DNA from: an uncultured Desulfobacteraceae bacterium
GTDB taxonomy: Bacteria > Desulfobacterota > Desulfobacteria > Desulfobacterales > Desulfatirhabdiaceae
NCBI GenBank assembly: GCA_903953895.1
Contig: CAJBLH010000095.1
Location: 1 to 58,398, forward strand
Length of the DNA stretch: 58,398 nucleotides
Reading direction: 5' to 3'
The notes under the pieces are model-generated. The model was not told the origin of the DNA. It searched no databases and saw only the letters and a list, made by a program, of their open reading frames with translations. Below are positions 1 to 58,398 of the stretch, one piece after another; position 1 is the stretch's first letter; each line of letters opens with the position of its first letter. Position numbers and translations under genes: made by a program.

Positions 1-663
1 AACGATCCTTTCCTTTTTGTAAGTGATGGAGTTCAGAAACCGGTATTCGTTTTCCTGTGGTCAAAATTTCGGGCGGGCATGCTGGAAATATCCGACAACC
101 CGTTTGCGCTGGCAACGCTGGCCCATCTGGAAACACAGAATACGCAACAGAATGAGACCCGGCGGTTTGAAAGCAAGTTGCGGTTTATCAGAAATTTGTA
201 TGCCAAAGGATGGCGCAAAGAGAGAATTATCGAGCTATTTCATTTTATCGACTGGATTATGAGATTGCCGGATTATTTGGAAAGCGAGCTGTGGGTTGAA
301 ATCCTTAATTTTGAGGAGGAGAGAAAAATGCGATATGTCGGCAGTGTGGAACGCATTGGCTATAAGAGAGGGTGGGATGAAGGCAAACTTGAAGGCAAGA
401 CTGAAGAGAGGCTTGAAGCCATCGAGCTTGGCTTGAGCCTGAAATTCGGTGATGATGCGGCGATGCCGCTGATGTCTTCGATCCGCAACCTGCAAGACCC
501 GGACCGGCTGATTATGATCAGGGATACCATCCGAATGGCGGGCAGCATCGATGAAAAATCCGGCAACTGGTATCGAGCCGGCAGGGGCAGGCATAAGCCT
601 TCACTGATTGCCACCGCATCTGCAAGGAGTTGCACGACTTCTGAAAATTCTGATGGTGCCTGA
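1..663 (+). CDS. Rpn/PD-(D/E)XK nuclease-like protein, C-terminal part, probable frameshift
   Basis: The frame is open to the left edge, so only the C-terminal part is present; the start lies outside the window. The visible segment has the NPFA..TLAHL motif and a charged helical tail with spaced glycines (YKRGWDEGKLEGKTEE), typical of the Rpn recombination-promoting nuclease / DUF4351-type proteins that are abundant in large Desulfobacterota genomes. The catalytic domain would lie upstream. After residue Asp-Glu near 551-557 the protein becomes low-quality and runs to 663. One extra A in the A-run at 554-558 would instead give a tail IRQLVSSRQGQA ending at the TAA at 594-596, which looks like the natural C-terminus. 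I infer a one-base deletion or a sequencing error. Family call is moderate, because it rests on the tail only. Confidence 0.6.
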   Translation, partial: NDPFLFVSDGVQKPVFVFLWSKFRAGMLEISDNPFALATLAHLETQNTQQNETRRFESKLRFIRNLYAKGWRKERIIELFHFIDWIMRLPDYLESELWVEILNFEEERKMRYVGSVERIGYKRGWDEGKLEGKTEERLEAIELGLSLKFGDDAAMPLMSSIRNLQDPDRLIMIRDTIRMAGSIDEKSGNWYRAGRGRHKPSLIATASARSCTTSENSDGA

Positions 664-936
664 AATTGACTTACTATTGGCGTTTAATGGACAAATCCAA
701 AAAACAAATGCTTGAATTGTTTAAAATTAAGCTAATCTTACCCGCGACCCAAAATTTCGACATATCAAAAAAACGCTTGCTATTGTACGTTTTTTGTCGA
801 TTGCCTTTGTTTTGGCTCAGGCGTTTTGGTATATATCGGTATATATCGATTTAAACTGTTGTAACTTAGCCTTAGATTTGCAGTTGAATTCGCTTGTCAT
901 TTTATTTCTTCATCAATAATTTCAGACATTCAAATC

Positions 937-996
937 GGTTCTTTCCATCCTGTCGGTATAAGAATTGGTTCTTTTTATTATTTCGGTATGCTAATT
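937..996. repeat. tandem 30-bp direct repeat upstream of pilin operon
   Basis: Two adjacent 30-bp units (937-966 and 967-996) both start GGTTCTTT, both contain TCGGTAT and both end AATT. The gene-free stretch 664-1223 is otherwise AT-rich with no convincing gene. A duplicated element one unit apart upstream of an operon could be a pair of activator sites, but no known site is recognised. Confidence 0.5.
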
Positions 997-998
997 GC
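985..998 (+). promoter_or_regulatory. possible sigma-54-type promoter
   Basis: CGGTAT, five bases, TTGCT gives the invariant GG (985-986) and GC (997-998) doublets with the 10-base gap required by sigma-54. The match outside the doublets is only fair (consensus TGGCAC-N5-TTGC). It lies about 225 bp before the first pilin gene. Type IV pilin genes are often sigma-54 dependent, which makes it plausible but unproven. Confidence 0.25.
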
Positions 999-1158
999 TT
1001 TTAAAATTTAGCTACGCGTCGTTTTATTTTATGATGCATTCGTGTTTCGCACGATATCGTTAAAGTTCCAGTTCAAAATAAATCTGCGAAGATGATCACC
1101 TTTTCAGTGTGGTAGGATCGCTTCCGAAGGCTGTTAAAAGTAAAACGATGAACAGACA

Positions 1159-1172
1159 TTAGGTTTACCTAA
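1159..1172. promoter_or_regulatory. palindrome TTAGGT-TT-ACCTAA, operator-like
   Basis: A perfect 6-bp inverted repeat with a 2-bp spacer sits about 50 bp before the first pilin start codon (1224). Its size and place suit a dimeric regulator site; no family can be named. Confidence 0.3.
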
Positions 1173-1223
1173 AGTAACAGGCATAAGCTATTGCAGGGTC
1201 AAGGACAAAAGGTTTTGTTCTCT

Positions 1224-1706
1224 ATGAGAAAAGAAAATGGCTTTACATTGATTGAAATGATGGTGGTGATTGCGATCATCGGAATCATAACAGCTATTGC
1301 TACTGGCAGTTTTAAAAGAAACGAAACAAAATTGAGAGATGCAGCCAGTATGATTCAAGCGGATTTTGAGAGAGCACGATCACGGGCAATACGCGAAAAC
1401 GCATTCGTCGTTGTGGTCATAAACACTAATACGGATACTCATGCGTATAACATTTTCATCGATAATGGAACCGGGGGTGGGACTGCCCAAAACCTCACAC
1501 GTGATGGTAGTGAAACAGTGCTATCCGATGCAAACTTACCGGCTGGAATCCAAATTATCAATACGACATTCACTGGCAACAAAACTGGATTTAATGGAAG
1601 AGGATATTGTTTAAGAAACGGATTACTTACTCTCTATTCAAGCGGGAAATCTGTTGTTGTGGACATGAATAACCGCTTTGGAAGAATCACAATATCAACA
1701 CCATGA
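1224..1706 (+). CDS. fimT: FimT/GspH-like minor pilin (operon 1)
   Basis: Prepilin with a short positively charged leader MRKENG followed by FTLIEMMVVIAIIGIITAIA. This is the type III signal cut by prepilin peptidase between Gly6 and Phe7, with the Glu at +5 needed for assembly. The rest (about 160 residues in all) has the GspH/FimT-like globular layout with a long alpha helix (SMIQADFERARSRAIRENA) and a beta-rich C-terminal part. I chose ATG 1224 over the TTG at 1191 because AAAAGG at 1207-1212 precedes it and the leader is then of normal length. It opens an operon with pilW-, pilV-, pilX- and pilY1-like genes and should act as a low-abundance priming subunit of the pilus tip. Confidence 0.85.
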   Translation: MRKENGFTLIEMMVVIAIIGIITAIATGSFKRNETKLRDAASMIQADFERARSRAIRENAFVVVVINTNTDTHAYNIFIDNGTGGGTAQNLTRDGSETVLSDANLPAGIQIINTTFTGNKTGFNGRGYCLRNGLLTLYSSGKSVVVDMNNRFGRITISTP

Positions 1707-1732
1707 CCATTTGGTCAAGCGGGGAATATAAT

Positions 1733-2392
1733 ATGCTACACAATCCACTAAAAATCAGCAACAGTGGATTCACCTTGGTTGAGGTTCTGATTACCATGGC
1801 GATTGCTTCGATTTCATTCGCTGCAATTTATAGTGTTTTTGGGTCAGCCCAAAAAACCAGTACAATCAATGAAGTTAATGCCAACGTAATGAGAAGCCTT
1901 CGAACCAGCATTGATTTCATGGAGTCAGATATTCGAATGGCTGGGCTCCTATGCGATATAAACAGCAAACAACCAGTGAGTAAAAGCGTAATAGAGGCAA
2001 CTTCGATCAGGCTCCGATTCACCGCGGATCGTGATTGCGATGGTTCAATAGAGGCATTTAATCCCGCTCACATAACCGGAGGACTGCAAGAATCAGATTT
2101 CGAGCAAATAACCTATTTTTATGATTTGACATCTAAAGAAATAAGACAATGTCTTTATGACACAGGCAATGTTGAATTCTGTGAAACATTAGCCGATCAT
2201 GTTGAGTTTTTTAGCTTCACTTATCTGGATGAGGATAAAATTACGATAGCGGATGCGACTACAAACAAGGCGGATATCCGCTTCGTCGATGTATCAATAA
2301 GAATTGAACAACCATCGGGTCTGTCAGAACCTGTGTCAAGAAACATCACAAAACGGATTTTCTGTCGAAACTTAGCCAGTGAAATGCTTTAA
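1733..2392 (+). CDS. pilW: PilW-like minor pilin (operon 1)
   Basis: Prepilin with leader ending NSG before FTLVEVLITMAIASISFAAIYSVF, then the helix with RTSIDFMESDIRMAGL that is typical of PilW family minor pilins. ATG 1733 is preferred because GGGGAA at 1721-1726 lies six bases upstream. A start at 1703 would overlap the previous stop (ATGA) but has no ribosome site. Contains three cysteines in the C-terminal globular half. Part of the FimT-PilW-PilV-PilX-PilY1 set that primes pilus assembly and carries PilY1 at the tip. Confidence 0.85.
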   Translation: MLHNPLKISNSGFTLVEVLITMAIASISFAAIYSVFGSAQKTSTINEVNANVMRSLRTSIDFMESDIRMAGLLCDINSKQPVSKSVIEATSIRLRFTADRDCDGSIEAFNPAHITGGLQESDFEQITYFYDLTSKEIRQCLYDTGNVEFCETLADHVEFFSFTYLDEDKITIADATTNKADIRFVDVSIRIEQPSGLSEPVSRNITKRIFCRNLASEML

Positions 2393-2415
2393 CTTTTTCA
2401 ATGAAGGTATTGGAT

Positions 2416-2862
2416 ATGAATTTCATTTATGTAAACAATCATAATTATCGGGCTGAAGAAGGGTTTACGCTAATTGAAGTTCTGATTTCCTTAGCAATTT
2501 TATCAATAGGTATTTTAGCGGTAGCTTCATTGCAGATTACTGCCAGTATGCAAAGTCGTAACTCGTTTGAGATTACTGAAGCCAGTGCTATAGCTTCTTA
2601 TCAAATGGAAGATTTGATGTCTATTGATTATAGCGATTTAGAAATTGGAACTCATTTACAGTATGTGGATAAATATGGCTATGAAGTTACTACAGACGGT
2701 GACAATGTTAAATACATCATCGAGAGGATTGTTTCATCATCTTATCTAAATACAGATGGCGTAGTTGAATCAAAAACTATCGACTTGACAGTAGCTCGCA
2801 AGTCAACCAGTACCAATCAACGCGAAATTAATTATCGTTTCATCAAAAATAATCCAGAATAA
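2416..2862 (+). CDS. pilV: PilV-like minor pilin (operon 1)
   Basis: Prepilin with a long leader ending EEG before FTLIEVLISLAILSIGILAV. The following ASLQITASMQSRNSFEITEASAIA segment is characteristic of PilV-type proteins (type IV pilus modification protein PilV family). ATG 2416 is chosen because AAGG at 2404-2407 is eight bases upstream; an in-frame ATG at 2401 has no ribosome site. About 148 residues, a normal PilV length. Only 12 bases separate its stop from the pilX gene. Confidence 0.85.
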   Translation: MNFIYVNNHNYRAEEGFTLIEVLISLAILSIGILAVASLQITASMQSRNSFEITEASAIASYQMEDLMSIDYSDLEIGTHLQYVDKYGYEVTTDGDNVKYIIERIVSSSYLNTDGVVESKTIDLTVARKSTSTNQREINYRFIKNNPE

Positions 2863-2874
2863 TGGAAATATGCC

Positions 2875-3363
2875 ATGAGAAATTTGAAAGCTGATAAAAA
2901 TGTTTTTTGTAGGAAAGATGATGGGTCAGCTATCGTGCTATGCCTTATGGTATTAGTGCTTGTTTCTATCATAGGCGTCATGTCCATCCGGACATCAAAT
3001 AGCGATATTGAGATTTCTACAAACCACCAGTTGTATGAGAGATCATTTTATGCTGCTGAATCTGCCAGAGCTTATGTTATGGATAACTCAGATTTATTCC
3101 ATGATAATAATCTCGATAAAGATGAGCCAGTTAGTTTTCCTGATCCGGATAATCCAGCGACAACCCGACAAGTAACGACTGGATCACCTGAAGCATTCAA
3201 AGGAAGTGTTCGATATTTGGGTGACGGCCAACCACCACCAGGCACAAGTTCCGGATTTCGAGCCTATTACTACAGTATCAATTGTGAAGGTCATTATTAT
3301 GGTCGCAGTGATACTGTAGTACAATTACAAGCCACATTTCACAGAATAGGATTTAAAAGATAA
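2875..3363 (+). CDS. pilX: PilX-like pilus assembly protein (operon 1)
   Basis: 162 residues. The N-terminal motif GSAIVLCLMVLVLVSIIGVMS followed by the SNSDIEISTNHQLYERSFYAAESARAYV segment is the PilX N-terminal domain: one membrane helix and the conserved FYAAE block. It lacks the F-T-L-I-E motif of true class III pilins, as is usual for PilX. In the family this protein is a minor component that with PilV, PilW and PilY1 initiates pilus assembly. RBS GGAAAT lies eight bases before the start; PilY1 follows after 30 bp. Confidence 0.82.
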   Translation: MRNLKADKNVFCRKDDGSAIVLCLMVLVLVSIIGVMSIRTSNSDIEISTNHQLYERSFYAAESARAYVMDNSDLFHDNNLDKDEPVSFPDPDNPATTRQVTTGSPEAFKGSVRYLGDGQPPPGTSSGFRAYYYSINCEGHYYGRSDTVVQLQATFHRIGFKR

Positions 3364-3393
3364 TTATTTCGTCAACACGGTGGGGAGGCAAAC

Positions 3394-6300
3394 ATGGATA
3401 AACTCAAGATGTTAAGAAGACTAATGGTATTTATTCTGTTATTTCAAATGTCTTTGGTTCAGATTTATGCCATGGATGATACGTGTACGTTCATGACGAC
3501 AGCCAATGACATCCCGCCGAACATTGTAATTCTTTTAGACAATGGCGCTGCGATGGAAGAAATAATCTGGCATCAAGGTTATTATAACAGTATCAGCTAT
3601 CAGCCTTCTTTGGCAACTCTGGATGTTGTTCGAGATCAAAGAGCTGTCAATGGTTCTTTTGGTTTTTTATTGGAAAAAGGATACAGCATCACAATATCCG
3701 GGGGTAAATATTCTCTTGTCGATATTCCGGAAGATCTGATTGTTGCGCATCACGAATATTCACTAATGGCGGATGGCACAGGCCGAAACCCTGTTTGGAC
3801 CATCAATGGCAGAACGATTACCTTGCCTGGCACCCCCTCAGCCGCAGTCGATGCCAACGGGGTAAAAGACAACGCAGCAAATTTTAGATTTTCAAAGAAT
3901 TATCTGAATTGGCTTTTTTTTAGCACGGGCGATGGTGCTTATACCGGTAACGGATCTGATCTGCCTAATGTCACCCGGTTTTATTATGCAAAAAAAGCCT
4001 TGATGACAGTTGCCAAAATGACAGCAAATCAGGCACAGTTTTCGATCTACAATTTCACTTCCAACGCGAATGGTTCTACAAATGTCCAACCGCTAGGGAT
4101 GGTCGTGAATACACCGTTGGCACTTCTCCCAGAGAATAATACATTAAATTCTAGTTATGTAAACAATGTCAATAATATGGGAACAGTAACCTACTCCCCG
4201 CTGGCGGAAGGTCTGGCATCTATTGGTGGATATTATGCGTCCCCCTCATCTCATGTTGTAGGATACTATTGTCAGAAAATATTTGCATTGGTTGTTACAC
4301 CGGGCATGTCTTCATTCGATGAAGAGCCAGCTGCCGGTTCTTCTCCTTCGCCAAGTGTATTTTCTGTTCAATCAGCGGATTATGACAATGACAATCCCAT
4401 TGTTGTTGAAGGAAACATTAAAGAGATTACAGGGTCAGATACATACCAATATTCCATCCCCACGAATCTATATGGAACCACATTTCTGGATGACGTTGCT
4501 TGCTATATGTATAAAAATGACATTGTCGATTACCAGGATGGTTTTCAGAATGTCAGAACATATACTTTGGGTTTCATGGGTGATCACGTTTCTAATCTTT
4601 TCCTGATAAACACATCCAACAACGGCAATGGAAACTTCAATTTATATGATACCAGTGACCCTGAATATGGTAAATATCATTATGTCGCAGAAGATCCTGA
4701 TGAACTTGCCGCCAAACTGCTTAGTGCTGTTAACGACATCATCGCGCAGACCAATTCTTTTACAGCTCCCGTTGTTCCAGTTACACGAACAACGAGCGGC
4801 GATAGAATCTACCTGGCATTTTTCAAACCTGATAAGAGTAATTTCTGGGAGGGTAATGTCACCAAATTTGGACTTTCAGAATCTCTTGAGATCGTTGACA
4901 AGAATGGTGATGCAGCCACTTATCCGAATGGTGCAATGATAGATGCTGCTATACCTTACTGGCAAACAAAAGACTGGGCAACTCCCGGCAAAAGCAACTA
5001 CATCCATAACAGTGAACGCAAAATATTTACTTATCTGGGAACTTCAAAGGATTTGACGCAATCGGCCAATGCTTTCAATTCTTCAAACATTACAACGACT
5101 CAAATGGGGAATCCAACCGTCAACCCAACCAATCCAGATGAACAAATTATTGGATATATAAGCTATATACGAGGTGCCGATGTTTTTGATCAGGACAAAG
5201 ATGGAAATGTCACGGAAAACCGTACCGTCATTACAGGAGATGTGCTACACAGCGAACCAGTTGTTATTCCGTACGGTACGGAATCATATGCTTTTTTTGG
5301 ATCCAATGATGGAATGCTCCATGCGGTCAAAGACTCTACCGGGAAAGAATCATGGGCGTTTATCCCGCCAGATCTACTTCCTAAACTGAAAGATATGATT
5401 GAAGGGGTCGGACATCAATATTATGTCGATGCAAGCCCTAAGATTTATTTCAAAGACATCGACAAAGATGGGACTGTCGGCTCCGGAGATCAGGTCGTTT
5501 TAGTATGCGGAGAGCGTAAGGGCGGATCAAGTTATTTTGCACTTGATATTACGAATCCGGAAAATCCGATCTATCTTTGGAGAATCGATAACATAAACAA
5601 CGCAATTGCCCCGCCAGATCACATCGTAGCCGAGCTGGGTCAAAGCTGGTCTGAACCCCAATTCGGATTGGCGAAAACATCTTCAACAGATACCGTTGGC
5701 ACCCCGGTGTTTTTTATTGGCGCTGGTTACAGTTCAAACAACTCGTCAGGAAAAGCAATTCTCGCAATAAATGTATTAACTGGAGCAGTAATTAAAACAT
5801 TTACCGACACAGACATGGATTACAGTATCGCCAGTAATGTTCTTGTTGTCGATGCGAATGATAATGGCTTTATTGATAAAGTGTACGTCGGTGATCTTGG
5901 AAGTCAATTGTGGCGGTTAGGAAATTTAGCCACATCGTGTGGTGTCGGTTTCGATCCGGTTGAATTTCCGGATTGTGAAAATATTGGCAACTGGGCCGCT
6001 CAAAAGGTTTTTGTGGCTGATTCATTGCACACACGAAAATTTTACTACACCCCAAGTCTGGTATTTGAATATAATTATGATCTTTTGTTCATAGGAACGG
6101 GAGATCGGGAAAATGCCTGTACGGTGTCCACAACACTCGACAGGTTTTATTGTATCAAAGATACGCATGTACCCAATACCGGCAACCTTGTGGATATAAC
6201 AACGAGTTCAACGCTTACGGATACTTCACTGGATGCTGTTGACTGTTATGGATGGTATATTACTTTGGCAGCAGGAGAAAAAGCACTGTCCGAAAATATG

Positions 6301-6648
6301 GTTTTTTATAAAATTGCGTATTTTACGACATTTACACCAAAGATTGATCCTTGTATTCCCGGTGGTGAAGGACGATTGTACGCGATGCAGTATAAGACAG
6401 GTAGCAATGGAATAGATATAAATAATGATCAGGTTAAAGAGAGATCTTTCGTTATTGGTGGTGGAATTCCTTCAAAACCCGTTATTGTTATTCCAGATAC
6501 GCGGGTTCCACCCAAAATGTTAATATCCGTGGGGAGTACAAACCCTGACGCTCAATCACCCGCTTTTGGCGCGGGGGTTGTTGATGTGACTCCTGAAATA
6601 GATATAAGATATCCATACAAGTGGTGGCGTGAACCAACCAAATTTTGA
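3394..6648 (+). CDS. pilY1: PilY1-like tip protein A
   Basis: 1084 residues with an N-terminal signal helix (residues 7-26). A degenerate VWA-like strand NIVILLDNGAAM follows near residue 43, in which the MIDAS DxSxS is replaced by DNGAA. The C-terminal half is the PilY1 beta-propeller: GDVLHSEPVV, GSNDGMLHAV, SWAFIPPDLLPKL and GDLGSQLWRLG. Two calcium-loop-like motifs are visible, DQDKDGNVTE near residue 600 and DANDNGFID near residue 819; the second matches the place of the Ca2+ site that controls retraction in PilY1. A strong RBS (GGGGAGG) precedes ATG 3394. It should sit at the pilus tip and act in adhesion and in promoting extension. It closes minor-pilin operon 1. Confidence 0.88.
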   Translation: MDKLKMLRRLMVFILLFQMSLVQIYAMDDTCTFMTTANDIPPNIVILLDNGAAMEEIIWHQGYYNSISYQPSLATLDVVRDQRAVNGSFGFLLEKGYSITISGGKYSLVDIPEDLIVAHHEYSLMADGTGRNPVWTINGRTITLPGTPSAAVDANGVKDNAANFRFSKNYLNWLFFSTGDGAYTGNGSDLPNVTRFYYAKKALMTVAKMTANQAQFSIYNFTSNANGSTNVQPLGMVVNTPLALLPENNTLNSSYVNNVNNMGTVTYSPLAEGLASIGGYYASPSSHVVGYYCQKIFALVVTPGMSSFDEEPAAGSSPSPSVFSVQSADYDNDNPIVVEGNIKEITGSDTYQYSIPTNLYGTTFLDDVACYMYKNDIVDYQDGFQNVRTYTLGFMGDHVSNLFLINTSNNGNGNFNLYDTSDPEYGKYHYVAEDPDELAAKLLSAVNDIIAQTNSFTAPVVPVTRTTSGDRIYLAFFKPDKSNFWEGNVTKFGLSESLEIVDKNGDAATYPNGAMIDAAIPYWQTKDWATPGKSNYIHNSERKIFTYLGTSKDLTQSANAFNSSNITTTQMGNPTVNPTNPDEQIIGYISYIRGADVFDQDKDGNVTENRTVITGDVLHSEPVVIPYGTESYAFFGSNDGMLHAVKDSTGKESWAFIPPDLLPKLKDMIEGVGHQYYVDASPKIYFKDIDKDGTVGSGDQVVLVCGERKGGSSYFALDITNPENPIYLWRIDNINNAIAPPDHIVAELGQSWSEPQFGLAKTSSTDTVGTPVFFIGAGYSSNNSSGKAILAINVLTGAVIKTFTDTDMDYSIASNVLVVDANDNGFIDKVYVGDLGSQLWRLGNLATSCGVGFDPVEFPDCENIGNWAAQKVFVADSLHTRKFYYTPSLVFEYNYDLLFIGTGDRENACTVSTTLDRFYCIKDTHVPNTGNLVDITTSSTLTDTSLDAVDCYGWYITLAAGEKALSENMVFYKIAYFTTFTPKIDPCIPGGEGRLYAMQYKTGSNGIDINNDQVKERSFVIGGGIPSKPVIVIPDTRVPPKMLISVGSTNPDAQSPAFGAGVVDVTPEIDIRYPYKWWREPTKF

Positions 6649-6785
6649 TGAGATCACTAATCGATGGCACAGTTTCACGATATTTGCGAAAAAAACACTG
6701 GTTCAAAGAGCTAATTTTTTTGTTACATCAAACACTCTATCTCGAAGAAGAAAGCGATTTATACTGTCAACGGTCATAATCTTAA

Positions 6786-6870
6786 CTTTTGAACCCCCAC
6801 CCCAACCCTCCCCCGCTGGGGGAGGGAGCAACAGAAAAGTGCAGATTATGCCTTTTGGCAGTATAACATC
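6786..6870 (+). repeat. 85-bp interspersed repeat, copy 1
   Basis: Contains the GC-rich palindromic core CCCTCCCCCGCTGGGGGAGGG and ends in GCAGTATAACATC. A second copy of identical length is at 23045-23129 (about 75 of 85 positions equal) and a diverged inverted copy is at about 57683-57760. It occupies most of the gap between the two pilin operons and may work as a transcription barrier or a REP-like element. Confidence 0.75.
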
Positions 6871-6947
6871 TTTTCTTTGCCTGTGCATCAGCGCAATCCA
6901 ATAAAAATATGCAAAATTGCAATGTAATCAATATGGCATCATTATCC

Positions 6948-7484
6948 ATGAAAAATGTCAAAGGCTTTACCCTAGTTGAGATGATGGTGGTAATTGGCAT
7001 TACGGCGATTGTATCCGCCGTTGCCATCCCCAATTATTTATCTTATGCCGCCGGGTCGCGCCTTCGAAGCGCAACGCAGGAGCTGTTCTCAAATGTCAAA
7101 AAATCCCAAATGAATGCAATTCGTTATCGCAATATTAAGAACCATGTTCCGCCTCAGAATACGATGTGGTGCATAGAGTTCTCACCCACCGGCTATCAGG
7201 TAATAAACTGTGGGCGCGATAACGGCAGATGTGCGGCGCCATCTACGACAGACGACGTTTCCGATACGATCGAATTGTCACAATCGTATCCGGGTGTCAC
7301 ATTCAAACAGGATTATTCGCCGGAACGGATCGTATTTTATCCGGATGGAACGATAGATGGTGATGATAACCAGCAAACCCCTTTCAATCGAATATATTCA
7401 CTGAAAGACAGCAAGGGAGACGAGCTGGAACTGAAATTCACCGGAGCAGGCGCTGTAAGAATTAAAAGACCACAGGACCCATGA
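6948..7484 (+). CDS. fimT: FimT/GspH-like minor pilin (operon 2)
   Basis: Prepilin with leader MKNVKG cut before FTLVEMMVVIGITAIVSAVAIPNYLSY, then GSRLRSATQELFSNVKKSQMNAI as in FimT/GspH. About 178 residues from ATG 6948; in-frame ATGs at 6909 and 6933 would only lengthen the leader, and none has a clear ribosome site. Its last 96 bases (7389-7484) are repeated at 8135-8230. The duplicate sits at the junction where the hicBA module separates this gene from its operon partner pilV. In the uninterrupted operon its stop would have overlapped the pilV start (ATGA). Confidence 0.85.
   Translation: MKNVKGFTLVEMMVVIGITAIVSAVAIPNYLSYAAGSRLRSATQELFSNVKKSQMNAIRYRNIKNHVPPQNTMWCIEFSPTGYQVINCGRDNGRCAAPSTTDDVSDTIELSQSYPGVTFKQDYSPERIVFYPDGTIDGDDNQQTPFNRIYSLKDSKGDELELKFTGAGAVRIKRPQDP
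7389..7484 (+). repeat. 96-bp direct repeat, left copy (flanks hicBA)
   Basis: The 3' end of the fimT-like gene including its stop. The right copy at 8135-8230 differs at two positions only. Together they bracket a 650-bp insert (7485-8134) that contains hicBA. Confidence 0.9.
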
Positions 7485-7529
7485 GTACCTCATTGAACTG
7501 AACGAGTGCATAGACCGGTAATTCAAGCT

Positions 7530-7757
7530 TCACTTATTTTGGAAAAAAGTATCTGTGTCCATTTCCAGATCATTTCTGATAATTTTCAATAACAAGCCGT
7601 GAGGAACATCATTTCCACCATGATCCGGGATTGTAGTTTTTCTGCCATCAGTGTGTATAAATCGGATGTGTGAACCTTTTTGACGAATTGGCTGAAAACC
7701 AAGACTTTTGACCATACTGATTAGTTCACGGAATGAAATGGCAGGAATGGTGGTCAT
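7530..7757 (-). CDS. hicA: HicA-type mRNA interferase toxin
   Basis: 75-residue protein with the HicA fold signature: FRELISMVKSLGF, then the catalytic-site GSHIRF (His30), and the C-terminal KIIRNDLEMDTDTF. HicA toxins have a double-stranded-RNA-binding-like fold and cleave mRNA using this histidine. The start codon overlaps the hicB stop by four bases, so the pair is translationally coupled with the antitoxin first. The pair lies antisense inside a pilin operon, between duplicated host sequence. A 118-bp piece of a near-identical hicA is found again at 15990-16107. Confidence 0.92.
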   Translation of the reverse strand: MTTIPAISFRELISMVKSLGFQPIRQKGSHIRFIHTDGRKTTIPDHGGNDVPHGLLLKIIRNDLEMDTDTFFQNK

Positions 7758-7975
7758 AACGATGCCATTTCAAGGTCACGAATACCAACAAAAGTCATTT
7801 TGTCATCAGCCATTGCTGGTTCATCCAAAAGACAAGCGCCGATGGCTTCCTGGATATTTTCTATTGCTTCACCAATGGTTTTTCCATAACTTCGGCAAGA
7901 CTTTAAAACAGGACATTCCACGATATATACGCCATCCTTGTCCTGCTCAATAATAAGCGGATAATGTTTTTTCAT
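7754..7975 (-). CDS. hicB: HicB-family antitoxin
   Basis: 73 residues with the HicB-like N-terminal fold (YPLIIEQDKDGVYIVECPVLKSCRSYGKTIGEAIENIQEAIGACL). It would bind and neutralise HicA. It is shorter than HicB proteins that carry an extra DNA-binding domain, so autoregulation by this protein alone is uncertain. RBS AAGGAG lies eight bases before ATG 7975. It is first in the two-gene hicBA operon. Confidence 0.92.
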   Translation of the reverse strand: MKKHYPLIIEQDKDGVYIVECPVLKSCRSYGKTIGEAIENIQEAIGACLLDEPAMADDKMTFVGIRDLEMASL

Positions 7976-8083
7976 ACGATAACTCCTTAATTGTGATCTC
8001 AGTGGTGGTTATGGAAGCAATACAATGAATTGACAAAAGAATTGCTGCTTCATGACCGTTTGTTTTGCTATCCTGTTATTGGT

Positions 8084-8112
8084 TTTCTACGAGTTCGTTA
8101 ACCTTATGTCAA
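8084..8112 (-). promoter_or_regulatory. candidate hicBA promoter
   Basis: On the minus strand TTGACA (8107-8112), 17 bases, then TAGAAA (8084-8089) fits a sigma-70 promoter reading toward hicB. A second weaker candidate, TTGTCA-N17-CATAAC, lies nearer at 8008-8036. Both are inside the inserted 650-bp segment, so the module seems to carry its own promoter. Confidence 0.4.
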
Positions 8113-8131
8113 TTATATTAAACAGATTATC

Positions 8132-8230
8132 ATGCGAATATATTCACTGAAAGACAGCAAGGGAGACGAGCTGGAACTGAAATTCACCGGAGCAGGCGCT
8201 GTAAGGATTAAAAGGCCACAGGACCCATGA
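8132..8230 (+). pseudogene. 32-codon mini-ORF from duplicated fimT tail
   Basis: The right copy of the 96-bp repeat (8135-8230) is preceded at once by an ATG (8132), so it reads in frame as a 32-residue peptide identical to the fimT C-terminus. Its TGA overlaps the pilV ATG. It therefore restores the ATGA stop-start overlap that the insertion had broken. Whether it is translated is unknown, but it may keep pilV translation coupled. Confidence 0.55.
8135..8230 (+). repeat. 96-bp direct repeat, right copy (flanks hicBA)
   Basis: 94 of 96 bases equal 7389-7484. See the left copy. Confidence 0.9.
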
Positions 8231-8625
8231 TACAGATGAGAGACACATTTTTTTCCGAGAATGAAAAAGGATTCACCCTGATTGAAGTCCTTATGTCCAT
8301 AACCATTTTGGCAATCGGGCTTCTTGGGATGGCTGCCCTTCAGGCAACCGCGACCAAAGGAAATGCGCTGGCCAAAAAGAATACGCTGGCGATTTCTCTG
8401 GCTGAGGATAAAATCGAAGAATACAAAAACACTCTGTACGATAATATTATCCCGACAGACGGTATCACCGAAGAGAATCTGCATGCCGGCGCCATTTATA
8501 AACGCATCAGCAAGGTAGAAGACAACACGCCCATAACCGGTGTCAAAACCATTACCGTTACCGTAACCTGGCAAAACGGTAAATCAGTATCCTTTACAAC
8601 CCTCATTTCGCAAAACGGTGCATAA
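8227..8625 (+). CDS. pilV: PilV-like minor pilin (operon 2)
   Basis: 132 residues. Leader ending NEKG before FTLIEVLMSITILAIGLLGMAALQATATKGN, the standard PilV N-terminus (GLLGMAALQ block). The start ATG 8227 overlaps the stop of the duplicated fimT tail; ATG 8236 is an alternative. Its 3' end overlaps a GTG of the pilW frame. Prepilin peptidase substrate and a component of the tip-priming complex of operon 2. Confidence 0.87.
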   Translation: MIQMRDTFFSENEKGFTLIEVLMSITILAIGLLGMAALQATATKGNALAKKNTLAISLAEDKIEEYKNTLYDNIIPTDGITEENLHAGAIYKRISKVEDNTPITGVKTITVTVTWQNGKSVSFTTLISQNGA

Positions 8626-8626
8626 T

Positions 8627-9628
8627 ATGAAATGGTTGCCAAGAATACGCTCTGAATCCGGAATGACGCTGATAGAGCTGATGATCGCCGTGGCTGTTTC
8701 CGGAATTGTGATGGCAGGGGTTGTCCAAATATTTGTGAGCAGCAGTTCATCCCACTCGCTTCAAACGGAAATGGCCACCATGCAGCAGAATGTGCGGATG
8801 GCCAAGATGTTTCTGGAGCGGGATGTCCGGATGGCCGGCTGCGGTATTGAAGAATATTATGACCTTGGAACCAGGGTGTATCCAGTGGATTTTACAAATG
8901 CCGGCGGCGAATCAGACACCGATATTCTGGTTATCAACTATATGTATCCGGATAACGATCCTTGCCTACCCCAATTGACGCTGCGTTACAAGATGCCGGT
9001 GGCGTCAGCGGAAGCCACGGTCAACGAAGATTTGGAAATCACCCCGTATTCTGCATGGGATAACGCCTTTGTTTGCGCCGGCACAACCTATGGCGGAACA
9101 CCGTTTAAAGAATTTAAAGCCATTATTACCGCACCCGATGGGTCTAAATCGGATGTCGTTTATATCACTCAGGTTCAGGGCAATTCCAGCAAATTACAAA
9201 ACAGGCCCTATGACGGTTTCAGCAATAAAATTATCAACTCGTATCCGGAAAATAGCACAATCGGCTTTTTAAGCGATACATCGTTCTTACAGATCACTTA
9301 CAGCTACACATACAGCAATGGCAACGGCACGCTTCTGCGCAACGGCGAGGCAGTTGCCGATAATATCGAAGATTTGCAGTTTGCTTTTGGCCTGGATACC
9401 AATACCGATGACATTGTCGATTCATGGATCAATGACCGGGATCTGACCTCTGTCGAAAAAGATCAGATCCGGTTGGTACGAATCAATATCCTGGGGTGTA
9501 CCAGCCGCGAGTTCCGTGGTCAGTCCAATCCCCGACCGACTGTCGAAGATCATCAAGCAGAGACAAGCCCGGATAATTTTGGCCGACAATTGTTCCAGGT
9601 TACGGTAACACCTCGGAATCTCAAATAA
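8627..9628 (+). CDS. pilW: PilW-like minor pilin (operon 2)
   Basis: About 333 residues. Leader MKWLPRIRSESG is cut before MTLIELMIAVAVSGIVMAGVVQIF; Met rather than Phe at +1 is tolerated. The helix continues with MAKMFLERDVRMAGCG, the PilW hallmark. ATG 8627 lies two bases after the pilV stop (TAA 8623-8625); a GTG at 8618 would overlap pilV. The long C-terminal half includes NIEDLQFAFGLDTNTDDIVDSW, also typical of PilW. Its TAA shares one base with the pilX ATG. Confidence 0.88.
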   Translation: MKWLPRIRSESGMTLIELMIAVAVSGIVMAGVVQIFVSSSSSHSLQTEMATMQQNVRMAKMFLERDVRMAGCGIEEYYDLGTRVYPVDFTNAGGESDTDILVINYMYPDNDPCLPQLTLRYKMPVASAEATVNEDLEITPYSAWDNAFVCAGTTYGGTPFKEFKAIITAPDGSKSDVVYITQVQGNSSKLQNRPYDGFSNKIINSYPENSTIGFLSDTSFLQITYSYTYSNGNGTLLRNGEAVADNIEDLQFAFGLDTNTDDIVDSWINDRDLTSVEKDQIRLVRINILGCTSREFRGQSNPRPTVEDHQAETSPDNFGRQLFQVTVTPRNLK

Positions 9629-10374
9629 TGCCAAGCCATATCAAGGAACTCATTTTGAGAAAATCATATGACAGCATCACAGCCGCTGTTGATAATGAGA
9701 GCGGGGCGACGATGATCGCCACCCTCATGATTCTTCTTTTGTTGACCATTATCGGTGTTGCCGGCATCTCGACATCTACAACCGAAACCTTGATTTCTGC
9801 GGCTGAAGCTGAAAAAAGATCAACATTTTACGCTGCAGAATCCGGTGCTGAACTGGCAATTACCAGGCTGAAGACGCTCTTTGTAGATAGTAACCTTTCA
9901 GCGAATTTAACGGCGCTGGCCGGAGGCGGTAGCGTTTCCCTTCCCACATGGACGTTTGCACTGGATGGAACAAAATTTGGCGGAACAGCGGCGCAACCTC
10001 AACCCACGCCGCCTTCCAACTGGAAAGCCCGATTCGATAGCGGTGTGGCTTTGCCGTGGATTCCGGATGGGCAAGAATTGACCCCTGGCTATACCTATAC
10101 GGTCAGGATATGGGATAATCTGGACGCGTCAACGATGCTGCCGGAACAAACCGACATGGATGGAATTATCATTGTGGGAGCTATTGCGACTGGTCCCCAT
10201 TCTTCCCGATCTGCTGTTGAAATTGTACTGTATGGCACAAACGGCCCTGGCACGGCATCCGCCTATACAGCGCAGGCGGGAGGAGGGCAGGGGAAAAATT
10301 ACAATGCCGCCGATGCCAAAGCGATATCAGACGTCGCTTTGAGTGGATTGGCTGCCAACGCCAGCCTGAAATGA
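9628..10374 (+). CDS. pilX: PilX-like pilus assembly protein (operon 2)
   Basis: 248 residues. The N-terminal part contains ESGATMIATLMILLLLTIIGVAGISTSTTE and STFYAAESGAELAI, the PilX N-terminal domain (GATMIATL..FYAAESG). It starts in the last base of the pilW stop codon, so the genes are coupled. The C-terminal half ends in a Gly/Ala-rich tail (TAQAGGGQGKNY). Confidence 0.85.
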   Translation: MPSHIKELILRKSYDSITAAVDNESGATMIATLMILLLLTIIGVAGISTSTTETLISAAEAEKRSTFYAAESGAELAITRLKTLFVDSNLSANLTALAGGGSVSLPTWTFALDGTKFGGTAAQPQPTPPSNWKARFDSGVALPWIPDGQELTPGYTYTVRIWDNLDASTMLPEQTDMDGIIIVGAIATGPHSSRSAVEIVLYGTNGPGTASAYTAQAGGGQGKNYNAADAKAISDVALSGLAANASLK

Positions 10375-10409
10375 CGCCGTTTTTTGGAATATAAGAGAGG
10401 ACTCAAACC

Positions 10410-13400
10410 ATGTTGCCTGTGTCATATTCAAATAATGCACTGAAATATCTGGCAAGCGGGTTGTTGCTGTTGCTGGCATCCTTCCTGTTATTTCCATCTG
10501 CAGCTCTGGCAAATAAAACCCTGACCATGAATGTCAACCCGGCAGGCGCTGGATCGGTTTCTCCTGGGGCCAGCACCAGTCATGATAATAATGATACGGT
10601 CAGTATTTCGGCCACACCAACGGCGTGTTACACCTTTGTCAACTGGACGGGTGCGACAGTGTCAAATGCAAATACCGCTTCAACCACAATCAGCATGGGC
10701 AACGAGTCCCGTACCGTAACCGCCAATTTCGCCATCAAAACCTATTCGATTACCGCCAGCGCAGGCGCAGGTGGAACCATTTCCCCCTCAGGAACCGTAA
10801 CCGTGAACTGTGGCGACAGCCGCTCTTTCACCATTACAGCCAGTACGGGATATTCCATAGACAAGGTCACAGTTGATGGAACCGGAATCAATTTAAGCGG
10901 AACCACCTATACGTTTTCCGCTGTCAACGCCAACCACACGATCAGCGCCACATTCAAAGGAAGCAGCGGTGGCCAGGGCGGGATATCCTACATTCCAGGC
11001 TGTGCGGCCAGCACCTATACCAGCTACAGCGGCGGATTCAATTCGGCGGATTTCAGCATGACCAACACCGGGGTCTCCGATTCAAAAATCGTGCTTCAAA
11101 CCGGTTCCCAGTCGATTAACCCGAACAGCATCATTATACCGTTCGAGCAGGACGTGGCCGTAACTTTTCTGTACGAAAATGCCGGATTCAGCCAGAATGA
11201 TTTCGGCTGGATGCTGGCCGGCACAGGCTCCGGCGGCACAAAGCATGAAGTTTACCATGACGTTAACGACAATAATAACAACGGAGTGCTCGATGACCGG
11301 GAAGGAATCGATGCCAACGGAGACGGTGTTGTCAATATGCTCGACAACCGGGTGGTTCTGGGGCATTTTGCCGGCGGTACGGAACTGGTTTTTTATCTCA
11401 ACGTGGATCAACAAAGCTATTCCTGTTTTACCAAAACAGACTGGAACCCGGATGTATTTGCCGGCAGTTGCACCACGACCCCCGGTTTTACCAAGACGTT
11501 TGAACTGGGAAGCACCACGAGAGGCTTTGCTGTCTGCGGGCCTTCCCAATGGCTGGATACCGATGCAATCAACCGCCTGAAAGCCGCGCCGCTGAATCTG
11601 GACTTTACCACGACAACCAAACCCATTCCCATTACCCGCGGAGATAAATTCCCGCATGTGATGGTCGGCGCACCCGATGGCAAACCCAATGAATGGGTTC
11701 TGGCATGGGAAGATTGGAAAACCGGGGGCGACTACGATATTAACGATATGGTTTTTCGAATCGACCGCCAAACCGGAGGCAGCGCCCAGTTGCAGTCCGC
11801 CCAGGCCATTACGCCACTCGATACGGAGGCCTATTTTACGGCGGTGACCATCGAAGTGTATGACAACATGCCTTGCTCCGGCAGCACCCGGATCAAATAC
11901 TGGCTGTCGATCGATAACGGTGTCAACTGGGTGGAGATAACAGACTGGGATGTGGTGAAAACATTTACCGGTACCGGCAACGCCAAAACAGTGGGCAGCG
12001 AAGTTTCCGGCTGGTCGCCTGGAAACCCTGCTCAGACATACCGTCTGCGCCGGGTGGATTTTTCCGGGGGTGCAATGGTAGGCAGGCAACTTATCTGGAA
12101 AGCGGAAATGTTCAGTACCGATGAAAGCTGTGTTCCTGAAATCATCGATGTGGCTTTAAAAGGCAGCGTGGCCACGCATGGCTTTTTTTCCAGAGCCTCC
12201 CCCAGCGTTCAGACCAATATGCTGTATTCCGGAAATTATGAAACTCCGGCAATTTCCTGGAACGAAAAAGTACTTCGGGGGCATCTGAACGCCACCCGGC
12301 TGTATGATCCGGCGGTTCCCGGCCAACAGTCCATCCTGTTGCTGTGGGATGCCGGAACAGTGCTGACGGCCATGTCGCCCACCGATCGCACGATTTTCTA
12401 TCCCAACATTACCATGGGTGCTGTAACGCATGAGGCAATCGGCTCAGGCGACGGCACACGAACACACTTTTCCGGAACCCTTGCCCATCATCCCATTTCA
12501 GCCACGACGGTAACGATCACGGATTCTGTTGAAAACTTTCATGATAAACACACGGACGTCCTGGAAGGAGATCGTGGGGGAACCGGAACGATCAACCGTT
12601 TTACCGGCGTGTATGATCTGTATTTCAAAACACCTCCGACGGCAAACATGCCTGTCGTGGCCGATTACACCTATTATACCAGTTCCAGCAATCTGTATGA
12701 TTTTACAACAGCCAATATCACCAATACCATGCTGGCCCTGAATGACACGGTCATCACGGATAACACCGGCACCCACTATAAATATGATCTCAACAAGGAT
12801 AGCGTTTATTCCGAAGCGGATGGAGACTGGCTGGTCGGCTGGGTGCGCGGATACAAGGATGGCGTCAGCACGAAAAAAGAGTGGCTTCTGGGCCAGATTG
12901 ACCATTCAGTGCCCGCGGTTCAAACTCCGCCCGGCAGAGCCGGCTGGTACTTCGGCTCTGCCGTAACCGATCAGGAACGCAAAGATTTCGATGCGTTTGC
13001 TGAAGCCAACAAGGACCGTCAAACGCTGGTGTATGTGGGATCGCGGGATGGGATGCTTCATGCGTTCAATGCCGGGGCATTCAGATGGAAAGATTTTTCC
13101 GATGCATCTTCCCAATGGGGAGATAATCCCAAAACCGACTTTCTCGAGTATCGGGGCTATTTTGAATGGTCGGGCAACACATCCGGCACGGCCGACTATG
13201 GCGATGGAACGGAGTTGTGGGCATTTATCCCTGCCAATCTGATATCCCGGTTAAAAAACAACTTGATGTCCGGCGAAGACCAGGCTTATGTGGACGCATC
13301 GCCGACCGTCAGCGATGTCGTGATCGGCAGCACCTGGAAAACGATTCTGCTAAGCGCCGAAGGAAATGGCGGGGATACCGTGTTCTGTCTGGATGTCACC

Positions 13401-14435
13401 CATCCGCTCAGTCCGACATTTTTATGGGAATTCGCCGATCCCGATTTATTCCGAAGCCGGTCATCGCCGGCGGTTGCCGTTATCGGCCGCATCAACCCCA
13501 AGACATGGGCGGCTTTTTTTGTATCCGGGAAAACGTACGACGATACATTATATCCTTCTGTTTATATGATTAATATCGCTGATGGAAGCGTTATTCAGAG
13601 AATTTTTCTGGATTCGGTCAGTGCGGGCATCGGTGGGGTCCCCAGCGGTCAACCGGCTGTGGTGGATTCGGATGGTGACGGCTATGTTGATCGCATTTAC
13701 ATCGGTACGGACAAGGGCTATCTGTACAAAGTAAACATCCCAGGCGATCCCGGCAGTCTGAACAGCTATACCCAGTGTGTGATCAACAACGATTTTACCG
13801 ACAACTACAACGCCAGCATCGCCTCGAATCAGCGGTATCATCCCATTTATGCATCGCCGGTGGTTGTGGTTCAAAACACCTACGACGAAACAGGCAAAAT
13901 GGAATATAATATCAAAATCCTGTTTGGGACGGGAGACAGCCCATACTATGATGAATCCATCAATACCACGGACACCACGTATCATTTTTTTGCGTATGCC
14001 GATACCGCTGAAAAAGGGGTCTGCGACGACGGCAAGGTTACACTGGACTGGTTGTACGCGCTACCCGCCGGTCAGCGGATTTTTGCATCGGCATTTGCGG
14101 CCGCCGGCAGAATCTATTTTGGCACGTCCACATCGGAAACCGAAGACCCCTGCGAGGGTGCTGGAAACCCGGCATCCAACGCCGGCAAACTGTATGTGAT
14201 GGATATCAAACAATCGGGATCGCCTGCACCAAAATTCACCATCGATACCGGAGATATTCTGACAGCACCGGTGGTGGACGACGAGAATCTTTATGTCAAA
14301 ACCGGAAAAGGTTTTTATTTAACGAGTGGCCCCTATAACAACCCGATCATCGGCCCGCCTCTGCCCCCATCGATGGTTACCTGGCGGGAGATTTTTGATA
14401 AAGATCAGTCATTGAGCCCGACACAGACACCGTAA
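10410..14435 (+). CDS. pilY1: PilY1-like tip protein B with InlB-type repeats and DUF4114
   Basis: 1341 residues with a signal peptide (cleavage after SAALA). Two divergent InlB B-type repeats follow (about residues 35-110 and 112-182; VNPAGAGSVSPG and ASAGAGGTISPS, each ending in TANFA or SATFK). A DUF4114 region (about 250-470) has an EF-hand-like Asp/Asn cluster near 283-317 and the motif EDWKTGGDYDINDMVF. The C-terminal PilY1 beta-propeller is marked by VYVGSRDGMLHAFNAG, ELWAFIPANL and DSDGDGYVDRIYIGTDKGYLYKV, the last run carrying the Ca2+ loop near residue 1085. No VWA domain is seen, unlike tip protein A. I infer a pilus-tip adhesin with a different binding head. RBS AGAGGA precedes the start. 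Confidence 0.88.
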   Translation: MLPVSYSNNALKYLASGLLLLLASFLLFPSAALANKTLTMNVNPAGAGSVSPGASTSHDNNDTVSISATPTACYTFVNWTGATVSNANTASTTISMGNESRTVTANFAIKTYSITASAGAGGTISPSGTVTVNCGDSRSFTITASTGYSIDKVTVDGTGINLSGTTYTFSAVNANHTISATFKGSSGGQGGISYIPGCAASTYTSYSGGFNSADFSMTNTGVSDSKIVLQTGSQSINPNSIIIPFEQDVAVTFLYENAGFSQNDFGWMLAGTGSGGTKHEVYHDVNDNNNNGVLDDREGIDANGDGVVNMLDNRVVLGHFAGGTELVFYLNVDQQSYSCFTKTDWNPDVFAGSCTTTPGFTKTFELGSTTRGFAVCGPSQWLDTDAINRLKAAPLNLDFTTTTKPIPITRGDKFPHVMVGAPDGKPNEWVLAWEDWKTGGDYDINDMVFRIDRQTGGSAQLQSAQAITPLDTEAYFTAVTIEVYDNMPCSGSTRIKYWLSIDNGVNWVEITDWDVVKTFTGTGNAKTVGSEVSGWSPGNPAQTYRLRRVDFSGGAMVGRQLIWKAEMFSTDESCVPEIIDVALKGSVATHGFFSRASPSVQTNMLYSGNYETPAISWNEKVLRGHLNATRLYDPAVPGQQSILLLWDAGTVLTAMSPTDRTIFYPNITMGAVTHEAIGSGDGTRTHFSGTLAHHPISATTVTITDSVENFHDKHTDVLEGDRGGTGTINRFTGVYDLYFKTPPTANMPVVADYTYYTSSSNLYDFTTANITNTMLALNDTVITDNTGTHYKYDLNKDSVYSEADGDWLVGWVRGYKDGVSTKKEWLLGQIDHSVPAVQTPPGRAGWYFGSAVTDQERKDFDAFAEANKDRQTLVYVGSRDGMLHAFNAGAFRWKDFSDASSQWGDNPKTDFLEYRGYFEWSGNTSGTADYGDGTELWAFIPANLISRLKNNLMSGEDQAYVDASPTVSDVVIGSTWKTILLSAEGNGGDTVFCLDVTHPLSPTFLWEFADPDLFRSRSSPAVAVIGRINPKTWAAFFVSGKTYDDTLYPSVYMINIADGSVIQRIFLDSVSAGIGGVPSGQPAVVDSDGDGYVDRIYIGTDKGYLYKVNIPGDPGSLNSYTQCVINNDFTDNYNASIASNQRYHPIYASPVVVVQNTYDETGKMEYNIKILFGTGDSPYYDESINTTDTTYHFFAYADTAEKGVCDDGKVTLDWLYALPAGQRIFASAFAAAGRIYFGTSTSETEDPCEGAGNPASNAGKLYVMDIKQSGSPAPKFTIDTGDILTAPVVDDENLYVKTGKGFYLTSGPYNNPIIGPPLPPSMVTWREIFDKDQSLSPTQTP

Positions 14436-14509
14436 CCCGTCAGCGGTGAACGGTCAATGAATCGGATGGAATTGCCGATTACTTGGTGAATTCAAAAGGA
14501 ATGCTCAGA

Positions 14510-15094
14510 ATGAAACGTTTTGTGTTCATATTGATGATTGGATTTTTCCTGCCAACACATCCGGTTTGGGCCGAGATGTACCGCTATAAGGATGCCGCTG
14601 GGGTGATCCGCTTTACGGACAATCTATCCGACGTTCCGGAAAGCCAGCGGCCGGCGGCTTCTGTTTATGAAAAAGGGCCCTCTCCTGCCGAGCCATCAAC
14701 GGCTGGACAGCCTGCCGGCCGAAATGAAACAGGCGATCTGAACCAGAAATTGTCGGAAAGCCTTCCTGGCAATTCGGATGCGGATTTTCCCGCAACAGAA
14801 GAAAATTCGCATGATCCATCTCGGATCGATCAGCTTCTGAAAATCAAAATCGCCCTGGATGCAGAAAATGCTCAGTTGATGAAAGAATCGCTGGCGCTTT
14901 CCGAAGAAAGGAAAACCATTTCCGGGAATGCCGCTGTCAAGGCGTATAATGAAAAAGTGATCGCTCTGAATGTGCGGGTCGATGACTATGAAAATCGCCG
15001 GGCGGCCTTTCAGAAAGAAGCGGATGCCTTTGACGCGGCGCTTAAAAAACGGATGGCGCCGCCGCCGCAACCCCCCCAGCCGACATCCCCGTAA
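14510..15094 (+). CDS. DUF4124-domain periplasmic protein
   Basis: About 194 residues. Signal peptide MKRFVFILMIGFFLPTHPVWA, then the DUF4124 motif EMYRYKDAAGVIRFTDNLSDVP near residues 22-44, then a low-complexity linker, a charged coiled coil (about 105-180) and a proline-rich end. ATG 14510 is chosen because AAAAGGA lies about nine bases upstream and the signal peptide then begins correctly. DUF4124 proteins are often found with pilus or envelope genes, but their role is not established. Its 3' part from 14864 is duplicated at 16104-16454. Confidence 0.8.
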   Translation: MKRFVFILMIGFFLPTHPVWAEMYRYKDAAGVIRFTDNLSDVPESQRPAASVYEKGPSPAEPSTAGQPAGRNETGDLNQKLSESLPGNSDADFPATEENSHDPSRIDQLLKIKIALDAENAQLMKESLALSEERKTISGNAAVKAYNEKVIALNVRVDDYENRRAAFQKEADAFDAALKKRMAPPPQPPQPTSP

Positions 15095-15213
15095 GCCTAC
15101 TTGTACCGTGCATATCTGAGGAAAACTGGGATTTCGCCTGCTGAAAATTTGAGCAGTGTATTTTTTTTGATTCAGTTGACGGGCAATGGTATCATGGCGA
15201 TTAGAATACAATT
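14864..15213 (+). repeat. ~350-bp direct repeat, left copy
   Basis: Covers the coiled-coil and C-terminal part of the DUF4124 gene plus 119 bp downstream. The right copy is 16104-16454 with few substitutions and one single-base length difference in a T-run. Between the copies lie about 890 bp of unrelated pieces (30-bp nuclease-gene fragment, toxin-antitoxin pair, hicA fragment). Confidence 0.9.
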
Positions 15214-15243
15214 ATATTCCGATAAAATGCCCATTTATCGACA
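15214..15243 (+). repeat. 30-bp fragment identical to DUF2887 gene
   Basis: These 30 bases equal 16844-16873, inside the nuclease-like gene at 16540-17439, and they begin exactly where the left 350-bp repeat ends. It is a small templated patch at a rearrangement junction. Confidence 0.85.
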
Positions 15244-15361
15244 ATGAGCGAAAAGTAAGTGATATTTGATACTGCCGGCAATGGGGTTGGAAGAGATATA
15301 AAATTAACGATGCATTTTGTTCGTGTGTTTAGTATTTTCACGGTAAAGGATGGAGATTGTA

Positions 15362-15664
15362 ATGACGACGTTGGCCTTCAGTGAACATATTGAAAAAATT
15401 GCTATAGAGCTTGATTTTGGGGGCATTAAGAGTCTGATCAAGGATACTTTAATATCTAAAATCCTTGCACGAATTTCTGATTTTTCTGAAGAAGTTGAAG
15501 GATTCGAATCCCGATATGGCAAAGATTATCAGTCAGTAAATCATGAATTCCAAAAGACCGACGAAAACTTTAAAATATTCGATGACCTTATGGCATGGCG
15601 GTTCGCTCAGGAAGGCAAGGAGTATTGGCAAAGCCGACTGAAAGAGCTGAACGATGTTCTATAA
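15362..15664 (+). CDS. putative antitoxin partner of TumE-like toxin
   Basis: 100 residues from ATG 15362, chosen because GGAG (15352-15355) lies six bases upstream; ATG 15350 is the alternative. The protein is acidic and helical (FSEHIEKIAIELDFGGIKSLIKDTL) with no motif I recognise. It overlaps the next gene by 11 bases, and that gene is a TumE/DUF6516-type toxin, so position suggests the antitoxin. TumA antitoxins usually carry a helix-turn-helix, which I do not see clearly here, so the assignment rests on context. Confidence 0.55.
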   Translation: MTTLAFSEHIEKIAIELDFGGIKSLIKDTLISKILARISDFSEEVEGFESRYGKDYQSVNHEFQKTDENFKIFDDLMAWRFAQEGKEYWQSRLKELNDVL

Positions 15665-15992
15665 TACGATTCGGGAATTTTCTGAAATAGTTGCCGACTA
15701 CACTGTCAGCGAATTCCGACGATATGGTGCAGCCATGTCTTTTGTGGCAAAGGTCGTTTTCATAGATGGATCGGTTCTTTTTATAAAAGATTATCTCTTT
15801 ATTGATGGGAAACGGAGTATTCCTAGCATTGGCAGGATGATTCCGGGAGCCTTCTATCTCGGTGGGATAATGCACCACATCATGATGATATCATTTCATT
15901 TCCTCATCACAGGCACTTGCATAACGCACAAGTTACGGCATCAACCGAAAGAACCCTGCCGGATATTTTTCATTTTATCCGCAGTACATTGA
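15654..15992 (+). pseudogene. tumE: TumE-family (DUF6516) toxin, frameshifted and 3'-truncated
   Basis: The start reads FVAKVVFIDGSVLFIKDYLFIDGKR, matching the N-terminal half of TumE/DUF6516 toxins. After about 15812 the reading frame no longer fits. In another frame the same DNA reads HWQDDSGSLLSRWDNAPHH and SFPHHRHLHNAQVTASTER, the conserved family C-terminal half (WDNAPHH, FPHHRH). A one-base loss near 15812-15826 explains this. A TAG lies in the second frame just before HWQDD. At 15990 the sequence changes abruptly into a piece of hicA, so the end is also lost. The toxin is probably inactive. Confidence 0.75.
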
Positions 15993-16107
15993 TCCGGGAT
16001 TGTAGTTTCTCTGCCATCAGTGTGTATAAATCGGATGTCTGAACCTTTTTGACGAATTGGCTGAAAACCAAGACTTTTGACCATACTGATTAGTTCACGA
16101 AATGAAA
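15990..16107 (-). pseudogene. hicA fragment
   Basis: About 115 of 118 bases equal 7621-7738, an internal part of the hicA gene, in the same orientation. It lacks start, stop and hicB. Its junction with the right DUF4124 repeat shares the microhomology ATGAAA. It shows that a hicA-like module once sat here or served as copy template. Confidence 0.85.
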
Positions 16108-16334
16108 ATGCTCAGTTGATGAAAGAATCGCTGGCGCTTTCCGAAGAAAAGAAAACCGTTTCCGGTAATGCCGCTGTCAAGGCGTATAATGAAAAAGTGA
16201 TCGCTCTGAATGTGCGGGTCGATGACTATGAAAATCGCCGGGCGGCCTTTCAGAAAGAGGCGGATGCCTTTGAGGCGGCGCTTAAAAAACGGATGGCGCC
16301 GCCGCCGCAAACCCCCCAGTCGACATCCCCGTAA
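16104..16334 (+). pseudogene. duplicated DUF4124 C-terminal fragment
   Basis: Reads ENAQLMKESLALSEEKKTVSG onward to the same proline-rich end as the intact gene (14510-15094), without signal peptide or DUF4124 domain. An ATG inside the antisense hicA remnant (16077) would give an 85-residue fusion, most likely not functional. Confidence 0.75.
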
Positions 16335-16454
16335 GCCTGCTTGTACCGTACATATCTGAGGAAAACTGGGATTTCGCCTGCTTAAAATTTGAGCAAGGTA
16401 TTTTCTTTTGATTCAGTTGATGGGCAATGGTATCATGGCAATTAGAATACAATT
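16104..16454 (+). repeat. ~350-bp direct repeat, right copy
   Basis: Second copy of 14864-15213; see the left copy. Unique sequence leading into the DUF2887 gene begins after it. Confidence 0.9.
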
Positions 16455-16539
16455 CATGCTGAAATCATGGGAAGATCGGCTTCACCACCATTGAAGCTCA
16501 CCAATGAATTGGACGAAAGGGTTACCCCGTCAATAAATA

Positions 16540-17439
16540 ATGAAAACCGATGCGTTGTTTTATGAACTGTTCAAATTTGATCCCGGAAGCCTGTTCGAAT
16601 TGCTTTCACTGAACATGGAGGGAGATTATGTTTTTGAAAGCATCACTGTCAAAACCACAGAAAAGCGTTTTGATGGCTTTTTAAAAAGAGCAGATGGCCA
16701 GGGACCGAATGTTTTTATCGAGATTCAGGGATATGATGATCCCAGCCTTTATTGGCGGTTGTTTCGGGAGATATGCACATGGTATGAACAAAGTCATAAC
16801 GATGAGCCATTCATGGCAATTGCGTTGTTCATCAATGAGAATCATATTCCGATAAAATGCCCATTTATCGACATTGCCTTACCGAATCATTTTCTTAAGT
16901 TTAACCTGTCCGATTGTTTGAAAGCCATAGAAAACAAAGCTGGCGTACTGACAGTATTGAAGCCGCTGATGCTGAAGAAAAAGAGTGAATTGCCAGACTT
17001 TGTTCCCCGGTGGAAATCAGAACTCAATTCTTTGCAATTACCCGAAAGCAAGGCGGCACTTTTGGAAGAGCTGCTGGAATATTCGATAATCCAACGTTTT
17101 CCCAAATTGACATTAAAGGAGGTACAGCAAATGATTCAGTTAACGCCTCTTGAAAAATCAGTAGCAGTACAACAACTGATACGGCTTAACATAAAAACCA
17201 GCAAAAAAGAAGCTAAAGAAGAAGGTATCAAGGAAGGTATTAAGGAAGGTATCAAAAAGGGCATCAAAAAGGGCAAAACAGAAGGCATGAAAAAGGGAGA
17301 ACTGATCGGTGAAATTCGAACTCTCCAGCGAATATTGAAATATCCTCAAAGCGTCCAGGCAGAGCTGGCTGAAAAATCCCTCAAAGAACTGAGGGTATTA
17401 TTAAACAAACTGAAAAAAGATACAGATAGCGCAACTTGA
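16540..17439 (+). CDS. DUF2887 / Rpn-like PD-(D/E)XK nuclease family protein
   Basis: 299 residues. MKTDALFYELFKFDPGSLFELL and the nuclease-like core RFDGFL...VFIEIQGYDD (Asp near residue 46, Glu-x-Gln near 70) match DUF2887 proteins, which belong to the PD-(D/E)XK superfamily with the Rpn recombination-promoting nucleases. The C-terminal part has a repeat of EGIKEGIKEGIKKGIKKG followed by GELIGEIRTLQRIL, a common ending of these proteins. No clear ribosome site precedes ATG 16540. Biological role is uncertain; family members are patchy and often strain-specific. A 30-bp piece of this gene reappears at 15214. Confidence 0.8.
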   Translation: MKTDALFYELFKFDPGSLFELLSLNMEGDYVFESITVKTTEKRFDGFLKRADGQGPNVFIEIQGYDDPSLYWRLFREICTWYEQSHNDEPFMAIALFINENHIPIKCPFIDIALPNHFLKFNLSDCLKAIENKAGVLTVLKPLMLKKKSELPDFVPRWKSELNSLQLPESKAALLEELLEYSIIQRFPKLTLKEVQQMIQLTPLEKSVAVQQLIRLNIKTSKKEAKEEGIKEGIKEGIKKGIKKGKTEGMKKGELIGEIRTLQRILKYPQSVQAELAEKSLKELRVLLNKLKKDTDSAT

Positions 17440-17552
17440 TTTAAAATAAAATTCGCTGCTACAGATTAAACATGTCAGCTAAGGCAACTCAAAAAAAATA
17501 ATCTACCGTGATTGCATGCATAACAGAAGATCAAGTCTCATGAGGTGCCGGG

Positions 17553-18269
17553 ATGAAGATATTGAAAACCAAAGAACGATCCGGAAACCGTCTGCCGCAA
17601 TTCGGCCGGCCGAAAGGACATCGGGGCTCATACCGATCGTGGGAAGAAAATCATATTTCACCGCAGGTGGTGTTCGAGATATTGTCTCCGGGAAACAAGC
17701 GAACCGAAATGGAACGGAAGTTTTTGTTTTATCAGGAATACGGAGTTGAAGAATATTACATTTACGATCCAGACCGCATTCTGTTGAATGGCTGGCTCCG
17801 CACAGGCGATGCCCTGATACCGATCGCCAACATGAATGGCAGGACAAGCCCTTTGCTGAAAATCCGGTTTGAACTGGCAACCGGTGATCTTGCCATTTAT
17901 TGCCCGGATGGGTCTCGTTTTCTCTCTGTATTGGAGATGGATGAGATTTCAAATTTCTATAAACATGAAGCCAAAGCGGCAAGCCTGCGGGAAGAAACAC
18001 AACGAATGGTTGCTACGGCTGCAACCCAGAGAGAAAAAGACGCAGTTCAAAGAGAAGAAGTGGAACGGCAAAGAGCAGAATCTGAGCGTCGAAGAGCAGA
18101 GTCTGCAATTCAAAGAGAGAAAGCCGCAGTTCAAAGAGAAGAAATGGAACGACAAAGAGCGGAATCTGAGCGTCAAAGAGCCGAAACAGAAAGCCAGCGA
18201 GCCGAAGCGGAGCGCCGAGAAAAAGAAAGGCTTGCAGCAAGGCTGGGGGAATTGGGGATTGAAACCTGA
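17553..18269 (+). CDS. Uma2-family endonuclease, N-terminally short, with coiled-coil tail
   Basis: 238 residues with the second half of the Uma2 (DUF820) nuclease domain: GHRGSYRSWEENHISPQVVFEILSP, then RKFLFYQEYGVEEYYIYDPD and LKIRFELATGDLAIYCPDG. The first part of the usual domain, including the PDV strand, is missing. The beginning (KTKERSGNRLPQFGRPKG) looks like joined sequence, although GAGGTG lies five bases before ATG 17553. The C-terminal 80 residues are a Glu/Arg/Gln coiled coil built on the repeat QRAESE/QREEME. Probably non-catalytic or degraded. A relative ends at the right edge of the window on the other strand. Confidence 0.7.
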   Translation: MKILKTKERSGNRLPQFGRPKGHRGSYRSWEENHISPQVVFEILSPGNKRTEMERKFLFYQEYGVEEYYIYDPDRILLNGWLRTGDALIPIANMNGRTSPLLKIRFELATGDLAIYCPDGSRFLSVLEMDEISNFYKHEAKAASLREETQRMVATAATQREKDAVQREEVERQRAESERRRAESAIQREKAAVQREEMERQRAESERQRAETESQRAEAERREKERLAARLGELGIET

Positions 18270-18433
18270 CAAAACTCCTTGATCAGGTTCATGTTACCGG
18301 CAATGCACTAAACAAACACGCTGATGAGTTTATGCTCAGGTGCCGGGGAATGGCATGTATGATTCCGATACCAAATTGATGAAGAGAGATGCGGTTATAA
18401 CCAAAATATATTTTTAGATGCGGGAGGGAAAAA

Positions 18434-20068
18434 ATGTCAGATAAAAAATCTTCAGTCTTATGGGTATGTCTCATCATTTTGCTGGGATGTTTTTCCGTGA
18501 TGGTCTGCACATCCGGAAAAACCCTGGCGCAAACATCAGCGCCGGCAGATTCGGATAAAGCCAAATTCGGCGGCACGATAACGGTGGCCTGGAATTTGGC
18601 TCCGGCCCATCTGGACCCCAACAAATCCACCGGCAGCGAGTATGGAGATATCGGCTACAATATCTTTGAAGGACTTTTCGAGCCGGATGCCGGGCAGGTC
18701 GCCACCCCTCATCTGGCCGAGAGCTGCAAAGTCGAAAACGGCGGCAAAACCTATCTTGTCACACTGCGTCGGGGGGTTAAATTTCACAACGGCAAAGAAA
18801 TGATCGCCGAAGACGTGATTGCCTCTTTCAATCGCTGGCTGACCAATAACGGCGGCGGAAAGATGGTTGCTCCCTATTTCGATAGCATCACTCAGGGTGC
18901 CGGCCCTTACGAGGTGGTGATCCGTTTGAAACAATTATACGCGCCGTTTCTAAACATTCTTTCCTCCAATGTGGCCAACCAGAAAATGTTTGTTATGCCC
19001 AAAAGTGTGGTAGAAGCCGCCGGAGATAAACCCCTGGATAATCCGGTCGGCACCGGCCCCTATAAACTGGCGGGCTTCATTCCAGACCAGCATGCCAAAC
19101 TGGTTCGTTTTACAGAATACACGCCGGTAAAAAAACCATCCTCCTTCATGGCGGGTGAGCGAAAGGCATACGCGGATGAGATTGTTTATAAATTCCTTCC
19201 CGAGGAGGCAGTCCGAATCGCCGGAGTGCAGAGCGGCGAATTCGATTTTGCCGTCCAGGTATCGACGGATCAATATAAAGTTCTGGCTGGCGATCCCAAG
19301 GCGGAGCCGCTGATCGTTCCTGAAACCATGGAGCATTTCTTTATCTTCAACGGCGCACAACCGCCTTTCAACAATATCAAAGCCAGACAGGCATTGAACC
19401 ATTGCCTCGGTATCGATGCCATCGCCATGGCTACCAGCGGTGATTCGAAATTCTGGGTACTCGATCCCTCTTATATGATCAAGAAAAGCGCCTGGTATAC
19501 CCCGGATGTTGGTAAAGGGGTTTATAATACGCCAAACATTGAAAAAGCCAGACAACTGCTCACGGAATCGGGATATGCCGGCACGCCCGTCGTCATTCTG
19601 TGCAGTTCCGCCGATACGGTATCGGTTCAGGCCGCTCAGGTGGCAAAGGCGCAGGCCGAGGCTGCCGGCTTCAAGGTGGATGTTCAGGTGTATGACCGGC
19701 CCACCGCGGTCGGTATCCGTTCCAAAAAAGAAGGGTGGAACATCTTCCCCTCCGGCTTTATCGCATCCAACCCGGATCCCCAGGTATTCGGCGCGTGGAT
19801 GGGCACCAACCGCTGGATTACCAACTGGGATGACGCGGATTCACGGAAAATGGATGCTGTTTTCGACCGGATGATGGTTGAAATCGATCCGAGCAAACGG
19901 CTCGATATTGTCAAAGAATGGAATCAGGAAATCTATCGCACCCTGCCGTTCATCAAGCTTCACAATTACAGCATTCTGCATGCCCGGGCCAAAAGATTGC
20001 AGGGTGTGGAGGCCCAGCCCAGAATCATGTTCTGGAACGCCTGGAAAGAAAAAGTTCCGGCAAGTTAA
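18434..20068 (+). CDS. ABC transporter substrate-binding protein, family 5 (peptide/nickel type)
   Basis: 544 residues. The N-terminal signal includes LLGC (Cys19), a possible lipobox, before TSGKTLAQ. The mature part has the family 5 layout: GGTITVAWNLAPAHLDPNKS, YNIFEGLFEPD, LRRGVKFHNGKEMIAEDV and VGTGPYKLAGFIPD. In this family the protein captures peptides, nickel complexes or similar solutes and delivers them to the permease pair. RBS GGGAGGG precedes ATG 18434. It is first of a four-gene importer operon. The substrate cannot be told from sequence; a downstream amidohydrolase remnant hints at amide or peptide substrates. Confidence 0.92.
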   Translation: MSDKKSSVLWVCLIILLGCFSVMVCTSGKTLAQTSAPADSDKAKFGGTITVAWNLAPAHLDPNKSTGSEYGDIGYNIFEGLFEPDAGQVATPHLAESCKVENGGKTYLVTLRRGVKFHNGKEMIAEDVIASFNRWLTNNGGGKMVAPYFDSITQGAGPYEVVIRLKQLYAPFLNILSSNVANQKMFVMPKSVVEAAGDKPLDNPVGTGPYKLAGFIPDQHAKLVRFTEYTPVKKPSSFMAGERKAYADEIVYKFLPEEAVRIAGVQSGEFDFAVQVSTDQYKVLAGDPKAEPLIVPETMEHFFIFNGAQPPFNNIKARQALNHCLGIDAIAMATSGDSKFWVLDPSYMIKKSAWYTPDVGKGVYNTPNIEKARQLLTESGYAGTPVVILCSSADTVSVQAAQVAKAQAEAAGFKVDVQVYDRPTAVGIRSKKEGWNIFPSGFIASNPDPQVFGAWMGTNRWITNWDDADSRKMDAVFDRMMVEIDPSKRLDIVKEWNQEIYRTLPFIKLHNYSILHARAKRLQGVEAQPRIMFWNAWKEKVPAS

Positions 20069-20112
20069 CCCATTTTATCGTACTCGGTTTCTCTCTTAGA
20101 GGTGTTCCGTAC

Positions 20113-21057
20113 TTGTTCAACTTTATCATCAGACGGCTGTTGCTATTGATCCCCGTACTCCTGGTGGTGGCTGTCATCGCCTTTCTGTCAACCCATATCA
20201 TGCCTGGAGATCCGGTAATCATGATACTTGGCGATTTTGCGCCTCCGGAAAAAATCGCCGCCATGCGTCTGCAATTGGGACTTGACAAACCACTTTACGT
20301 GCAATTCGTAATCTGGGCGCAGCATATCCTTTGTGGGGATATGGGCCACTCTCTTTTTTTAAATCAGCCGGTGACCCAGGCGATTATCGGCAGAGTGGAG
20401 CCGACCCTGCTGCTGGCGCTGATCGGTCAGAGCCTGGGGATTTTGATCGGTGTTCCGCTGGGGATTTTGGCTGCCGTCAAACATCGCACCTGGATCGATC
20501 AGGGTTCCATCGGTATTTCATTGATCGGCATTTCCATGCCCAGCTTCTGGCTGGCCCTGTTGCTGATCATGGTCTTCAGCGTAAGGCTCCACATCCTGCC
20601 TTCATCGGGGTATATACCGTTGGCCGAAGCAGGGTTTGGAACGATAAAATACCTTATCCTTCCAGGTGTAACGCTGGGCTTTATGCAAAGCGCCATCATC
20701 GCCCGAATGACCCGCAGTTCCATGCTGGATATTTTAAACCAAGACTATATTCGAACCGCCCGGGCCAAGGGGCTTTCCGAAAAAGTCGTTGTTCTGCGAC
20801 ATGCATTGCGCAATGCCCTGATTCCCGTGGTAACCGTTATCGGTTTCAGCATGGCGGTTTTGTTGGGAGGAACCTGGATCGTGGAAACCCTCTTCAACAT
20901 TCCCGGCACGGGCGCCCTGGCCATTACGGCGATTATGCGGCGCGATTATCCGATTATCCAGGGCAGCATGATCTTTACCGCGGGTATTTATGTTCTGGTC
21001 AATCTGCTGGTGGATATCAGCTATGCCATCATCAATCCCCGCATCAAGTACGGCTGA
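20113..21057 (+). CDS. DppB-type ABC permease
   Basis: 314 residues from TTG 20113 (AGAGGTG at 20098-20104, spacing eight). This gives the normal DppB N-terminus FNFIIRRLLLLIPVLLVVAVIAF; upstream in-frame starts would overlap the binding-protein gene and add unrelated sequence. Six membrane segments are expected. The loop motif RTARAKGLSEKVVVLRHALRNALIPVVT contains the EAA-type contact site for the ATPase, followed by GTWIVETLFNIPGTG. It forms the channel together with the next gene. Confidence 0.92.
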   Translation: MFNFIIRRLLLLIPVLLVVAVIAFLSTHIMPGDPVIMILGDFAPPEKIAAMRLQLGLDKPLYVQFVIWAQHILCGDMGHSLFLNQPVTQAIIGRVEPTLLLALIGQSLGILIGVPLGILAAVKHRTWIDQGSIGISLIGISMPSFWLALLLIMVFSVRLHILPSSGYIPLAEAGFGTIKYLILPGVTLGFMQSAIIARMTRSSMLDILNQDYIRTARAKGLSEKVVVLRHALRNALIPVVTVIGFSMAVLLGGTWIVETLFNIPGTGALAITAIMRRDYPIIQGSMIFTAGIYVLVNLLVDISYAIINPRIKYG

Positions 21058-21088
21058 GGAGGCCTGTTCTCTGGATCGTTTCAAGAAA

Positions 21089-21907
21089 ATGATAAAATCG
21101 TTCGGCAAAAACCGCTATATGGCCATCGGCGGTACGTTGATCGCAATTTTTATGTCTCTGGCCCTGTTCGCCCCGTGGCTGGCCCGATGCGATCCCCTGG
21201 CCATCGATCCGGTCAATCGGCTGCATCCGCCGTCGTTTGCGCATTGGATGGGTACCGATGAACTGGGGCGGGACGTTTACAGCCGCGTGGTCTTCGGCTC
21301 CCGAACGTCGATCCAGATCGGATTTCTGGTCGTATTTTTATCGACCGCGCTGGGGCTCATCACCGGTCTGGCAGCCGGATATTTTAAAAGAGTGGATGCC
21401 ATCGTCATGCGGATACTGGATGGATTGATGGCTTTCCCGGATATCATCATCGCTGTTACGCTGGCCGCTGTCTGGGGTTCCGGCAAATTGACCCTGGTGC
21501 TGGCCATGGTTACCGCGTATTTTCCGCGCATGACCCGAACCGTGCGGGCGGCGGCCATCAACGTCTGCGATCTGGAATATGTGGAATCTGCAAAATCCAT
21601 CGGCTGCACGAACTTTTATATCATCAGACAATACATTTTGCCCAACAGTTTATCGCCCATTATCGTTCAGGCAGCATTCATCTTCGCTGCTGCGGTGTTA
21701 AGCGAAGCGGCGCTGAGCTTTCTTGGCGTCGGCATCAAACCGCCTACCCCCTCGTGGGGAGGGATGGTCAGCCAGGGGCGGACTTATCTCACCATCGCGC
21801 CATGGGTGATTGTCTTCCCCGGCATTGCCATCGCCATGGCTGTTCTGGGATTGAACCTTCTGGGGGACGGCTTGCGGGACCATATGGATCCACGATTACA
21901 ATTTTAA
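21089..21907 (+). CDS. DppC-type ABC permease
   Basis: At least 272 residues; contains [23 protein letters not shown] and [19 protein letters not shown] (EAA loop) and ends [14 protein letters not shown], all standard for DppC. The start is unclear. ATG 21089 has no good ribosome site. A CTG at 21071 lies eight bases after GGAGG (21058-21062), so a non-standard CTG start that adds LDRFKK is possible. It partners with the DppB-type permease. Confidence 0.9.
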
Positions 21908-21924
21908 GGATTCAGAGGAATGAA

Positions 21925-22920
21925 ATGCTGGCAGGGCATCGAGGTGATGTAATTTTGGAAGTATCCGATCTGGTGAAATATTTCCCCGTCACCGGAGGAA
22001 TTTTTTCCCGAACCGTGGGCCATGTCAAGGCTGTAGACGGCATCAGTTTTTTTATCGGGCAGGGCGAGACACTGGGGATCGTCGGGGAGAGCGGTTGCGG
22101 CAAATCCACCACGGGACGGGTGATTTTAAGATTGATTGAGCCCACCAACGGCCGGGCGTTCTTTGAAGGCCAGGATATTTTCGCACTGAAAGGAGAGGCT
22201 GTCCGGAAATTGCGCCGGCGGATGCAGATTATTTTCCAAGATCCCTATTCTTCTTTGAATCCGCGGATGACGGTGGGAGATCTGGTCGGAGAACCGCTGA
22301 AAGTACACGGCATCCTGAATCCGTCCGATCGAAAGGATAGAGTCCATGATCTGATGGCGCGGGTGGGGCTGGATGCCTATCACTATCATAAATATCCCCA
22401 TGAATTTTCCGGCGGCCAGCGGCAACGGGTGGGCATTGCCCGGGCACTGGCGTTAAACCCTGGATTGATTGTCTGCGATGAACCGGTTTCAGCTCTGGAT
22501 GTGTCGATTCAGAGTCAGGTACTCAATTTGCTGAAAGATCTGCAGCAGGAATTTTCGCTGGCCTATATGTTTATCTCTCACAACCTGGCGGTTGTCAAGC
22601 ACATCAGCGATCGCGTGATGGTGATGTATCTGGGAAGAATAGTAGAAACGGCCGATACGGATGCACTTTTCGATCATCCGCAGCACCCGTACACCATATC
22701 TCTCTTGTCGGCCATCCCCACGATGGACCCGGCCGTCAAATGCAAACGGATTATTTTAACAGGAGACGTGCCGAGCCCGGTGAACATTCCGACGGGCTGC
22801 CGATTTCACACCCGTTGCCCCTATCGATTCGATCGATGTCTTATCGAAGACCCTCGTTTCGGGGATATCGGCAACGCCCATTTTGTGGCCTGTCATCTGA
22901 TGGAGCAACGCGATGGATGA
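21925..22920 (+). CDS. Oligopeptide ABC transporter ATP-binding protein (DppF type)
   Basis: 331 residues from ATG 21925 (AGAGGA five bases upstream). Walker [10 protein letters not shown] (residues 54-62), signature FSGGQRQR, Walker [13 protein letters not shown], and the C-terminal oligopeptide-family extension with [12 protein letters not shown] and [14 protein letters not shown]. It is the only ATPase in the operon; the usual DppD partner is missing between dppC and this gene. The ATPase may work as a homodimer or pair with a DppD encoded elsewhere. Confidence 0.93.
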
Positions 22921-23024
22921 TCGCAACAATCTCGGCATCCGCCCGGGAAGCCGCCGCCCTCTTGGGGATTCTCGGCAGTTTTGGTACGCTGCAAGAAGGC
23001 AAAAACGCTGATTTTCTGATTTAA
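22917..23024 (+). pseudogene. amidohydrolase C-terminal remnant
   Basis: Starts with an ATG overlapping the stop of the ATPase gene (ATGA) and reads 35 residues with REAAALLGILGSFGTLQEG followed by KNADFLI. This resembles the end of imidazolonepropionase-like metal-dependent amidohydrolases (NAA..LGL..GTL..GK.ADFLIL). The catalytic domain is absent, so this is a leftover of a gene that probably once belonged to the importer operon. Confidence 0.5.
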
Positions 23025-23044
23025 AAAAACAATCCTCATCAGCA

Positions 23045-23129
23045 CTTTTGAACCCCAACCCCAACCCTCCCCCGCTGGGAGAGGGAGTTTATGGAAAGTT
23101 CAGATTATGCCCTTTCGCAGTATAACATC
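23045..23129 (+). repeat. 85-bp interspersed repeat, copy 2
   Basis: Same length and ends as 6786-6870: CTTTTGAACCCC start, CCCTCCCCCGCTGGG core, GCAGTATAACATC end. Lies between convergent genes. Confidence 0.75.
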
Positions 23130-23199
23130 CAGATAATTGTCTCGTTTTACGGCTTGATATTCAGCCTCGGGGCGGGCGGCGTCATCTTTTCCAGCGACA

Positions 23200-24555
23200 T
23201 CAGCAACAGCGGGCCAGGCCGCCTTGGGATGTTTCGCGATATTCAACCTTCATATCCCGGCCGGTCAGGTTCATTGCTTCCACCGCCTTATCCAGGCCCA
23301 CGATATGCCATACCGGCAGCCCTTCACGCGCGATCAGCCATGCCGTGTAGGCCTTGACCGCTCCCATGGCGTTGCGCTCGATACAGGGGATCTGCACATA
23401 CCCTTTCACCGGGTCGCATGTCAATCCCAGATGATGCTCCAAAGCGGTTTCAGCAGCATTTTCGGCAATCTGCGCCCCGCTGCCACCAGCAAATGCAAGC
23501 AGCGCTGCCGCCATGCTGGATGCCACCCCGATTTCTCCCTGACATCCCACTTCCGCCCCGGAAATACTGGCGTTCTGTTTGGCGATGAAGCCGACGGCTA
23601 CCGATGCCAAAAGCGCGCTGCGTATCGTTTCATGTGGCAGTTTGTAATGACGCCGCAGCAGGGAGACAACCGCTGGAATCACCCCTGCCGACCCGCAGGT
23701 AGGGGCGGTAACAACGATATGACCGGCCGCATTTTCTTCAGCGGCGGCGAAGGCGTAAGCGCAGAGATAGACCAGCAGACGTTCTGCGTTCTGCGTCAAT
23801 CCCTTGGTCCGCTGGTATAACAGGGCCGCCTTGCGGTGCAGTCCGATCGGGCCGGGCAGAAAGCCTTCTGTATGCACCCCTCGCTGCACCGATGCATCCA
23901 TAACCGCGATGATCCGGTCCAACCGGTGGTTGATCTCTATCTCATTCAGCCCGGTAATGGCCTTTTCGTTGGCCATCATCAGCATGTTCAGATCGATCCG
24001 GTGCTTCTTCATCTGTTTCCATAACTGTTCGGCATTTTCGTATGGATAACGCGGTGCGCTCCGCTCCGACTCCCGCCATCCCTTCCACTGCAGAAAGCCG
24101 CCTCCCACGGAATAATACTCTTTTTCAACAATGACGCCGCCCCTGCCGGAAAGGCGGATCACCATCGTGTTGCTGAACGGAAAATCAAAGCGGCCGGCAT
24201 CAAAGATTATGTCTGCACTTCGAAAAGGCACGGACTGCGTACCCGCCTTCAGGGTGAAAACGGCATCCCGCTCCAGGGCCAGTCCATCGAGGAAATCCGG
24301 CGGGCAGTCTTCAGGGGATTTTCCCATTAGACCGGCCAGAATCGCACGGTCGGTGCCATGTCCCTTGCCAGTGGCTGCCAGCGAACCGTACAGAAACACC
24401 TGAATGCCAGAGGCGGTTGCCTGTTTGTCCGCCGGAAGTTCAGCCATCAACCGGGAAAAATCGAATCCGGCCTTCATCGGCCCGATGGTGTGGGAACTGG
24501 ACGGCCCCGGGCCGATCTTCAGCAGTTCAAAGATTGATGTGGTGATAATGGTCAT
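23200..24555 (-). CDS. sdaA: L-serine ammonia-lyase, iron-sulfur type
   Basis: 451 residues; single-chain bacterial L-serine dehydratase that converts L-serine to pyruvate and ammonia using a [4Fe-4S] cluster. The N-terminal domain shows FELLKIGPGPSSSHTIGPMKAG. The catalytic domain has APTCGSAGVIPAV, GCQGEIG and LTCDPVKGYVQIPCIERNA, which supply the cluster cysteines. ATG 24555 is chosen: AGGA lies seven bases upstream and the protein then starts in register with the family. The last residues (SQGGLARCC) differ slightly from the usual ending. It is a single gene convergent with the importer operon. Confidence 0.93.
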   Translation of the reverse strand: MTIITTSIFELLKIGPGPSSSHTIGPMKAGFDFSRLMAELPADKQATASGIQVFLYGSLAATGKGHGTDRAILAGLMGKSPEDCPPDFLDGLALERDAVFTLKAGTQSVPFRSADIIFDAGRFDFPFSNTMVIRLSGRGGVIVEKEYYSVGGGFLQWKGWRESERSAPRYPYENAEQLWKQMKKHRIDLNMLMMANEKAITGLNEIEINHRLDRIIAVMDASVQRGVHTEGFLPGPIGLHRKAALLYQRTKGLTQNAERLLVYLCAYAFAAAEENAAGHIVVTAPTCGSAGVIPAVVSLLRRHYKLPHETIRSALLASVAVGFIAKQNASISGAEVGCQGEIGVASSMAAALLAFAGGSGAQIAENAAETALEHHLGLTCDPVKGYVQIPCIERNAMGAVKAYTAWLIAREGLPVWHIVGLDKAVEAMNLTGRDMKVEYRETSQGGLARCC

Positions 24556-24763
24556 GGCATTTCCTGTAGGGCATTTTGCGGTTATGGCGCCAACGAACTT
24601 GGTATGCGCTTTCACCATAGAGTATTCAGGATTGAATTGCAACTGACATGAAATTAAGTTCAACCTATTGACTTATCAAAAAAAAGACCAAATGTGGAGA
24701 TGAATATATTCAGGAGGTGAATCAAGCAACAGATTGATCTGTTTTGCTGTCAGAACATGAATT

Positions 24764-25009
24764 GTGAAGACTATGGGATTTGTGATAAGGGTAATTCTGG
24801 CACAGATATGCACGGAATTTTTCAACAGCGAACATGCCCTGGCATTTCGCACGTTTTTCGATCAACTGAAGCAAGACGGTATCCTGGCATCGGACAGGCT
24901 GCCGTTTGACTGCATGGCGTGGTTTGCGGCAGCGCCTCCATCATTTCTAAGATCATGGATTGATTTTCTGATGGACGCGGAAAGCATCGACAAAAATTTA
25001 CCGGTATGA
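24764..25009 (+). CDS. small hypothetical protein
   Basis: 81 residues from GTG 24764 (MKTMGFVIRVILAQICTEFF...). It has no recognised domain and no clear ribosome site, but has protein-like composition (FRTFFDQLKQDGILASDRL, APPSFLRSWIDFLMD). The surrounding gap 24556-25070 shows nothing else except GGAGG near 24713 without a following long frame. It may be a gene fragment or a chance frame. Confidence 0.3.
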   Translation: MKTMGFVIRVILAQICTEFFNSEHALAFRTFFDQLKQDGILASDRLPFDCMAWFAAAPPSFLRSWIDFLMDAESIDKNLPV

Positions 25010-25070
25010 AATCGTAAAATAGACTTGAATTACGTGTCTTCAAAATGATTTATGCAGATAGGAGGAACTC

Positions 25071-25847
25071 ATGATATCTTCAGCAGAATTACTTTTGCAT
25101 TATCTATCGGATAGGTTTTTTTTTATTTTTATAAAGAAAGTCAAATATTTCCTGCTTTGCTCCATTTTGTTGCTCTATGCGCACAGCGTTTGGGCATTTT
25201 TCAGCGATGGCAAAATTGATGACAACTTCTCGTACCGTTCGTTGCGCATTGAGATGGATAAATCCAAAAAAAAAGGATGTTATCTTGAGGGTGAAATCAT
25301 AAACAACACAACTATTCCCCAGGAAGATATTTCAGTTACGTTTTATGCCTACGATTTTTTTGACCATTTTTTGTGGAAACAAACTGTTCGTATTGATCTG
25401 GTCGATTCCAGCCATAAAAGCAGAAACGGAAGCCAGTTCCGGAAAAAAATGCGTCAATGCGATATGCCGGATAAATTTCAATTCAAAGTGGCCGGGGTCA
25501 AAGGGAAAGTAGCCCTAAAGGCATTTCCGGATAAGCCCACATCCGAAAAAACCGTTTCACACAAGAGCTGGCAAAAAAATGATTCAACCGCCACTGATTT
25601 TCATTCCGATCCGGTCAATCGACAGGTTGTCGAGCATTCACAGGATAATTCAATGGAAAGGGATGTCGTATCTGATGCTGGAATATCAGTTGTTTCCAAC
25701 CGAAAATATTTGATCATCCTGACAAACGGCAAGGAGATATCCACGAATTCATGCTGGCAACAAGACAATGTGGTGTATTTCTATCAAGGCGGAGGTGAAG
25801 TACAAATCAGTAAGGATAAGGTTTCAGAAATAAGGAAACTGAATTAA
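25071..25847 (+). CDS. secreted protein of unknown function
   Basis: 258 residues with GGAGGAACTC directly before ATG 25071. A hydrophobic stretch (residues 22-42, KYFLLCSILLLYAHSVWAFF) is a signal peptide or anchor after a long N-terminal region. A domain at about 55-150 has a beta-sandwich feel (LEGEIINNTTIPQEDISVTFYAYD), reminiscent of FxLYD-type domains. The last 45 residues (YLIILTNGKEISTNSCWQQD, then the GGGEVQISKDKV strand) resemble small envelope beta modules found next to DUF4124 proteins. Not further identified. Confidence 0.65.
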   Translation: MISSAELLLHYLSDRFFFIFIKKVKYFLLCSILLLYAHSVWAFFSDGKIDDNFSYRSLRIEMDKSKKKGCYLEGEIINNTTIPQEDISVTFYAYDFFDHFLWKQTVRIDLVDSSHKSRNGSQFRKKMRQCDMPDKFQFKVAGVKGKVALKAFPDKPTSEKTVSHKSWQKNDSTATDFHSDPVNRQVVEHSQDNSMERDVVSDAGISVVSNRKYLIILTNGKEISTNSCWQQDNVVYFYQGGGEVQISKDKVSEIRKLN

Positions 25848-25966
25848 AAGTCCCGCATTTTCAAAATGCATGCCCTCCCCCCATCATTGGAAAGTAAACC
25901 CCCTCTGGAAACACAGTTTGATCTCAACAAAGAACTTTCCAACATGGGATTAGTATAAATAATGTC

Positions 25967-25995
25967 TTGACATTGTATATTAGTAAAGCTAATAA
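25967..25995 (+). promoter_or_regulatory. sigma-70-like promoter with embedded palindrome
   Basis: TTGACA (25967-25972), 17 bases, TAATAA (25990-25995). The palindrome TATTAG-TAAAG-CTAATA overlaps the spacer and -10 element, as an operator would. It reads toward the 24-codon ORF at 26014. Confidence 0.45.
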
Positions 25996-26013
25996 AAAAA
26001 AAGGATTTTAAAT

Positions 26014-26088
26014 ATGCGAGCTGAAGAAAATCACAATGGCGTGAATGATTTCAGCGTAAAAGGACAAAGGCGTCCAGCCCTCAATTAG
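26014..26088 (+). CDS. 24-residue small ORF in leader region
   Basis: ATG 26014 with AAGGA eight bases upstream; begins MRAEENHNGVNDFSVKGQ and ends PALN. The stop codon lies inside a strong hairpin (26068-26103). Its promoter-like sequence, ribosome site and hairpin make a compact unit. It has four Asn, two Glu and one Gln codon and stands 310 bp before a glutamate-synthase-like gene, so a leader peptide is conceivable. It may equally be part of a small RNA. Confidence 0.35.
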   Translation: MRAEENHNGVNDFSVKGQRRPALN

Positions 26089-26103
26089 GGATGGACGTCT
26101 TTG
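26068..26103 (+). terminator. hairpin, terminator-like
   Basis: AAAGGCGTCCA pairs with TGGACGTCTTT over 11 positions (one G-T pair), then a mismatch and four more pairs, loop CAATT. It is followed by the T-rich GTTGTTTATT. Fits an intrinsic terminator or attenuator, though the T-run is interrupted. Confidence 0.5.
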
Positions 26104-26279
26104 TTGTTTATTGACTCCATGAACTTTTAATCTCTATATACAAGACGTTATGAATTATTCTTGCAGATGATTTCCTGTGTCGGGTGGCATCAAGCACCTG
26201 TTGGTAATTATAATTTGTACTCAATATGATACAAAGGCGTATCTTTGGCATTGGACAACGGCGTCCATTTTTTATTGTT

Positions 26280-26343
26280 GAGCTAATTTAAACACGATTT
26301 ATTTTTAATGATCACGCTTTGCTGATCGTTTTCAAATTAGCTC
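26280..26343. promoter_or_regulatory. 64-bp nested inverted repeat in 5' leader
   Basis: Outer arms GAGCTAATTT / AAATTAGCTC (perfect, 10 bp) and inner arms AATGATCA / TGATCGTT (one G-T). A second hairpin, AAATTTGT-N7-ACAAATTT, follows at 26352-26374. Both lie in the 120 bp before the start at 26399 and could form cruciforms or a regulatory leader RNA. No known riboswitch is recognised. Confidence 0.45.
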
Positions 26344-26398
26344 TATTTGTTAAATTTGTTACCATTACAAATTTTCATCACAAAAAGGAAAAAGAAAA

Positions 26399-27991
26399 AT
26401 GAACCTGTCTACGCCTAACGCCAATGATGCTACTTTAACTTTCAATCGTTCCAAGAGTGTGGTACCCATGAGCGGGCTGTGTTCGCGCTGTATCGATGGC
26501 TGCCGGGGAAACTGTGAAGTCTTCCGGTCTACCTTTCGGGGTCGCGAAGTGATCTATCCGGCCCCATTCGGTTCAATTACGGCCGGCGCCGATAAAAACT
26601 ATCCGGTCGATTATTCACATCTGAACATTCAAGGCTATGCCATGGGTGCCGCAGGGCTTCCGGCGGGTGTCGTTGTCAGTCCGGATACCGCTATCTTTCC
26701 GGCTGTCAATACCGAAACAGAATACGGCTGGGACATTAAAGTCAAGATGAAAGCACCGATTTTCACCGGTGCACTCGGATCTACTGAAATTGCCCGAAAG
26801 AACTGGGAGCATTTTGCAGTAGGCGCCGCCATCAGTGGCGTGACGCTGGTCTGCGGAGAGAATGTATGCGGTATCGATCCCCAGCTTGAACTGAACGCAC
26901 AGGGAAAAATCGCCAAATCGCCGGATATGGACCGACGTATTGAAATTTACAAGCGTTTTCATCAAGGGTATGGTGAAATCCTGGTTCAGATGAATGTGGA
27001 AGACACCCGCCTGGGAGTTGCGGAATATGTTGTGGAAAAACATGGCCTTCAGACCATTGAGCTGAAGTGGGGACAGGGCGCCAAGTGTATCGGTGGTGAA
27101 ATCAAGGTTCGCAGAATTGAACGGGCGCTGGAACTTCAGAAAAGAGGATATCTTGTTACGCCCGATCCTTCCAGCCCGATTGTTCAAGCAGCCTTTAAGG
27201 AAGGCGCTATTCGGGAATTCGAACGTCATAGCCGTTTGGGATTTGTCAGTGAGGAAGGGTTCATGGCGGAATGCGAACGTCTCCGCAAGCTCGGCTTCAA
27301 GAGAATCACCCTTAAGACCGGTGCATACGGGCTTCGTGAACTGGCAATGGCTATCAAGTGGGGTTCCAAAGCCAAAATCGATCTGTTGACCATTGACGGC
27401 GCTCCCGGCGGCACCGGTATGAGCCCGTGGCGCATGATGGAAGAATGGGGTGTTCCGAGCATTTATCTGCATTCGGCAGCGTACGAGTTCTGCAAGAAAC
27501 TTACCGACAGGGGTGAGAGAGTTCCCGACATTGCATTTGCTGGCGGGTTCTCGAGTGAAGACGGCGTTTTCAAGGCGCTGGCAATGGGTGCGCCTTTTGT
27601 AAAAGCGGTCTGCATGGGTCGTGCGCTCATGATTCCGGGAATGGTCGGAAAGAATATCGCTGAATGGATCGACAAGAATGATCTGCCCAAAACCGTCAGC
27701 CAGCATGGATCGACCATCGAGGAAATTTTCGTGAACTATGAAGCTATCAAAGACATGGTTGGCAGCAAAGTCATTGACGAAGTTCCGCTGGGCGCCATCG
27801 GCATTTACAGCTATTCAGATAAAATCAGGGTTGGCTTGCAGCAGTTAATGGCCGGTGCCCGGAGTTTCAACATCGGTACCATCACCCGCAGGGATCTCAT
27901 GTCGCTTACCGAAGAATGCACGAAAGTAACCGGTATCCCCTATGTGATGGATGCTTACAGGGAAGAGGCCGAAGCCATTCTCAACGGCTAA
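26399..27991 (+). CDS. glutamate synthase FMN-domain family protein (GltS-like)
   Basis: 530 residues; stand-alone FMN-binding glutamate synthase domain. An N-terminal cysteine motif CSRCIDGCRGNCEVF (near residues 28-42) suggests an iron-sulfur or metal site. The barrel shows APIFTGALGSTEIARKNWEHF, IELKWGQGAKCIGGE, LLTIDGAPGGTGMSPWRMM and DIAFAGGFSSEDGVFKALAMGA, the FMN and substrate region. In the family it reduces 2-iminoglutarate to glutamate; such archaeal-type subunits work with separate glutaminase and electron-donor proteins, not visible here. RBS AAAAAGGAA precedes ATG 26399. The leader carries hairpins and the gene ends at a good terminator. Confidence 0.9.
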   Translation: MNLSTPNANDATLTFNRSKSVVPMSGLCSRCIDGCRGNCEVFRSTFRGREVIYPAPFGSITAGADKNYPVDYSHLNIQGYAMGAAGLPAGVVVSPDTAIFPAVNTETEYGWDIKVKMKAPIFTGALGSTEIARKNWEHFAVGAAISGVTLVCGENVCGIDPQLELNAQGKIAKSPDMDRRIEIYKRFHQGYGEILVQMNVEDTRLGVAEYVVEKHGLQTIELKWGQGAKCIGGEIKVRRIERALELQKRGYLVTPDPSSPIVQAAFKEGAIREFERHSRLGFVSEEGFMAECERLRKLGFKRITLKTGAYGLRELAMAIKWGSKAKIDLLTIDGAPGGTGMSPWRMMEEWGVPSIYLHSAAYEFCKKLTDRGERVPDIAFAGGFSSEDGVFKALAMGAPFVKAVCMGRALMIPGMVGKNIAEWIDKNDLPKTVSQHGSTIEEIFVNYEAIKDMVGSKVIDEVPLGAIGIYSYSDKIRVGLQQLMAGARSFNIGTITRRDLMSLTEECTKVTGIPYVMDAYREEAEAILNG

Positions 27992-28038
27992 TCGATAAAT
28001 GAACATGCCGCCCCGGTGTTTACCCGCTCACAATATAT

Positions 28039-28079
28039 TTATCTCTAACCCTCTCCATCCCGGAGAGGGTTAGAGATAA
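28039..28079. repeat. perfect 18-bp inverted repeat
   Basis: Arms 28039-28056 and 28062-28079 are exact reverse complements (core AACCCTCTCC / GGAGAGGGTT), loop of five bases. There is no T-run. It lies between convergent genes just before the terminator, and its core recalls the 85-bp repeat family. Confidence 0.7.
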
Positions 28080-28088
28080 GCAAAGTAA

Positions 28089-28124
28089 AAAGCCCCTTTC
28101 CTGTGAAGGAAAGGGGCTTTTTTT
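28089..28124. terminator. bidirectional-looking intrinsic terminator
   Basis: AAAGCCCCTTTCCT pairs with AGGAAAGGGGCTTT, loop GTGA, followed by a T-run on the plus strand and preceded by an A-run. It can end both the glutamate-synthase gene and the converging qmo operon. Confidence 0.88.
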
Positions 28125-28166
28125 ATTCAGGATGAGCATCTCTTCTCTACGGAGGAGTGTGAAACA

Positions 28167-29300
28167 TCATTTTCGGTTGGCATATTCCGCATAAGTCATG
28201 GCAACCGTCCGATAGACCAAGTGAGCCAGTTTGGAAAAAGGCAGGTACGCAAACAAACAGAAAATAAAAATCAGATGAATGAAATACATGCCGTAAGACA
28301 CCCACGCCAATCCGCCCAACCGTGTCATTTCCGTCAGCATACCGGTCAGACCCAACCCCAATGCAAGTCCCAGAAGAGACCAGTCCTTATAAGCAGAAAT
28401 GGAATCTTTGCTGGAGAGTCGGTTTTTGATCAACAGCACACTGCCGATAATCAGAGCGATGCCGCTGATATTGGCAAGCCACTTCACCGGATTGAGCTGG
28501 GAATAGGGTCCATGAATCTGGAAAATGTACAACACCACAAAAAAGATATTTGTAACGATGAACAAACCGATAAAACCAAAAAGCACCATCATGTGCGAGG
28601 TGGATCGTTCACGGTTTTCCGTGCATTCATTGAATTTATCGTGCTTCAGGATGGTGGGGATGGTACGCAGAAATGCTTTTCCGAATTCCAGAGGATCGAT
28701 CGTTTTTTTATCGGTCTTTCCTTCCAACAAAGCATTGGCGTGTATATCTGCGAGAAATCGTTTGAGGCCGAGTGCAAAAATGGACAGTGCCCATAAAAAA
28801 GTTGGAATCATGATCATGTCCACTAGCCAGGAAGAGAAAAAATGGGCATGAACAATTTCATCGCCGTCCGGAGTAAAATCCAGCAGGCCGGTGATAAGCC
28901 CCAGCACAAGAAAAATCACAACAGGTATTCCCATGAGAACCGGAAGTTTTTTGGGATCGTTCACCGCTTTTCCCAGAGCCTTGGGAACTGCGTATTCGGA
29001 AACAGCATAGGCACGAACGGCCGATAAAACATCGGCGGGTTTTGCGCCGCGCGGACAGCGGGTGGAACAATCGCCACAGTTATGACACAGCCAGATATCG
29101 GCATTTCCGACCAGCTTGTCTTTCAATCCCCAGGATGCGGCGATCATTTCTTTTCGAGGGAACGGCCGGTTGTCCGGGGAAATGGGACAGACGACAGAGC
29201 AGGTAGCACACTGGTAGCATTTCTTCAGATCGCCGCCGCCAAGCGCAACAACTTCTTTGATGAACCCCATATCTGGCTGAATAAGATATGCATCAGACAT
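28167..29300 (-). CDS. qmoC: QmoC, membrane subunit of quinone-interacting oxidoreductase
   Basis: 377 residues from ATG 29300 (GGAGGAA seven bases upstream). The N-terminal ferredoxin domain has CYQCATCSVVCP and CHNCGDCSTRCP for two [4Fe-4S] clusters. The C-terminal part is a multi-helix membrane domain of the heme b type, with histidines in helices (VHAHFF, TSHMMVLFGFIGLF, FIHLIFIF). In sulfate reducers QmoABC links the menaquinol pool to APS reductase. It is last of the five genes aprB-aprA-qmoA-qmoB-qmoC. A heptamer repeat array lies in the gap to qmoB. Confidence 0.96.
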   Translation of the reverse strand: MSDAYLIQPDMGFIKEVVALGGGDLKKCYQCATCSVVCPISPDNRPFPRKEMIAASWGLKDKLVGNADIWLCHNCGDCSTRCPRGAKPADVLSAVRAYAVSEYAVPKALGKAVNDPKKLPVLMGIPVVIFLVLGLITGLLDFTPDGDEIVHAHFFSSWLVDMIMIPTFLWALSIFALGLKRFLADIHANALLEGKTDKKTIDPLEFGKAFLRTIPTILKHDKFNECTENRERSTSHMMVLFGFIGLFIVTNIFFVVLYIFQIHGPYSQLNPVKWLANISGIALIIGSVLLIKNRLSSKDSISAYKDWSLLGLALGLGLTGMLTEMTRLGGLAWVSYGMYFIHLIFIFCLFAYLPFSKLAHLVYRTVAMTYAEYANRK

Positions 29301-29321
29301 GATTAATTCCTCCTTAAAAAT

Positions 29322-29349
29322 GCTGAAGGCTGAAAGCTGAAAGCTGAAG
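29322..29349. repeat. four-copy heptamer array (GCTGAAR)
   Basis: GCTGAAG, GCTGAAA, GCTGAAA, GCTGAAG in tandem, 22 bp upstream of the qmoC start in the qmoB-qmoC gap. Confidence 0.85.
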
Positions 29350-29399
29350 CGGTTTCCCATCTTCAGCCTCGCTGCAGTCAGTCGTTCAGGACAGTTTGT

Positions 29400-31706
29400 T
29401 TAGAAACCCTTTAAGGGGTTTGGCCCCATATCTTCAACAAGTTTTACAAAATTATTGATGATCGTGGGAACTTTATCGAATTCATCGATGGCGATCTCAA
29501 ACTGCGCCACCCGCTCCACTTCGAGCGCCAGACTTGCCAGAGCCTCGCCGATCTTTTTCATGCGGATACTGGCCAGTTCACTGCCTTTGACAAAATGGCA
29601 CTGATAATCGTCACCGTGTTTGCAACCCAGAACAAAGACGCCGTCCATCCCTTTGGACAGGGCTTCCTTGATCCAGATGACATTGAGGGACCCCAGACAG
29701 CGGATCGGGATCAATCGGACATCTGCGGAAAATTGCAGTCGATTCAGGCCTGCGATGTCTATCGCCGGATAGGCGTCGTTTTCACAAACCAGGCCCAGAA
29801 TCCGCATCGGCGGTTCATCAAAATCGTCTGTCGAGGGAACCTCGATGGCCTTAACCATAGAGCCGATGCTGTCGACGTTGTAGTCTGCAAAGCCGATGAT
29901 CCGCTCGGGACAGGCGCCCATGCAGGTACCGCAGCGTCTGCATCGGGTGGGATTGGGTTTCGGCGTGCCTTTTTCATCATCGTCGAGGGCGCCGAAAGGA
30001 CATTCCTCGGTACATCGCTTGCACTGGGTACACCTTTGAAAGAAGAAATCCGGGAAAGTCATATCTCCGGAACGGGGATGAACCGCAACCCCGCGATTGG
30101 TCGATTCAACGCACTGAATGGCTTTCAGGGCGGCGCCTGCGGCATCTTCCATGGACTCTTCGATGGTCAGGCTGCGGCGAATACATCCGGCTGCATACAC
30201 ACCGGTTCGTTGGGTTTCATAGGGAAAGCAGATAAAATTGGAATCGGCATATCCATTATAAATGGCATTATCCCGGAATCCGGGGCCTTGCCGGTAAGCC
30301 AGATTCACCACCGGATCATCCACGGTCGCCGGTACCATGCCGGTACCCAGAACCACCAGATCGGCCTTTACCTGTATCTTTTCGCCGAGCAGGGTATTGT
30401 CGGCTTCGACCACAAGATCGGACCCACTTTTTGAAACACTGACAACTTCCCCCTTGGTGAGAAAAATTCCCGGATCCTGCTGAAGGCTCTTGTAGAAAAG
30501 CTCCTGGAGACCCGGGGTTTTCATGTGCTGATAGAAAATGTAAGCTTTTCCGTCGGCATAGTCTTCACGGACATATTTGGCCTGTTTCAAAGCTACCAGG
30601 CTCGTGACCGAACCCGAATAGGCGAAGTCCTTGTCGTCTCCCTGACCGGGGCTTTGAATAAAAACAACCGATTGGGCTTCCTTGCCGTCAGACGGACGCA
30701 GTATTTTGCCTTTGGCGGCAATGGCTTCAAACTGGTGATTGGTGACCACATCGGCAATTGCGCCATAACCCAAGTGAGCGAATTCGCCTTCAGCAGGCAA
30801 ATAGGGCCGCCAGCCGGCTGCCAGCACCACAGCGCCGAATTTTTCGCCATTGGGATCAAAAGACAGGATGTCGACTTTACCCTTGTTGAATTCTTTATAC
30901 AGTTCATTCAGCTTATCTTTATCCAGTTCCTTGCCGCTTTCATCCACTTTCATTTCTGGCGGCAGCGGAAACGGGACATCAAATTCCAGCGATTCGCCGG
31001 GTTTTTTCAAGGTCACGATAAAATCGCCGGGCTGTCCGGCAATACGGGCAACTGTTGTGTTGGTTTTGACCGTGATATTGGAGAGAGATGAAACCTCCCG
31101 GATTTTGTCGGCGACTACCGGAGAAATCAGGCTCGTATACGGGGATGTCGTGGGCAGTTGTTTACGGAGCTTTGCAGCATAACCGCCAAGCTGAGCTTCT
31201 TTTTCTACGATCGTGACATCATAGCCGACTTTCGCCGCATCCAGTGCCGCAGACATACCGGTGACACCGCCACCGATGACCAGAATTTTACGGGAAAAAT
31301 TCTCGAGCTTATAGGGCTCCGGTGGCTGAATTTTATCCACCCGGGCCATTCCCATTTTGAGGTAGTCGTTGGCAAGCATCTGCGTATGATTGATTTCTAG
31401 AGATTTATCGCCTTTGGGATGAGACCATACCACCTGTTCTCTCAGGTTCACGCGATCCACAAGGCACCCATCGAAACGGAAAATATCAAAATTGACCCGG
31501 CGGGAGCAGGCTGCAATGACCAGGGTATTGACGCCTTCGTCGCTGATGTCTTTTTTGAGCATGGCAACGCCGTCCGGACCGCACAGAAACGGATGCGTCT
31601 TGGCTGTTTTGCGTGCTTTCTTGACCGTAGCACACAGGCCGTCAATGTCCAGGGAGTCTCCGATTCCGCAACCCGTGCAGATATAAACGCCATATTTTTT
31701 ATCCAT
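29400..31706 (-). CDS. qmoB: QmoB, FAD/iron-sulfur subunit of quinone-interacting oxidoreductase
   Basis: 768 residues. Order: N-terminal segment; FAD-binding GGGVTGMSAALDAAKVGYDV near residue 130 (HdrA-like); two ferredoxin motifs CTQCKRCTEECP and CRRCGTCMGACP near 560-600; and a C-terminal MvhD-like domain (CENDAYPAIDIAG, RCLGSLNVIWIKEALSKG, GCKHGDDYQCHF). It forms a soluble module with QmoA, related to heterodisulfide reductase, and carries electrons between QmoC and AprAB. GGAGG precedes ATG 31706; only ten bases separate it from qmoA. Confidence 0.96.
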   Translation of the reverse strand: MDKKYGVYICTGCGIGDSLDIDGLCATVKKARKTAKTHPFLCGPDGVAMLKKDISDEGVNTLVIAACSRRVNFDIFRFDGCLVDRVNLREQVVWSHPKGDKSLEINHTQMLANDYLKMGMARVDKIQPPEPYKLENFSRKILVIGGGVTGMSAALDAAKVGYDVTIVEKEAQLGGYAAKLRKQLPTTSPYTSLISPVVADKIREVSSLSNITVKTNTTVARIAGQPGDFIVTLKKPGESLEFDVPFPLPPEMKVDESGKELDKDKLNELYKEFNKGKVDILSFDPNGEKFGAVVLAAGWRPYLPAEGEFAHLGYGAIADVVTNHQFEAIAAKGKILRPSDGKEAQSVVFIQSPGQGDDKDFAYSGSVTSLVALKQAKYVREDYADGKAYIFYQHMKTPGLQELFYKSLQQDPGIFLTKGEVVSVSKSGSDLVVEADNTLLGEKIQVKADLVVLGTGMVPATVDDPVVNLAYRQGPGFRDNAIYNGYADSNFICFPYETQRTGVYAAGCIRRSLTIEESMEDAAGAALKAIQCVESTNRGVAVHPRSGDMTFPDFFFQRCTQCKRCTEECPFGALDDDEKGTPKPNPTRCRRCGTCMGACPERIIGFADYNVDSIGSMVKAIEVPSTDDFDEPPMRILGLVCENDAYPAIDIAGLNRLQFSADVRLIPIRCLGSLNVIWIKEALSKGMDGVFVLGCKHGDDYQCHFVKGSELASIRMKKIGEALASLALEVERVAQFEIAIDEFDKVPTIINNFVKLVEDMGPNPLKGF

Positions 31707-31716
31707 GGTTAACCTC

Positions 31717-32994
31717 CTACCTCCTTACCAGAGTTTGAATGGCTTTCAGGGCCATGCCTGTTGCATTCTGATTGGACGACACCACATCCGCAGGCTTATT
31801 GGCGCATCCGGCAGCAAACATTCCGCCTTTGACAAAATCATTCACGATAAAGCCGTCTTCCGTATAAGTCAGATCGGCCGGAAGTTTGGCAAGGGCCGCT
31901 GTGGGCTGCATACCGGTAGCCAGGACAACCATATCCACGGTCTGGCGAATTTTCTCGCCGGTTACTGCGTTTTCGGCAACGACCGTAATATTTCGGGAAC
32001 TGACATCTTCGCTGACTTCAGCGACTTTTCCCTTGATAAAGAAGACATTTTTGTCTGCCCTGATATTCTCGTAGAATTTTTCGTAGCGGTAACCCGGGGT
32101 CCGGAGATCGATATAAAAAATATAGATTTTGGCGTCCGGATACTGTTCACGAATATAGGTAACGTGTTTGAGAGAGGCCATGCAGCAGATATAGGAACAA
32201 TACGGCAGATGGTTTTCATCGCGGGAGCCAGCACACTGAACAAAAGCGACACTTTCCGGAGCCTTCTGGTCTGAGGGGCGGGTGATTTTTCCGCAGGTGG
32301 GGCCGTTGGTGGAAGCCAATCTTTCCAGCATCATGTTGGTAACGATATTGGGGTAGCGTCCAAAGCCCAGATTGTCGATCTTGCCAGCATCGTATGGCAT
32401 CCAACCGGTCGCCCACACCACGGCGCCGATTTTCAGATTGATGGTTTTGGCTGCCATTTCCAAGTCGATCGCATCATATTTGCAGGCTTCCTTGCACCGC
32501 TTGGCATCTTCCGTGCCGATGATCTGCGGCGCAAGCACGAAGCGGGATGGCATCGACAAGTCGTTGGGAAGATAGGCGCCCTTTGTCTTGTTCATGCCGA
32601 AATTGAAATCCGATGAGATTTCAGCCTGACAAACTGCGGCACACTCACCGCAGCAGGTGCAGTTTTCATTGACATACCGGGGGTTGATGCGGATGCTGGC
32701 GTCGTAATTTCCAGGGCTCCCGCTGATTTTCTCAACTTCAGCCAGTGTCAGTACCTTAATTTTGGGATTATCCTTGATTCTTCGAAAATTGATCTCTAGC
32801 CCGCAGGACGGAGGACACAGCTTGGGGAAATACTGATTTAACTGCGCCACTCTTCCACCCAGGTAAGGATTTTTTTCGACCAGGAACACCTCGTATCCCA
32901 CTTCGGCAGCTTCGATGGCAGTGGTCAGTCCGCTGATCCCGCCACCAACCACCAAAATGCTTCCACTAGCAGGGGCTGCTTTGTCTGCTGTCAT
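31717..32994 (-). CDS. qmoA: QmoA, FAD subunit of quinone-interacting oxidoreductase
   Basis: 425 residues, HdrA-like flavoprotein. FAD site GGGISGLTTAIEAAEVGYEV near residue 17, YLGGRVAQLNQYFPKLCPPSCGLEI (HdrA-type cysteine region), and a cysteine cluster CTCCGECAAVCQAE near 112. The end shows MFAAGCANKPADVVSSNQNATG. GGAGGG lies before ATG 32994. It is separated from aprA by 216 bp that hold a terminator and two heptamer arrays, so qmo may be expressed at a lower level than apr. Confidence 0.96.
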   Translation of the reverse strand: MTADKAAPASGSILVVGGGISGLTTAIEAAEVGYEVFLVEKNPYLGGRVAQLNQYFPKLCPPSCGLEINFRRIKDNPKIKVLTLAEVEKISGSPGNYDASIRINPRYVNENCTCCGECAAVCQAEISSDFNFGMNKTKGAYLPNDLSMPSRFVLAPQIIGTEDAKRCKEACKYDAIDLEMAAKTINLKIGAVVWATGWMPYDAGKIDNLGFGRYPNIVTNMMLERLASTNGPTCGKITRPSDQKAPESVAFVQCAGSRDENHLPYCSYICCMASLKHVTYIREQYPDAKIYIFYIDLRTPGYRYEKFYENIRADKNVFFIKGKVAEVSEDVSSRNITVVAENAVTGEKIRQTVDMVVLATGMQPTAALAKLPADLTYTEDGFIVNDFVKGGMFAAGCANKPADVVSSNQNATGMALKAIQTLVRR

Positions 32995-33042
32995 GCTATC
33001 CCTCCGTGCATTGTATAAGGTTAGGGTTTATTGTAATACAGG

Positions 33043-33070
33043 TTTTAAGTTTTAAGTTTTAAGTTTTAAG
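33043..33070. repeat. four-copy heptamer array (TTTTAAG)
   Basis: Exactly four TTTTAAG units in the aprA-qmoA gap. Confidence 0.9.
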
Positions 33071-33098
33071 TGATATTTCGTACGATCTGTTTTTGCTT

Positions 33099-33126
33099 AA
33101 AACTGAAAACTGAAAACTGAAAACTG
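33099..33126. repeat. four-copy heptamer array (AAAACTG)
   Basis: Exactly four AAAACTG units, 28 bp away from the TTTTAAG array. The two could pair imperfectly (TTTT..G with C..AAAA) into a long hairpin. Confidence 0.9.
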
Positions 33127-33131
33127 AATTT

Positions 33132-33168
33132 AAAAAAAACCTCCAGGCATCCGAAGATACCTGGAGGT
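33132..33168 (-). terminator. intrinsic terminator after aprA
   Basis: On the minus strand ACCTCCAGG pairs with CCTGGAGGT (nine pairs, 12-base loop), followed by eight T. It lies 42 bp after the aprA stop and before qmoA, so it can partly stop transcription between apr and qmo. Confidence 0.82.
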
Positions 33169-33210
33169 GTGATTATCCTGCTGAACTACGCCGATGGGTA
33201 TTATCCATCA

Positions 33211-35184
33211 TTAGGCAATCAGTTTGATGTAGTCTTTTTTGAAGACATCCCATTTGCCTGCTGCCGGATCATACTTGGAATTGACAAAGCAGAACCAATT
33301 GGCATCATCCTGTCCGGGATAATCTGCCTGATAATAGAATCCGGGATAACGGGTTTCTTTCCGGAACTGGATGTGACGAAGGTGTGCTTCGACCGTCCAG
33401 ATACGGTGATAGATTTCCCATGCTCTCATCAGTTCATGAAGGTCGCCGGCACCCAGTTTCTCGCAGTCTTCGCGCATGGTGGCCAGAAGATCCATGACGA
33501 TTTCCAGGCTCTTGGAGCTGGTCTGATAGAATGTGGCCGTTCCAGCGCCGTATTCATGGGTGGCCTTCATCAGGCGAAGGGCCATGCCGGAGGGTTTGAC
33601 ATAAGCGGGGTTAATATCAACCGCTGTTGTGTATGCGCAGTTATCCAGATAGGTTCTGACCGGTTTGTAAACCAAGTCAACCAGTTCCGTGGCGGACTGT
33701 TTGATGGCGGGTTTGAAATCCGCATTGTCGCGGACGAATTTCACCATCTGTTTGGCGCACATACGGCCTTCGGCATGTGAACCGGAGGAGAATTTGTGGC
33801 CCGAGCAGCCAACACCGTCACCTGAGGTAAAGAGACCGACGACAGTGGTCATGCGGTTATAAATTTTGCCTTTGTGGCCCCATTTGTAAGAAGCCGGCAC
33901 CCAGTCTTCATCCGGACCGGAAACCCACATGCCGCAGCAGCCGGAGTGTGAACCCAGAAGATACGGTTCGGTCGGCATGACTTCGGAGTTTTTCTTTTCA
34001 GGTTCGGTGTTGGTGGCGCACCACAGGTTGGCCTGTCCGCAGGTCATATCCAGGAAGTCTTCCCATGCTTCGGACTCAAGGTGTTTGAGTTCTTTTTTGT
34101 CCATGGTTTTTCCAAGATTTGCCAGAGCCGTAACCGTATCCATGATGATCGGACCGCGTCCTGCCTTCATTTCAGTCAACATCAGGTGGTTACGCAGACA
34201 GGTCGGGGTAACTGCGGCCGTGCCGTACGGAGCGTATTTTGCCAGTTCTTCCTTGGCAGCGGCGCTGCCTGCGAAATCTTCACCCAGACCATTGAGGGTC
34301 TTGGCTTTGAACAGCAGGAACCATGCGCCAACCGGGCCATAACCGTCTTTAAAACGGGCCGGGGTGAAACGGTTTTCCATCATGGAAAGTTCAGCACCGA
34401 CTTTCATGGCCATGGTATAGGTGGAACCGGCGTTCCATACCGGGTACCATGCGCGGCCTTTGCCTTCACCGACGGAACGGGGCTGATAAATGTTAACGGC
34501 ACCGCCGCAGGCAACCATGATGGTTTTGGCTTTGATGATATAAACGATGTTTTCACGAACCGAAAAACCCACGGCGCCGGCAACCTGATTGGGGTTGTTG
34601 GCATCCAACAGAAGCTCGACGATGAAGCAGCGTTCAATGATATTGTCCATCCCAAGAGCGGTTTTGGCAGCTTCAGCAACGATTTTCTTGTAAGATTCGC
34701 CGTTGATCATAATCTGCCATTTACCGGTACGAACTGGAGTTGCCCCGCCTTTCAGGGAGCCCATTTCAATGCCTTTTTTACCGTCCAGGGTTTTTCCGGC
34801 TTCGTCTTTTTTCCAAATCGGAAGGCCCCATTCTTCAAACAGATGAACAGAGTCATCCACATGGCGGCCAAGGTCGAAAATAAGGTCTTCACGAACCAGA
34901 CCCATCAGGTCGTTACGAACCATCCGGACATAGTCTTCCGGGCTGTTGGTGCCGACATAGGTGTTGATGGCGGAAAGACCCTGTGCCACGGCACCGCTTC
35001 TGTCCAAGGCGGCTTTGTCGCAAAGCAGGATTTTGGTATCGTCGGATGCCCATTTTTTGATTTCAAATGCCGTGCCGCAGGCTGCCATGCCGCCGCCGAC
35101 AATCAGAATATCAACTTCGCACTCAACAACTTTTGGATCTCTATCGGCCTTGGTTTCACCCAAAATTTTGTTCGGTAATGCCAT
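33211..35184 (-). CDS. aprA: adenylylsulfate reductase subunit alpha
   Basis: 657 residues; FAD-containing catalytic subunit that reduces APS to sulfite and AMP (reverse in oxidisers). FAD-binding DILIVGGGMAACGTAFEIKK near residue 24; RSGAVAQGLSAINTYVG; CATNTEPEKKNSEVMPTEPYLLGSHSGCCGMWVSGPDEDW, shown here only as landmark pieces: GSHSGCCGMW and TSGDGVGCSGHKFSSGSHAEGR. The length and the ending (KWDVFKKDYIKLIA) are normal. GAGGAGG precedes ATG 35184. It follows aprB by 69 bp. Confidence 0.97.
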   Translation of the reverse strand: MALPNKILGETKADRDPKVVECEVDILIVGGGMAACGTAFEIKKWASDDTKILLCDKAALDRSGAVAQGLSAINTYVGTNSPEDYVRMVRNDLMGLVREDLIFDLGRHVDDSVHLFEEWGLPIWKKDEAGKTLDGKKGIEMGSLKGGATPVRTGKWQIMINGESYKKIVAEAAKTALGMDNIIERCFIVELLLDANNPNQVAGAVGFSVRENIVYIIKAKTIMVACGGAVNIYQPRSVGEGKGRAWYPVWNAGSTYTMAMKVGAELSMMENRFTPARFKDGYGPVGAWFLLFKAKTLNGLGEDFAGSAAAKEELAKYAPYGTAAVTPTCLRNHLMLTEMKAGRGPIIMDTVTALANLGKTMDKKELKHLESEAWEDFLDMTCGQANLWCATNTEPEKKNSEVMPTEPYLLGSHSGCCGMWVSGPDEDWVPASYKWGHKGKIYNRMTTVVGLFTSGDGVGCSGHKFSSGSHAEGRMCAKQMVKFVRDNADFKPAIKQSATELVDLVYKPVRTYLDNCAYTTAVDINPAYVKPSGMALRLMKATHEYGAGTATFYQTSSKSLEIVMDLLATMREDCEKLGAGDLHELMRAWEIYHRIWTVEAHLRHIQFRKETRYPGFYYQADYPGQDDANWFCFVNSKYDPAAGKWDVFKKDYIKLIA

Positions 35185-35253
35185 GTTATATCCTCCTCAA
35201 AATTATATTTGATTCAAAGAGATGATCGAATAAATAATCCGATACTGATGGGG

Positions 35254-35688
35254 TTAGACCAATGTCGGTGTAATCAATTTCATGCCGTCCGCCTCTTCCG
35301 TTGAAAGCAGTTGGCTGTCCAGGTCTTTGCCTTTCAATGACAAATAACCATTGGCCTGGCCTTCAGCAGTGGTGCGGATGGGGAACTTGAAGCGTTTGAT
35401 GAGTCCGTTTCTGAACTTGCAGGTCCAGACAACATCTTCAGTGCTCATCAGCGGCATGATGCTGCTTCCCATCGGTACGAAATCGGAATAGCCACGGACT
35501 TCAATCGCCTGGGTGGGGCAAATCTTAACGCAGGAAAAACATTCCCAGCACTGATCCGGTTCTTGATTGTACGCTTTCATGGCGTTGGGATCGAGAACCA
35601 TCAGGTCGTTGGGGCAAATGTACATACATGCGGTTTTGTCTCCGCCTTTGCAACCATCACATTTTTCTGCAATTACAAAACTTGGCAT
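35254..35688 (-). CDS. aprB: adenylylsulfate reductase subunit beta
   Basis: 144 residues; two-[4Fe-4S] ferredoxin subunit that feeds electrons to AprA. Cluster motifs CDGCKGGDKTACMYICPNDL and CWECFSCVKICP, then the C-terminal arm around AprA (GSSIMPLMSTEDVVWTCKFRNG). GGAGGT precedes ATG 35688. It is first of the apr-qmo genes. Confidence 0.97.
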   Translation of the reverse strand: MPSFVIAEKCDGCKGGDKTACMYICPNDLMVLDPNAMKAYNQEPDQCWECFSCVKICPTQAIEVRGYSDFVPMGSSIMPLMSTEDVVWTCKFRNGLIKRFKFPIRTTAEGQANGYLSLKGKDLDSQLLSTEEADGMKLITPTLV

Positions 35689-36128
35689 TTAAAATACCTC
35701 CATTGTTTGTTGGCTTTTCATAAGTTCAAATTAATACGCGAATGCAAAATACCGGTAGCTTGAGATTAGGTCTGTTCAGCACCTCCCTTCATTTCCCTGC
35801 GGCCCGATGTCTGCCGCTGTCTATTTGCAGCGAATGGGTTATAAGTGCTCAATTACGGAATCTAACAAAATCTACTTGATATAACCATCTGGAATATATC
35901 TCAAATGGCATGGTAATTGCTTTAAAATACAACACAATAGTGCATATAAGGTTGCATGAATATCACTCGCTGTTTTTCTTGTCAAGCACTTTTGAAAACG
36001 GTTTTCAGTATGATGATTCCATAATCGCAGATTGTGCCCGGTCAAAGTATAAATCTTGCCAAAAATTCGATAATTCCTTAATATGTTCCCAAAGTACAGC
36101 CGGGATTGGTCCAAGAAAAGAGAGCGGT
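35689..36128. other. divergent intergenic region, apr / Uma2
   Basis: No gene is convincing in these 440 bp. On the minus strand TTGTTA (35863-35868), 18 bases, TTATAA (35839-35844) is a possible aprB promoter, giving a leader of about 145 bases. The plus-strand half is AT-rich with nothing specific. Confidence 0.35.
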
Positions 36129-36725
36129 ATGATAGTTTCTCAACCCAAAATCGTTATCACACCTGAAGCATATCTGGTGACGGAAAGACAATCCGAGATT
36201 AAAAGCGAATATTTTTATGGTGAAATGTTTGCAATGGCAGATATAAGCCGGAAGCATAACATTATTTTGACTAATGTCGTCAGAATGATAGGGAATCAGT
36301 TGATGGATCGCCCCTGTAACGTGTATTCCAGCGACATGAAAGTCAAGATCGAAAAATTGGAAAAATATTCATATCCGGATATTGTCATTTCCTGCGAAGA
36401 AGAGCGATTTGCGGATGAACATGAAGACGTATTGCTGACGCCCTGGGTCATTGCTGAAATCCTTTCGGATTCAACCGAAGCCTACGACAGGGGCCTGAAA
36501 TTCGCCCATTTTCAATGCATACCCTCGTTTAAGGAATATGTTTTAATCTCTCAACGGTTTTGCAGAGTCGAAAAATATCTTCGTCAAAATGATACCACCT
36601 GGCTGTATTGTGAATATCACGATTTGAATGACATCATCCCCATCGAGATGATTCAATGTGAGCTGTCGGTCAAGGATATTTACGCCAAGATCGAATTTAA
36701 TGAAACCGAAAACCTACTTCGATAA
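36129..36725 (+). CDS. Uma2-family endonuclease
   Basis: 198 residues from ATG 36129 (AGAGCGG upstream); longer in-frame starts add sequence unlike the family. Full DUF820/Uma2 domain: TPEAYLVTERQSEIKSEYFYGEMFAM, HNIILTNVVRMIGNQL, VYSSDMKVKI, YPDIVISC and VIAEILSDSTEAYDRGLKFAHFQ. The last three carry the PD-(D/E)XK catalytic Asp and Glu-x-Leu and the following Lys. The last part, FKEYVLISQRFCRVEKYLR, is standard. Biological role unknown; such genes are highly copied in some bacteria. Lies alone upstream of moxR. Confidence 0.85.
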   Translation: MIVSQPKIVITPEAYLVTERQSEIKSEYFYGEMFAMADISRKHNIILTNVVRMIGNQLMDRPCNVYSSDMKVKIEKLEKYSYPDIVISCEEERFADEHEDVLLTPWVIAEILSDSTEAYDRGLKFAHFQCIPSFKEYVLISQRFCRVEKYLRQNDTTWLYCEYHDLNDIIPIEMIQCELSVKDIYAKIEFNETENLLR

Positions 36726-36773
36726 TGATATCTATTGATCATGAATGTTATCGATATTCCGTGAAGGGTACTT

Positions 36774-37631
36774 ATGACCACGACTGCATCAGATGTAAAT
36801 TCGTTTACCGGCGCAAAGCGTTATGTTCTGGATGAAGAGCTGGCAAGGATCGTCAATATCTCCATGGCGCTGGAAATGCCGCTGCTTTTAAAAGGCGAGC
36901 CCGGCACAGGCAAGACCATGCTGGCCCACGCCATTGCGGAAGTTCTGAAAATGCCGCTGATTATCCTCAACGTCAAATCCAGCATGAAACTGGTGGAAGC
37001 ACTGTATCAGTACGACACCCTGACCCGCCTCAACGACAGCCGTTTCGGCGACTCCATGCGGGATGTCAGCAATATTGAAAATTATATCAAAATGGGCAAA
37101 ATCGGTCAGGCCTTCATGGCGGATTTCCGTACTGTTCTGCTGATTGATGAAATCGACAAGGCGGATACGGATTTTCAAGACGACATGCTCGATGTCCTGG
37201 ATCAGATGGAATTTGATATCATTGAAATCGATAAAACCATCCGCGCCAGACACAGGCCGGTGTTCATCATTACTTCCAATGCCAAGAAAGATCTTTCCGA
37301 TCCGTTTCTAGGCCGGTGCAATTTTCATCATATCGCCTTTCCGGACCCCAAAATGATGCGACAGATCATCAAAGTACATTTTCCGGAAATGGACAACGAA
37401 CTGACTGAAAACGCCATTGCCGCCTTTTACAAGCTTCGGGAGCTCGACGCGGTTGAAAAGCGTCCGGCAACCCGGGAGCTGATCAACTGGATTCGGGCTT
37501 TGTCCGCCGACCCGGATTTCAAACCCAGCAGGTTGGCCAAGGGAGATGTTCCGTTTATGGGCATTCTCTTTAAAAAAAGCCAGGATTTCAGCCGTGCGGT
37601 TAATGCCGTCAGCCGCAGGCGATTGTTTTAG
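36774..37631 (+). CDS. MoxR-type AAA+ ATPase
   Basis: 285 residues. Walker A GEPGTGKTM (near residue 38), Walker B LLIDEIDKAD (near 122), sensor IITSNAKKDLSDPFLGRC. The C-terminal lid fits the MoxR/CoxD branch. Such ATPases act with VWA proteins as chaperones for cofactor insertion or complex activation. The VWA partner follows after 124 bp, and the pair is a common unit in Desulfobacterota; its client is not revealed by the neighbours. Confidence 0.88.
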   Translation: MTTTASDVNSFTGAKRYVLDEELARIVNISMALEMPLLLKGEPGTGKTMLAHAIAEVLKMPLIILNVKSSMKLVEALYQYDTLTRLNDSRFGDSMRDVSNIENYIKMGKIGQAFMADFRTVLLIDEIDKADTDFQDDMLDVLDQMEFDIIEIDKTIRARHRPVFIITSNAKKDLSDPFLGRCNFHHIAFPDPKMMRQIIKVHFPEMDNELTENAIAAFYKLRELDAVEKRPATRELINWIRALSADPDFKPSRLAKGDVPFMGILFKKSQDFSRAVNAVSRRRLF

Positions 37632-37639
37632 TCGTTACA

Positions 37640-37715
37640 TCGCGAAAAAATTTTAACCACGAAATATGCGAAAAATAATCTTCGCGACTTCGTGTCTTCG
37701 CGTGAGAAATTATTT
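37640..37715. repeat. CACGAA/TTCGTG-rich intergenic repeat
   Basis: TTAACCACGAAATATGCGAA ... CTTCGTGTCTTCGCGTG forms an imperfect inverted repeat of a type that recurs between genes in many genomes. Shorter related pieces with TTTTCACGGTAA occur at about 15335, 39040 and 48657. Confidence 0.45.
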
Positions 37716-37755
37716 TTATTTTCTGATTAATCATGAGGGAGCAACAAGGTAGCCT

Positions 37756-38949
37756 ATGTTTGTGGATTTTTTTTATCAGATCAAGGAAGCCGGCATTCCC
37801 GTCAGCCCAACGTCTTTTTTGACCCTTCACCGGGCGCTCCGACAGGGGCTGGTCATCAACCTCAGCGATTTTTACACGGCATCCCGATCCATTCTGGTGA
37901 AGAGCGAGCGGTATTTCGATTTGTTCGATCAGGTATTCGCCCATCATTTCAAGGGTGCGGAAATGCCTGATCAGGATGGCTTTGCGCTGGATGAAATGGC
38001 CAGAAATCTTTTGGATACCTGGCTGCAGGATCCCAAAGCCCTGGCCGATGCCCTGGGTATCGACGAGTCGGAACTGAAAAAAATGACACCCGAGGAGCTC
38101 ATCGAATATTTTAAGGAGCGCCTGAAAGATCAGACCGAACGGCATGACGGCGGCAGCAAGTGGATCGGCACCGGCGGTACTTCTCCTGTCGGGCATTCCG
38201 GCCGTCATCCTGGTGGCATGCGGGTGGGTGGTATGTCCCGAAACCGTTCCGCCATAAAAGTCGCCATGGAGCGGCGGTACCGGGATTATTCCCTGGATGG
38301 CCCCCTGACTCAGGCCATGGTCGGAGAGGCCATCAAGCGACTGCGCCATCTGGTTCCCTCCGGCCCCAAAGACCGGGTGAATGTGGAATCCACCATTTAC
38401 CAGACCATGAAAAACGCTGGAGAAATCGAAATCGTCTTTGACCGAAGTCTCAAAGACCGTCTCAAGGTCATTCTGGCCATCGACAATGGTGGATGGTCCA
38501 TGGATCCATATGTCGCTGTGGTGCAGACCCTGTTTGATTATGCCAAAGCCCAGTTTAAGGACATCAAGACATTTTTTTTCCACAACACTGTTTATGATTC
38601 CCTCTGGAAAGATGCGTCCCGATACAAGGAACCCAAGCGGGTGGAGGAATTTGCTGCATTCGATCCAGACACCCGACTGATTCTGGTCGGCGATGCCAGC
38701 ATGGCCCCGTATGAACTCATGGCACGGGACGGCTCCATCCACATTGAAGAGCGCACATCCAAGTCCAGCATCGAGCGGCTTAAATTCCTGTCCGAAACCT
38801 TCAAATACTGCGTCTGGCTGAATCCTGCGCCGGTTTCCATGTGGAACTATACCCCGACCATTTCTGCCATCGGCCGGATATTCCCCATGTTCGAGCTGTC
38901 CATTGACGGGCTGGAAAAAGCGGTTGCGCAATTGATGATGAAAAACTGA
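37756..38949 (+). CDS. VWA-domain protein, CoxE-like
   Basis: 397 residues. The N-terminal FFYQIKEAGIPVSPTSFLTLHRAL is the CoxE-type start. A central Gly-rich stretch (GTSPVGHSGRHPGGMRVGG) links to the C-terminal VWA fold with LAIDNGGWSMDPY near residue 240, a MIDAS loop of the D-N-G-G-x-S type, and later LVGDASMAPYELM. It partners with the upstream MoxR-type ATPase. Confidence 0.85.
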   Translation: MFVDFFYQIKEAGIPVSPTSFLTLHRALRQGLVINLSDFYTASRSILVKSERYFDLFDQVFAHHFKGAEMPDQDGFALDEMARNLLDTWLQDPKALADALGIDESELKKMTPEELIEYFKERLKDQTERHDGGSKWIGTGGTSPVGHSGRHPGGMRVGGMSRNRSAIKVAMERRYRDYSLDGPLTQAMVGEAIKRLRHLVPSGPKDRVNVESTIYQTMKNAGEIEIVFDRSLKDRLKVILAIDNGGWSMDPYVAVVQTLFDYAKAQFKDIKTFFFHNTVYDSLWKDASRYKEPKRVEEFAAFDPDTRLILVGDASMAPYELMARDGSIHIEERTSKSSIERLKFLSETFKYCVWLNPAPVSMWNYTPTISAIGRIFPMFELSIDGLEKAVAQLMMKN

Positions 38950-39085
38950 CTTGGGAGAATCTCTTCATGATCAAGGCAGCCGCAAATGTGTGATATCCCA
39001 TTCAACTGAACCAGTGCCGTGTATTTCATGGTTAACAGTATTTTCACGGTAAAACACACTGATATGGAAGCTTATTTCACGTGAG

Positions 39086-40894
39086 TTACCTAACAACCAC
39101 CAGGGTAATGTCGTCTGTCTGAGCCGAGGTCTGCCGGAAATCGGCGATTGCTGTAAAAACCGCATCGATGATCTCGGCCGATGAAGACAATTTATTTTGA
39201 CGAACAATCCGGCGGAGCCGTTCTTTACCAAACCGCTCTCCCATCGGGTTTTCCGCTTCCCATATGCCGTCGGTACCGATCAGGATGATCTCGTTTCCGG
39301 AATATCCGTCATCCTGATATTCCTGATAGTTCCATGAGTCATCGACACCCAGGGCCATGCCGCTGCCGCCCAGTTCCCGAAAAGCGTCGGAAACCACATC
39401 GTAAATCTCCGCGGCATCATGACCGGCCCGGACCCACTGAATCCTTTTGTTTTTACTGTCTATCACCATGACAAACAGCGTCATGAAATTACCGCTCAGG
39501 GCGGTATCCACGCCCAGCAGGCGGTTGACATCCCCAACGACCTGCGAAAGGGTTCCCGGCCGGATGATCCGGCTGCGCAGCAGCGCCCGGGTCGTTGTCA
39601 TCAACAGTGCGGATGAAATGCCGTGATCCGCCACATCGCCGACCACCACACCGATTCGGCTCTCCCCAAGCTCTGGAAATTGCAGAAAATCATAATAATC
39701 GCCGCCGGTATCGTCGCAGTAAACGCTTTTTCCGGCAATATCCAGCCCGCAGAAATCGATGGCGTGCTGCGGCAACAGATTCTGCTGAACTTCCCTGGCC
39801 AGATTCATGGCGTCTTTCAGATGCATCCGCTCTTCAAGGTACTGCGCCATGGCATTGAAGCTGGCGGTCAGTTCCCCCACCTCATCCCGGCTCTTGACCG
39901 GTATGGGCTGACTGAAATCACCGTTTGCCAGTTTTCCTGCGGCGATGGAGATGTCCTTGATCGCAGCCACGGTTTTGCCGGTGACCCATCGGATCAACAC
40001 AAGGATAGACAGGATGGAAGACAGGCCGATGATGATATAATAATTTCGAAAAGAGATGATCGGTGCAAGGATATCCTTTGCCGGAGCAATCATGACGAGG
40101 GTCCAGGGGGCTTCTTGAAGTCTGTAAAACCCGATGACTTCGGAAATGGGGAAAACGGAGCCAAAGATGATGCCGAGGGATCGATCTTTCAGTGCATTAA
40201 ATGCTTGTAACTCCATCGGATCTCCGGCCTCGCCCAACTGCCGGCGGCCTTCGGGATCCGTAGCCGCCAGAATCCGGCCGTTCAAATCCACCAAAAACGC
40301 TTTGTTGCTTTGCCACCAGCCGGAAGATTTTACGGTTTCAATCAGGTAATCAAAAGGCATCACCGCTTCCAGAGAACCGATTGTCTCTGGAGAGTCGCTT
40401 TTCAGATTGGCGGTGAGGGATACGGTCAGGCCGGCATCGCAGGATTCCTGGCAGGAAGGAGACACCTCGACGCTGATGGAAAGGCTTCCCTCACCGTGCA
40501 TCCCCATATGGGACAGATCCGGGGATAATTGAGCGGCCGGACTTTCATAAGCAGCGTTCATATCCGCCGAAAGATCGGAATGTCGATAAAGATTCAGATG
40601 GACGCGGCTGACACCGTCCACCTCCTTGAGTTGTGCCACAATGTCGTTCTGAACCCATGCAGCATATGGTTTTTCGGAAGTCCGCTGATACAGATGGAGC
40701 CAGATTTTCGGCATGTTCAGACGCATATCCACCTGGTGCGCGGCGCGCTGAAGCCGAAGCATGGCAGCCTCGCCCCACTGGTCCAGAAGCTGGGTGCGGG
40801 TATAATAAAAACCGGCGGTGCCCATCGACAGCAGCAATACCGCCACCGGCAGCAACACGAAAACAGACAGCCGTTGCCGGAGTGTTCTCGGCAT
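39086..40894 (-). CDS. SpoIIE/PP2C-type phosphatase with HAMP and periplasmic sensor domain
   Basis: 602 residues from ATG 40894, whose A is shared with the HNH stop (TGATG). Membrane helix 1 near 15-35, a periplasmic sensor region of about 250 residues (Cache-like, FLVDLNGRILAATDPEG), helix 2, HAMP (GDFSQPIPVKSRDEVGEL), and a C-terminal PP2C/SpoIIE domain with GDYYDF, VGDVADHG and TDGIWEAENPMGERFGKERL. It should dephosphorylate an anti-sigma-factor antagonist-type protein in response to an outside signal. It is last of a row of overlapping genes. Confidence 0.9.
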   Translation of the reverse strand: MPRTLRQRLSVFVLLPVAVLLLSMGTAGFYYTRTQLLDQWGEAAMLRLQRAAHQVDMRLNMPKIWLHLYQRTSEKPYAAWVQNDIVAQLKEVDGVSRVHLNLYRHSDLSADMNAAYESPAAQLSPDLSHMGMHGEGSLSISVEVSPSCQESCDAGLTVSLTANLKSDSPETIGSLEAVMPFDYLIETVKSSGWWQSNKAFLVDLNGRILAATDPEGRRQLGEAGDPMELQAFNALKDRSLGIIFGSVFPISEVIGFYRLQEAPWTLVMIAPAKDILAPIISFRNYYIIIGLSSILSILVLIRWVTGKTVAAIKDISIAAGKLANGDFSQPIPVKSRDEVGELTASFNAMAQYLEERMHLKDAMNLAREVQQNLLPQHAIDFCGLDIAGKSVYCDDTGGDYYDFLQFPELGESRIGVVVGDVADHGISSALLMTTTRALLRSRIIRPGTLSQVVGDVNRLLGVDTALSGNFMTLFVMVIDSKNKRIQWVRAGHDAAEIYDVVSDAFRELGGSGMALGVDDSWNYQEYQDDGYSGNEIILIGTDGIWEAENPMGERFGKERLRRIVRQNKLSSSAEIIDAVFTAIADFRQTSAQTDDITLVVVR

Positions 40895-41181
40895 CAGGAA
40901 CACGTCGGCCCCGCATTCCATTCCATAAGGAGTTTCTGCTTTTTTGCGGTATTACAGGCTTTGCAGGACGGCATGACATTGCCTTTGGTGGATCTTCCGC
41001 CACGGGACAGCGGCACGACATGGTCCATGGTCAATTCACCGGCGGGCGTGAGCAGCCCGCAATATCCGCAGATGCCTTTGGCGCACTGTCGCTTCCACCA
41101 CTGGGATGCGCGAAGCTCTCTGGCTTTCTGGCGTTCCCGTTCGATATCCTCATTTTCCAAATTGAAGGTAAAAGGTTTCAT
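40894..41181 (-). CDS. HNH endonuclease family protein
   Basis: 95 residues from ATG 41181 (overlaps the ATP-grasp stop as ATGA). Zinc-site pairs CGYCG and CKACN flank the HNH motif DHVVPLSRGG...GNVMPSC (Asp-His, Asn, Lys/His variant). Such small HNH proteins are often of unknown function. The N-terminal basic helix (IERERQKARELRASQWWKRQ) could bind DNA. An unusual operon partner for era. Confidence 0.85.
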   Translation of the reverse strand: MKPFTFNLENEDIERERQKARELRASQWWKRQCAKGICGYCGLLTPAGELTMDHVVPLSRGGRSTKGNVMPSCKACNTAKKQKLLMEWNAGPTCS

Positions 41182-42014
41182 CGTAAATTCTGATCGATAA
41201 TCCATTGGTGAATCTGTTCGACCAGCAGGGCGTAATAGGCTTCGGACCCCCCGATCCCCTGTCGGCCGAAAAAATAATTGATTTCAAGAAACAACGGAAC
41301 CGGCTGTGTTTCTTCCGAAGAAAACAAGATATCGAAGCCGGCCAGATCGATGCCGGTTTGCTCACAAAAAGTGCGGACCGCCTGAACCGCCGCATCCTGA
41401 AGCACCGGATCGGAATCCCGGTCCACCCGGGCCCCCTTGGAGAGACTGGCGTAAAAACACCCTGGCTGATCATGGGTCCGCCAGTACGAAAGTGTTTTCC
41501 GATAAATCACCACAACCCGCAGCGATCTGAAACCAGAAGGAATATACCGCTGAACCAAAAACCCGTATTGCCCGGTCGCCTCGTAGGCGGTGACCCGGTT
41601 AAGGCAGTGTTTCAGCTCATCCGCGGATGCAATCAGATGGACGTTATCCCCTTCCCCGCCCCAATCCATTTTCAGGACAAATGGGTAAGAAAACAACCTG
41701 CAATCCGTATCCTGAGAAAAATCCCGGTAATCGCTGAAACGCTCGAAAACAATCGTATCCGGATGGCGTGCGCCGGTTTCCCGAAACAGCCTGGCCTGCC
41801 CGAGCTTGCCGGGATAGGCGAATCGCGCCGTGTAATCGGGAAAAAAACGGGGGCAGTTCCGACTGACCATCCGAAAAAGTTCCGGCGGACACCCCTGGGA
41901 CAGAATAACGGCATCCGCAGATTGAATCAGCGCCAGGTCATTTTCATCCGGAAGCCTTCCGGCGCAAAGCCGATTCTCGTCGGCTTCAAAACAGGGATGA
42001 AACGACAGAATCAT
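41178..42014 (-). CDS. ATP-grasp family protein (RimK-like)
   Basis: 278 residues. ATP-grasp core: YPFVLKMDWGGEGDNVHLIASADEL (nucleotide-binding strand and glycine loop), GFLVQRYIPSGFRSLRVVVI, and metal-site acidic residues AGFDILFSS and LFLEINYFFG. The family ligates a carboxylate to an amine via an acyl phosphate; the substrate is unknown. It overlaps era by four bases and the HNH gene by four, so it belongs to the same operon. Confidence 0.82.
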   Translation of the reverse strand: MILSFHPCFEADENRLCAGRLPDENDLALIQSADAVILSQGCPPELFRMVSRNCPRFFPDYTARFAYPGKLGQARLFRETGARHPDTIVFERFSDYRDFSQDTDCRLFSYPFVLKMDWGGEGDNVHLIASADELKHCLNRVTAYEATGQYGFLVQRYIPSGFRSLRVVVIYRKTLSYWRTHDQPGCFYASLSKGARVDRDSDPVLQDAAVQAVRTFCEQTGIDLAGFDILFSSEETQPVPLFLEINYFFGRQGIGGSEAYYALLVEQIHQWIIDQNLR

Positions 42015-42919
42015 CCGTAACCGAATCTGGAAAGTGCCCGGGTGTCTTTGCTCCAGTTTTTTTCAACCCGGACATACAGCTTCAAAAAGACGCGCTTGCC
42101 GAGCATTCTCTCGATTTCCTTTCGGGCATCTTCCCCGATCCGCCCGAGTTTGCTGCCCTGTTTACCGATCAGAATGCCTTTCTGAGAATCGCGCTCTACA
42201 TGGATGGTGGCGTGTATCCGGGCCAGATCGGCTTTTTTTTCGTCGTCCTTGAACAAATCGATGGTCACGGCAACCGAGTACGGTATTTCCTGGCCAGTCT
42301 GGCGAAACACTTTTTCCCGGATGATTTCTCCGGCCAGAAACCGGACCGAAAGATCTGTCAGATTCTCTTCCGGAAAAAAGGCAGGGCCTAGCGGAAGAAC
42401 TTCTGACAATGCCTGAACCAGGGAATCCACTTGTTCACCGGTCTGGGCGGATACGGGAACTACGGCCACGAACGGATAAACGGCCGACCAGTCGGCAATC
42501 AGAGACAGCAGCGACGGGCGGGCGATCAGATCGATTTTGTTCAGGGCCAGAATGACCGGACGGTTCTGCTTCTGAAGCGCTGATTTCAGGATGGCCTCGG
42601 ATTCATGATCGGTATCCGATGCGTCCACCACCAGAAGCAGGACATCCACATCACTCATCACCGAAAGTGCAGTTTCGACAATCCGGACATTCAGCGGACT
42701 TTTGGCCGTATGAATCCCCGGCGTGTCGATAAACACCAGTTGGGAACCCGGACGGTTCACGATTCCCTGAATCCGGTTTCGGGTAGTCTGGGGTTTCTTG
42801 GAGGTAATGGAGAGTTTCTGCCCGATCATGGCATTCAACAATGTGGACTTACCGACATTGGGAGGCCCGACGATTCCGATAAACCCGGACCTGAAACCTT
42901 CCTCAGAGTGCTGCTGCAT
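42011..42919 (-). CDS. era: GTPase Era
   Basis: 302 residues from ATG 42919 (AAAGGA seven bases upstream; a longer frame extends antisense into engB). GTPase motifs GPPNVGKST (G1), TTRNRIQG (G2), DTPGIH (G3), NKID (G4). The C-terminal KH domain has GILIGKQGSKLGRIGEDARKEIE, which binds the 16S rRNA 3' end. Era assists 30S ribosome assembly. Overlaps the end of engB by 17 bases. Confidence 0.96.
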   Translation of the reverse strand: MQQHSEEGFRSGFIGIVGPPNVGKSTLLNAMIGQKLSITSKKPQTTRNRIQGIVNRPGSQLVFIDTPGIHTAKSPLNVRIVETALSVMSDVDVLLLVVDASDTDHESEAILKSALQKQNRPVILALNKIDLIARPSLLSLIADWSAVYPFVAVVPVSAQTGEQVDSLVQALSEVLPLGPAFFPEENLTDLSVRFLAGEIIREKVFRQTGQEIPYSVAVTIDLFKDDEKKADLARIHATIHVERDSQKGILIGKQGSKLGRIGEDARKEIERMLGKRVFLKLYVRVEKNWSKDTRALSRFGYG

Positions 42920-43496
42920 GGCATATCCTTTCAATGGCCTCCCAGATTGGTTCTTTACCGATCCGGGTTTTGGCCGAAAATAAAATGATTTGATCTCTGG
43001 GAATACCCGTCGTGGTGGAAACAAGGGTTAATTGGTGGAGCTGCTGAGATGTTTTCAGTTTATCGGTTTTTGTCAAGATGGGAATGGTTGGAATCTGGTG
43101 GTGACCAAGCCAGTTGAGCAGATACAGGTCTTTTTCATCTGGCGTCCGGCGGATATCCATGATCATGACAACCGCCTTCAGCGTGGGCCGCTCGGACAGA
43201 TAGGTTTCGATCATGGGTTTCCAGCTTTTCTGAATGGCAATCGGCACCTTGGCATATCCATATCCGGGCAGATCCACAAATGTCATTTGGCTGTTGATAT
43301 TAAAAAAATTGATCAACTGGGTCCGGCCGGGCGTGGTGCTGGTTTTGACCAGGCGCTTGCGGTTGACCAGAATGTTGATGAGCGAGGACTTTCCCACATT
43401 CGATTTACCGGCAAACGCAATTTCCGGCAAATCCGCCGGCGGGTACTGCGAAAGTCGGGTTGCACTGGTAATGAATTCAGCAGACAGGATATGCAT
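42903..43496 (-). CDS. engB: ribosome biogenesis GTPase EngB (YsxC/YihA)
   Basis: 197 residues. AFAGKSNVGKSSLINIL (G1), TSTTPGRTQLINFF (G2), VDLPGYGYAKV (G3), ILTKTDK (G4), FSAKT (G5). EngB is needed for 50S subunit assembly. It precedes era in a co-transcribed pair of ribosome GTPases. Confidence 0.96.
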   Translation of the reverse strand: MHILSAEFITSATRLSQYPPADLPEIAFAGKSNVGKSSLINILVNRKRLVKTSTTPGRTQLINFFNINSQMTFVDLPGYGYAKVPIAIQKSWKPMIETYLSERPTLKAVVMIMDIRRTPDEKDLYLLNWLGHHQIPTIPILTKTDKLKTSQQLHQLTLVSTTTGIPRDQIILFSAKTRIGKEPIWEAIERICHAAAL

Positions 43497-43530
43497 AAGC
43501 TTCCGATTTCGGAAAGAGATGAGCAGCCAG

Positions 43531-44676
43531 TTACTGACTTCTCGATTTTAAATAAGTGTCGAGGCGGTGCATCCCTTCGGCGATGTTTTCCAGGGAATTG
43601 GCATAGGAAAACCGCAGATACCCCTCGCCGTTCTTGCCAAAATCGATGCCGGGAGTCACCCCCACACAGGCTTTTTCCAGAATGTCAAACGCCAGTTGGT
43701 AGGAATCCATGGAAATGTGCCGCGCATTGGCGAACACATAAAATGCGCCGGTCGGCTCTACCGTGATGCCAAGACCGATTTCCCGCAGCCGTTTGATCAT
43801 GAATTTGCGTCGCTCATCATAAATCCGCTTCATGCGGGCCACATCTTCACCGGCATATTTCAGAGCGGCAATCCCCGCTTTCTGCACCATGGAATTGGCG
43901 GAAATGAAAAAATTCTGATGGATTTTCTGAAGGGCCCGCATATAGGCTTTGGGGGCGATCACATACCCCAGTCGCAGGCCGGTCATGGCATAGAGTTTCG
44001 AAAAGCCGTTCAGCACAAAGGCGTTGTCGGTAAATTCCAGGATGGAATGCTCTTTTCCTTCATACACCAGACCGTGGTAGATTTCATCGGAAACAATACA
44101 GGGAGAAAATTCGGCGATTTTTTTCATCCGGTCGGCAGACAGCAGGTTGCCCGTGGGATTGGAAGGAGAATTGATAAATATCGCACGGGTTCTGTCGGTA
44201 ATTTTTTCCCCGATCGCTTCGGGCAGGTATTGGAATCCGTCTTCTTCATAAACCGGAACCCGCACCGGTACCCCCTGTACGAACTGAATGAAATTGGGGT
44301 AACAGGCATAATGGGGATCGGATATGATCACTTCATCGCCGGGCTCTAAAAGTGCCGAAAACACCATGAACATAACCGGGGACGTGCCAGAGGAGACCAG
44401 TATCTGATCCGGCTCCACCTTCACCCGGTAGGTGGCGTCGTAATATTCACAGATGGCCTCCCGAAGTTCGAGCAGACCGAGACTGTGGGTGTAGTGGGTA
44501 AAGCCGTCCGCCAGCGCCTGGCAGGCGGCGTCCTTGACGCATTCCGGCGCGTTGAAATCCGGCTCCCCGACCTCGAGGTGAATGATGTGCCGGCCCTGGC
44601 ATTCCATTTCGCAGGCTTTTTCAAGAACATCCATTACGATAAACGACGTCATTTCCTGTGTTCGCTTTGAAATCAT
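43531..44676 (-). CDS. PLP-dependent aminotransferase, class I/II
   Basis: 381 residues. Substrate and cofactor motifs LEVGEPDFNAPE, SPSNPTG (170-176), SDEIYHGL (196-203) and the Schiff-base lysine Lys227 in NGFSKLYAMTGLRLGY; C-terminal YLRFSYANS. Looks like an aspartate or aromatic/alanine aminotransferase of the AspC/AlaT branch; exact substrate not determined. Lies 34 bp upstream of engB. Confidence 0.92.
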   Translation of the reverse strand: MISKRTQEMTSFIVMDVLEKACEMECQGRHIIHLEVGEPDFNAPECVKDAACQALADGFTHYTHSLGLLELREAICEYYDATYRVKVEPDQILVSSGTSPVMFMVFSALLEPGDEVIISDPHYACYPNFIQFVQGVPVRVPVYEEDGFQYLPEAIGEKITDRTRAIFINSPSNPTGNLLSADRMKKIAEFSPCIVSDEIYHGLVYEGKEHSILEFTDNAFVLNGFSKLYAMTGLRLGYVIAPKAYMRALQKIHQNFFISANSMVQKAGIAALKYAGEDVARMKRIYDERRKFMIKRLREIGLGITVEPTGAFYVFANARHISMDSYQLAFDILEKACVGVTPGIDFGKNGEGYLRFSYANSLENIAEGMHRLDTYLKSRSQ

Positions 44677-44737
44677 GGGTATGGGGTCTTCCTTGTCAGC
44701 GATTGTTATCGTCTAAAGAAAAAGAGTTGTTGCGTCT

Positions 44738-45727
44738 TTATCCAGCCGTTGCTGCGGTGTCTTGAAGCAATAAGTGGCGCATGTAGTCTTCGATACGTTC
44801 CAGGGCTTCTTTTTCGGATGAGACATATTTGACGGACTCCCGGAACCTGCTGCTGTCGGGAAGGCCGCGTACGAACCAGCACAGCCGGCTTCGCATCATC
44901 AGACAGGCGGTTTTCTCACCCAGATAAATCATTGAAGCGTGAACATATCGTATCATCAATTCCCGGCGTATGGCAATATTTACCGGTGGAATCGGCCGGG
45001 AATTCAACCGGGCATCGATCTGGGAAAAAATCCAGGGACTGGCCATGGCATGTCGGCCCACCATCACTGCATCGCAACCCGTCTGGTCAAACATGTTCAG
45101 GACATCTTCCGGCGAGGTGATATCGCCGTTGCCGATCACAGGAATGGACACCGCCTGTTTGACGGCAGTGATGACAGACCAATCCGCATTCCCCTGAAAC
45201 ATCTGCTGGGCGGTTCGGGGATGAACGGCAATGGCATCCACGCCGGATGCTTCGGCCATTCGGGCGGTGTCAATCGCCTGTTTTCCGGAGTGATCCCATC
45301 CGGTACGGATCTTGATGGTCAGCGGAATGCGGATGGCGTTTCGAACCGCGCGCAAAATGGCCTCCGCCTTGAAGACATCGCGCATCAATGCCGCACCGGA
45401 ACCGGTTCTAAGCACTTTTTTAACCGAGCATCCGAAATTGATATCCAGGATATCGGCGCCCGACGCCTCGACCATGGCGGCCGCCTCCGCCATGATAAAC
45501 GGATCGGAGCCAAATATCTGAACGGAAAGCGGCTTTTCTTCCGCCGTGCTTTCCAGCATGGTATGGGTTTTGCCGGAGCGATAGACCAGACCGTTAGAAC
45601 TGATCATCTCTGAGCAGACCAGCCCGCAGCCGTTTTCTTTGGCGATCAGCCGAAACGGCAGGTTGGTAATGCCGGCCAAAGGCGCCAGCACCGTCGGGCT
45701 TGAGAGGGAGATATTTCCGATTTTCAT
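44738..45727 (-). CDS. dusB: tRNA-dihydrouridine synthase DusB-like
   Basis: 329 residues, FMN TIM barrel. APLAGITNLPFR at the N-terminus, DINFGCSVKKV with the catalytic Cys100 (usual form NxGCP; here Ser follows the Cys), IKIRTGWD, AVHPRTAQQMFQGNADW and VIGNGDI. Reduces uridine in tRNA D-loops. First gene of the operon that runs down to the SpoIIE-type phosphatase. Confidence 0.93.
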   Translation of the reverse strand: MKIGNISLSSPTVLAPLAGITNLPFRLIAKENGCGLVCSEMISSNGLVYRSGKTHTMLESTAEEKPLSVQIFGSDPFIMAEAAAMVEASGADILDINFGCSVKKVLRTGSGAALMRDVFKAEAILRAVRNAIRIPLTIKIRTGWDHSGKQAIDTARMAEASGVDAIAVHPRTAQQMFQGNADWSVITAVKQAVSIPVIGNGDITSPEDVLNMFDQTGCDAVMVGRHAMASPWIFSQIDARLNSRPIPPVNIAIRRELMIRYVHASMIYLGEKTACLMMRSRLCWFVRGLPDSSRFRESVKYVSSEKEALERIEDYMRHLLLQDTAATAG

Positions 45728-45892
45728 AACATCCGATTAGGGTTGATTCTCCGAATTTAATATCCTGTTCATCCATGTAAATTAAATGTACCGCTGTCTG
45801 GTAGATTAATTCATGTGAATCGCCTTACTTCATGAGGATATGCTCATTGGTGGAAATCACCTTATATATTATTGGCCGCAATTTGGGGGCCG

Positions 45893-47137
45893 CTAGGGTT
45901 GAGCCAGCCAATTTGCAATCCTTTTTGTACGCCCGACAAGAAACTGCAACGAAGCATCGTTTTGCTGGTGCTTTTTCAAGGTGTGCCCATGTCGGCGCAG
46001 CACATCGACAAAACGAAGCGGGTAGCAGAAGTAAATCTTTATGGAATTCATCGGCACGGAATACTGTGAAGAGATAATGGCTTTTGGCAGAAAAACCCGT
46101 TGCCAGAAAATCAGGATTTTACTCCAGAGGTTTTTGCTTTCCAGAAGTTCCGCAAAAGGGACCGGAATTGAAAACACAAACTTACTGTCGGTAATAACCT
46201 GAGTTCGGGATGTCTCTAATATGGCTTCAGTTACATCCGATGGCCGCAGACGATCCAGGATATCGGCAGGAACATCCGCCCCAGCCAGTTCTGCCGCCAG
46301 TTGCAGTGACAGGTAAACACCTCGCTGCCAGCCCCATTGGACAGCCTGATTTGTGACAGCCTGCCAGTTGATGCCGGCACCGAAATGATCGATCGTTTCC
46401 GCGATATCGCAGGAGGGCCGCAGACCAAAAGCAAACTGGTGATGGTAGGACGTGTGCAGACAAAGATGCAGCAGCAGATCTTCGGGCGAGAGGGTCAGCG
46501 TATCACAATTGGCGATACGAACCGGCACGGCGCGATCCCACAGTCCACAAGGATCGATGGTGTAGGTTTCATTCGGTGACGTTACATTCCAGTGAATTTC
46601 AAAGCCTGCATGCCCATTTTTTATCATGCGGGGCAGATGATGCGCCGATTTCAGGGTGGTGTCCACACTGATGGGGCTTAGCGGCGTGTAGCCCATTTCC
46701 GTCAGAATTCCGGCAATTCGCGCCAGATCGGCGGGGCGGGCCAACACGTCGATGTCGTTCATTTCACGAACGCCTATGTTACCATAAACAGCGTCCGCCA
46801 GGAATATCCCCTTCAGCAGGATCAGGGGAATTCCCTCTGACTTGAGTACAGACAACAGCCGGTGCAGTTCACCATAAAAACGCAGATTGTGCAGGGTGTT
46901 TTGACGGAAGGCATCTTTGAATGTTTCGGCAGCCGCTGCGGGTACAAAAACATCCAGCCCCTTTTGCCTGAGCCGATGCCACAGCAGAGACAATACCCGC
47001 TGAGTCCTGGCCAAAGATAACAAATTATGCCAGCTCTCCAGAGAAAGATATGAAAGCCGGGTGATATCGACATTGGTTCCGGATTTTTTCAAGCACTCAA
47101 CCAGGAGCTGACAAAGTTCACAGTCCTTTATTTCCAT
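45893..47137 (-). CDS. nucleotidyltransferase family protein (PF14907 type), RiPP-cluster associated
   Basis: 414 residues from ATG 47137 (AGAGGG six bases upstream). The nucleotidyltransferase core is ILLKGIFLADAVYGNIGVRE followed by MNDIDVLAR (motif G-x-R-x-M-x-D-I-D), then HHLPRMI, FEIHWNV and LHLCLHTSYHHQFAFGLRP with conserved histidines. This family is common in lasso-peptide clusters with HprK-like kinases; in the Bacillus pseudomycoidin-type cluster the equivalent protein acts on the phosphorylated peptide. I infer a tailoring role here. It is separated from the exporter gene by a DUF4143 ATPase and an exporter remnant. Confidence 0.85.
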   Translation of the reverse strand: MEIKDCELCQLLVECLKKSGTNVDITRLSYLSLESWHNLLSLARTQRVLSLLWHRLRQKGLDVFVPAAAAETFKDAFRQNTLHNLRFYGELHRLLSVLKSEGIPLILLKGIFLADAVYGNIGVREMNDIDVLARPADLARIAGILTEMGYTPLSPISVDTTLKSAHHLPRMIKNGHAGFEIHWNVTSPNETYTIDPCGLWDRAVPVRIANCDTLTLSPEDLLLHLCLHTSYHHQFAFGLRPSCDIAETIDHFGAGINWQAVTNQAVQWGWQRGVYLSLQLAAELAGADVPADILDRLRPSDVTEAILETSRTQVITDSKFVFSIPVPFAELLESKNLWSKILIFWQRVFLPKAIISSQYSVPMNSIKIYFCYPLRFVDVLRRHGHTLKKHQQNDASLQFLVGRTKRIANWLAQP

Positions 47138-47325
47138 GGAGACCCTCTTGTATCGTAAGGCAATTCCGAGTAAACTCATTACACTTCGAGCGCATCTGCC
47201 GAGCCCATGACGCTTCGTAATGACCCCGTGCAGCCGGCAGATCGTCATGGCTGCCGGATTCAATGACACGGCCCCTGTCTATAACATGGATGATACCTGC
47301 CCGCAATGCCGTGTTGACGTGATGG
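47118..47325 (-). pseudogene. ABC exporter 3'-end remnant
   Basis: Reads NTALRAGIIHVIDRGRVIES, GSHDDL and GHYEASWARQMR, matching the end of the exporter encoded at 48686-50515 (TTALQADIIHVMDKGRIIES). Bases 47190-47312 match 48701-48823 at about 88 percent, and many differences are at third positions. Upstream of this the similarity stops and the DUF4143 ATPase gene begins. It is what remains of a paralogous exporter gene, or of a duplicated 3' end. Confidence 0.8.
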
Positions 47326-47348
47326 GGCTGGAAAGACTTTTCTCATGA

Positions 47349-48473
47349 TCAGCCCGAAGCAAACGCCATCACATTTTCACGATTGATCAGGCTGACCGGA
47401 CAATCAGGGTAGGCCGCGCTGAATCCGGTCGGAACCTTCATCCGTTTTTCGCGCCACTTGATTTCATATCCCTTCAACTCTCCGTTCCGTTCTTCCAGAT
47501 AGTCAATCTCCTGCTTCTGATGACTGCGCCAGAAATAAGTATTGGGAAATAGTTGTTGATTGTGGTTTCGTTTCATCCGCTCGGCGATGACAAAATTCTC
47601 CCACAGGCCGCCGACATCGTTACGCAACTCCGGTGGATTGAGGTTATTGATGACAGCGTTGCGAATTCCTGTATCCACAAAATATATTTTACGGGATTTT
47701 TTCAGTTCATTCCGCAGATTTCGGCTGAACGATCCCAGGCGGAAAATGACGAACGATTGCTCCAGTATTCGCAGATAACTTTCAATTGTCTTTTTATCGA
47801 CGCCCACCTGCTGAGCAAGCTCGTTATAGGAGACTTCGTTGCCTGTTTGCAACGCGACGGACTGCACCAGCCGCTCCAGCGCCTCGGGATTTCGTATCTG
47901 TTGGAATGTAAGAATGTCCTTGTAAAGATAGCTTCTGGCAATTTCCCGCAGCGCCGTTTCCGCTGCTTCCGGGGCGTTGATTATCTCGGGATAGAGTCCG
48001 AAGATCATACAACGTTCTACAATGCGGTTTAGCTCCAGCGGTGAATATTTCTGGCCGAGCTCCGTCAGTGAAAATGGATAGAGCCTGAATTCGCGTTTTC
48101 TGCCAGTCAGCGGTTCCTCTATCCGACTGGATAGCTCGAAGGCCGAAGAGCCGGTGGCGATCACCTGGATATCCGGCGCCGTATCAGTCAGAAGCTTGAT
48201 GGTAAGTCCGATTGTGCCGACCCGCTGCGCCTCATCGATCAGCACCAGTTTGTTGTTGCCGATCAGCATCTTCAGTTCGGTTGAAGTTTTATCCGAAAGC
48301 GCCCGGCGGACATCCGGCTCATCGCAGTTGAGGAAGAGGGAAGGAACGGCGGCGGCGTTCTGGATCGCCATGATCAGCGTGGTCTTACCCACCTGCCTTG
48401 CGCCATAGATGATGATGGCCTTCCCTTTGAACAGGGATTGCTCGATAGCCTCTTGAATCGTTCTTCTGACCAT
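47349..48473 (-). CDS. AAA ATPase with DUF4143 domain
   Basis: 374 residues from ATG 48473 (ATG 48485 also possible; no strong ribosome site). Walker A IIYGARQVGKTTL near residue 20, Walker B LVLIDEAQRV, sensor IATGSSAFELSSRI. The C-terminal DUF4143 region includes YLRILEQSFVIFRL, KIYFVDTGIRNAVI and a PD-(D/E)XK-like end FWRSHQKQEIDYLEE ... GYEIKW. These proteins are common mobile-like accessory genes of unclear role. It sits between RiPP genes but has no known RiPP function, so it is probably an insertion. Confidence 0.88.
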   Translation of the reverse strand: MVRRTIQEAIEQSLFKGKAIIIYGARQVGKTTLIMAIQNAAAVPSLFLNCDEPDVRRALSDKTSTELKMLIGNNKLVLIDEAQRVGTIGLTIKLLTDTAPDIQVIATGSSAFELSSRIEEPLTGRKREFRLYPFSLTELGQKYSPLELNRIVERCMIFGLYPEIINAPEAAETALREIARSYLYKDILTFQQIRNPEALERLVQSVALQTGNEVSYNELAQQVGVDKKTIESYLRILEQSFVIFRLGSFSRNLRNELKKSRKIYFVDTGIRNAVINNLNPPELRNDVGGLWENFVIAERMKRNHNQQLFPNTYFWRSHQKQEIDYLEERNGELKGYEIKWREKRMKVPTGFSAAYPDCPVSLINRENVMAFASG

Positions 48474-48685
48474 GACAATACCCATATTTATGATAATTTG
48501 AGGATCATGTTCCACATTATCGTGGTGATTGGGGTATTGCAAACGAAAAATAATTTGAAACCGCTTGATGACACAGTGGTGGAAGCCGGCCTGTCTTACG
48601 TGCGGTTCATGGCCGACCGGCTTGTCATCTCGCAAGTTCTTTCGTGGCTCATGTGTTTTCACGGTAATGATTTGATTTTAAGATA

Positions 48686-50515
48686 TTATACCCTGTCCTG
48701 GCGCATCTGCCGAGCCCATGACGATTCGTAATGACCCCGTGCAGCCAGCAGTTCTTCATGGCTGCCGGATTCAATGATGCGGCCTTTGTCCATAACGTGG
48801 ATGATATCCGCCTGCAAGGCCGTGGTAAAGCGGTGGGTGATGATCAGTGCGGTCCGGCCGGCGACCAGCCTTCGAAACCGCAGCAGCCAGTCCGCTTCCG
48901 CCCAGGAATCCATGGCGCTGGTGGGTTCATCCAGGATGATCAATCCAGCGTTTCTCAGAAATGCTCGCGCCAGGGCCAGGCGCTGCCACTCGCCCCCGCT
49001 CAGTTCGGCGCCGCCGAACCATTTTCCCAGAATGGCTTCATAAGTTGCCGGCAGACGGCCGATCGGTGCATCCGCCCCGGCGGCCCTTGCCGCCGCTTCG
49101 ATCCGCCCCCTGTCCGGACGGTTTGCGATGTCGCCAAAGGCGATATTGTTGAAGACCGTGTCATGGTAGCGGACCGGCTCCTGAAACAGCACGGTGATCT
49201 GCTGACGAAGCTCATCAATCGGCAGGTTTCTGATATCCGCGCCATCGATAAGCAGACAGCCTTTTTCCGGATCATAAAAGCGGCAGATGAGCTTGATCAA
49301 TGTGGTTTTGCCGGCGCCGTTTTCACCCACCAGAGCGGTGATCTGCCCTGATGGAATCCTCAGGTTGAAACCTTCCAGAGCAGGATAGCTGGTGTCGGGA
49401 TAGCAAAAAGTGACATTTTGAAATTCCAGTACTTTTTTCAGACCAGGATAAGGAACCAGCTTCTCCGGCAAACCAATCCGTGGCTTCAAATCCAGAAATT
49501 CAAACAGATTTTCTAAAAACATGATGTTGCGGTATATCTCTCCGGCACTTCCCAGAAGGGAGCGCATCATGCGCTGCCCTTGGTAAAACGCCTGATAAAA
49601 AAGGGCAAGGCCACCCAGCCCGATCGCACCGTTCAAGACCTGAAGCCCCATCCATGCCAGCGCACCGCCCATGCTGGCCAACCCGATGAGGGATGCCGTT
49701 GCATGGGCTGCAGCTTCACTGCGGACCAGATTCATCTTTTCCCGGCGCAGTCGCGCGCGTAACTCTCTGAAAAGAGATCTAAAATAATCACCCAGCCCGA
49801 ACAGCCGCATCTCCGCAGCCGATTGATGCTGGGTGAGCATCAGATCGTAGTAGCTGGTTTTACGGATGGCCGTGGTATTTTGAATCCGCCAACGATGGAA
49901 GCGAATCGTGTGGCTGAGTACGACCCAAAGGGCCGGAAGCGTACTGAAAAACAAGAGAAGGGGAATCCATATACCAAAGGTCAGCAGAACGCCCCCCATG
50001 GCAGCCAGGGTAATAAGGCTTTGCACCAGAGCGCCTGCATTTTCTATCAGGGCGGACGGCCGACTGAGCGCATCTACCCGGGCGCGGTGCAGTTGATCAT
50101 AGTATCCGGGATCGTCATAAAAAGAGAGATCCAGGCGCATGGCCTGCTCATGAATGAGCTCGTGAACATGGTCCTGCACCCGTTCAGCCTGAGCGGTGCG
50201 CACCCAGGCGCCGATGCTCTGGAACACTTCGCCAGCGATCAGCACCAGGGCCATTGCGGCACCCGCCGGGAGAAGCGTCGCCATGTTCCGCCAGCCGCCG
50301 CCCGCACCCACCATGGCGGCAATACTGTCCACCAGAGATCGGGTGAGATAAACCGTGGCAACCGGCAGCAATCCTTGAACCAGCAGCAGCAGCATCCAGA
50401 CGATGGCCTGCCTTCCCGCTGCATGTTGAACCAGTTGCATTGCCCGCGGCAGATAGGGAATCTGTTGTTTGAAACGATCAGTTACATCGGCAAACTGTTT
50501 GATTCTCGGGAACAT
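48686..50515 (-). CDS. ABC transporter, fused permease and ATPase (RiPP exporter)
   Basis: 609 residues. Six-helix type 1 exporter domain (about 35-330), then the ATPase: Walker A GENGAGKTT, Q-loop LFQEPVRYH, signature ELSGGEWQRLALARAFLR, Walker B LIILDEPTSAMD, switch ITHRF. There is no N-terminal peptidase domain, as in lasso-peptide D proteins, which export the mature peptide and give immunity. A second copy of its 3' end remains at 47118-47325. It follows the B2 gene on the minus strand. Confidence 0.9.
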   Translation of the reverse strand: MFPRIKQFADVTDRFKQQIPYLPRAMQLVQHAAGRQAIVWMLLLLVQGLLPVATVYLTRSLVDSIAAMVGAGGGWRNMATLLPAGAAMALVLIAGEVFQSIGAWVRTAQAERVQDHVHELIHEQAMRLDLSFYDDPGYYDQLHRARVDALSRPSALIENAGALVQSLITLAAMGGVLLTFGIWIPLLLFFSTLPALWVVLSHTIRFHRWRIQNTTAIRKTSYYDLMLTQHQSAAEMRLFGLGDYFRSLFRELRARLRREKMNLVRSEAAAHATASLIGLASMGGALAWMGLQVLNGAIGLGGLALFYQAFYQGQRMMRSLLGSAGEIYRNIMFLENLFEFLDLKPRIGLPEKLVPYPGLKKVLEFQNVTFCYPDTSYPALEGFNLRIPSGQITALVGENGAGKTTLIKLICRFYDPEKGCLLIDGADIRNLPIDELRQQITVLFQEPVRYHDTVFNNIAFGDIANRPDRGRIEAAARAAGADAPIGRLPATYEAILGKWFGGAELSGGEWQRLALARAFLRNAGLIILDEPTSAMDSWAEADWLLRFRRLVAGRTALIITHRFTTALQADIIHVMDKGRIIESGSHEELLAARGHYESSWARQMRQDRV

Positions 50516-50722
50516 TCAGGCTCTTTGTTATTTATATTGTAAAATCTTCGATTGAGCAGTTGTCTGAATACAATACAATCAAGGATTTGTTTTGAATATG
50601 TTTTTCTAAAAGAAAGGTTTTCCAAGTTTCCGCTGAGATTTAATTCCCTGAGAAAAGAAAAAATTGATTGCTCACTGCTATAGACTTTCTGATTGAGGTA
50701 TGTACGCAAAGAAGACGTGGCG

Positions 50723-51193
50723 TCAGGAAAACGTGGCAACCACGGTAAATTGCCGCTGGCTTGCCGCGCCGGTGAGGATAATATTGCCGCATCGAAGCCA
50801 GGCATGGGCCGCAAGTTTCTCCGGTATTGCTTCATCTTTTGCCACACCCAGATAGAGCGTGCCGGCGATATTTCGACGTTTGAGCATCCATTTGGCGGCC
50901 ACTGCCTGTGGCAGGCAGACGCTCTCCCAGGGGGTGTAGTTTGCGGCCGAGCAGACGGCCCGGCCCACTTTCCGGGCGATATTCAAATCTGAGGCACATA
51001 TCTGTGCATCCGCCTTGCGCTGATGTCTGCCCAACGAAACTGCCAGCCACTTGAACGGCAGGGCAAGCACCGTCAGGCGTGCGATGCCCAGCAGCAAAAA
51101 GGCTTCCACCAGAAGCAACCGCTCGGCGCGGGAGCGGCGGCGCCATTTGGCCGGTGCATCCTGAAATGTTTTAAACCATCCAGCATCATTCAT
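50723..51193 (-). CDS. lasso peptide biosynthesis B2 protein (leader peptidase)
   Basis: 156 residues. Transglutaminase-like cysteine protease of the lasso B2 family: catalytic Cys93 in SVCLPQAVAAKWMLKRR, then GTLYLGVAKD, His130 in LAAHAWLRCGNIILTGA, and the end FTVVATF. Two hydrophobic N-terminal segments (about 25-55) are usual. B2 removes the leader that the B1/RRE protein holds. The separately encoded B1 is at 57214, on the other strand and at the other end of the cluster. Confidence 0.9.
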   Translation of the reverse strand: MNDAGWFKTFQDAPAKWRRRSRAERLLLVEAFLLLGIARLTVLALPFKWLAVSLGRHQRKADAQICASDLNIARKVGRAVCSAANYTPWESVCLPQAVAAKWMLKRRNIAGTLYLGVAKDEAIPEKLAAHAWLRCGNIILTGAASQRQFTVVATFS

Positions 51194-51214
51194 CGGTAAA
51201 CGATCTTCCCGTTT

Positions 51215-51382
51215 TTATTTATATCCCTGATGCGGTGCCCCATCAAACAGGCTGAAATTTATCGCCTTTTTAATCTGGTCCAGGCTATTAAGAGGCGGCT
51301 GCCTTTCTTCTGGGATATTAATCTTACGCTTCTGTATTATGAACTCCTGTATTATGCGCGCAACATACGCCCGCATGCGCAT
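51215..51382 (-). CDS. 55-residue small ORF upstream of B2, alternative precursor candidate
   Basis: Starts at ATG 51382 and stops 21 bp before the B2 start. It has an Arg/Ile-rich N-terminal part, then RQPPLNSLDQIKK and AINFSLFDGAPHQGYK. If cut before Ala, the tail has an Asp at position 8 and 16 residues, which fits a lasso ring by size. However, the leader lacks the usual Thr at -2 and there is no good ribosome site. The plus strand over the same bases is also open for 55 codons (from 51230), so chance is possible. Confidence 0.3.
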   Translation of the reverse strand: MRMRAYVARIIQEFIIQKRKINIPEERQPPLNSLDQIKKAINFSLFDGAPHQGYK

Positions 51383-51797
51383 TTTCGTCAAGAATAATAC
51401 AACCGCAGGATGGACGACGGGTCTGGTTAAGGCGCCAATGCGCCAGATGGCAATATATCACATGGTTTCAGTAATTTTTGGCAAAGAGTAGAGTACAGAT
51501 AATGCTATTCTTGCGTCGTAACCATTCGCTCCCCCGACTTGCTGAACAGCACTGGAGGAGAATAACTTTCGTTCATGATCGATATGCGGCCCTTGTGTAT
51601 TTTACTTGCTTTTATAGTTTTTCTGAGATAAACAAAAAACAGTATCCAGGAGTTAGTAACATAGCATCTATCGGCATTATGGTGCGCTTTATTCTGCCAC
51701 AATCTACGCTTTTGCTCCACCACCACAGGGGAAGGAACCAAGAGGAAAGCGCATATTGTAACGATTTAGACAACACAGATGAATAAGGAGCAGGAAG
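51383..51797. other. divergent intergenic region of RiPP cluster
   Basis: Separates the minus-strand genes (B2, exporter) from the plus-strand precursors. On the minus strand TTGACG followed 18 bases later by TATGTT (near 51391-51363) could be a promoter for B2. No clear plus-strand promoter or known regulator site is seen. Confidence 0.3.
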
Positions 51798-51938
51798 ATG
51801 ATTGACGCTGAACAAGAGAAACGTATTGATATATTCACAGAAATCGATGCAACACCATCCCGCCGCCCATGGCACAAACCATCCGTCATGCGCATCGACA
51901 TTAAGAAAACACTTGCAGGTATTGGTAGTCCCCCCTAA
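51798..51938 (+). CDS. RiPP precursor peptide 1
   Basis: 46 residues with AAGGAG seven bases before ATG 51798. The leader contains SRRPWHKPSVMRIDIKKTL (residues 21-39), which resembles paeninodin-class lasso leaders (Y/W-x-K-P-x-x ... D-x-x-x-T-x) with the conserved Thr at -2. The predicted core is only AGIGSPP before TAA; it begins with AG-x-G like paeninodin (AGPGTS) but stops after seven residues, so no ring acid at position 7-9 is present. Downstream in the same frame, after two stops, comes a block (51984-52056) also conserved after precursor 2. Confidence 0.75.
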   Translation: MIDAEQEKRIDIFTEIDATPSRRPWHKPSVMRIDIKKTLAGIGSPP

Positions 51939-51983
51939 ATTCGCTCATTTATTATAACATATAGATATTTATAATATAAAATC

Positions 51984-52056
51984 GAGGAATACATCGACGA
52001 GTGTTTCATTGCTGCACAGTCGTTGAATATCTCTATGGCAGTAAACGGTCATGAAT
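51984..52056 (+). repeat. conserved 73-bp block after precursor 1
   Basis: 65 of 73 bases equal 52349-52421. It reads EEYIDECFIAAQSLNISMAV in the leader frame of unit 1, with no start codon of its own. Function unknown. Confidence 0.8.
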
Positions 52057-52173
52057 TTTTTCTCAAGGTTTACCCCCAATTATGGTAGAATGGTCTGATT
52101 TTCACGAACTTCAATAGACTATGACCCAACCATCTGTCGCCATGACACCTAAAAATGCAACTGAGAGGTTAGA

Positions 52174-52308
52174 ATGACTATCTGTAAGCAAAAAATCACA
52201 GAAAACTCAACAAAAAACCACGAAGCGCCATCCCGCCGCCCATGGCACAAACCATCCGTCATGCGTATCGATATTAAGAAAACACTTGAAATGGAAGAGA
52301 GTACCTAA
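52174..52308 (+). CDS. RiPP precursor peptide 2
   Basis: 44 residues; GAGAGG six bases before ATG 52174. It has the same leader motif SRRPWHKPSVMRIDIKKTL (residues 20-38). Over 60 bases the DNA differs from precursor 1 at only two synonymous sites, while the residues before the motif and the core differ completely. Core EMEEST, with Ser-Thr at the C-terminus where HprK-like lasso kinases would act. Too short for a classical lasso. Confidence 0.75.
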   Translation: MTICKQKITENSTKNHEAPSRRPWHKPSVMRIDIKKTLEMEEST

Positions 52309-52348
52309 GGCTGAGGCATTCGCTGCAGGGGATTTTTAGAATGTTGTA

Positions 52349-52421
52349 GAGGAATACATCGACGTATGTTTCATTGCTGCACCGTCGCTGATTATCTCTT
52401 TAGCAGTAAACGATCATGAAT
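52349..52421 (+). repeat. conserved 73-bp block after precursor 2
   Basis: Second copy of 51984-52056, here in a different frame relative to the leader (EEYIDVCFIAAPSLIISLAV). Confidence 0.8.
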
Positions 52422-52502
52422 CCTTAAAATGAAACTGCGAGGTTAGAACGATTGACTGTTAGCAGATAATATCCGGCTGATATTTCAGCATAAAATATAG
52501 AA

Positions 52503-52589
52503 ATGACTTCTCGCCGATCTTGGTATAAGCCGCCCGCCATGCGTTTCGACATTAAGGCAACATTGTACGAGGCAACGGCATATGTCTGA
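52503..52589 (+). CDS. RiPP precursor peptide 3 (shortened leader)
   Basis: 28 residues: SRRSWYKPPAMRFDIKATL followed by YEATAYV. A diverged third unit: the stretch 52426-52448 matches the region just before precursor 2 (21 of 23 bases), but the corresponding start codon is lost, so translation would begin later at ATG 52503, with no clear ribosome site. The core has two Tyr, possible sulfotransferase targets. Confidence 0.6.
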   Translation: MTSRRSWYKPPAMRFDIKATLYEATAYV

Positions 52590-52724
52590 ATTGGTACCGG
52601 ACTGTGGTGGTATATTGCTGTTCGGTCTTGCAGCGATAGGGCGGTTGAAGCGGTGCCTGGCCCGCCGGCACGGTCACTTTTGTTTCAAGTTTTTAAAACG
52701 GTACACCTAATCCATGGATCACCA

Positions 52725-54638
52725 ATGAATCGTATTTTCGGTTATTTACAGCGTGATAGCGCTTCAGTGGCGCCATTCACCATAGAAACCCAACGACTCA
52801 TGGATGAATGGACACTGGACGGCGGCGATGTATTGCGGAACGGCCCCGCAGCGATTGGGCAGATGATGAGGCGGTTCAGCGCGCCCGATACGGTGTATAC
52901 CAGGATTTCGCTATCTGATGCAGAGAGTATCCTTTTTGTGGCCGCCGGGCGCGTAGACAACAGACAAGAGCTGATTGCGAATTGTGGATCATGGGTTGCC
53001 GGATATGAAAAGTCTGAAATCCCGGATAGTGAAGTCATCCGACTGGCCTATAACAAGTGGGGCGAGGATTGCCCGAAGCGCATTTACGGAGACTGGTCTT
53101 TTGCCGCATGGCATCCCCGTGAATACAGGCTTTTTCTGGCCAGAGACCACTTTGGCAATACATCTCTTTATTATTATGCCGACCAGAATAAGTTTGCCTT
53201 TGCCTCCGATCGCAAGACATTGCTTGCCATGAATCTTGCTCCCATAAAGATGGATGAGCTCTATCTGGCTCAGGTGCTGGTCTCCTGGCCTGCTTACCAC
53301 GGCGAGCGTACCATTCACACGCCTATTAAACGCCTGCCGCCGGCGCATTGTATCACCATCACCCCTGAACGCATTGATGTGCGCCGATATTGGCGATTGG
53401 AAGATACCCCCGAACTGCGATTGGCTCGGCGTAATGATTATGTGGAGGCCTTTCGTGATGTCTTTGATGAGGCAGTGCGATGCCGGCTAAGAGGAGTCTA
53501 TGGTGGTGGAGATTCAGAGGGAAGTGGGCAAATTGCCGTATCACTCAGCGGTGGGCTGGATTCCGGATCGGTTACCGCCACAGCGGCGCATTTTCTGCGC
53601 AACGAGGGCAAACGCCTCTCCGCTTTTACGTCCGTGCCGATTTCAGATACCAGCATTTATGTAAACAAGAATTTTGGCGATGAGTTTCCTTATGCCCAGT
53701 CCACGGTACGATTTGCCGGGAATGTCGATCATATTCCCATCACCGCTACCGATATTACGCCCATTCAGGCAATTCGCCGCATGCTTCAGATTCTCGACGA
53801 ACCCGGCCGCGCCGCTGGAAATTTTTTCTGGTGGCTGGCTCTGGAAATGACTGCCCGCGCCCATGGTTGCCGTATTCTGCTAACAGGTCAGTTGGGAAAT
53901 TCAGGCATCTCGTGGGCTGGGGATGTACGCTCACAACCGCTCGCATTGCAATGGCGCCATTACGGCTGGCGGAAATGGCTCAAGGAAACCGCAAAGCACG
54001 TCTCCCCCTCTGTCTTTCTGAAGGCATACCGCCGGGCGCGAATGCCAAAAGATTATTCCTGGTGCCAATCATCTTCCATTCATCCCGATTTTGCGCGGCG
54101 ATTAAATCTGCTGGAACTCAGGTTAAACGATCCTGATGAGCATCCGCTTACGCCTCTGGAAAAGCGACTACAGACTCTCAAACCAGGCCGTTCTTTTATC
54201 GGTGCGCTGCATGCCCAGATGGGTGCGGCACACGGTCTGGAAATCTGCGATCCTACCGGGGATGCCCGTGTGCTGGCATTTACTATTTCCGTTCCGGACA
54301 GTATCTTCATAGACCCGAAGACAGGCATGGATCGCTGGCTGATTCGTGAAGCCATGAAAGGCCGCCTGCCGGATGATGTGCGTTTAAACCGCAAGAGAGG
54401 CCGTCAGGCAGGCGACCTGGTACCCCGCCTTCGCGCCTGCGCCGGAGAGGTTGAAACAGCACTGGACGAACTGGCAGCGGGGCCTGCAGCCGCCTATGTG
54501 GATGTACCCCATATGCGTACGGTGTGGACAATGATTCGAAACGATAACACGCCCGAAGCCTTCCACAAGTCGATTACCGTTCTTACCCGAGGCATCATGG
54601 CGGGATTGTGGGTGAATGAATTTTATCATGCTTCCTGA
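52725..54638 (+). CDS. asparagine synthetase-like lasso cyclase (C protein)
   Basis: 637 residues from ATG 52725; a GTG at 52653 is the longer option. The N-terminal glutaminase-like domain (FGYLQRD start) lacks the catalytic Cys2, as expected for cyclases that do not use glutamine. The synthetase domain has the PP-loop SLSGGLDSGSV near 272-282 and LLTGQLGNSGISWAG near 385-399, the lasso-C version of the asparagine-synthetase motif. It would adenylate a side-chain carboxylate of the core and close the macrolactam. The stop overlaps the next gene. Confidence 0.9.
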   Translation: MNRIFGYLQRDSASVAPFTIETQRLMDEWTLDGGDVLRNGPAAIGQMMRRFSAPDTVYTRISLSDAESILFVAAGRVDNRQELIANCGSWVAGYEKSEIPDSEVIRLAYNKWGEDCPKRIYGDWSFAAWHPREYRLFLARDHFGNTSLYYYADQNKFAFASDRKTLLAMNLAPIKMDELYLAQVLVSWPAYHGERTIHTPIKRLPPAHCITITPERIDVRRYWRLEDTPELRLARRNDYVEAFRDVFDEAVRCRLRGVYGGGDSEGSGQIAVSLSGGLDSGSVTATAAHFLRNEGKRLSAFTSVPISDTSIYVNKNFGDEFPYAQSTVRFAGNVDHIPITATDITPIQAIRRMLQILDEPGRAAGNFFWWLALEMTARAHGCRILLTGQLGNSGISWAGDVRSQPLALQWRHYGWRKWLKETAKHVSPSVFLKAYRRARMPKDYSWCQSSSIHPDFARRLNLLELRLNDPDEHPLTPLEKRLQTLKPGRSFIGALHAQMGAAHGLEICDPTGDARVLAFTISVPDSIFIDPKTGMDRWLIREAMKGRLPDDVRLNRKRGRQAGDLVPRLRACAGEVETALDELAAGPAAAYVDVPHMRTVWTMIRNDNTPEAFHKSITVLTRGIMAGLWVNEFYHAS

Positions 54639-55434
54639 ATTTCTTTCCGATGTCTCGGTTAACATCACTGCCGTTCCTACACAACTCAAGAATGCAACAT
54701 CTCGCGGAGTTCTCTGGCAGGCTGCACCTGGGCATTTTATGATCGATGTTCCAGAGACGGCGCGCTACCTGGTCGAAGAAGGAAAACGTGTCACGATCGA
54801 CCCCCTGCCATCGGCCGATGAAACGGATGTGTACCGTTTTCTGCGGATGACACCGCTTGCAGCGACTTGTTTTCAACGCGGCATCATTGCTTTTCATGCA
54901 GCAGCCATCACCGACATGAACGGCGCGGTCCTTATCGCAGGAGACTCCGGAGCCGGCAAATCAACACTGCTGGCGGCAATGCTCAACCGGGGATGGCATC
55001 TTCTATCAGACGATCTTGCGGCAGTGGATCTGGATGAAAGCGCAGCGCCGGTCGTTTTCCCATCTTTTCCTGAGATGTCTTTGTGGTCTGATGCGATGGA
55101 GAAATTGAAGATGGAGGGTTGCGGCGCCGGAAGGCATGTCCTGTCCATGGAAAACGAATTTATCGCATCCTCGCAACCACTGCAGGCAATTTACAGACTC
55201 TCGGTCCATCATGACGGGATTGCGGTATCCAACGTCGAAGGGGTAAAACGCTTCGATACACTCACCCTGCTCTCTTATAACACCCGCATTGCCGATGCCC
55301 TGTTCGATCGCACTGCATATATGCGCCTTGCGGCCGCCATCGCCCGGAATGTTCCCATGCGCAGTCTTCGCAGACCCCGCAACCGCTGGTGCGTGGAAGA
55401 ACTGGCGGATATTGTGGAAGGAAACTCTCGATGA
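54616..55434 (+). CDS. HprK-like kinase 1 (RiPP tailoring)
   Basis: 272 residues; start ATG 54616 or 54628, both inside the end of the cyclase gene. P-loop AGDSGAGKST (109-117), FHAAA before it, and LLSDDLAAV (129-137) for metal binding, as in HPr serine kinase C-terminal domains. In paeninodin-type clusters such a kinase phosphorylates the C-terminal Ser of the precursor. Its stop overlaps the next start (ATGA). Ends RRPRNRWCVEELADIV. Confidence 0.85.
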   Translation: MNFIMLPEFLSDVSVNITAVPTQLKNATSRGVLWQAAPGHFMIDVPETARYLVEEGKRVTIDPLPSADETDVYRFLRMTPLAATCFQRGIIAFHAAAITDMNGAVLIAGDSGAGKSTLLAAMLNRGWHLLSDDLAAVDLDESAAPVVFPSFPEMSLWSDAMEKLKMEGCGAGRHVLSMENEFIASSQPLQAIYRLSVHHDGIAVSNVEGVKRFDTLTLLSYNTRIADALFDRTAYMRLAAAIARNVPMRSLRRPRNRWCVEELADIVEGNSR

Positions 55435-56336
55435 CATTTTCTTACCTTCTTTATGGCCTGACCATAAGGCTTCCGCTACCTTGTAATTTCCTGCCACAAA
55501 TTCAGACTGTTTCCTCTCCGGATGTAACGGTGGATTACGGCCCGGTTCCCAAAGAACTGGTCGGCGCTACGGCGTCGAATGATACATGGGAAGCCGGTTT
55601 TAGCTGGCAGGCGTCTCCCGAACGATATCTTCTCAAGGGAGGCACAAGGTCCGGGCGATTTCTTGTGGAAGGTGGAACCCGGGTAACGGTGCATCGCAAT
55701 GCAAATGCCGAAGATGCATGTCTCTTGTTTCATCTGCTGCACCCTGTAGCCGCTGCGTTGTTTCGACAGAGAGGATTGCTGGTTCTGCACGCCAGTACCG
55801 TCCATACATCCGCAGGTGCTATAGCTCTTTGCGGTAAATCCTTGGCGGGCAAGTCCACCACCCTTGCAGCTTTGCTTCAGAATGGTTGCGAAATGATTTC
55901 CGATGATTTGACCATACTGAAACTTGCCGATAGCAGCAGCGTTGAAACCGTTTCGGGCGCAGCCCGAATATACTTGTGGGAAGACGCCGCACAGGGCATT
56001 GGTCTGAATCTGACCCAAAGCATCCGCCACCCCATGCGGCGCGCCAAAGCGGCCCTTTCACTTCCCGGTGAACCTTGCCGGAATCCGGCGCCCTTAAAAA
56101 AACTTTATATCTTGCAGCCCGCTGCATGTGAAGATGTAACTTTGTTACGTCTAAACGGCAGCGATAAGTTAGAGGCGCTGCTATCCTGCGTTTACGGCCC
56201 GCTTTTACCGGAGGAACATCCTGGTTTGTTTCCATTATTATCCTTTGCGGCCAGGCATACAGATATCTACCGCATCCAAAGACCCGAAAACCATTGGACA
56301 GTGGATGAGATCGTCAAGCGGATACTGAATGGGTAA
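55431..56336 (+). CDS. HprK-like kinase 2 (RiPP tailoring)
   Basis: 301 residues. LVLHASTVH (His120), P-loop CGKSLAGKST (134-143), MISDDLTIL (155-163), same architecture as kinase 1 and ending RPENHWTVDEIVKRIL. The two are diverged paralogs rather than a recent duplication. Two kinases in one cluster may act on different residues or precursors. Translationally coupled on both sides: ATGA with kinase 1 and an 8-base overlap with the sulfotransferase. Confidence 0.85.
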   Translation: MTFSYLLYGLTIRLPLPCNFLPQIQTVSSPDVTVDYGPVPKELVGATASNDTWEAGFSWQASPERYLLKGGTRSGRFLVEGGTRVTVHRNANAEDACLLFHLLHPVAAALFRQRGLLVLHASTVHTSAGAIALCGKSLAGKSTTLAALLQNGCEMISDDLTILKLADSSSVETVSGAARIYLWEDAAQGIGLNLTQSIRHPMRRAKAALSLPGEPCRNPAPLKKLYILQPAACEDVTLLRLNGSDKLEALLSCVYGPLLPEEHPGLFPLLSFAARHTDIYRIQRPENHWTVDEIVKRILNG

Positions 56337-57189
56337 AGTCATCTGGCTGGCATCCTATCCCAAATCAGGCAACACCTGGATGCGTGTTTTGCTGAGCAAC
56401 TATCTACAATACAGCACTACGCCCGCCGATATCAACAAGCTTGACGGCGGCCCGATTGCCAGCGCCCGTGTCTGGTTTGACGAGTGGGCGGGAATTGAAG
56501 CCTCCGCAATGGACGATTCCGTTATCGAGCGGCTGCGTCCCGATGTCTATCGCTGCATGGCAGGCGAATCCCCGGATACCCTGTATATGAAGGTCCATGA
56601 CGCATGGGGCCTAACCGACCATGGAGAAGCCCTTTTTCCCGCTGATGTTACTGCCGGGGTGATTTATATCCTGCGCAATCCGCTTGATTTGGCCCTGTCC
56701 TGCGCCCATCATTGGGGAGTGACCGTGGACAAGGCAACGGAGTTTATGTGCGATCCTGAATTTGTCATTGCGCGTTCGATCGGCGGACTGTCGGACCAGT
56801 TGCGGCAGTGCCTGCGTTCATGGAGCGACCATCTGAAAACCTGGCTGGATGAGTCGGGTCTGCCGGTCCATATCCTCCGCTACGAAGACCTTCTGGATGA
56901 TACCGAGGCTGCGTTCGGAGGGGTCGTTCGCTTCCTGGGTCTTCCCTATGACAAAGCGCGTATCCGCCAGTCCGTCGCTTTTTCGGATTTTTCCGAGTTG
57001 CAGCGCCAGGAGCGGGAAAAGGGATTTCGCGAGGCTTCGATGCAGGCGCCCGGACCGTTTTTTCGCCGTGGGAAAGCCGGTGCATGGCGAAAAGAACTGC
57101 CGATTGACCGGGTTGAACGTTTGACAAAAGCCCATGGCGCGTTGATGAAACGTTTTGGATACCTGAATGACAGCAATGAACCGATTTAG
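56329..57189 (+). CDS. PAPS-dependent sulfotransferase
   Basis: 286 residues. The 5'-phosphosulfate loop WLASYPKSGNTWMRVLLSNY at residues 6-25 (shown as landmarks SYPKSGNTW) and the 3'-phosphate site YILRNPLDLALSCAHHWG near 105-122. Cytosolic sulfotransferase fold with a C-terminal FFRRGKAGAWRKELP loop. It transfers sulfate from PAPS to a hydroxyl; inside this operon the likely target is a Ser, Thr or Tyr of the precursor. Overlaps kinase 2 by eight bases. Confidence 0.88.
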   Translation: MGKVIWLASYPKSGNTWMRVLLSNYLQYSTTPADINKLDGGPIASARVWFDEWAGIEASAMDDSVIERLRPDVYRCMAGESPDTLYMKVHDAWGLTDHGEALFPADVTAGVIYILRNPLDLALSCAHHWGVTVDKATEFMCDPEFVIARSIGGLSDQLRQCLRSWSDHLKTWLDESGLPVHILRYEDLLDDTEAAFGGVVRFLGLPYDKARIRQSVAFSDFSELQRQEREKGFREASMQAPGPFFRRGKAGAWRKELPIDRVERLTKAHGALMKRFGYLNDSNEPI

Positions 57190-57213
57190 CACGTTAACAA
57201 GGAGAGATCAGCA

Positions 57214-57495
57214 ATGCCTATTGGGTTGAACACACGGATTGTTCGCAATGAAAATCAGATGTCCGCACCGGTGGATAATGAAATCGTGATCCTGAACATG
57301 GCCAAAAACAACTACATCGGCCTGGATGAAATCGGCCGGTTCATATGGGATTTGCTGGCTGAGCCCAGCCGCGTGGATGAACTGTGCATCCGGTTAAGCC
57401 GCCATTTCGAGGCAACACCAGATCAGATCGCAACCGATGTGCTGCCGTTCATTGAAGAATTGGAATCAGAGGGGCTGATAAAAGTTCTGGAATAG
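57214..57495 (+). CDS. PqqD-like RiPP recognition protein (lasso B1)
   Basis: 93 residues with AAGGAGAG before ATG 57214. PqqD/RRE fold: VDNEIVILNMAKNNYIGLDEIGRFIWDLL and the C-terminal helix DVLPFIEELESEGLIKVL. B1 proteins bind the leader peptide and pass it to B2 and the cyclase. The last gene of the plus-strand operon; a G-rich tract follows at once. Confidence 0.9.
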   Translation: MPIGLNTRIVRNENQMSAPVDNEIVILNMAKNNYIGLDEIGRFIWDLLAEPSRVDELCIRLSRHFEATPDQIATDVLPFIEELESEGLIKVLE

Positions 57496-57496
57496 A

Positions 57497-57533
57497 GGGG
57501 TGTTGTGGGGTGGGGTGGTGTTGTGGGGTCGGG
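57497..57533 (+). other. G-rich tract, potential G-quadruplex
   Basis: Four GGGG runs and one GGG within 37 bases (57497, 57507, 57512, 57525, 57531), starting one base after the B1 stop codon. The unit GGGGTGTTGTGGGGT is nearly repeated. It could fold as a G-quadruplex in DNA or in the 3' end of the operon mRNA. Confidence 0.6.
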
Positions 57534-57682
57534 CCATGACAACTTGTTGATTATTCATAGTTAATGTTCAGAAATTAACCGTTTAAACGGCCAATATCGC
57601 TTTTTTAACCCCGAAAAGAGACTTATTGGAAGCAGCCCTTTCCCGGATTTTTTCCTGACTACAACCTTCTATCGCTTTTCTA

Positions 57683-57760
57683 TATTATACTGCAAACGGT
57701 TTCAAATTGCGTTTTCCTTATGCACTCTCCCCCAGCGGGGGAGGGTTGGGGTGGGGGGTA
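57683..57760 (-). repeat. 85-bp interspersed repeat, diverged copy 3
   Basis: On the minus strand CCACCCCAACCCTCCCCCGC is followed by TGGGGGAG, and GCAGTATAA lies at the far end, as in 6786-6870 and 23045-23129. Around it, AACGGCC-type inverted pieces at 57584-57615 and 57796-57845 match each other in opposite orientation. The rest of 57534-58058 shows no gene. Confidence 0.55.
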
Positions 57761-58058
57761 TAGATGCACAGTTTGCAACCGATTAGAGAATGTATAACGG
57801 CCTTTTTGACCCCAAAAAACGCAATATAGGCCGTTTTCAAGGGTCAGTATTGACAGTATCATCTGTAAAATGAACCACTTTTCGTGGCCCGCCCCCTTAC
57901 ACCGATCGGTCTTCAGATTCAGATCGGTCAGATAGTGCGGTTTCAGTTTCATTCCGGTTTTTCCACATCGAACACCCGGTATCCCCATCGGTCGGGGATG
58001 GCCGTAAAAAGGCCCGCCCCATCTCCCTGCTGCCTTCCCAAAACCATTATCTGAAAAG

Positions 58059-58398
58059 CTATATTTCAACGCCCAGTTCCCGCAGTTTGGATAAAAGCCT
58101 TTCTTTCTCTCTTCGTTCCGCTTCAGCTCGTTTGCGTTCGGATTCTTCATTTCGTATGGCGGCTTCAGCCCGCTGCCGCTCCGCTTCGGCCCGTTGCCGC
58201 TCCGCTTCAGCTCGTTTGCGTTCAAATGCTTCGTTTCGTATGGCCGCTTCAGCCCGTTGCCGTTCCGCCTCAGCCATTTGTCGATTGGTTTTTGATATCT
58301 TATCCTGCTCGATGGTACTGAGAAACCGAATACCATCCGGTCGATAGATGATCAGATCATCGGCTGTCAGCTCGAAACGGATATTCAACCTGGGGCTG
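58059..58398 (-). CDS. Uma2-family endonuclease, C-terminal part (runs off window)
   Basis: The frame is open to the right edge. It reads SPRLNIRFELTADDLIIYRP, DGIRFLSTIEQDKIS and then a coiled coil of AEAERQRAEAAIRNE-type repeats, ending REKERLLSKLRELGVEI. This matches the end of the Uma2 gene at 17553-18269 (LKIRFELATGDLAIYCPDG, ending RLAARLGELGIET). The nuclease core lies outside the window. Confidence 0.8.
   Translation of the reverse strand, partial: SPRLNIRFELTADDLIIYRPDGIRFLSTIEQDKISKTNRQMAEAERQRAEAAIRNEAFERKRAEAERQRAEAERQRAEAAIRNEESERKRAEAERREKERLLSKLRELGVEI

Follow-up and report, generated by a model that had tools for sequence, protein, structure and literature searches.

We report a gene cluster of the lasso-peptide type in which the three peptide genes end too early for a lasso; if the cluster makes anything, its product is therefore probably of another kind. 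The cluster lies in the window, a 58,398-nt stretch of DNA from an uncultured Desulfobacteraceae bacterium. Its enzymes almost certainly represent the kinase/nucleotidyltransferase (paeninodin- or pseudomycoidin-like) kind of lasso-type RiPP machinery, within a subgroup carrying a kinase-sulfotransferase gene pair. We tentatively favour the view that the short precursors work, in a functioning pathway for minimal non-lasso peptides, with relict precursors as the main rival.

The verified enzyme set consists of the B1 RRE, B2, C, an exporter (D), a PF14907 nucleotidyltransferase (N), two HprK-like kinases (K1 and K2) and a PAPS-type sulfotransferase (ST); beside these enzymes lie three leader-bearing precursors, A1 to A3 (Table 1). 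B1, B2, C and D were located where the first-pass annotation had placed them, the two kinases, the sulfotransferase and the nucleotidyltransferase that it had named are all present according to model matches and the kinase motif, and its assignment of B1 and B2 to opposite operons was upheld. Its description of a lasso-like cluster with three precursors holds for the machinery and for the three open reading frames, but not for the cores, which have 6–7 residues and no Asp or Glu at positions 7–9.

Table 1. Features of the cluster, with positions in the window
Feature	Position	Strand	Basis and remarks
N: PF14907 (NTP_transf_5) nucleotidyltransferase	45893..47137	-	Pfam 228 bits; ORF extends to 47269
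D: ABC exporter, MsbA-like permease/ATPase	48686..50515	-	PF00005/PF00664
B2: leader peptidase, transglutaminase-like	50723..51193	-	NF033537 106 bits (cut-off 33); PF13471
A1: precursor, 46 aa	51798..51938	+	precursor HMM (profile includes A1 row); AGGAG site upstream
A2: precursor, 44 aa	52174..52308	+	precursor HMM (profile includes A2 row); GAGAGG site upstream
A3: precursor, 28 aa	52503..52589	+	precursor HMM (profile includes A3 row)
C: lasso-cyclase-like asparagine-synthetase homologue	52725..54638	+	NF033535 290 bits; trees; alignment
K1: HprK-like kinase	54616..55434	+	HprK_rel_A 48 bits; tree
K2: HprK-like kinase	55431..56336	+	HprK_rel_A 29 bits; tree; ORF can begin at 55389
ST: PAPS-type sulfotransferase	56329..57189	+	PF00685 82 bits; 8-base overlap with K2 end
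B1: discrete RRE (PqqD-like)	57214..57495	+	PF05402 67 bits; TbiB1 PDB match E 2e-8

Translation of N probably starts at ATG 47137, which is preceded by a GAGGG-type site, and not at 47269; for K2 the start at 55431 is more likely than that at 55389. The nearest relatives found were in locus L064 for N (256 bits) and in loci L134 and L132 for D. A DUF4143/AAA_14 ATPase gene at 47349–48662, flanked on both sides by copies of the exporter 3′ end, is probably outside the pathway.

The first-pass annotation had considered that C might be an ordinary asparagine synthetase and B2 a member of an unrelated family. The best NCBIfam model for C was the lasso cyclase NF033535, matched below its own cut-off of 525 bits but well ahead of asparagine synthase (154 bits), and the B2 match to NF033537 exceeds its cut-off threefold. 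In the alignment C retains the SGGLDS ATP motif intact and lacks the N-terminal glutaminase Cys; in the tree it forms a clade with the L132 cyclase (support 98/87) and with Cyanobium (100/99), and the L132 cyclase, sister to that of the window, adjoins a lasso-capable precursor. B1 reached 60 bits against NF033536, under the cut-off of 80, and its PDB match is the lasso RRE TbiB1. Both kinases stay under the HprK_rel_A cut-off of 200 bits, and K2 had no Pfam match at 0.01; the His-Lys-Asp-Asp motif, as given for these kinases in PMC9266682, is found in both. TEG12, Teg14 and StaL were among the best PDB matches of ST. Since K1 groups with the L132 K1 (100/99) and K2 with the L132 K2 and a Cyanobium kinase (100/99), a recent kinase duplication was ruled out. 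Bit scores hinted at a mosaic origin of the B2-D-N arm (B2 nearest to L146, N to L064), which is not claimed because the B2 tree gave no resolution.

Most key residues of the enzymes are kept. Near-invariant columns were altered at 0/19 positions in B2, 0/12 in N, 0/2 in B1, 1/37 in ST and 4/40 in C, and at three positions in each kinase, including one P-loop Gly replaced by Leu in K2 (G152L). Of the 70 others compared with C, 66 have fewer changed near-invariant columns; L036 and L037 have more.

The gene set is not unique to the window. While two kinases plus a sulfotransferase had initially been taken for an unrecognised combination, locus L132 (genome G242, from another Desulfobacterota family) has the order C-K1-K2-ST-B1-B2-D-N and thus both kinases, the sulfotransferase and a nucleotidyltransferase. 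In L100 (Pseudomonadales) a sulfotransferase accompanies two kinases, and as early as 2014 attention was drawn to HPr kinase and sulfotransferase genes in anaerobe lasso clusters (PMC4289311); kinase and sulfotransferase genes in such clusters are also in print elsewhere (PMC8498205). Relatives hold most of the genes together, contrary to the possibility that they never co-occur. A locus entered the set of relatives if its C match reached 100 bits, which gave 96 loci after the window had been excluded and L042, whose stretch is that of L035, dropped. ST matches of at least 100 bits occurred in 11 of these 96 loci (4/78 among the genome-contig loci, from a scan in which at least 595 stretches matched), and the dropped L042 has one too; weaker matches in L038 (41 bits), L036 (29) and L137 (23) were not counted. 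In all, 13 places with a sulfotransferase were found at this threshold, in several phyla, and at each of them the gene immediately 5′ of the sulfotransferase gene encodes a kinase. Both B1 and B2 were present in 55 of the 78 genome-contig loci.

The leader of A1 reads ...PWHKPSVMRIDIKKTL and is followed by the core AGIGSPP, that of A2 reads ...PWHKPSVMRIDIKKTL and is followed by EMEEST, and that of A3 is SWYKPPAMRFDIKATL, followed by YEATAYV. All contain the motif W..P...T-x, whose W, P and T are invariant in 12 aligned precursors, with the aromatic..P element and the penultimate Thr present. The cores of 7, 6 and 7 residues contrast with those of relatives, which span 13–41 residues, the minimum of 13 holding for all 49 parsed rows. 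Asp or Glu occupies positions 7–9 in 0/3 window cores and in 40/49 rows from 40 loci by automatic parsing; the rows without the acid belong to L036, L051, L053, L059, L065, L075 and, three of them, L100, and row L100_1133, cut at the wrong Thr, has Glu9 by eye. The C-terminal residue is P, T and V in the window precursors and Ser in 45/49 relatives. The parse used ORFs of 25–120 residues and represents only loci with profile-recognised precursors: the profile accepted 52 rows from relatives, three unparsable ones were dropped, and nine of those parsed had also built the profile. By eye, two further clusters likewise have long cores. Being too short and without Asp/Glu at 7–9, the window cores as predicted cannot form a standard lasso ring, and A1–A3 thus cannot yield a standard lasso peptide.

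The leaders are nevertheless conserved. A stretch of 19 leader codons is under purifying selection (A1 vs A3: pS 0.61, pN 0.18, Fisher p 0.004); between A1 and A2 it shows two synonymous changes and no non-synonymous one, and it differs at 2/57 positions compared with 16/90 in the 3′ flank (p 0.0098). When stops were placed at random, 0.8% of trials gave three tails whose lengths differed by no more than one residue, and 5–6% had all three ending by codon 8. The core-length and selection tests were chosen after the data had been seen. The N-terminal parts of the A1 and A2 leaders are divergent, and both genes are preceded by ribosome sites; A3 has no clear one, and its upstream part appears degenerate: aligned by eye to A2, it has lost the start and contains a stop in frame. 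A common short-core ancestor of A1 and A2 with homologous stops was dropped because the segment in between gave an alignment no better than that of shuffled sequences (p 0.56).

Two readings compete most directly over these data. The cluster may be a relict that formerly made an L132-like tailored lasso peptide and lost its cores while the leaders remain, so that nothing is made now; this has a substantial but clearly minority chance. The long cores of all parsed relatives, the visible degradation of A3 and the disturbance of the other operon by the DUF4143 gene between two exporter 3′-end copies speak for it, as does the lack of a C match at E 1e-45 in the six same-genus genomes searched (one only 67% complete; at most three candidates scored per genome). 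Yet about 10 kb of enzyme genes are open with key residues mostly kept while three tiny genes are all coreless, purifying selection acts on the leader stretch, and the three cores are curiously similar in length. Working short precursors are favoured by the same leader selection, similar core lengths and mostly kept enzyme residues, and also by the ribosome sites of A1 and A2, the parallel with the orthologous cluster L132 and the failure to find an alternative precursor in the assembled genome. Counted against them were the long cores of relatives, the absent C-terminal Ser, the degraded A3, the non-aligning A1/A2 cores, the column changes in C, K1 and K2, the divergent leader N-termini and the 5–6% chance of short tails.

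It is rather unlikely that a normal tailored lasso peptide arises from an unseen precursor, whether hidden in an assembly gap, too divergent in its leader for the model, or obscured by misassembly of the three genes. The enzymes look functional as far as their sequences tell, and the genome is split into 315 contigs; its completeness, however, is listed as 100%, and pattern and profile searches of it gave nothing beyond A1–A3 except chance matches (next profile match E 2.55). No fourth precursor appeared in a profile scan of stop-to-stop window frames of at least 22 residues, and a candidate at 51215–51391 (minus strand), leader-like by eye, was absent from the 26 best profile matches listed for these frames. 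A1, the one precursor scanned against NCBIfam and Pfam, had no match. Among profile matches in 389 genomes of the class and 317 of the phylum (overlapping samples including the own genome, with up to 17 or 21 candidates scored per genome) there were no short cores except the window's own three. Restoration of a lasso core by a programmed or sequencing frameshift is highly improbable: after a shift the A2 frame stays open for 16 residues, the ninth being Glu, but A1 and A3 give none, and 26–33% of shuffled sequences do as well.

Core enzymes and an HprK-like kinase are common to the window and the paeninodin/pseudomycoidin type (A, B1, B2, C, D, K, N), as are the nucleotidyltransferase homologue of the pseudomycoidin cluster and the W/Y..P...T leader of Bacillota relatives (PMC8498205, PMC9266682). 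The window differs in having two kinases and a sulfotransferase, in the placement of B1 and B2 on opposite operons, and in its three precursors with 6–7-residue cores and no C-terminal Ser. The deltaproteobacterial Bradymonas bsf cluster also holds A, B1, B2, C, D, K and N, and its kinase acts within the core, on Ser3; it differs in having one kinase, a lasso-type core (Gly1-Asp8) and, in the consulted part of the source, no mention of a sulfotransferase (PMC10368454). L132 has the same enzyme kinds, with C, K1 and K2 grouping in trees and an ST that is the best match of the window ST; unlike the window, it forms one operon with one precursor found (16-residue core, Asp8), and in N the resemblance is only distant (45 bits). 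Linear polyphosphorylated peptide (LPP) systems share the RRE, HprK-like kinase, NTP transferase and MsbA-like exporter and make a product that is not lasso-type, but their protease is signal-peptidase-like and their core has 45 residues, whereas B2 and C are present in the window (PMC13381572). A signal-peptidase-like leader protease had no match among the nine large genes scanned between 45.9 and 57.5 kb, which include B2 and C.

If the short precursors work, B1 would bind the W..P leader and present the peptide, K1 and K2 would phosphorylate core Ser/Thr (S5 in A1 and A2, T4 in A3), ST would add sulfate and N may attach a sugar-phosphate-type group. B2 would cleave after T-L, and D would export a small, non-lasso, anionic peptide. 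Since A1 offers no side-chain acid, C would either activate the C-terminal carboxylate, for closure of a 6–7-residue ring or joining to another amine, or be idle. The full proposal, lasso machinery adapted to peptides of six or seven residues that are selected by their leader, phosphorylated, sulfated and closed or capped at the C-terminal carboxylate by a lasso-cyclase homologue, is speculative and on balance improbable. To our knowledge, small tailored peptides of this kind are known from no characterised lasso pathway. A literature search found no sulfated lasso product in the sources as consulted, though lasso clusters have for years been known to contain sulfotransferase genes.

Working short precursors would mean that a lasso cyclase and a leader peptidase act on substrates unable to form a lasso, which would widen the range of the enzyme family. 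Even if they are idle, the kinase-then-sulfotransferase pair, present in several phyla and with its two genes adjacent in every place found, offers a concrete unit that can be tested.

The gene inventory of the first-pass annotation was borne out: B1 (RRE), B2 (leader peptidase), C (lasso-type cyclase), an ABC exporter (D), a PF14907 nucleotidyltransferase (N), a PAPS-type sulfotransferase (ST) and two HprK-like kinases (K1, K2) were each matched by a model, and they are arranged as two divergent operons flanking the precursor genes A1, A2 and A3. B2 was recognised outright (NF033537, 106 bits, above the cut-off of 33), B1 scored 67 bits against PqqD and matched the solved structure of the lasso RRE TbiB1 at E 2e-8, and clear Pfam matches were obtained for the nucleotidyltransferase, the exporter and the sulfotransferase. 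The best NCBIfam model for C was lasso cyclase (290 bits, below the strict cut-off of 525) versus 154 bits for ordinary asparagine synthase; assignment of C to the latter and of B2 to an unrelated family, which would have spoken against the annotation, was thus not found. The N-terminal cysteine of asparagine-synthetase-type enzymes is needed for glutamine hydrolysis. C keeps the SGGLDS motif and, because this cysteine is absent, should not hydrolyse glutamine. HprK-related models matched both kinases weakly (48 and 29 bits); the His-Lys-Asp-Asp motif is kept in both, and K2 has Leu at one near-invariant P-loop Gly position. The DUF4143/AAA_14 region at the exporter (see table) represents either an insertion accompanied by duplication or what is left of a second exporter; near the lasso-type locus of genome G483, too, lie two DUF4143-type genes.

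Features with coordinates in the window and in two related loci
Location	Positions	Feature
Window	3394-6648; 10410-14435	one large protein each, bearing PilY1 beta-propeller domains of the kind found in type IV pilus loci
Window	47190-47326; 48701-48837	exporter 3' end in two copies, 86% identity
Window	47349-48662	DUF4143/AAA_14 ATPase gene between both copies
Window	51967-52056; 52332-52421	regions 3' of A1 and A2, sharing 82% identity over 90 bases; core segments between unalike
Window	58114-58281	84-base tandem duplication (85%) within charged repeat ORF at contig end
L100 (Pseudomonadales)	32-11583	two kinases, sulfotransferase, about five precursors (by eye) with terminal Ser
L036	9543-9800	precursor with acid at position 10 after T-E, in a kinase-sulfotransferase locus

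Lasso peptides usually have 16-23 residues with an acid at position 8 or 9 (PMC4289311, available text). The leader motif W..P...T is invariant in 12 aligned precursors, the three of the window among them. In 49 parsed precursors from 40 related loci the core, i.e. the residues after the W..P...T-x leader, comprises 13-41 residues (median 22), with Asp or Glu at positions 7-9 in 40 and a terminal Ser in 45; two clusters found later agree by eye. None of the window's three cores, AGIGSPP, EMEEST and YEATAYV, is long enough, carries an acid at 7-9 or ends in Ser, and judged from these sequences a standard lasso ring cannot be formed. Of the annotated lasso-peptide-like cluster the lasso-type machinery stood; a standard lasso product of these three precursors did not. 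As none of the three supplies the core that a lasso needs, the locus is not classed as a lasso-peptide cluster, though it works like lasso machinery. Elsewhere, the L036 precursor is possibly another non-standard core, and some L100 precursors have the acid at position 10 or later.

That the short-core precursors nevertheless work is favoured by constraint on 19 leader codons (A1/A3: pS 0.61, pN 0.18, p 0.004), by higher conservation of the 19-codon leader stretch than of the 3' flank between A1 and A2 (p 0.0098), by core lengths within one residue of each other (0.8% of random trials), by most near-invariant residues being kept in the enzymes and by ribosome sites at A1 and A2. On the other side, the short cores occur in no relative seen, A3 is degraded, A1 and A2 are unalike in the N-terminal leader parts and core segments (core p 0.56), and in 5-6% of trials three random tails all end no later than codon 8. 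Moreover, the number of odd residues in C is higher than in 66 of 70 others, though exceeded in L036 and L037; K1 and K2 have three each. These tests were selected after inspection of the data. On this balance we therefore consider functional precursors a tentative reading with slightly less than even chances, and a relict cluster, no longer productive, rather doubtful. That the real precursor was unseen is unlikely; pattern and profile searches found no further precursor in the same genome.

The gene combination, initially regarded as unrecognised, is not unique. The proposed survey of Desulfobacterota was run, and genome G242, from another family, carries C-K1-K2-ST-B1-B2-D-N in one operon (L132). 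Among 395 Desulfobacterota genomes 8 had a cyclase match at E 1e-45 or better, as had 8 of 389 within the class, the window's own genome being counted both times. In the trees the window's K1 groups with K1 of L132 (100/99), K2 with K2 of L132 and a Cyanobium kinase (100/99), and C with C of L132 (98/87), Cyanobium joining next (100/99). Since each kinase pairs with its L132 counterpart, the two kinases are an old feature of the window's lineage; recent kinase copying is ruled out by these groupings. Two kinases plus sulfotransferase likewise occur in L100. The Cyanobium cyclase (L041), second-closest among the matches listed (47% identity), suggests transfer between phyla.

For paeninodin and pseudomycoidin it is established that kinases of this type phosphorylate the peptide and that hexose is added in dependence on a nucleotidyltransferase homologue (PMC8498205, PMC9266682), and a deltaproteobacterial kinase targets Ser3 within the core (PMC10368454), as stated in the available portions of these papers. 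Lasso clusters with sulfotransferase genes are mentioned in those of PMC8498205 and PMC4289311. A characterised sulfated product was absent from the covered literature on lasso peptides with sulfotransferase or sulfation, most subscription papers lying outside this coverage; in the available text, words beginning with "sulf" are absent from PMC9266682 and with "sulfo" from PMC13352647, and the sulfation passage of PMC12325987 is a reference title.

The locus set comprised at least 96 loci in which C was matched with 100 bits or more, at least 78 of them from the genome contig collection. Among the matches listed, 11 of 96 loci contain a sulfotransferase scoring 100 bits or more, as does the window. 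The B2 profile found a leader peptidase in only 4 of these 11 (L106, L108, L132, L133) and none in L035-L039, L100 and L105 within the stretches examined, some of them short or cut; the kinase-sulfotransferase pair is therefore not always beside a full lasso set. L035-L039 are five kinase-sulfotransferase-cyclase-B1 loci from two Desulfobacterales genomes, where no B2 was found by profile within 12-18 kb; their leader peptidase may be of a different type or encoded elsewhere. In all 12 cases (11 loci plus the window) the sulfotransferase gene is immediately preceded, at its 5' side and on the same strand, by its nearest kinase gene, the two overlapping or at most 4 bases apart with ORFs taken at full length. 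A sulfotransferase profile found 4 of 395 genomes at E 1e-40, the window's, G242, G300 and G169, the last adding a thirteenth pair on a contig of only 3.2 kb with the cyclase outside view. The 13 cases span Desulfobacterota, Bacillota, Pseudomonadota and Bacteroidota, and phosphorylation may be coupled to sulfation.
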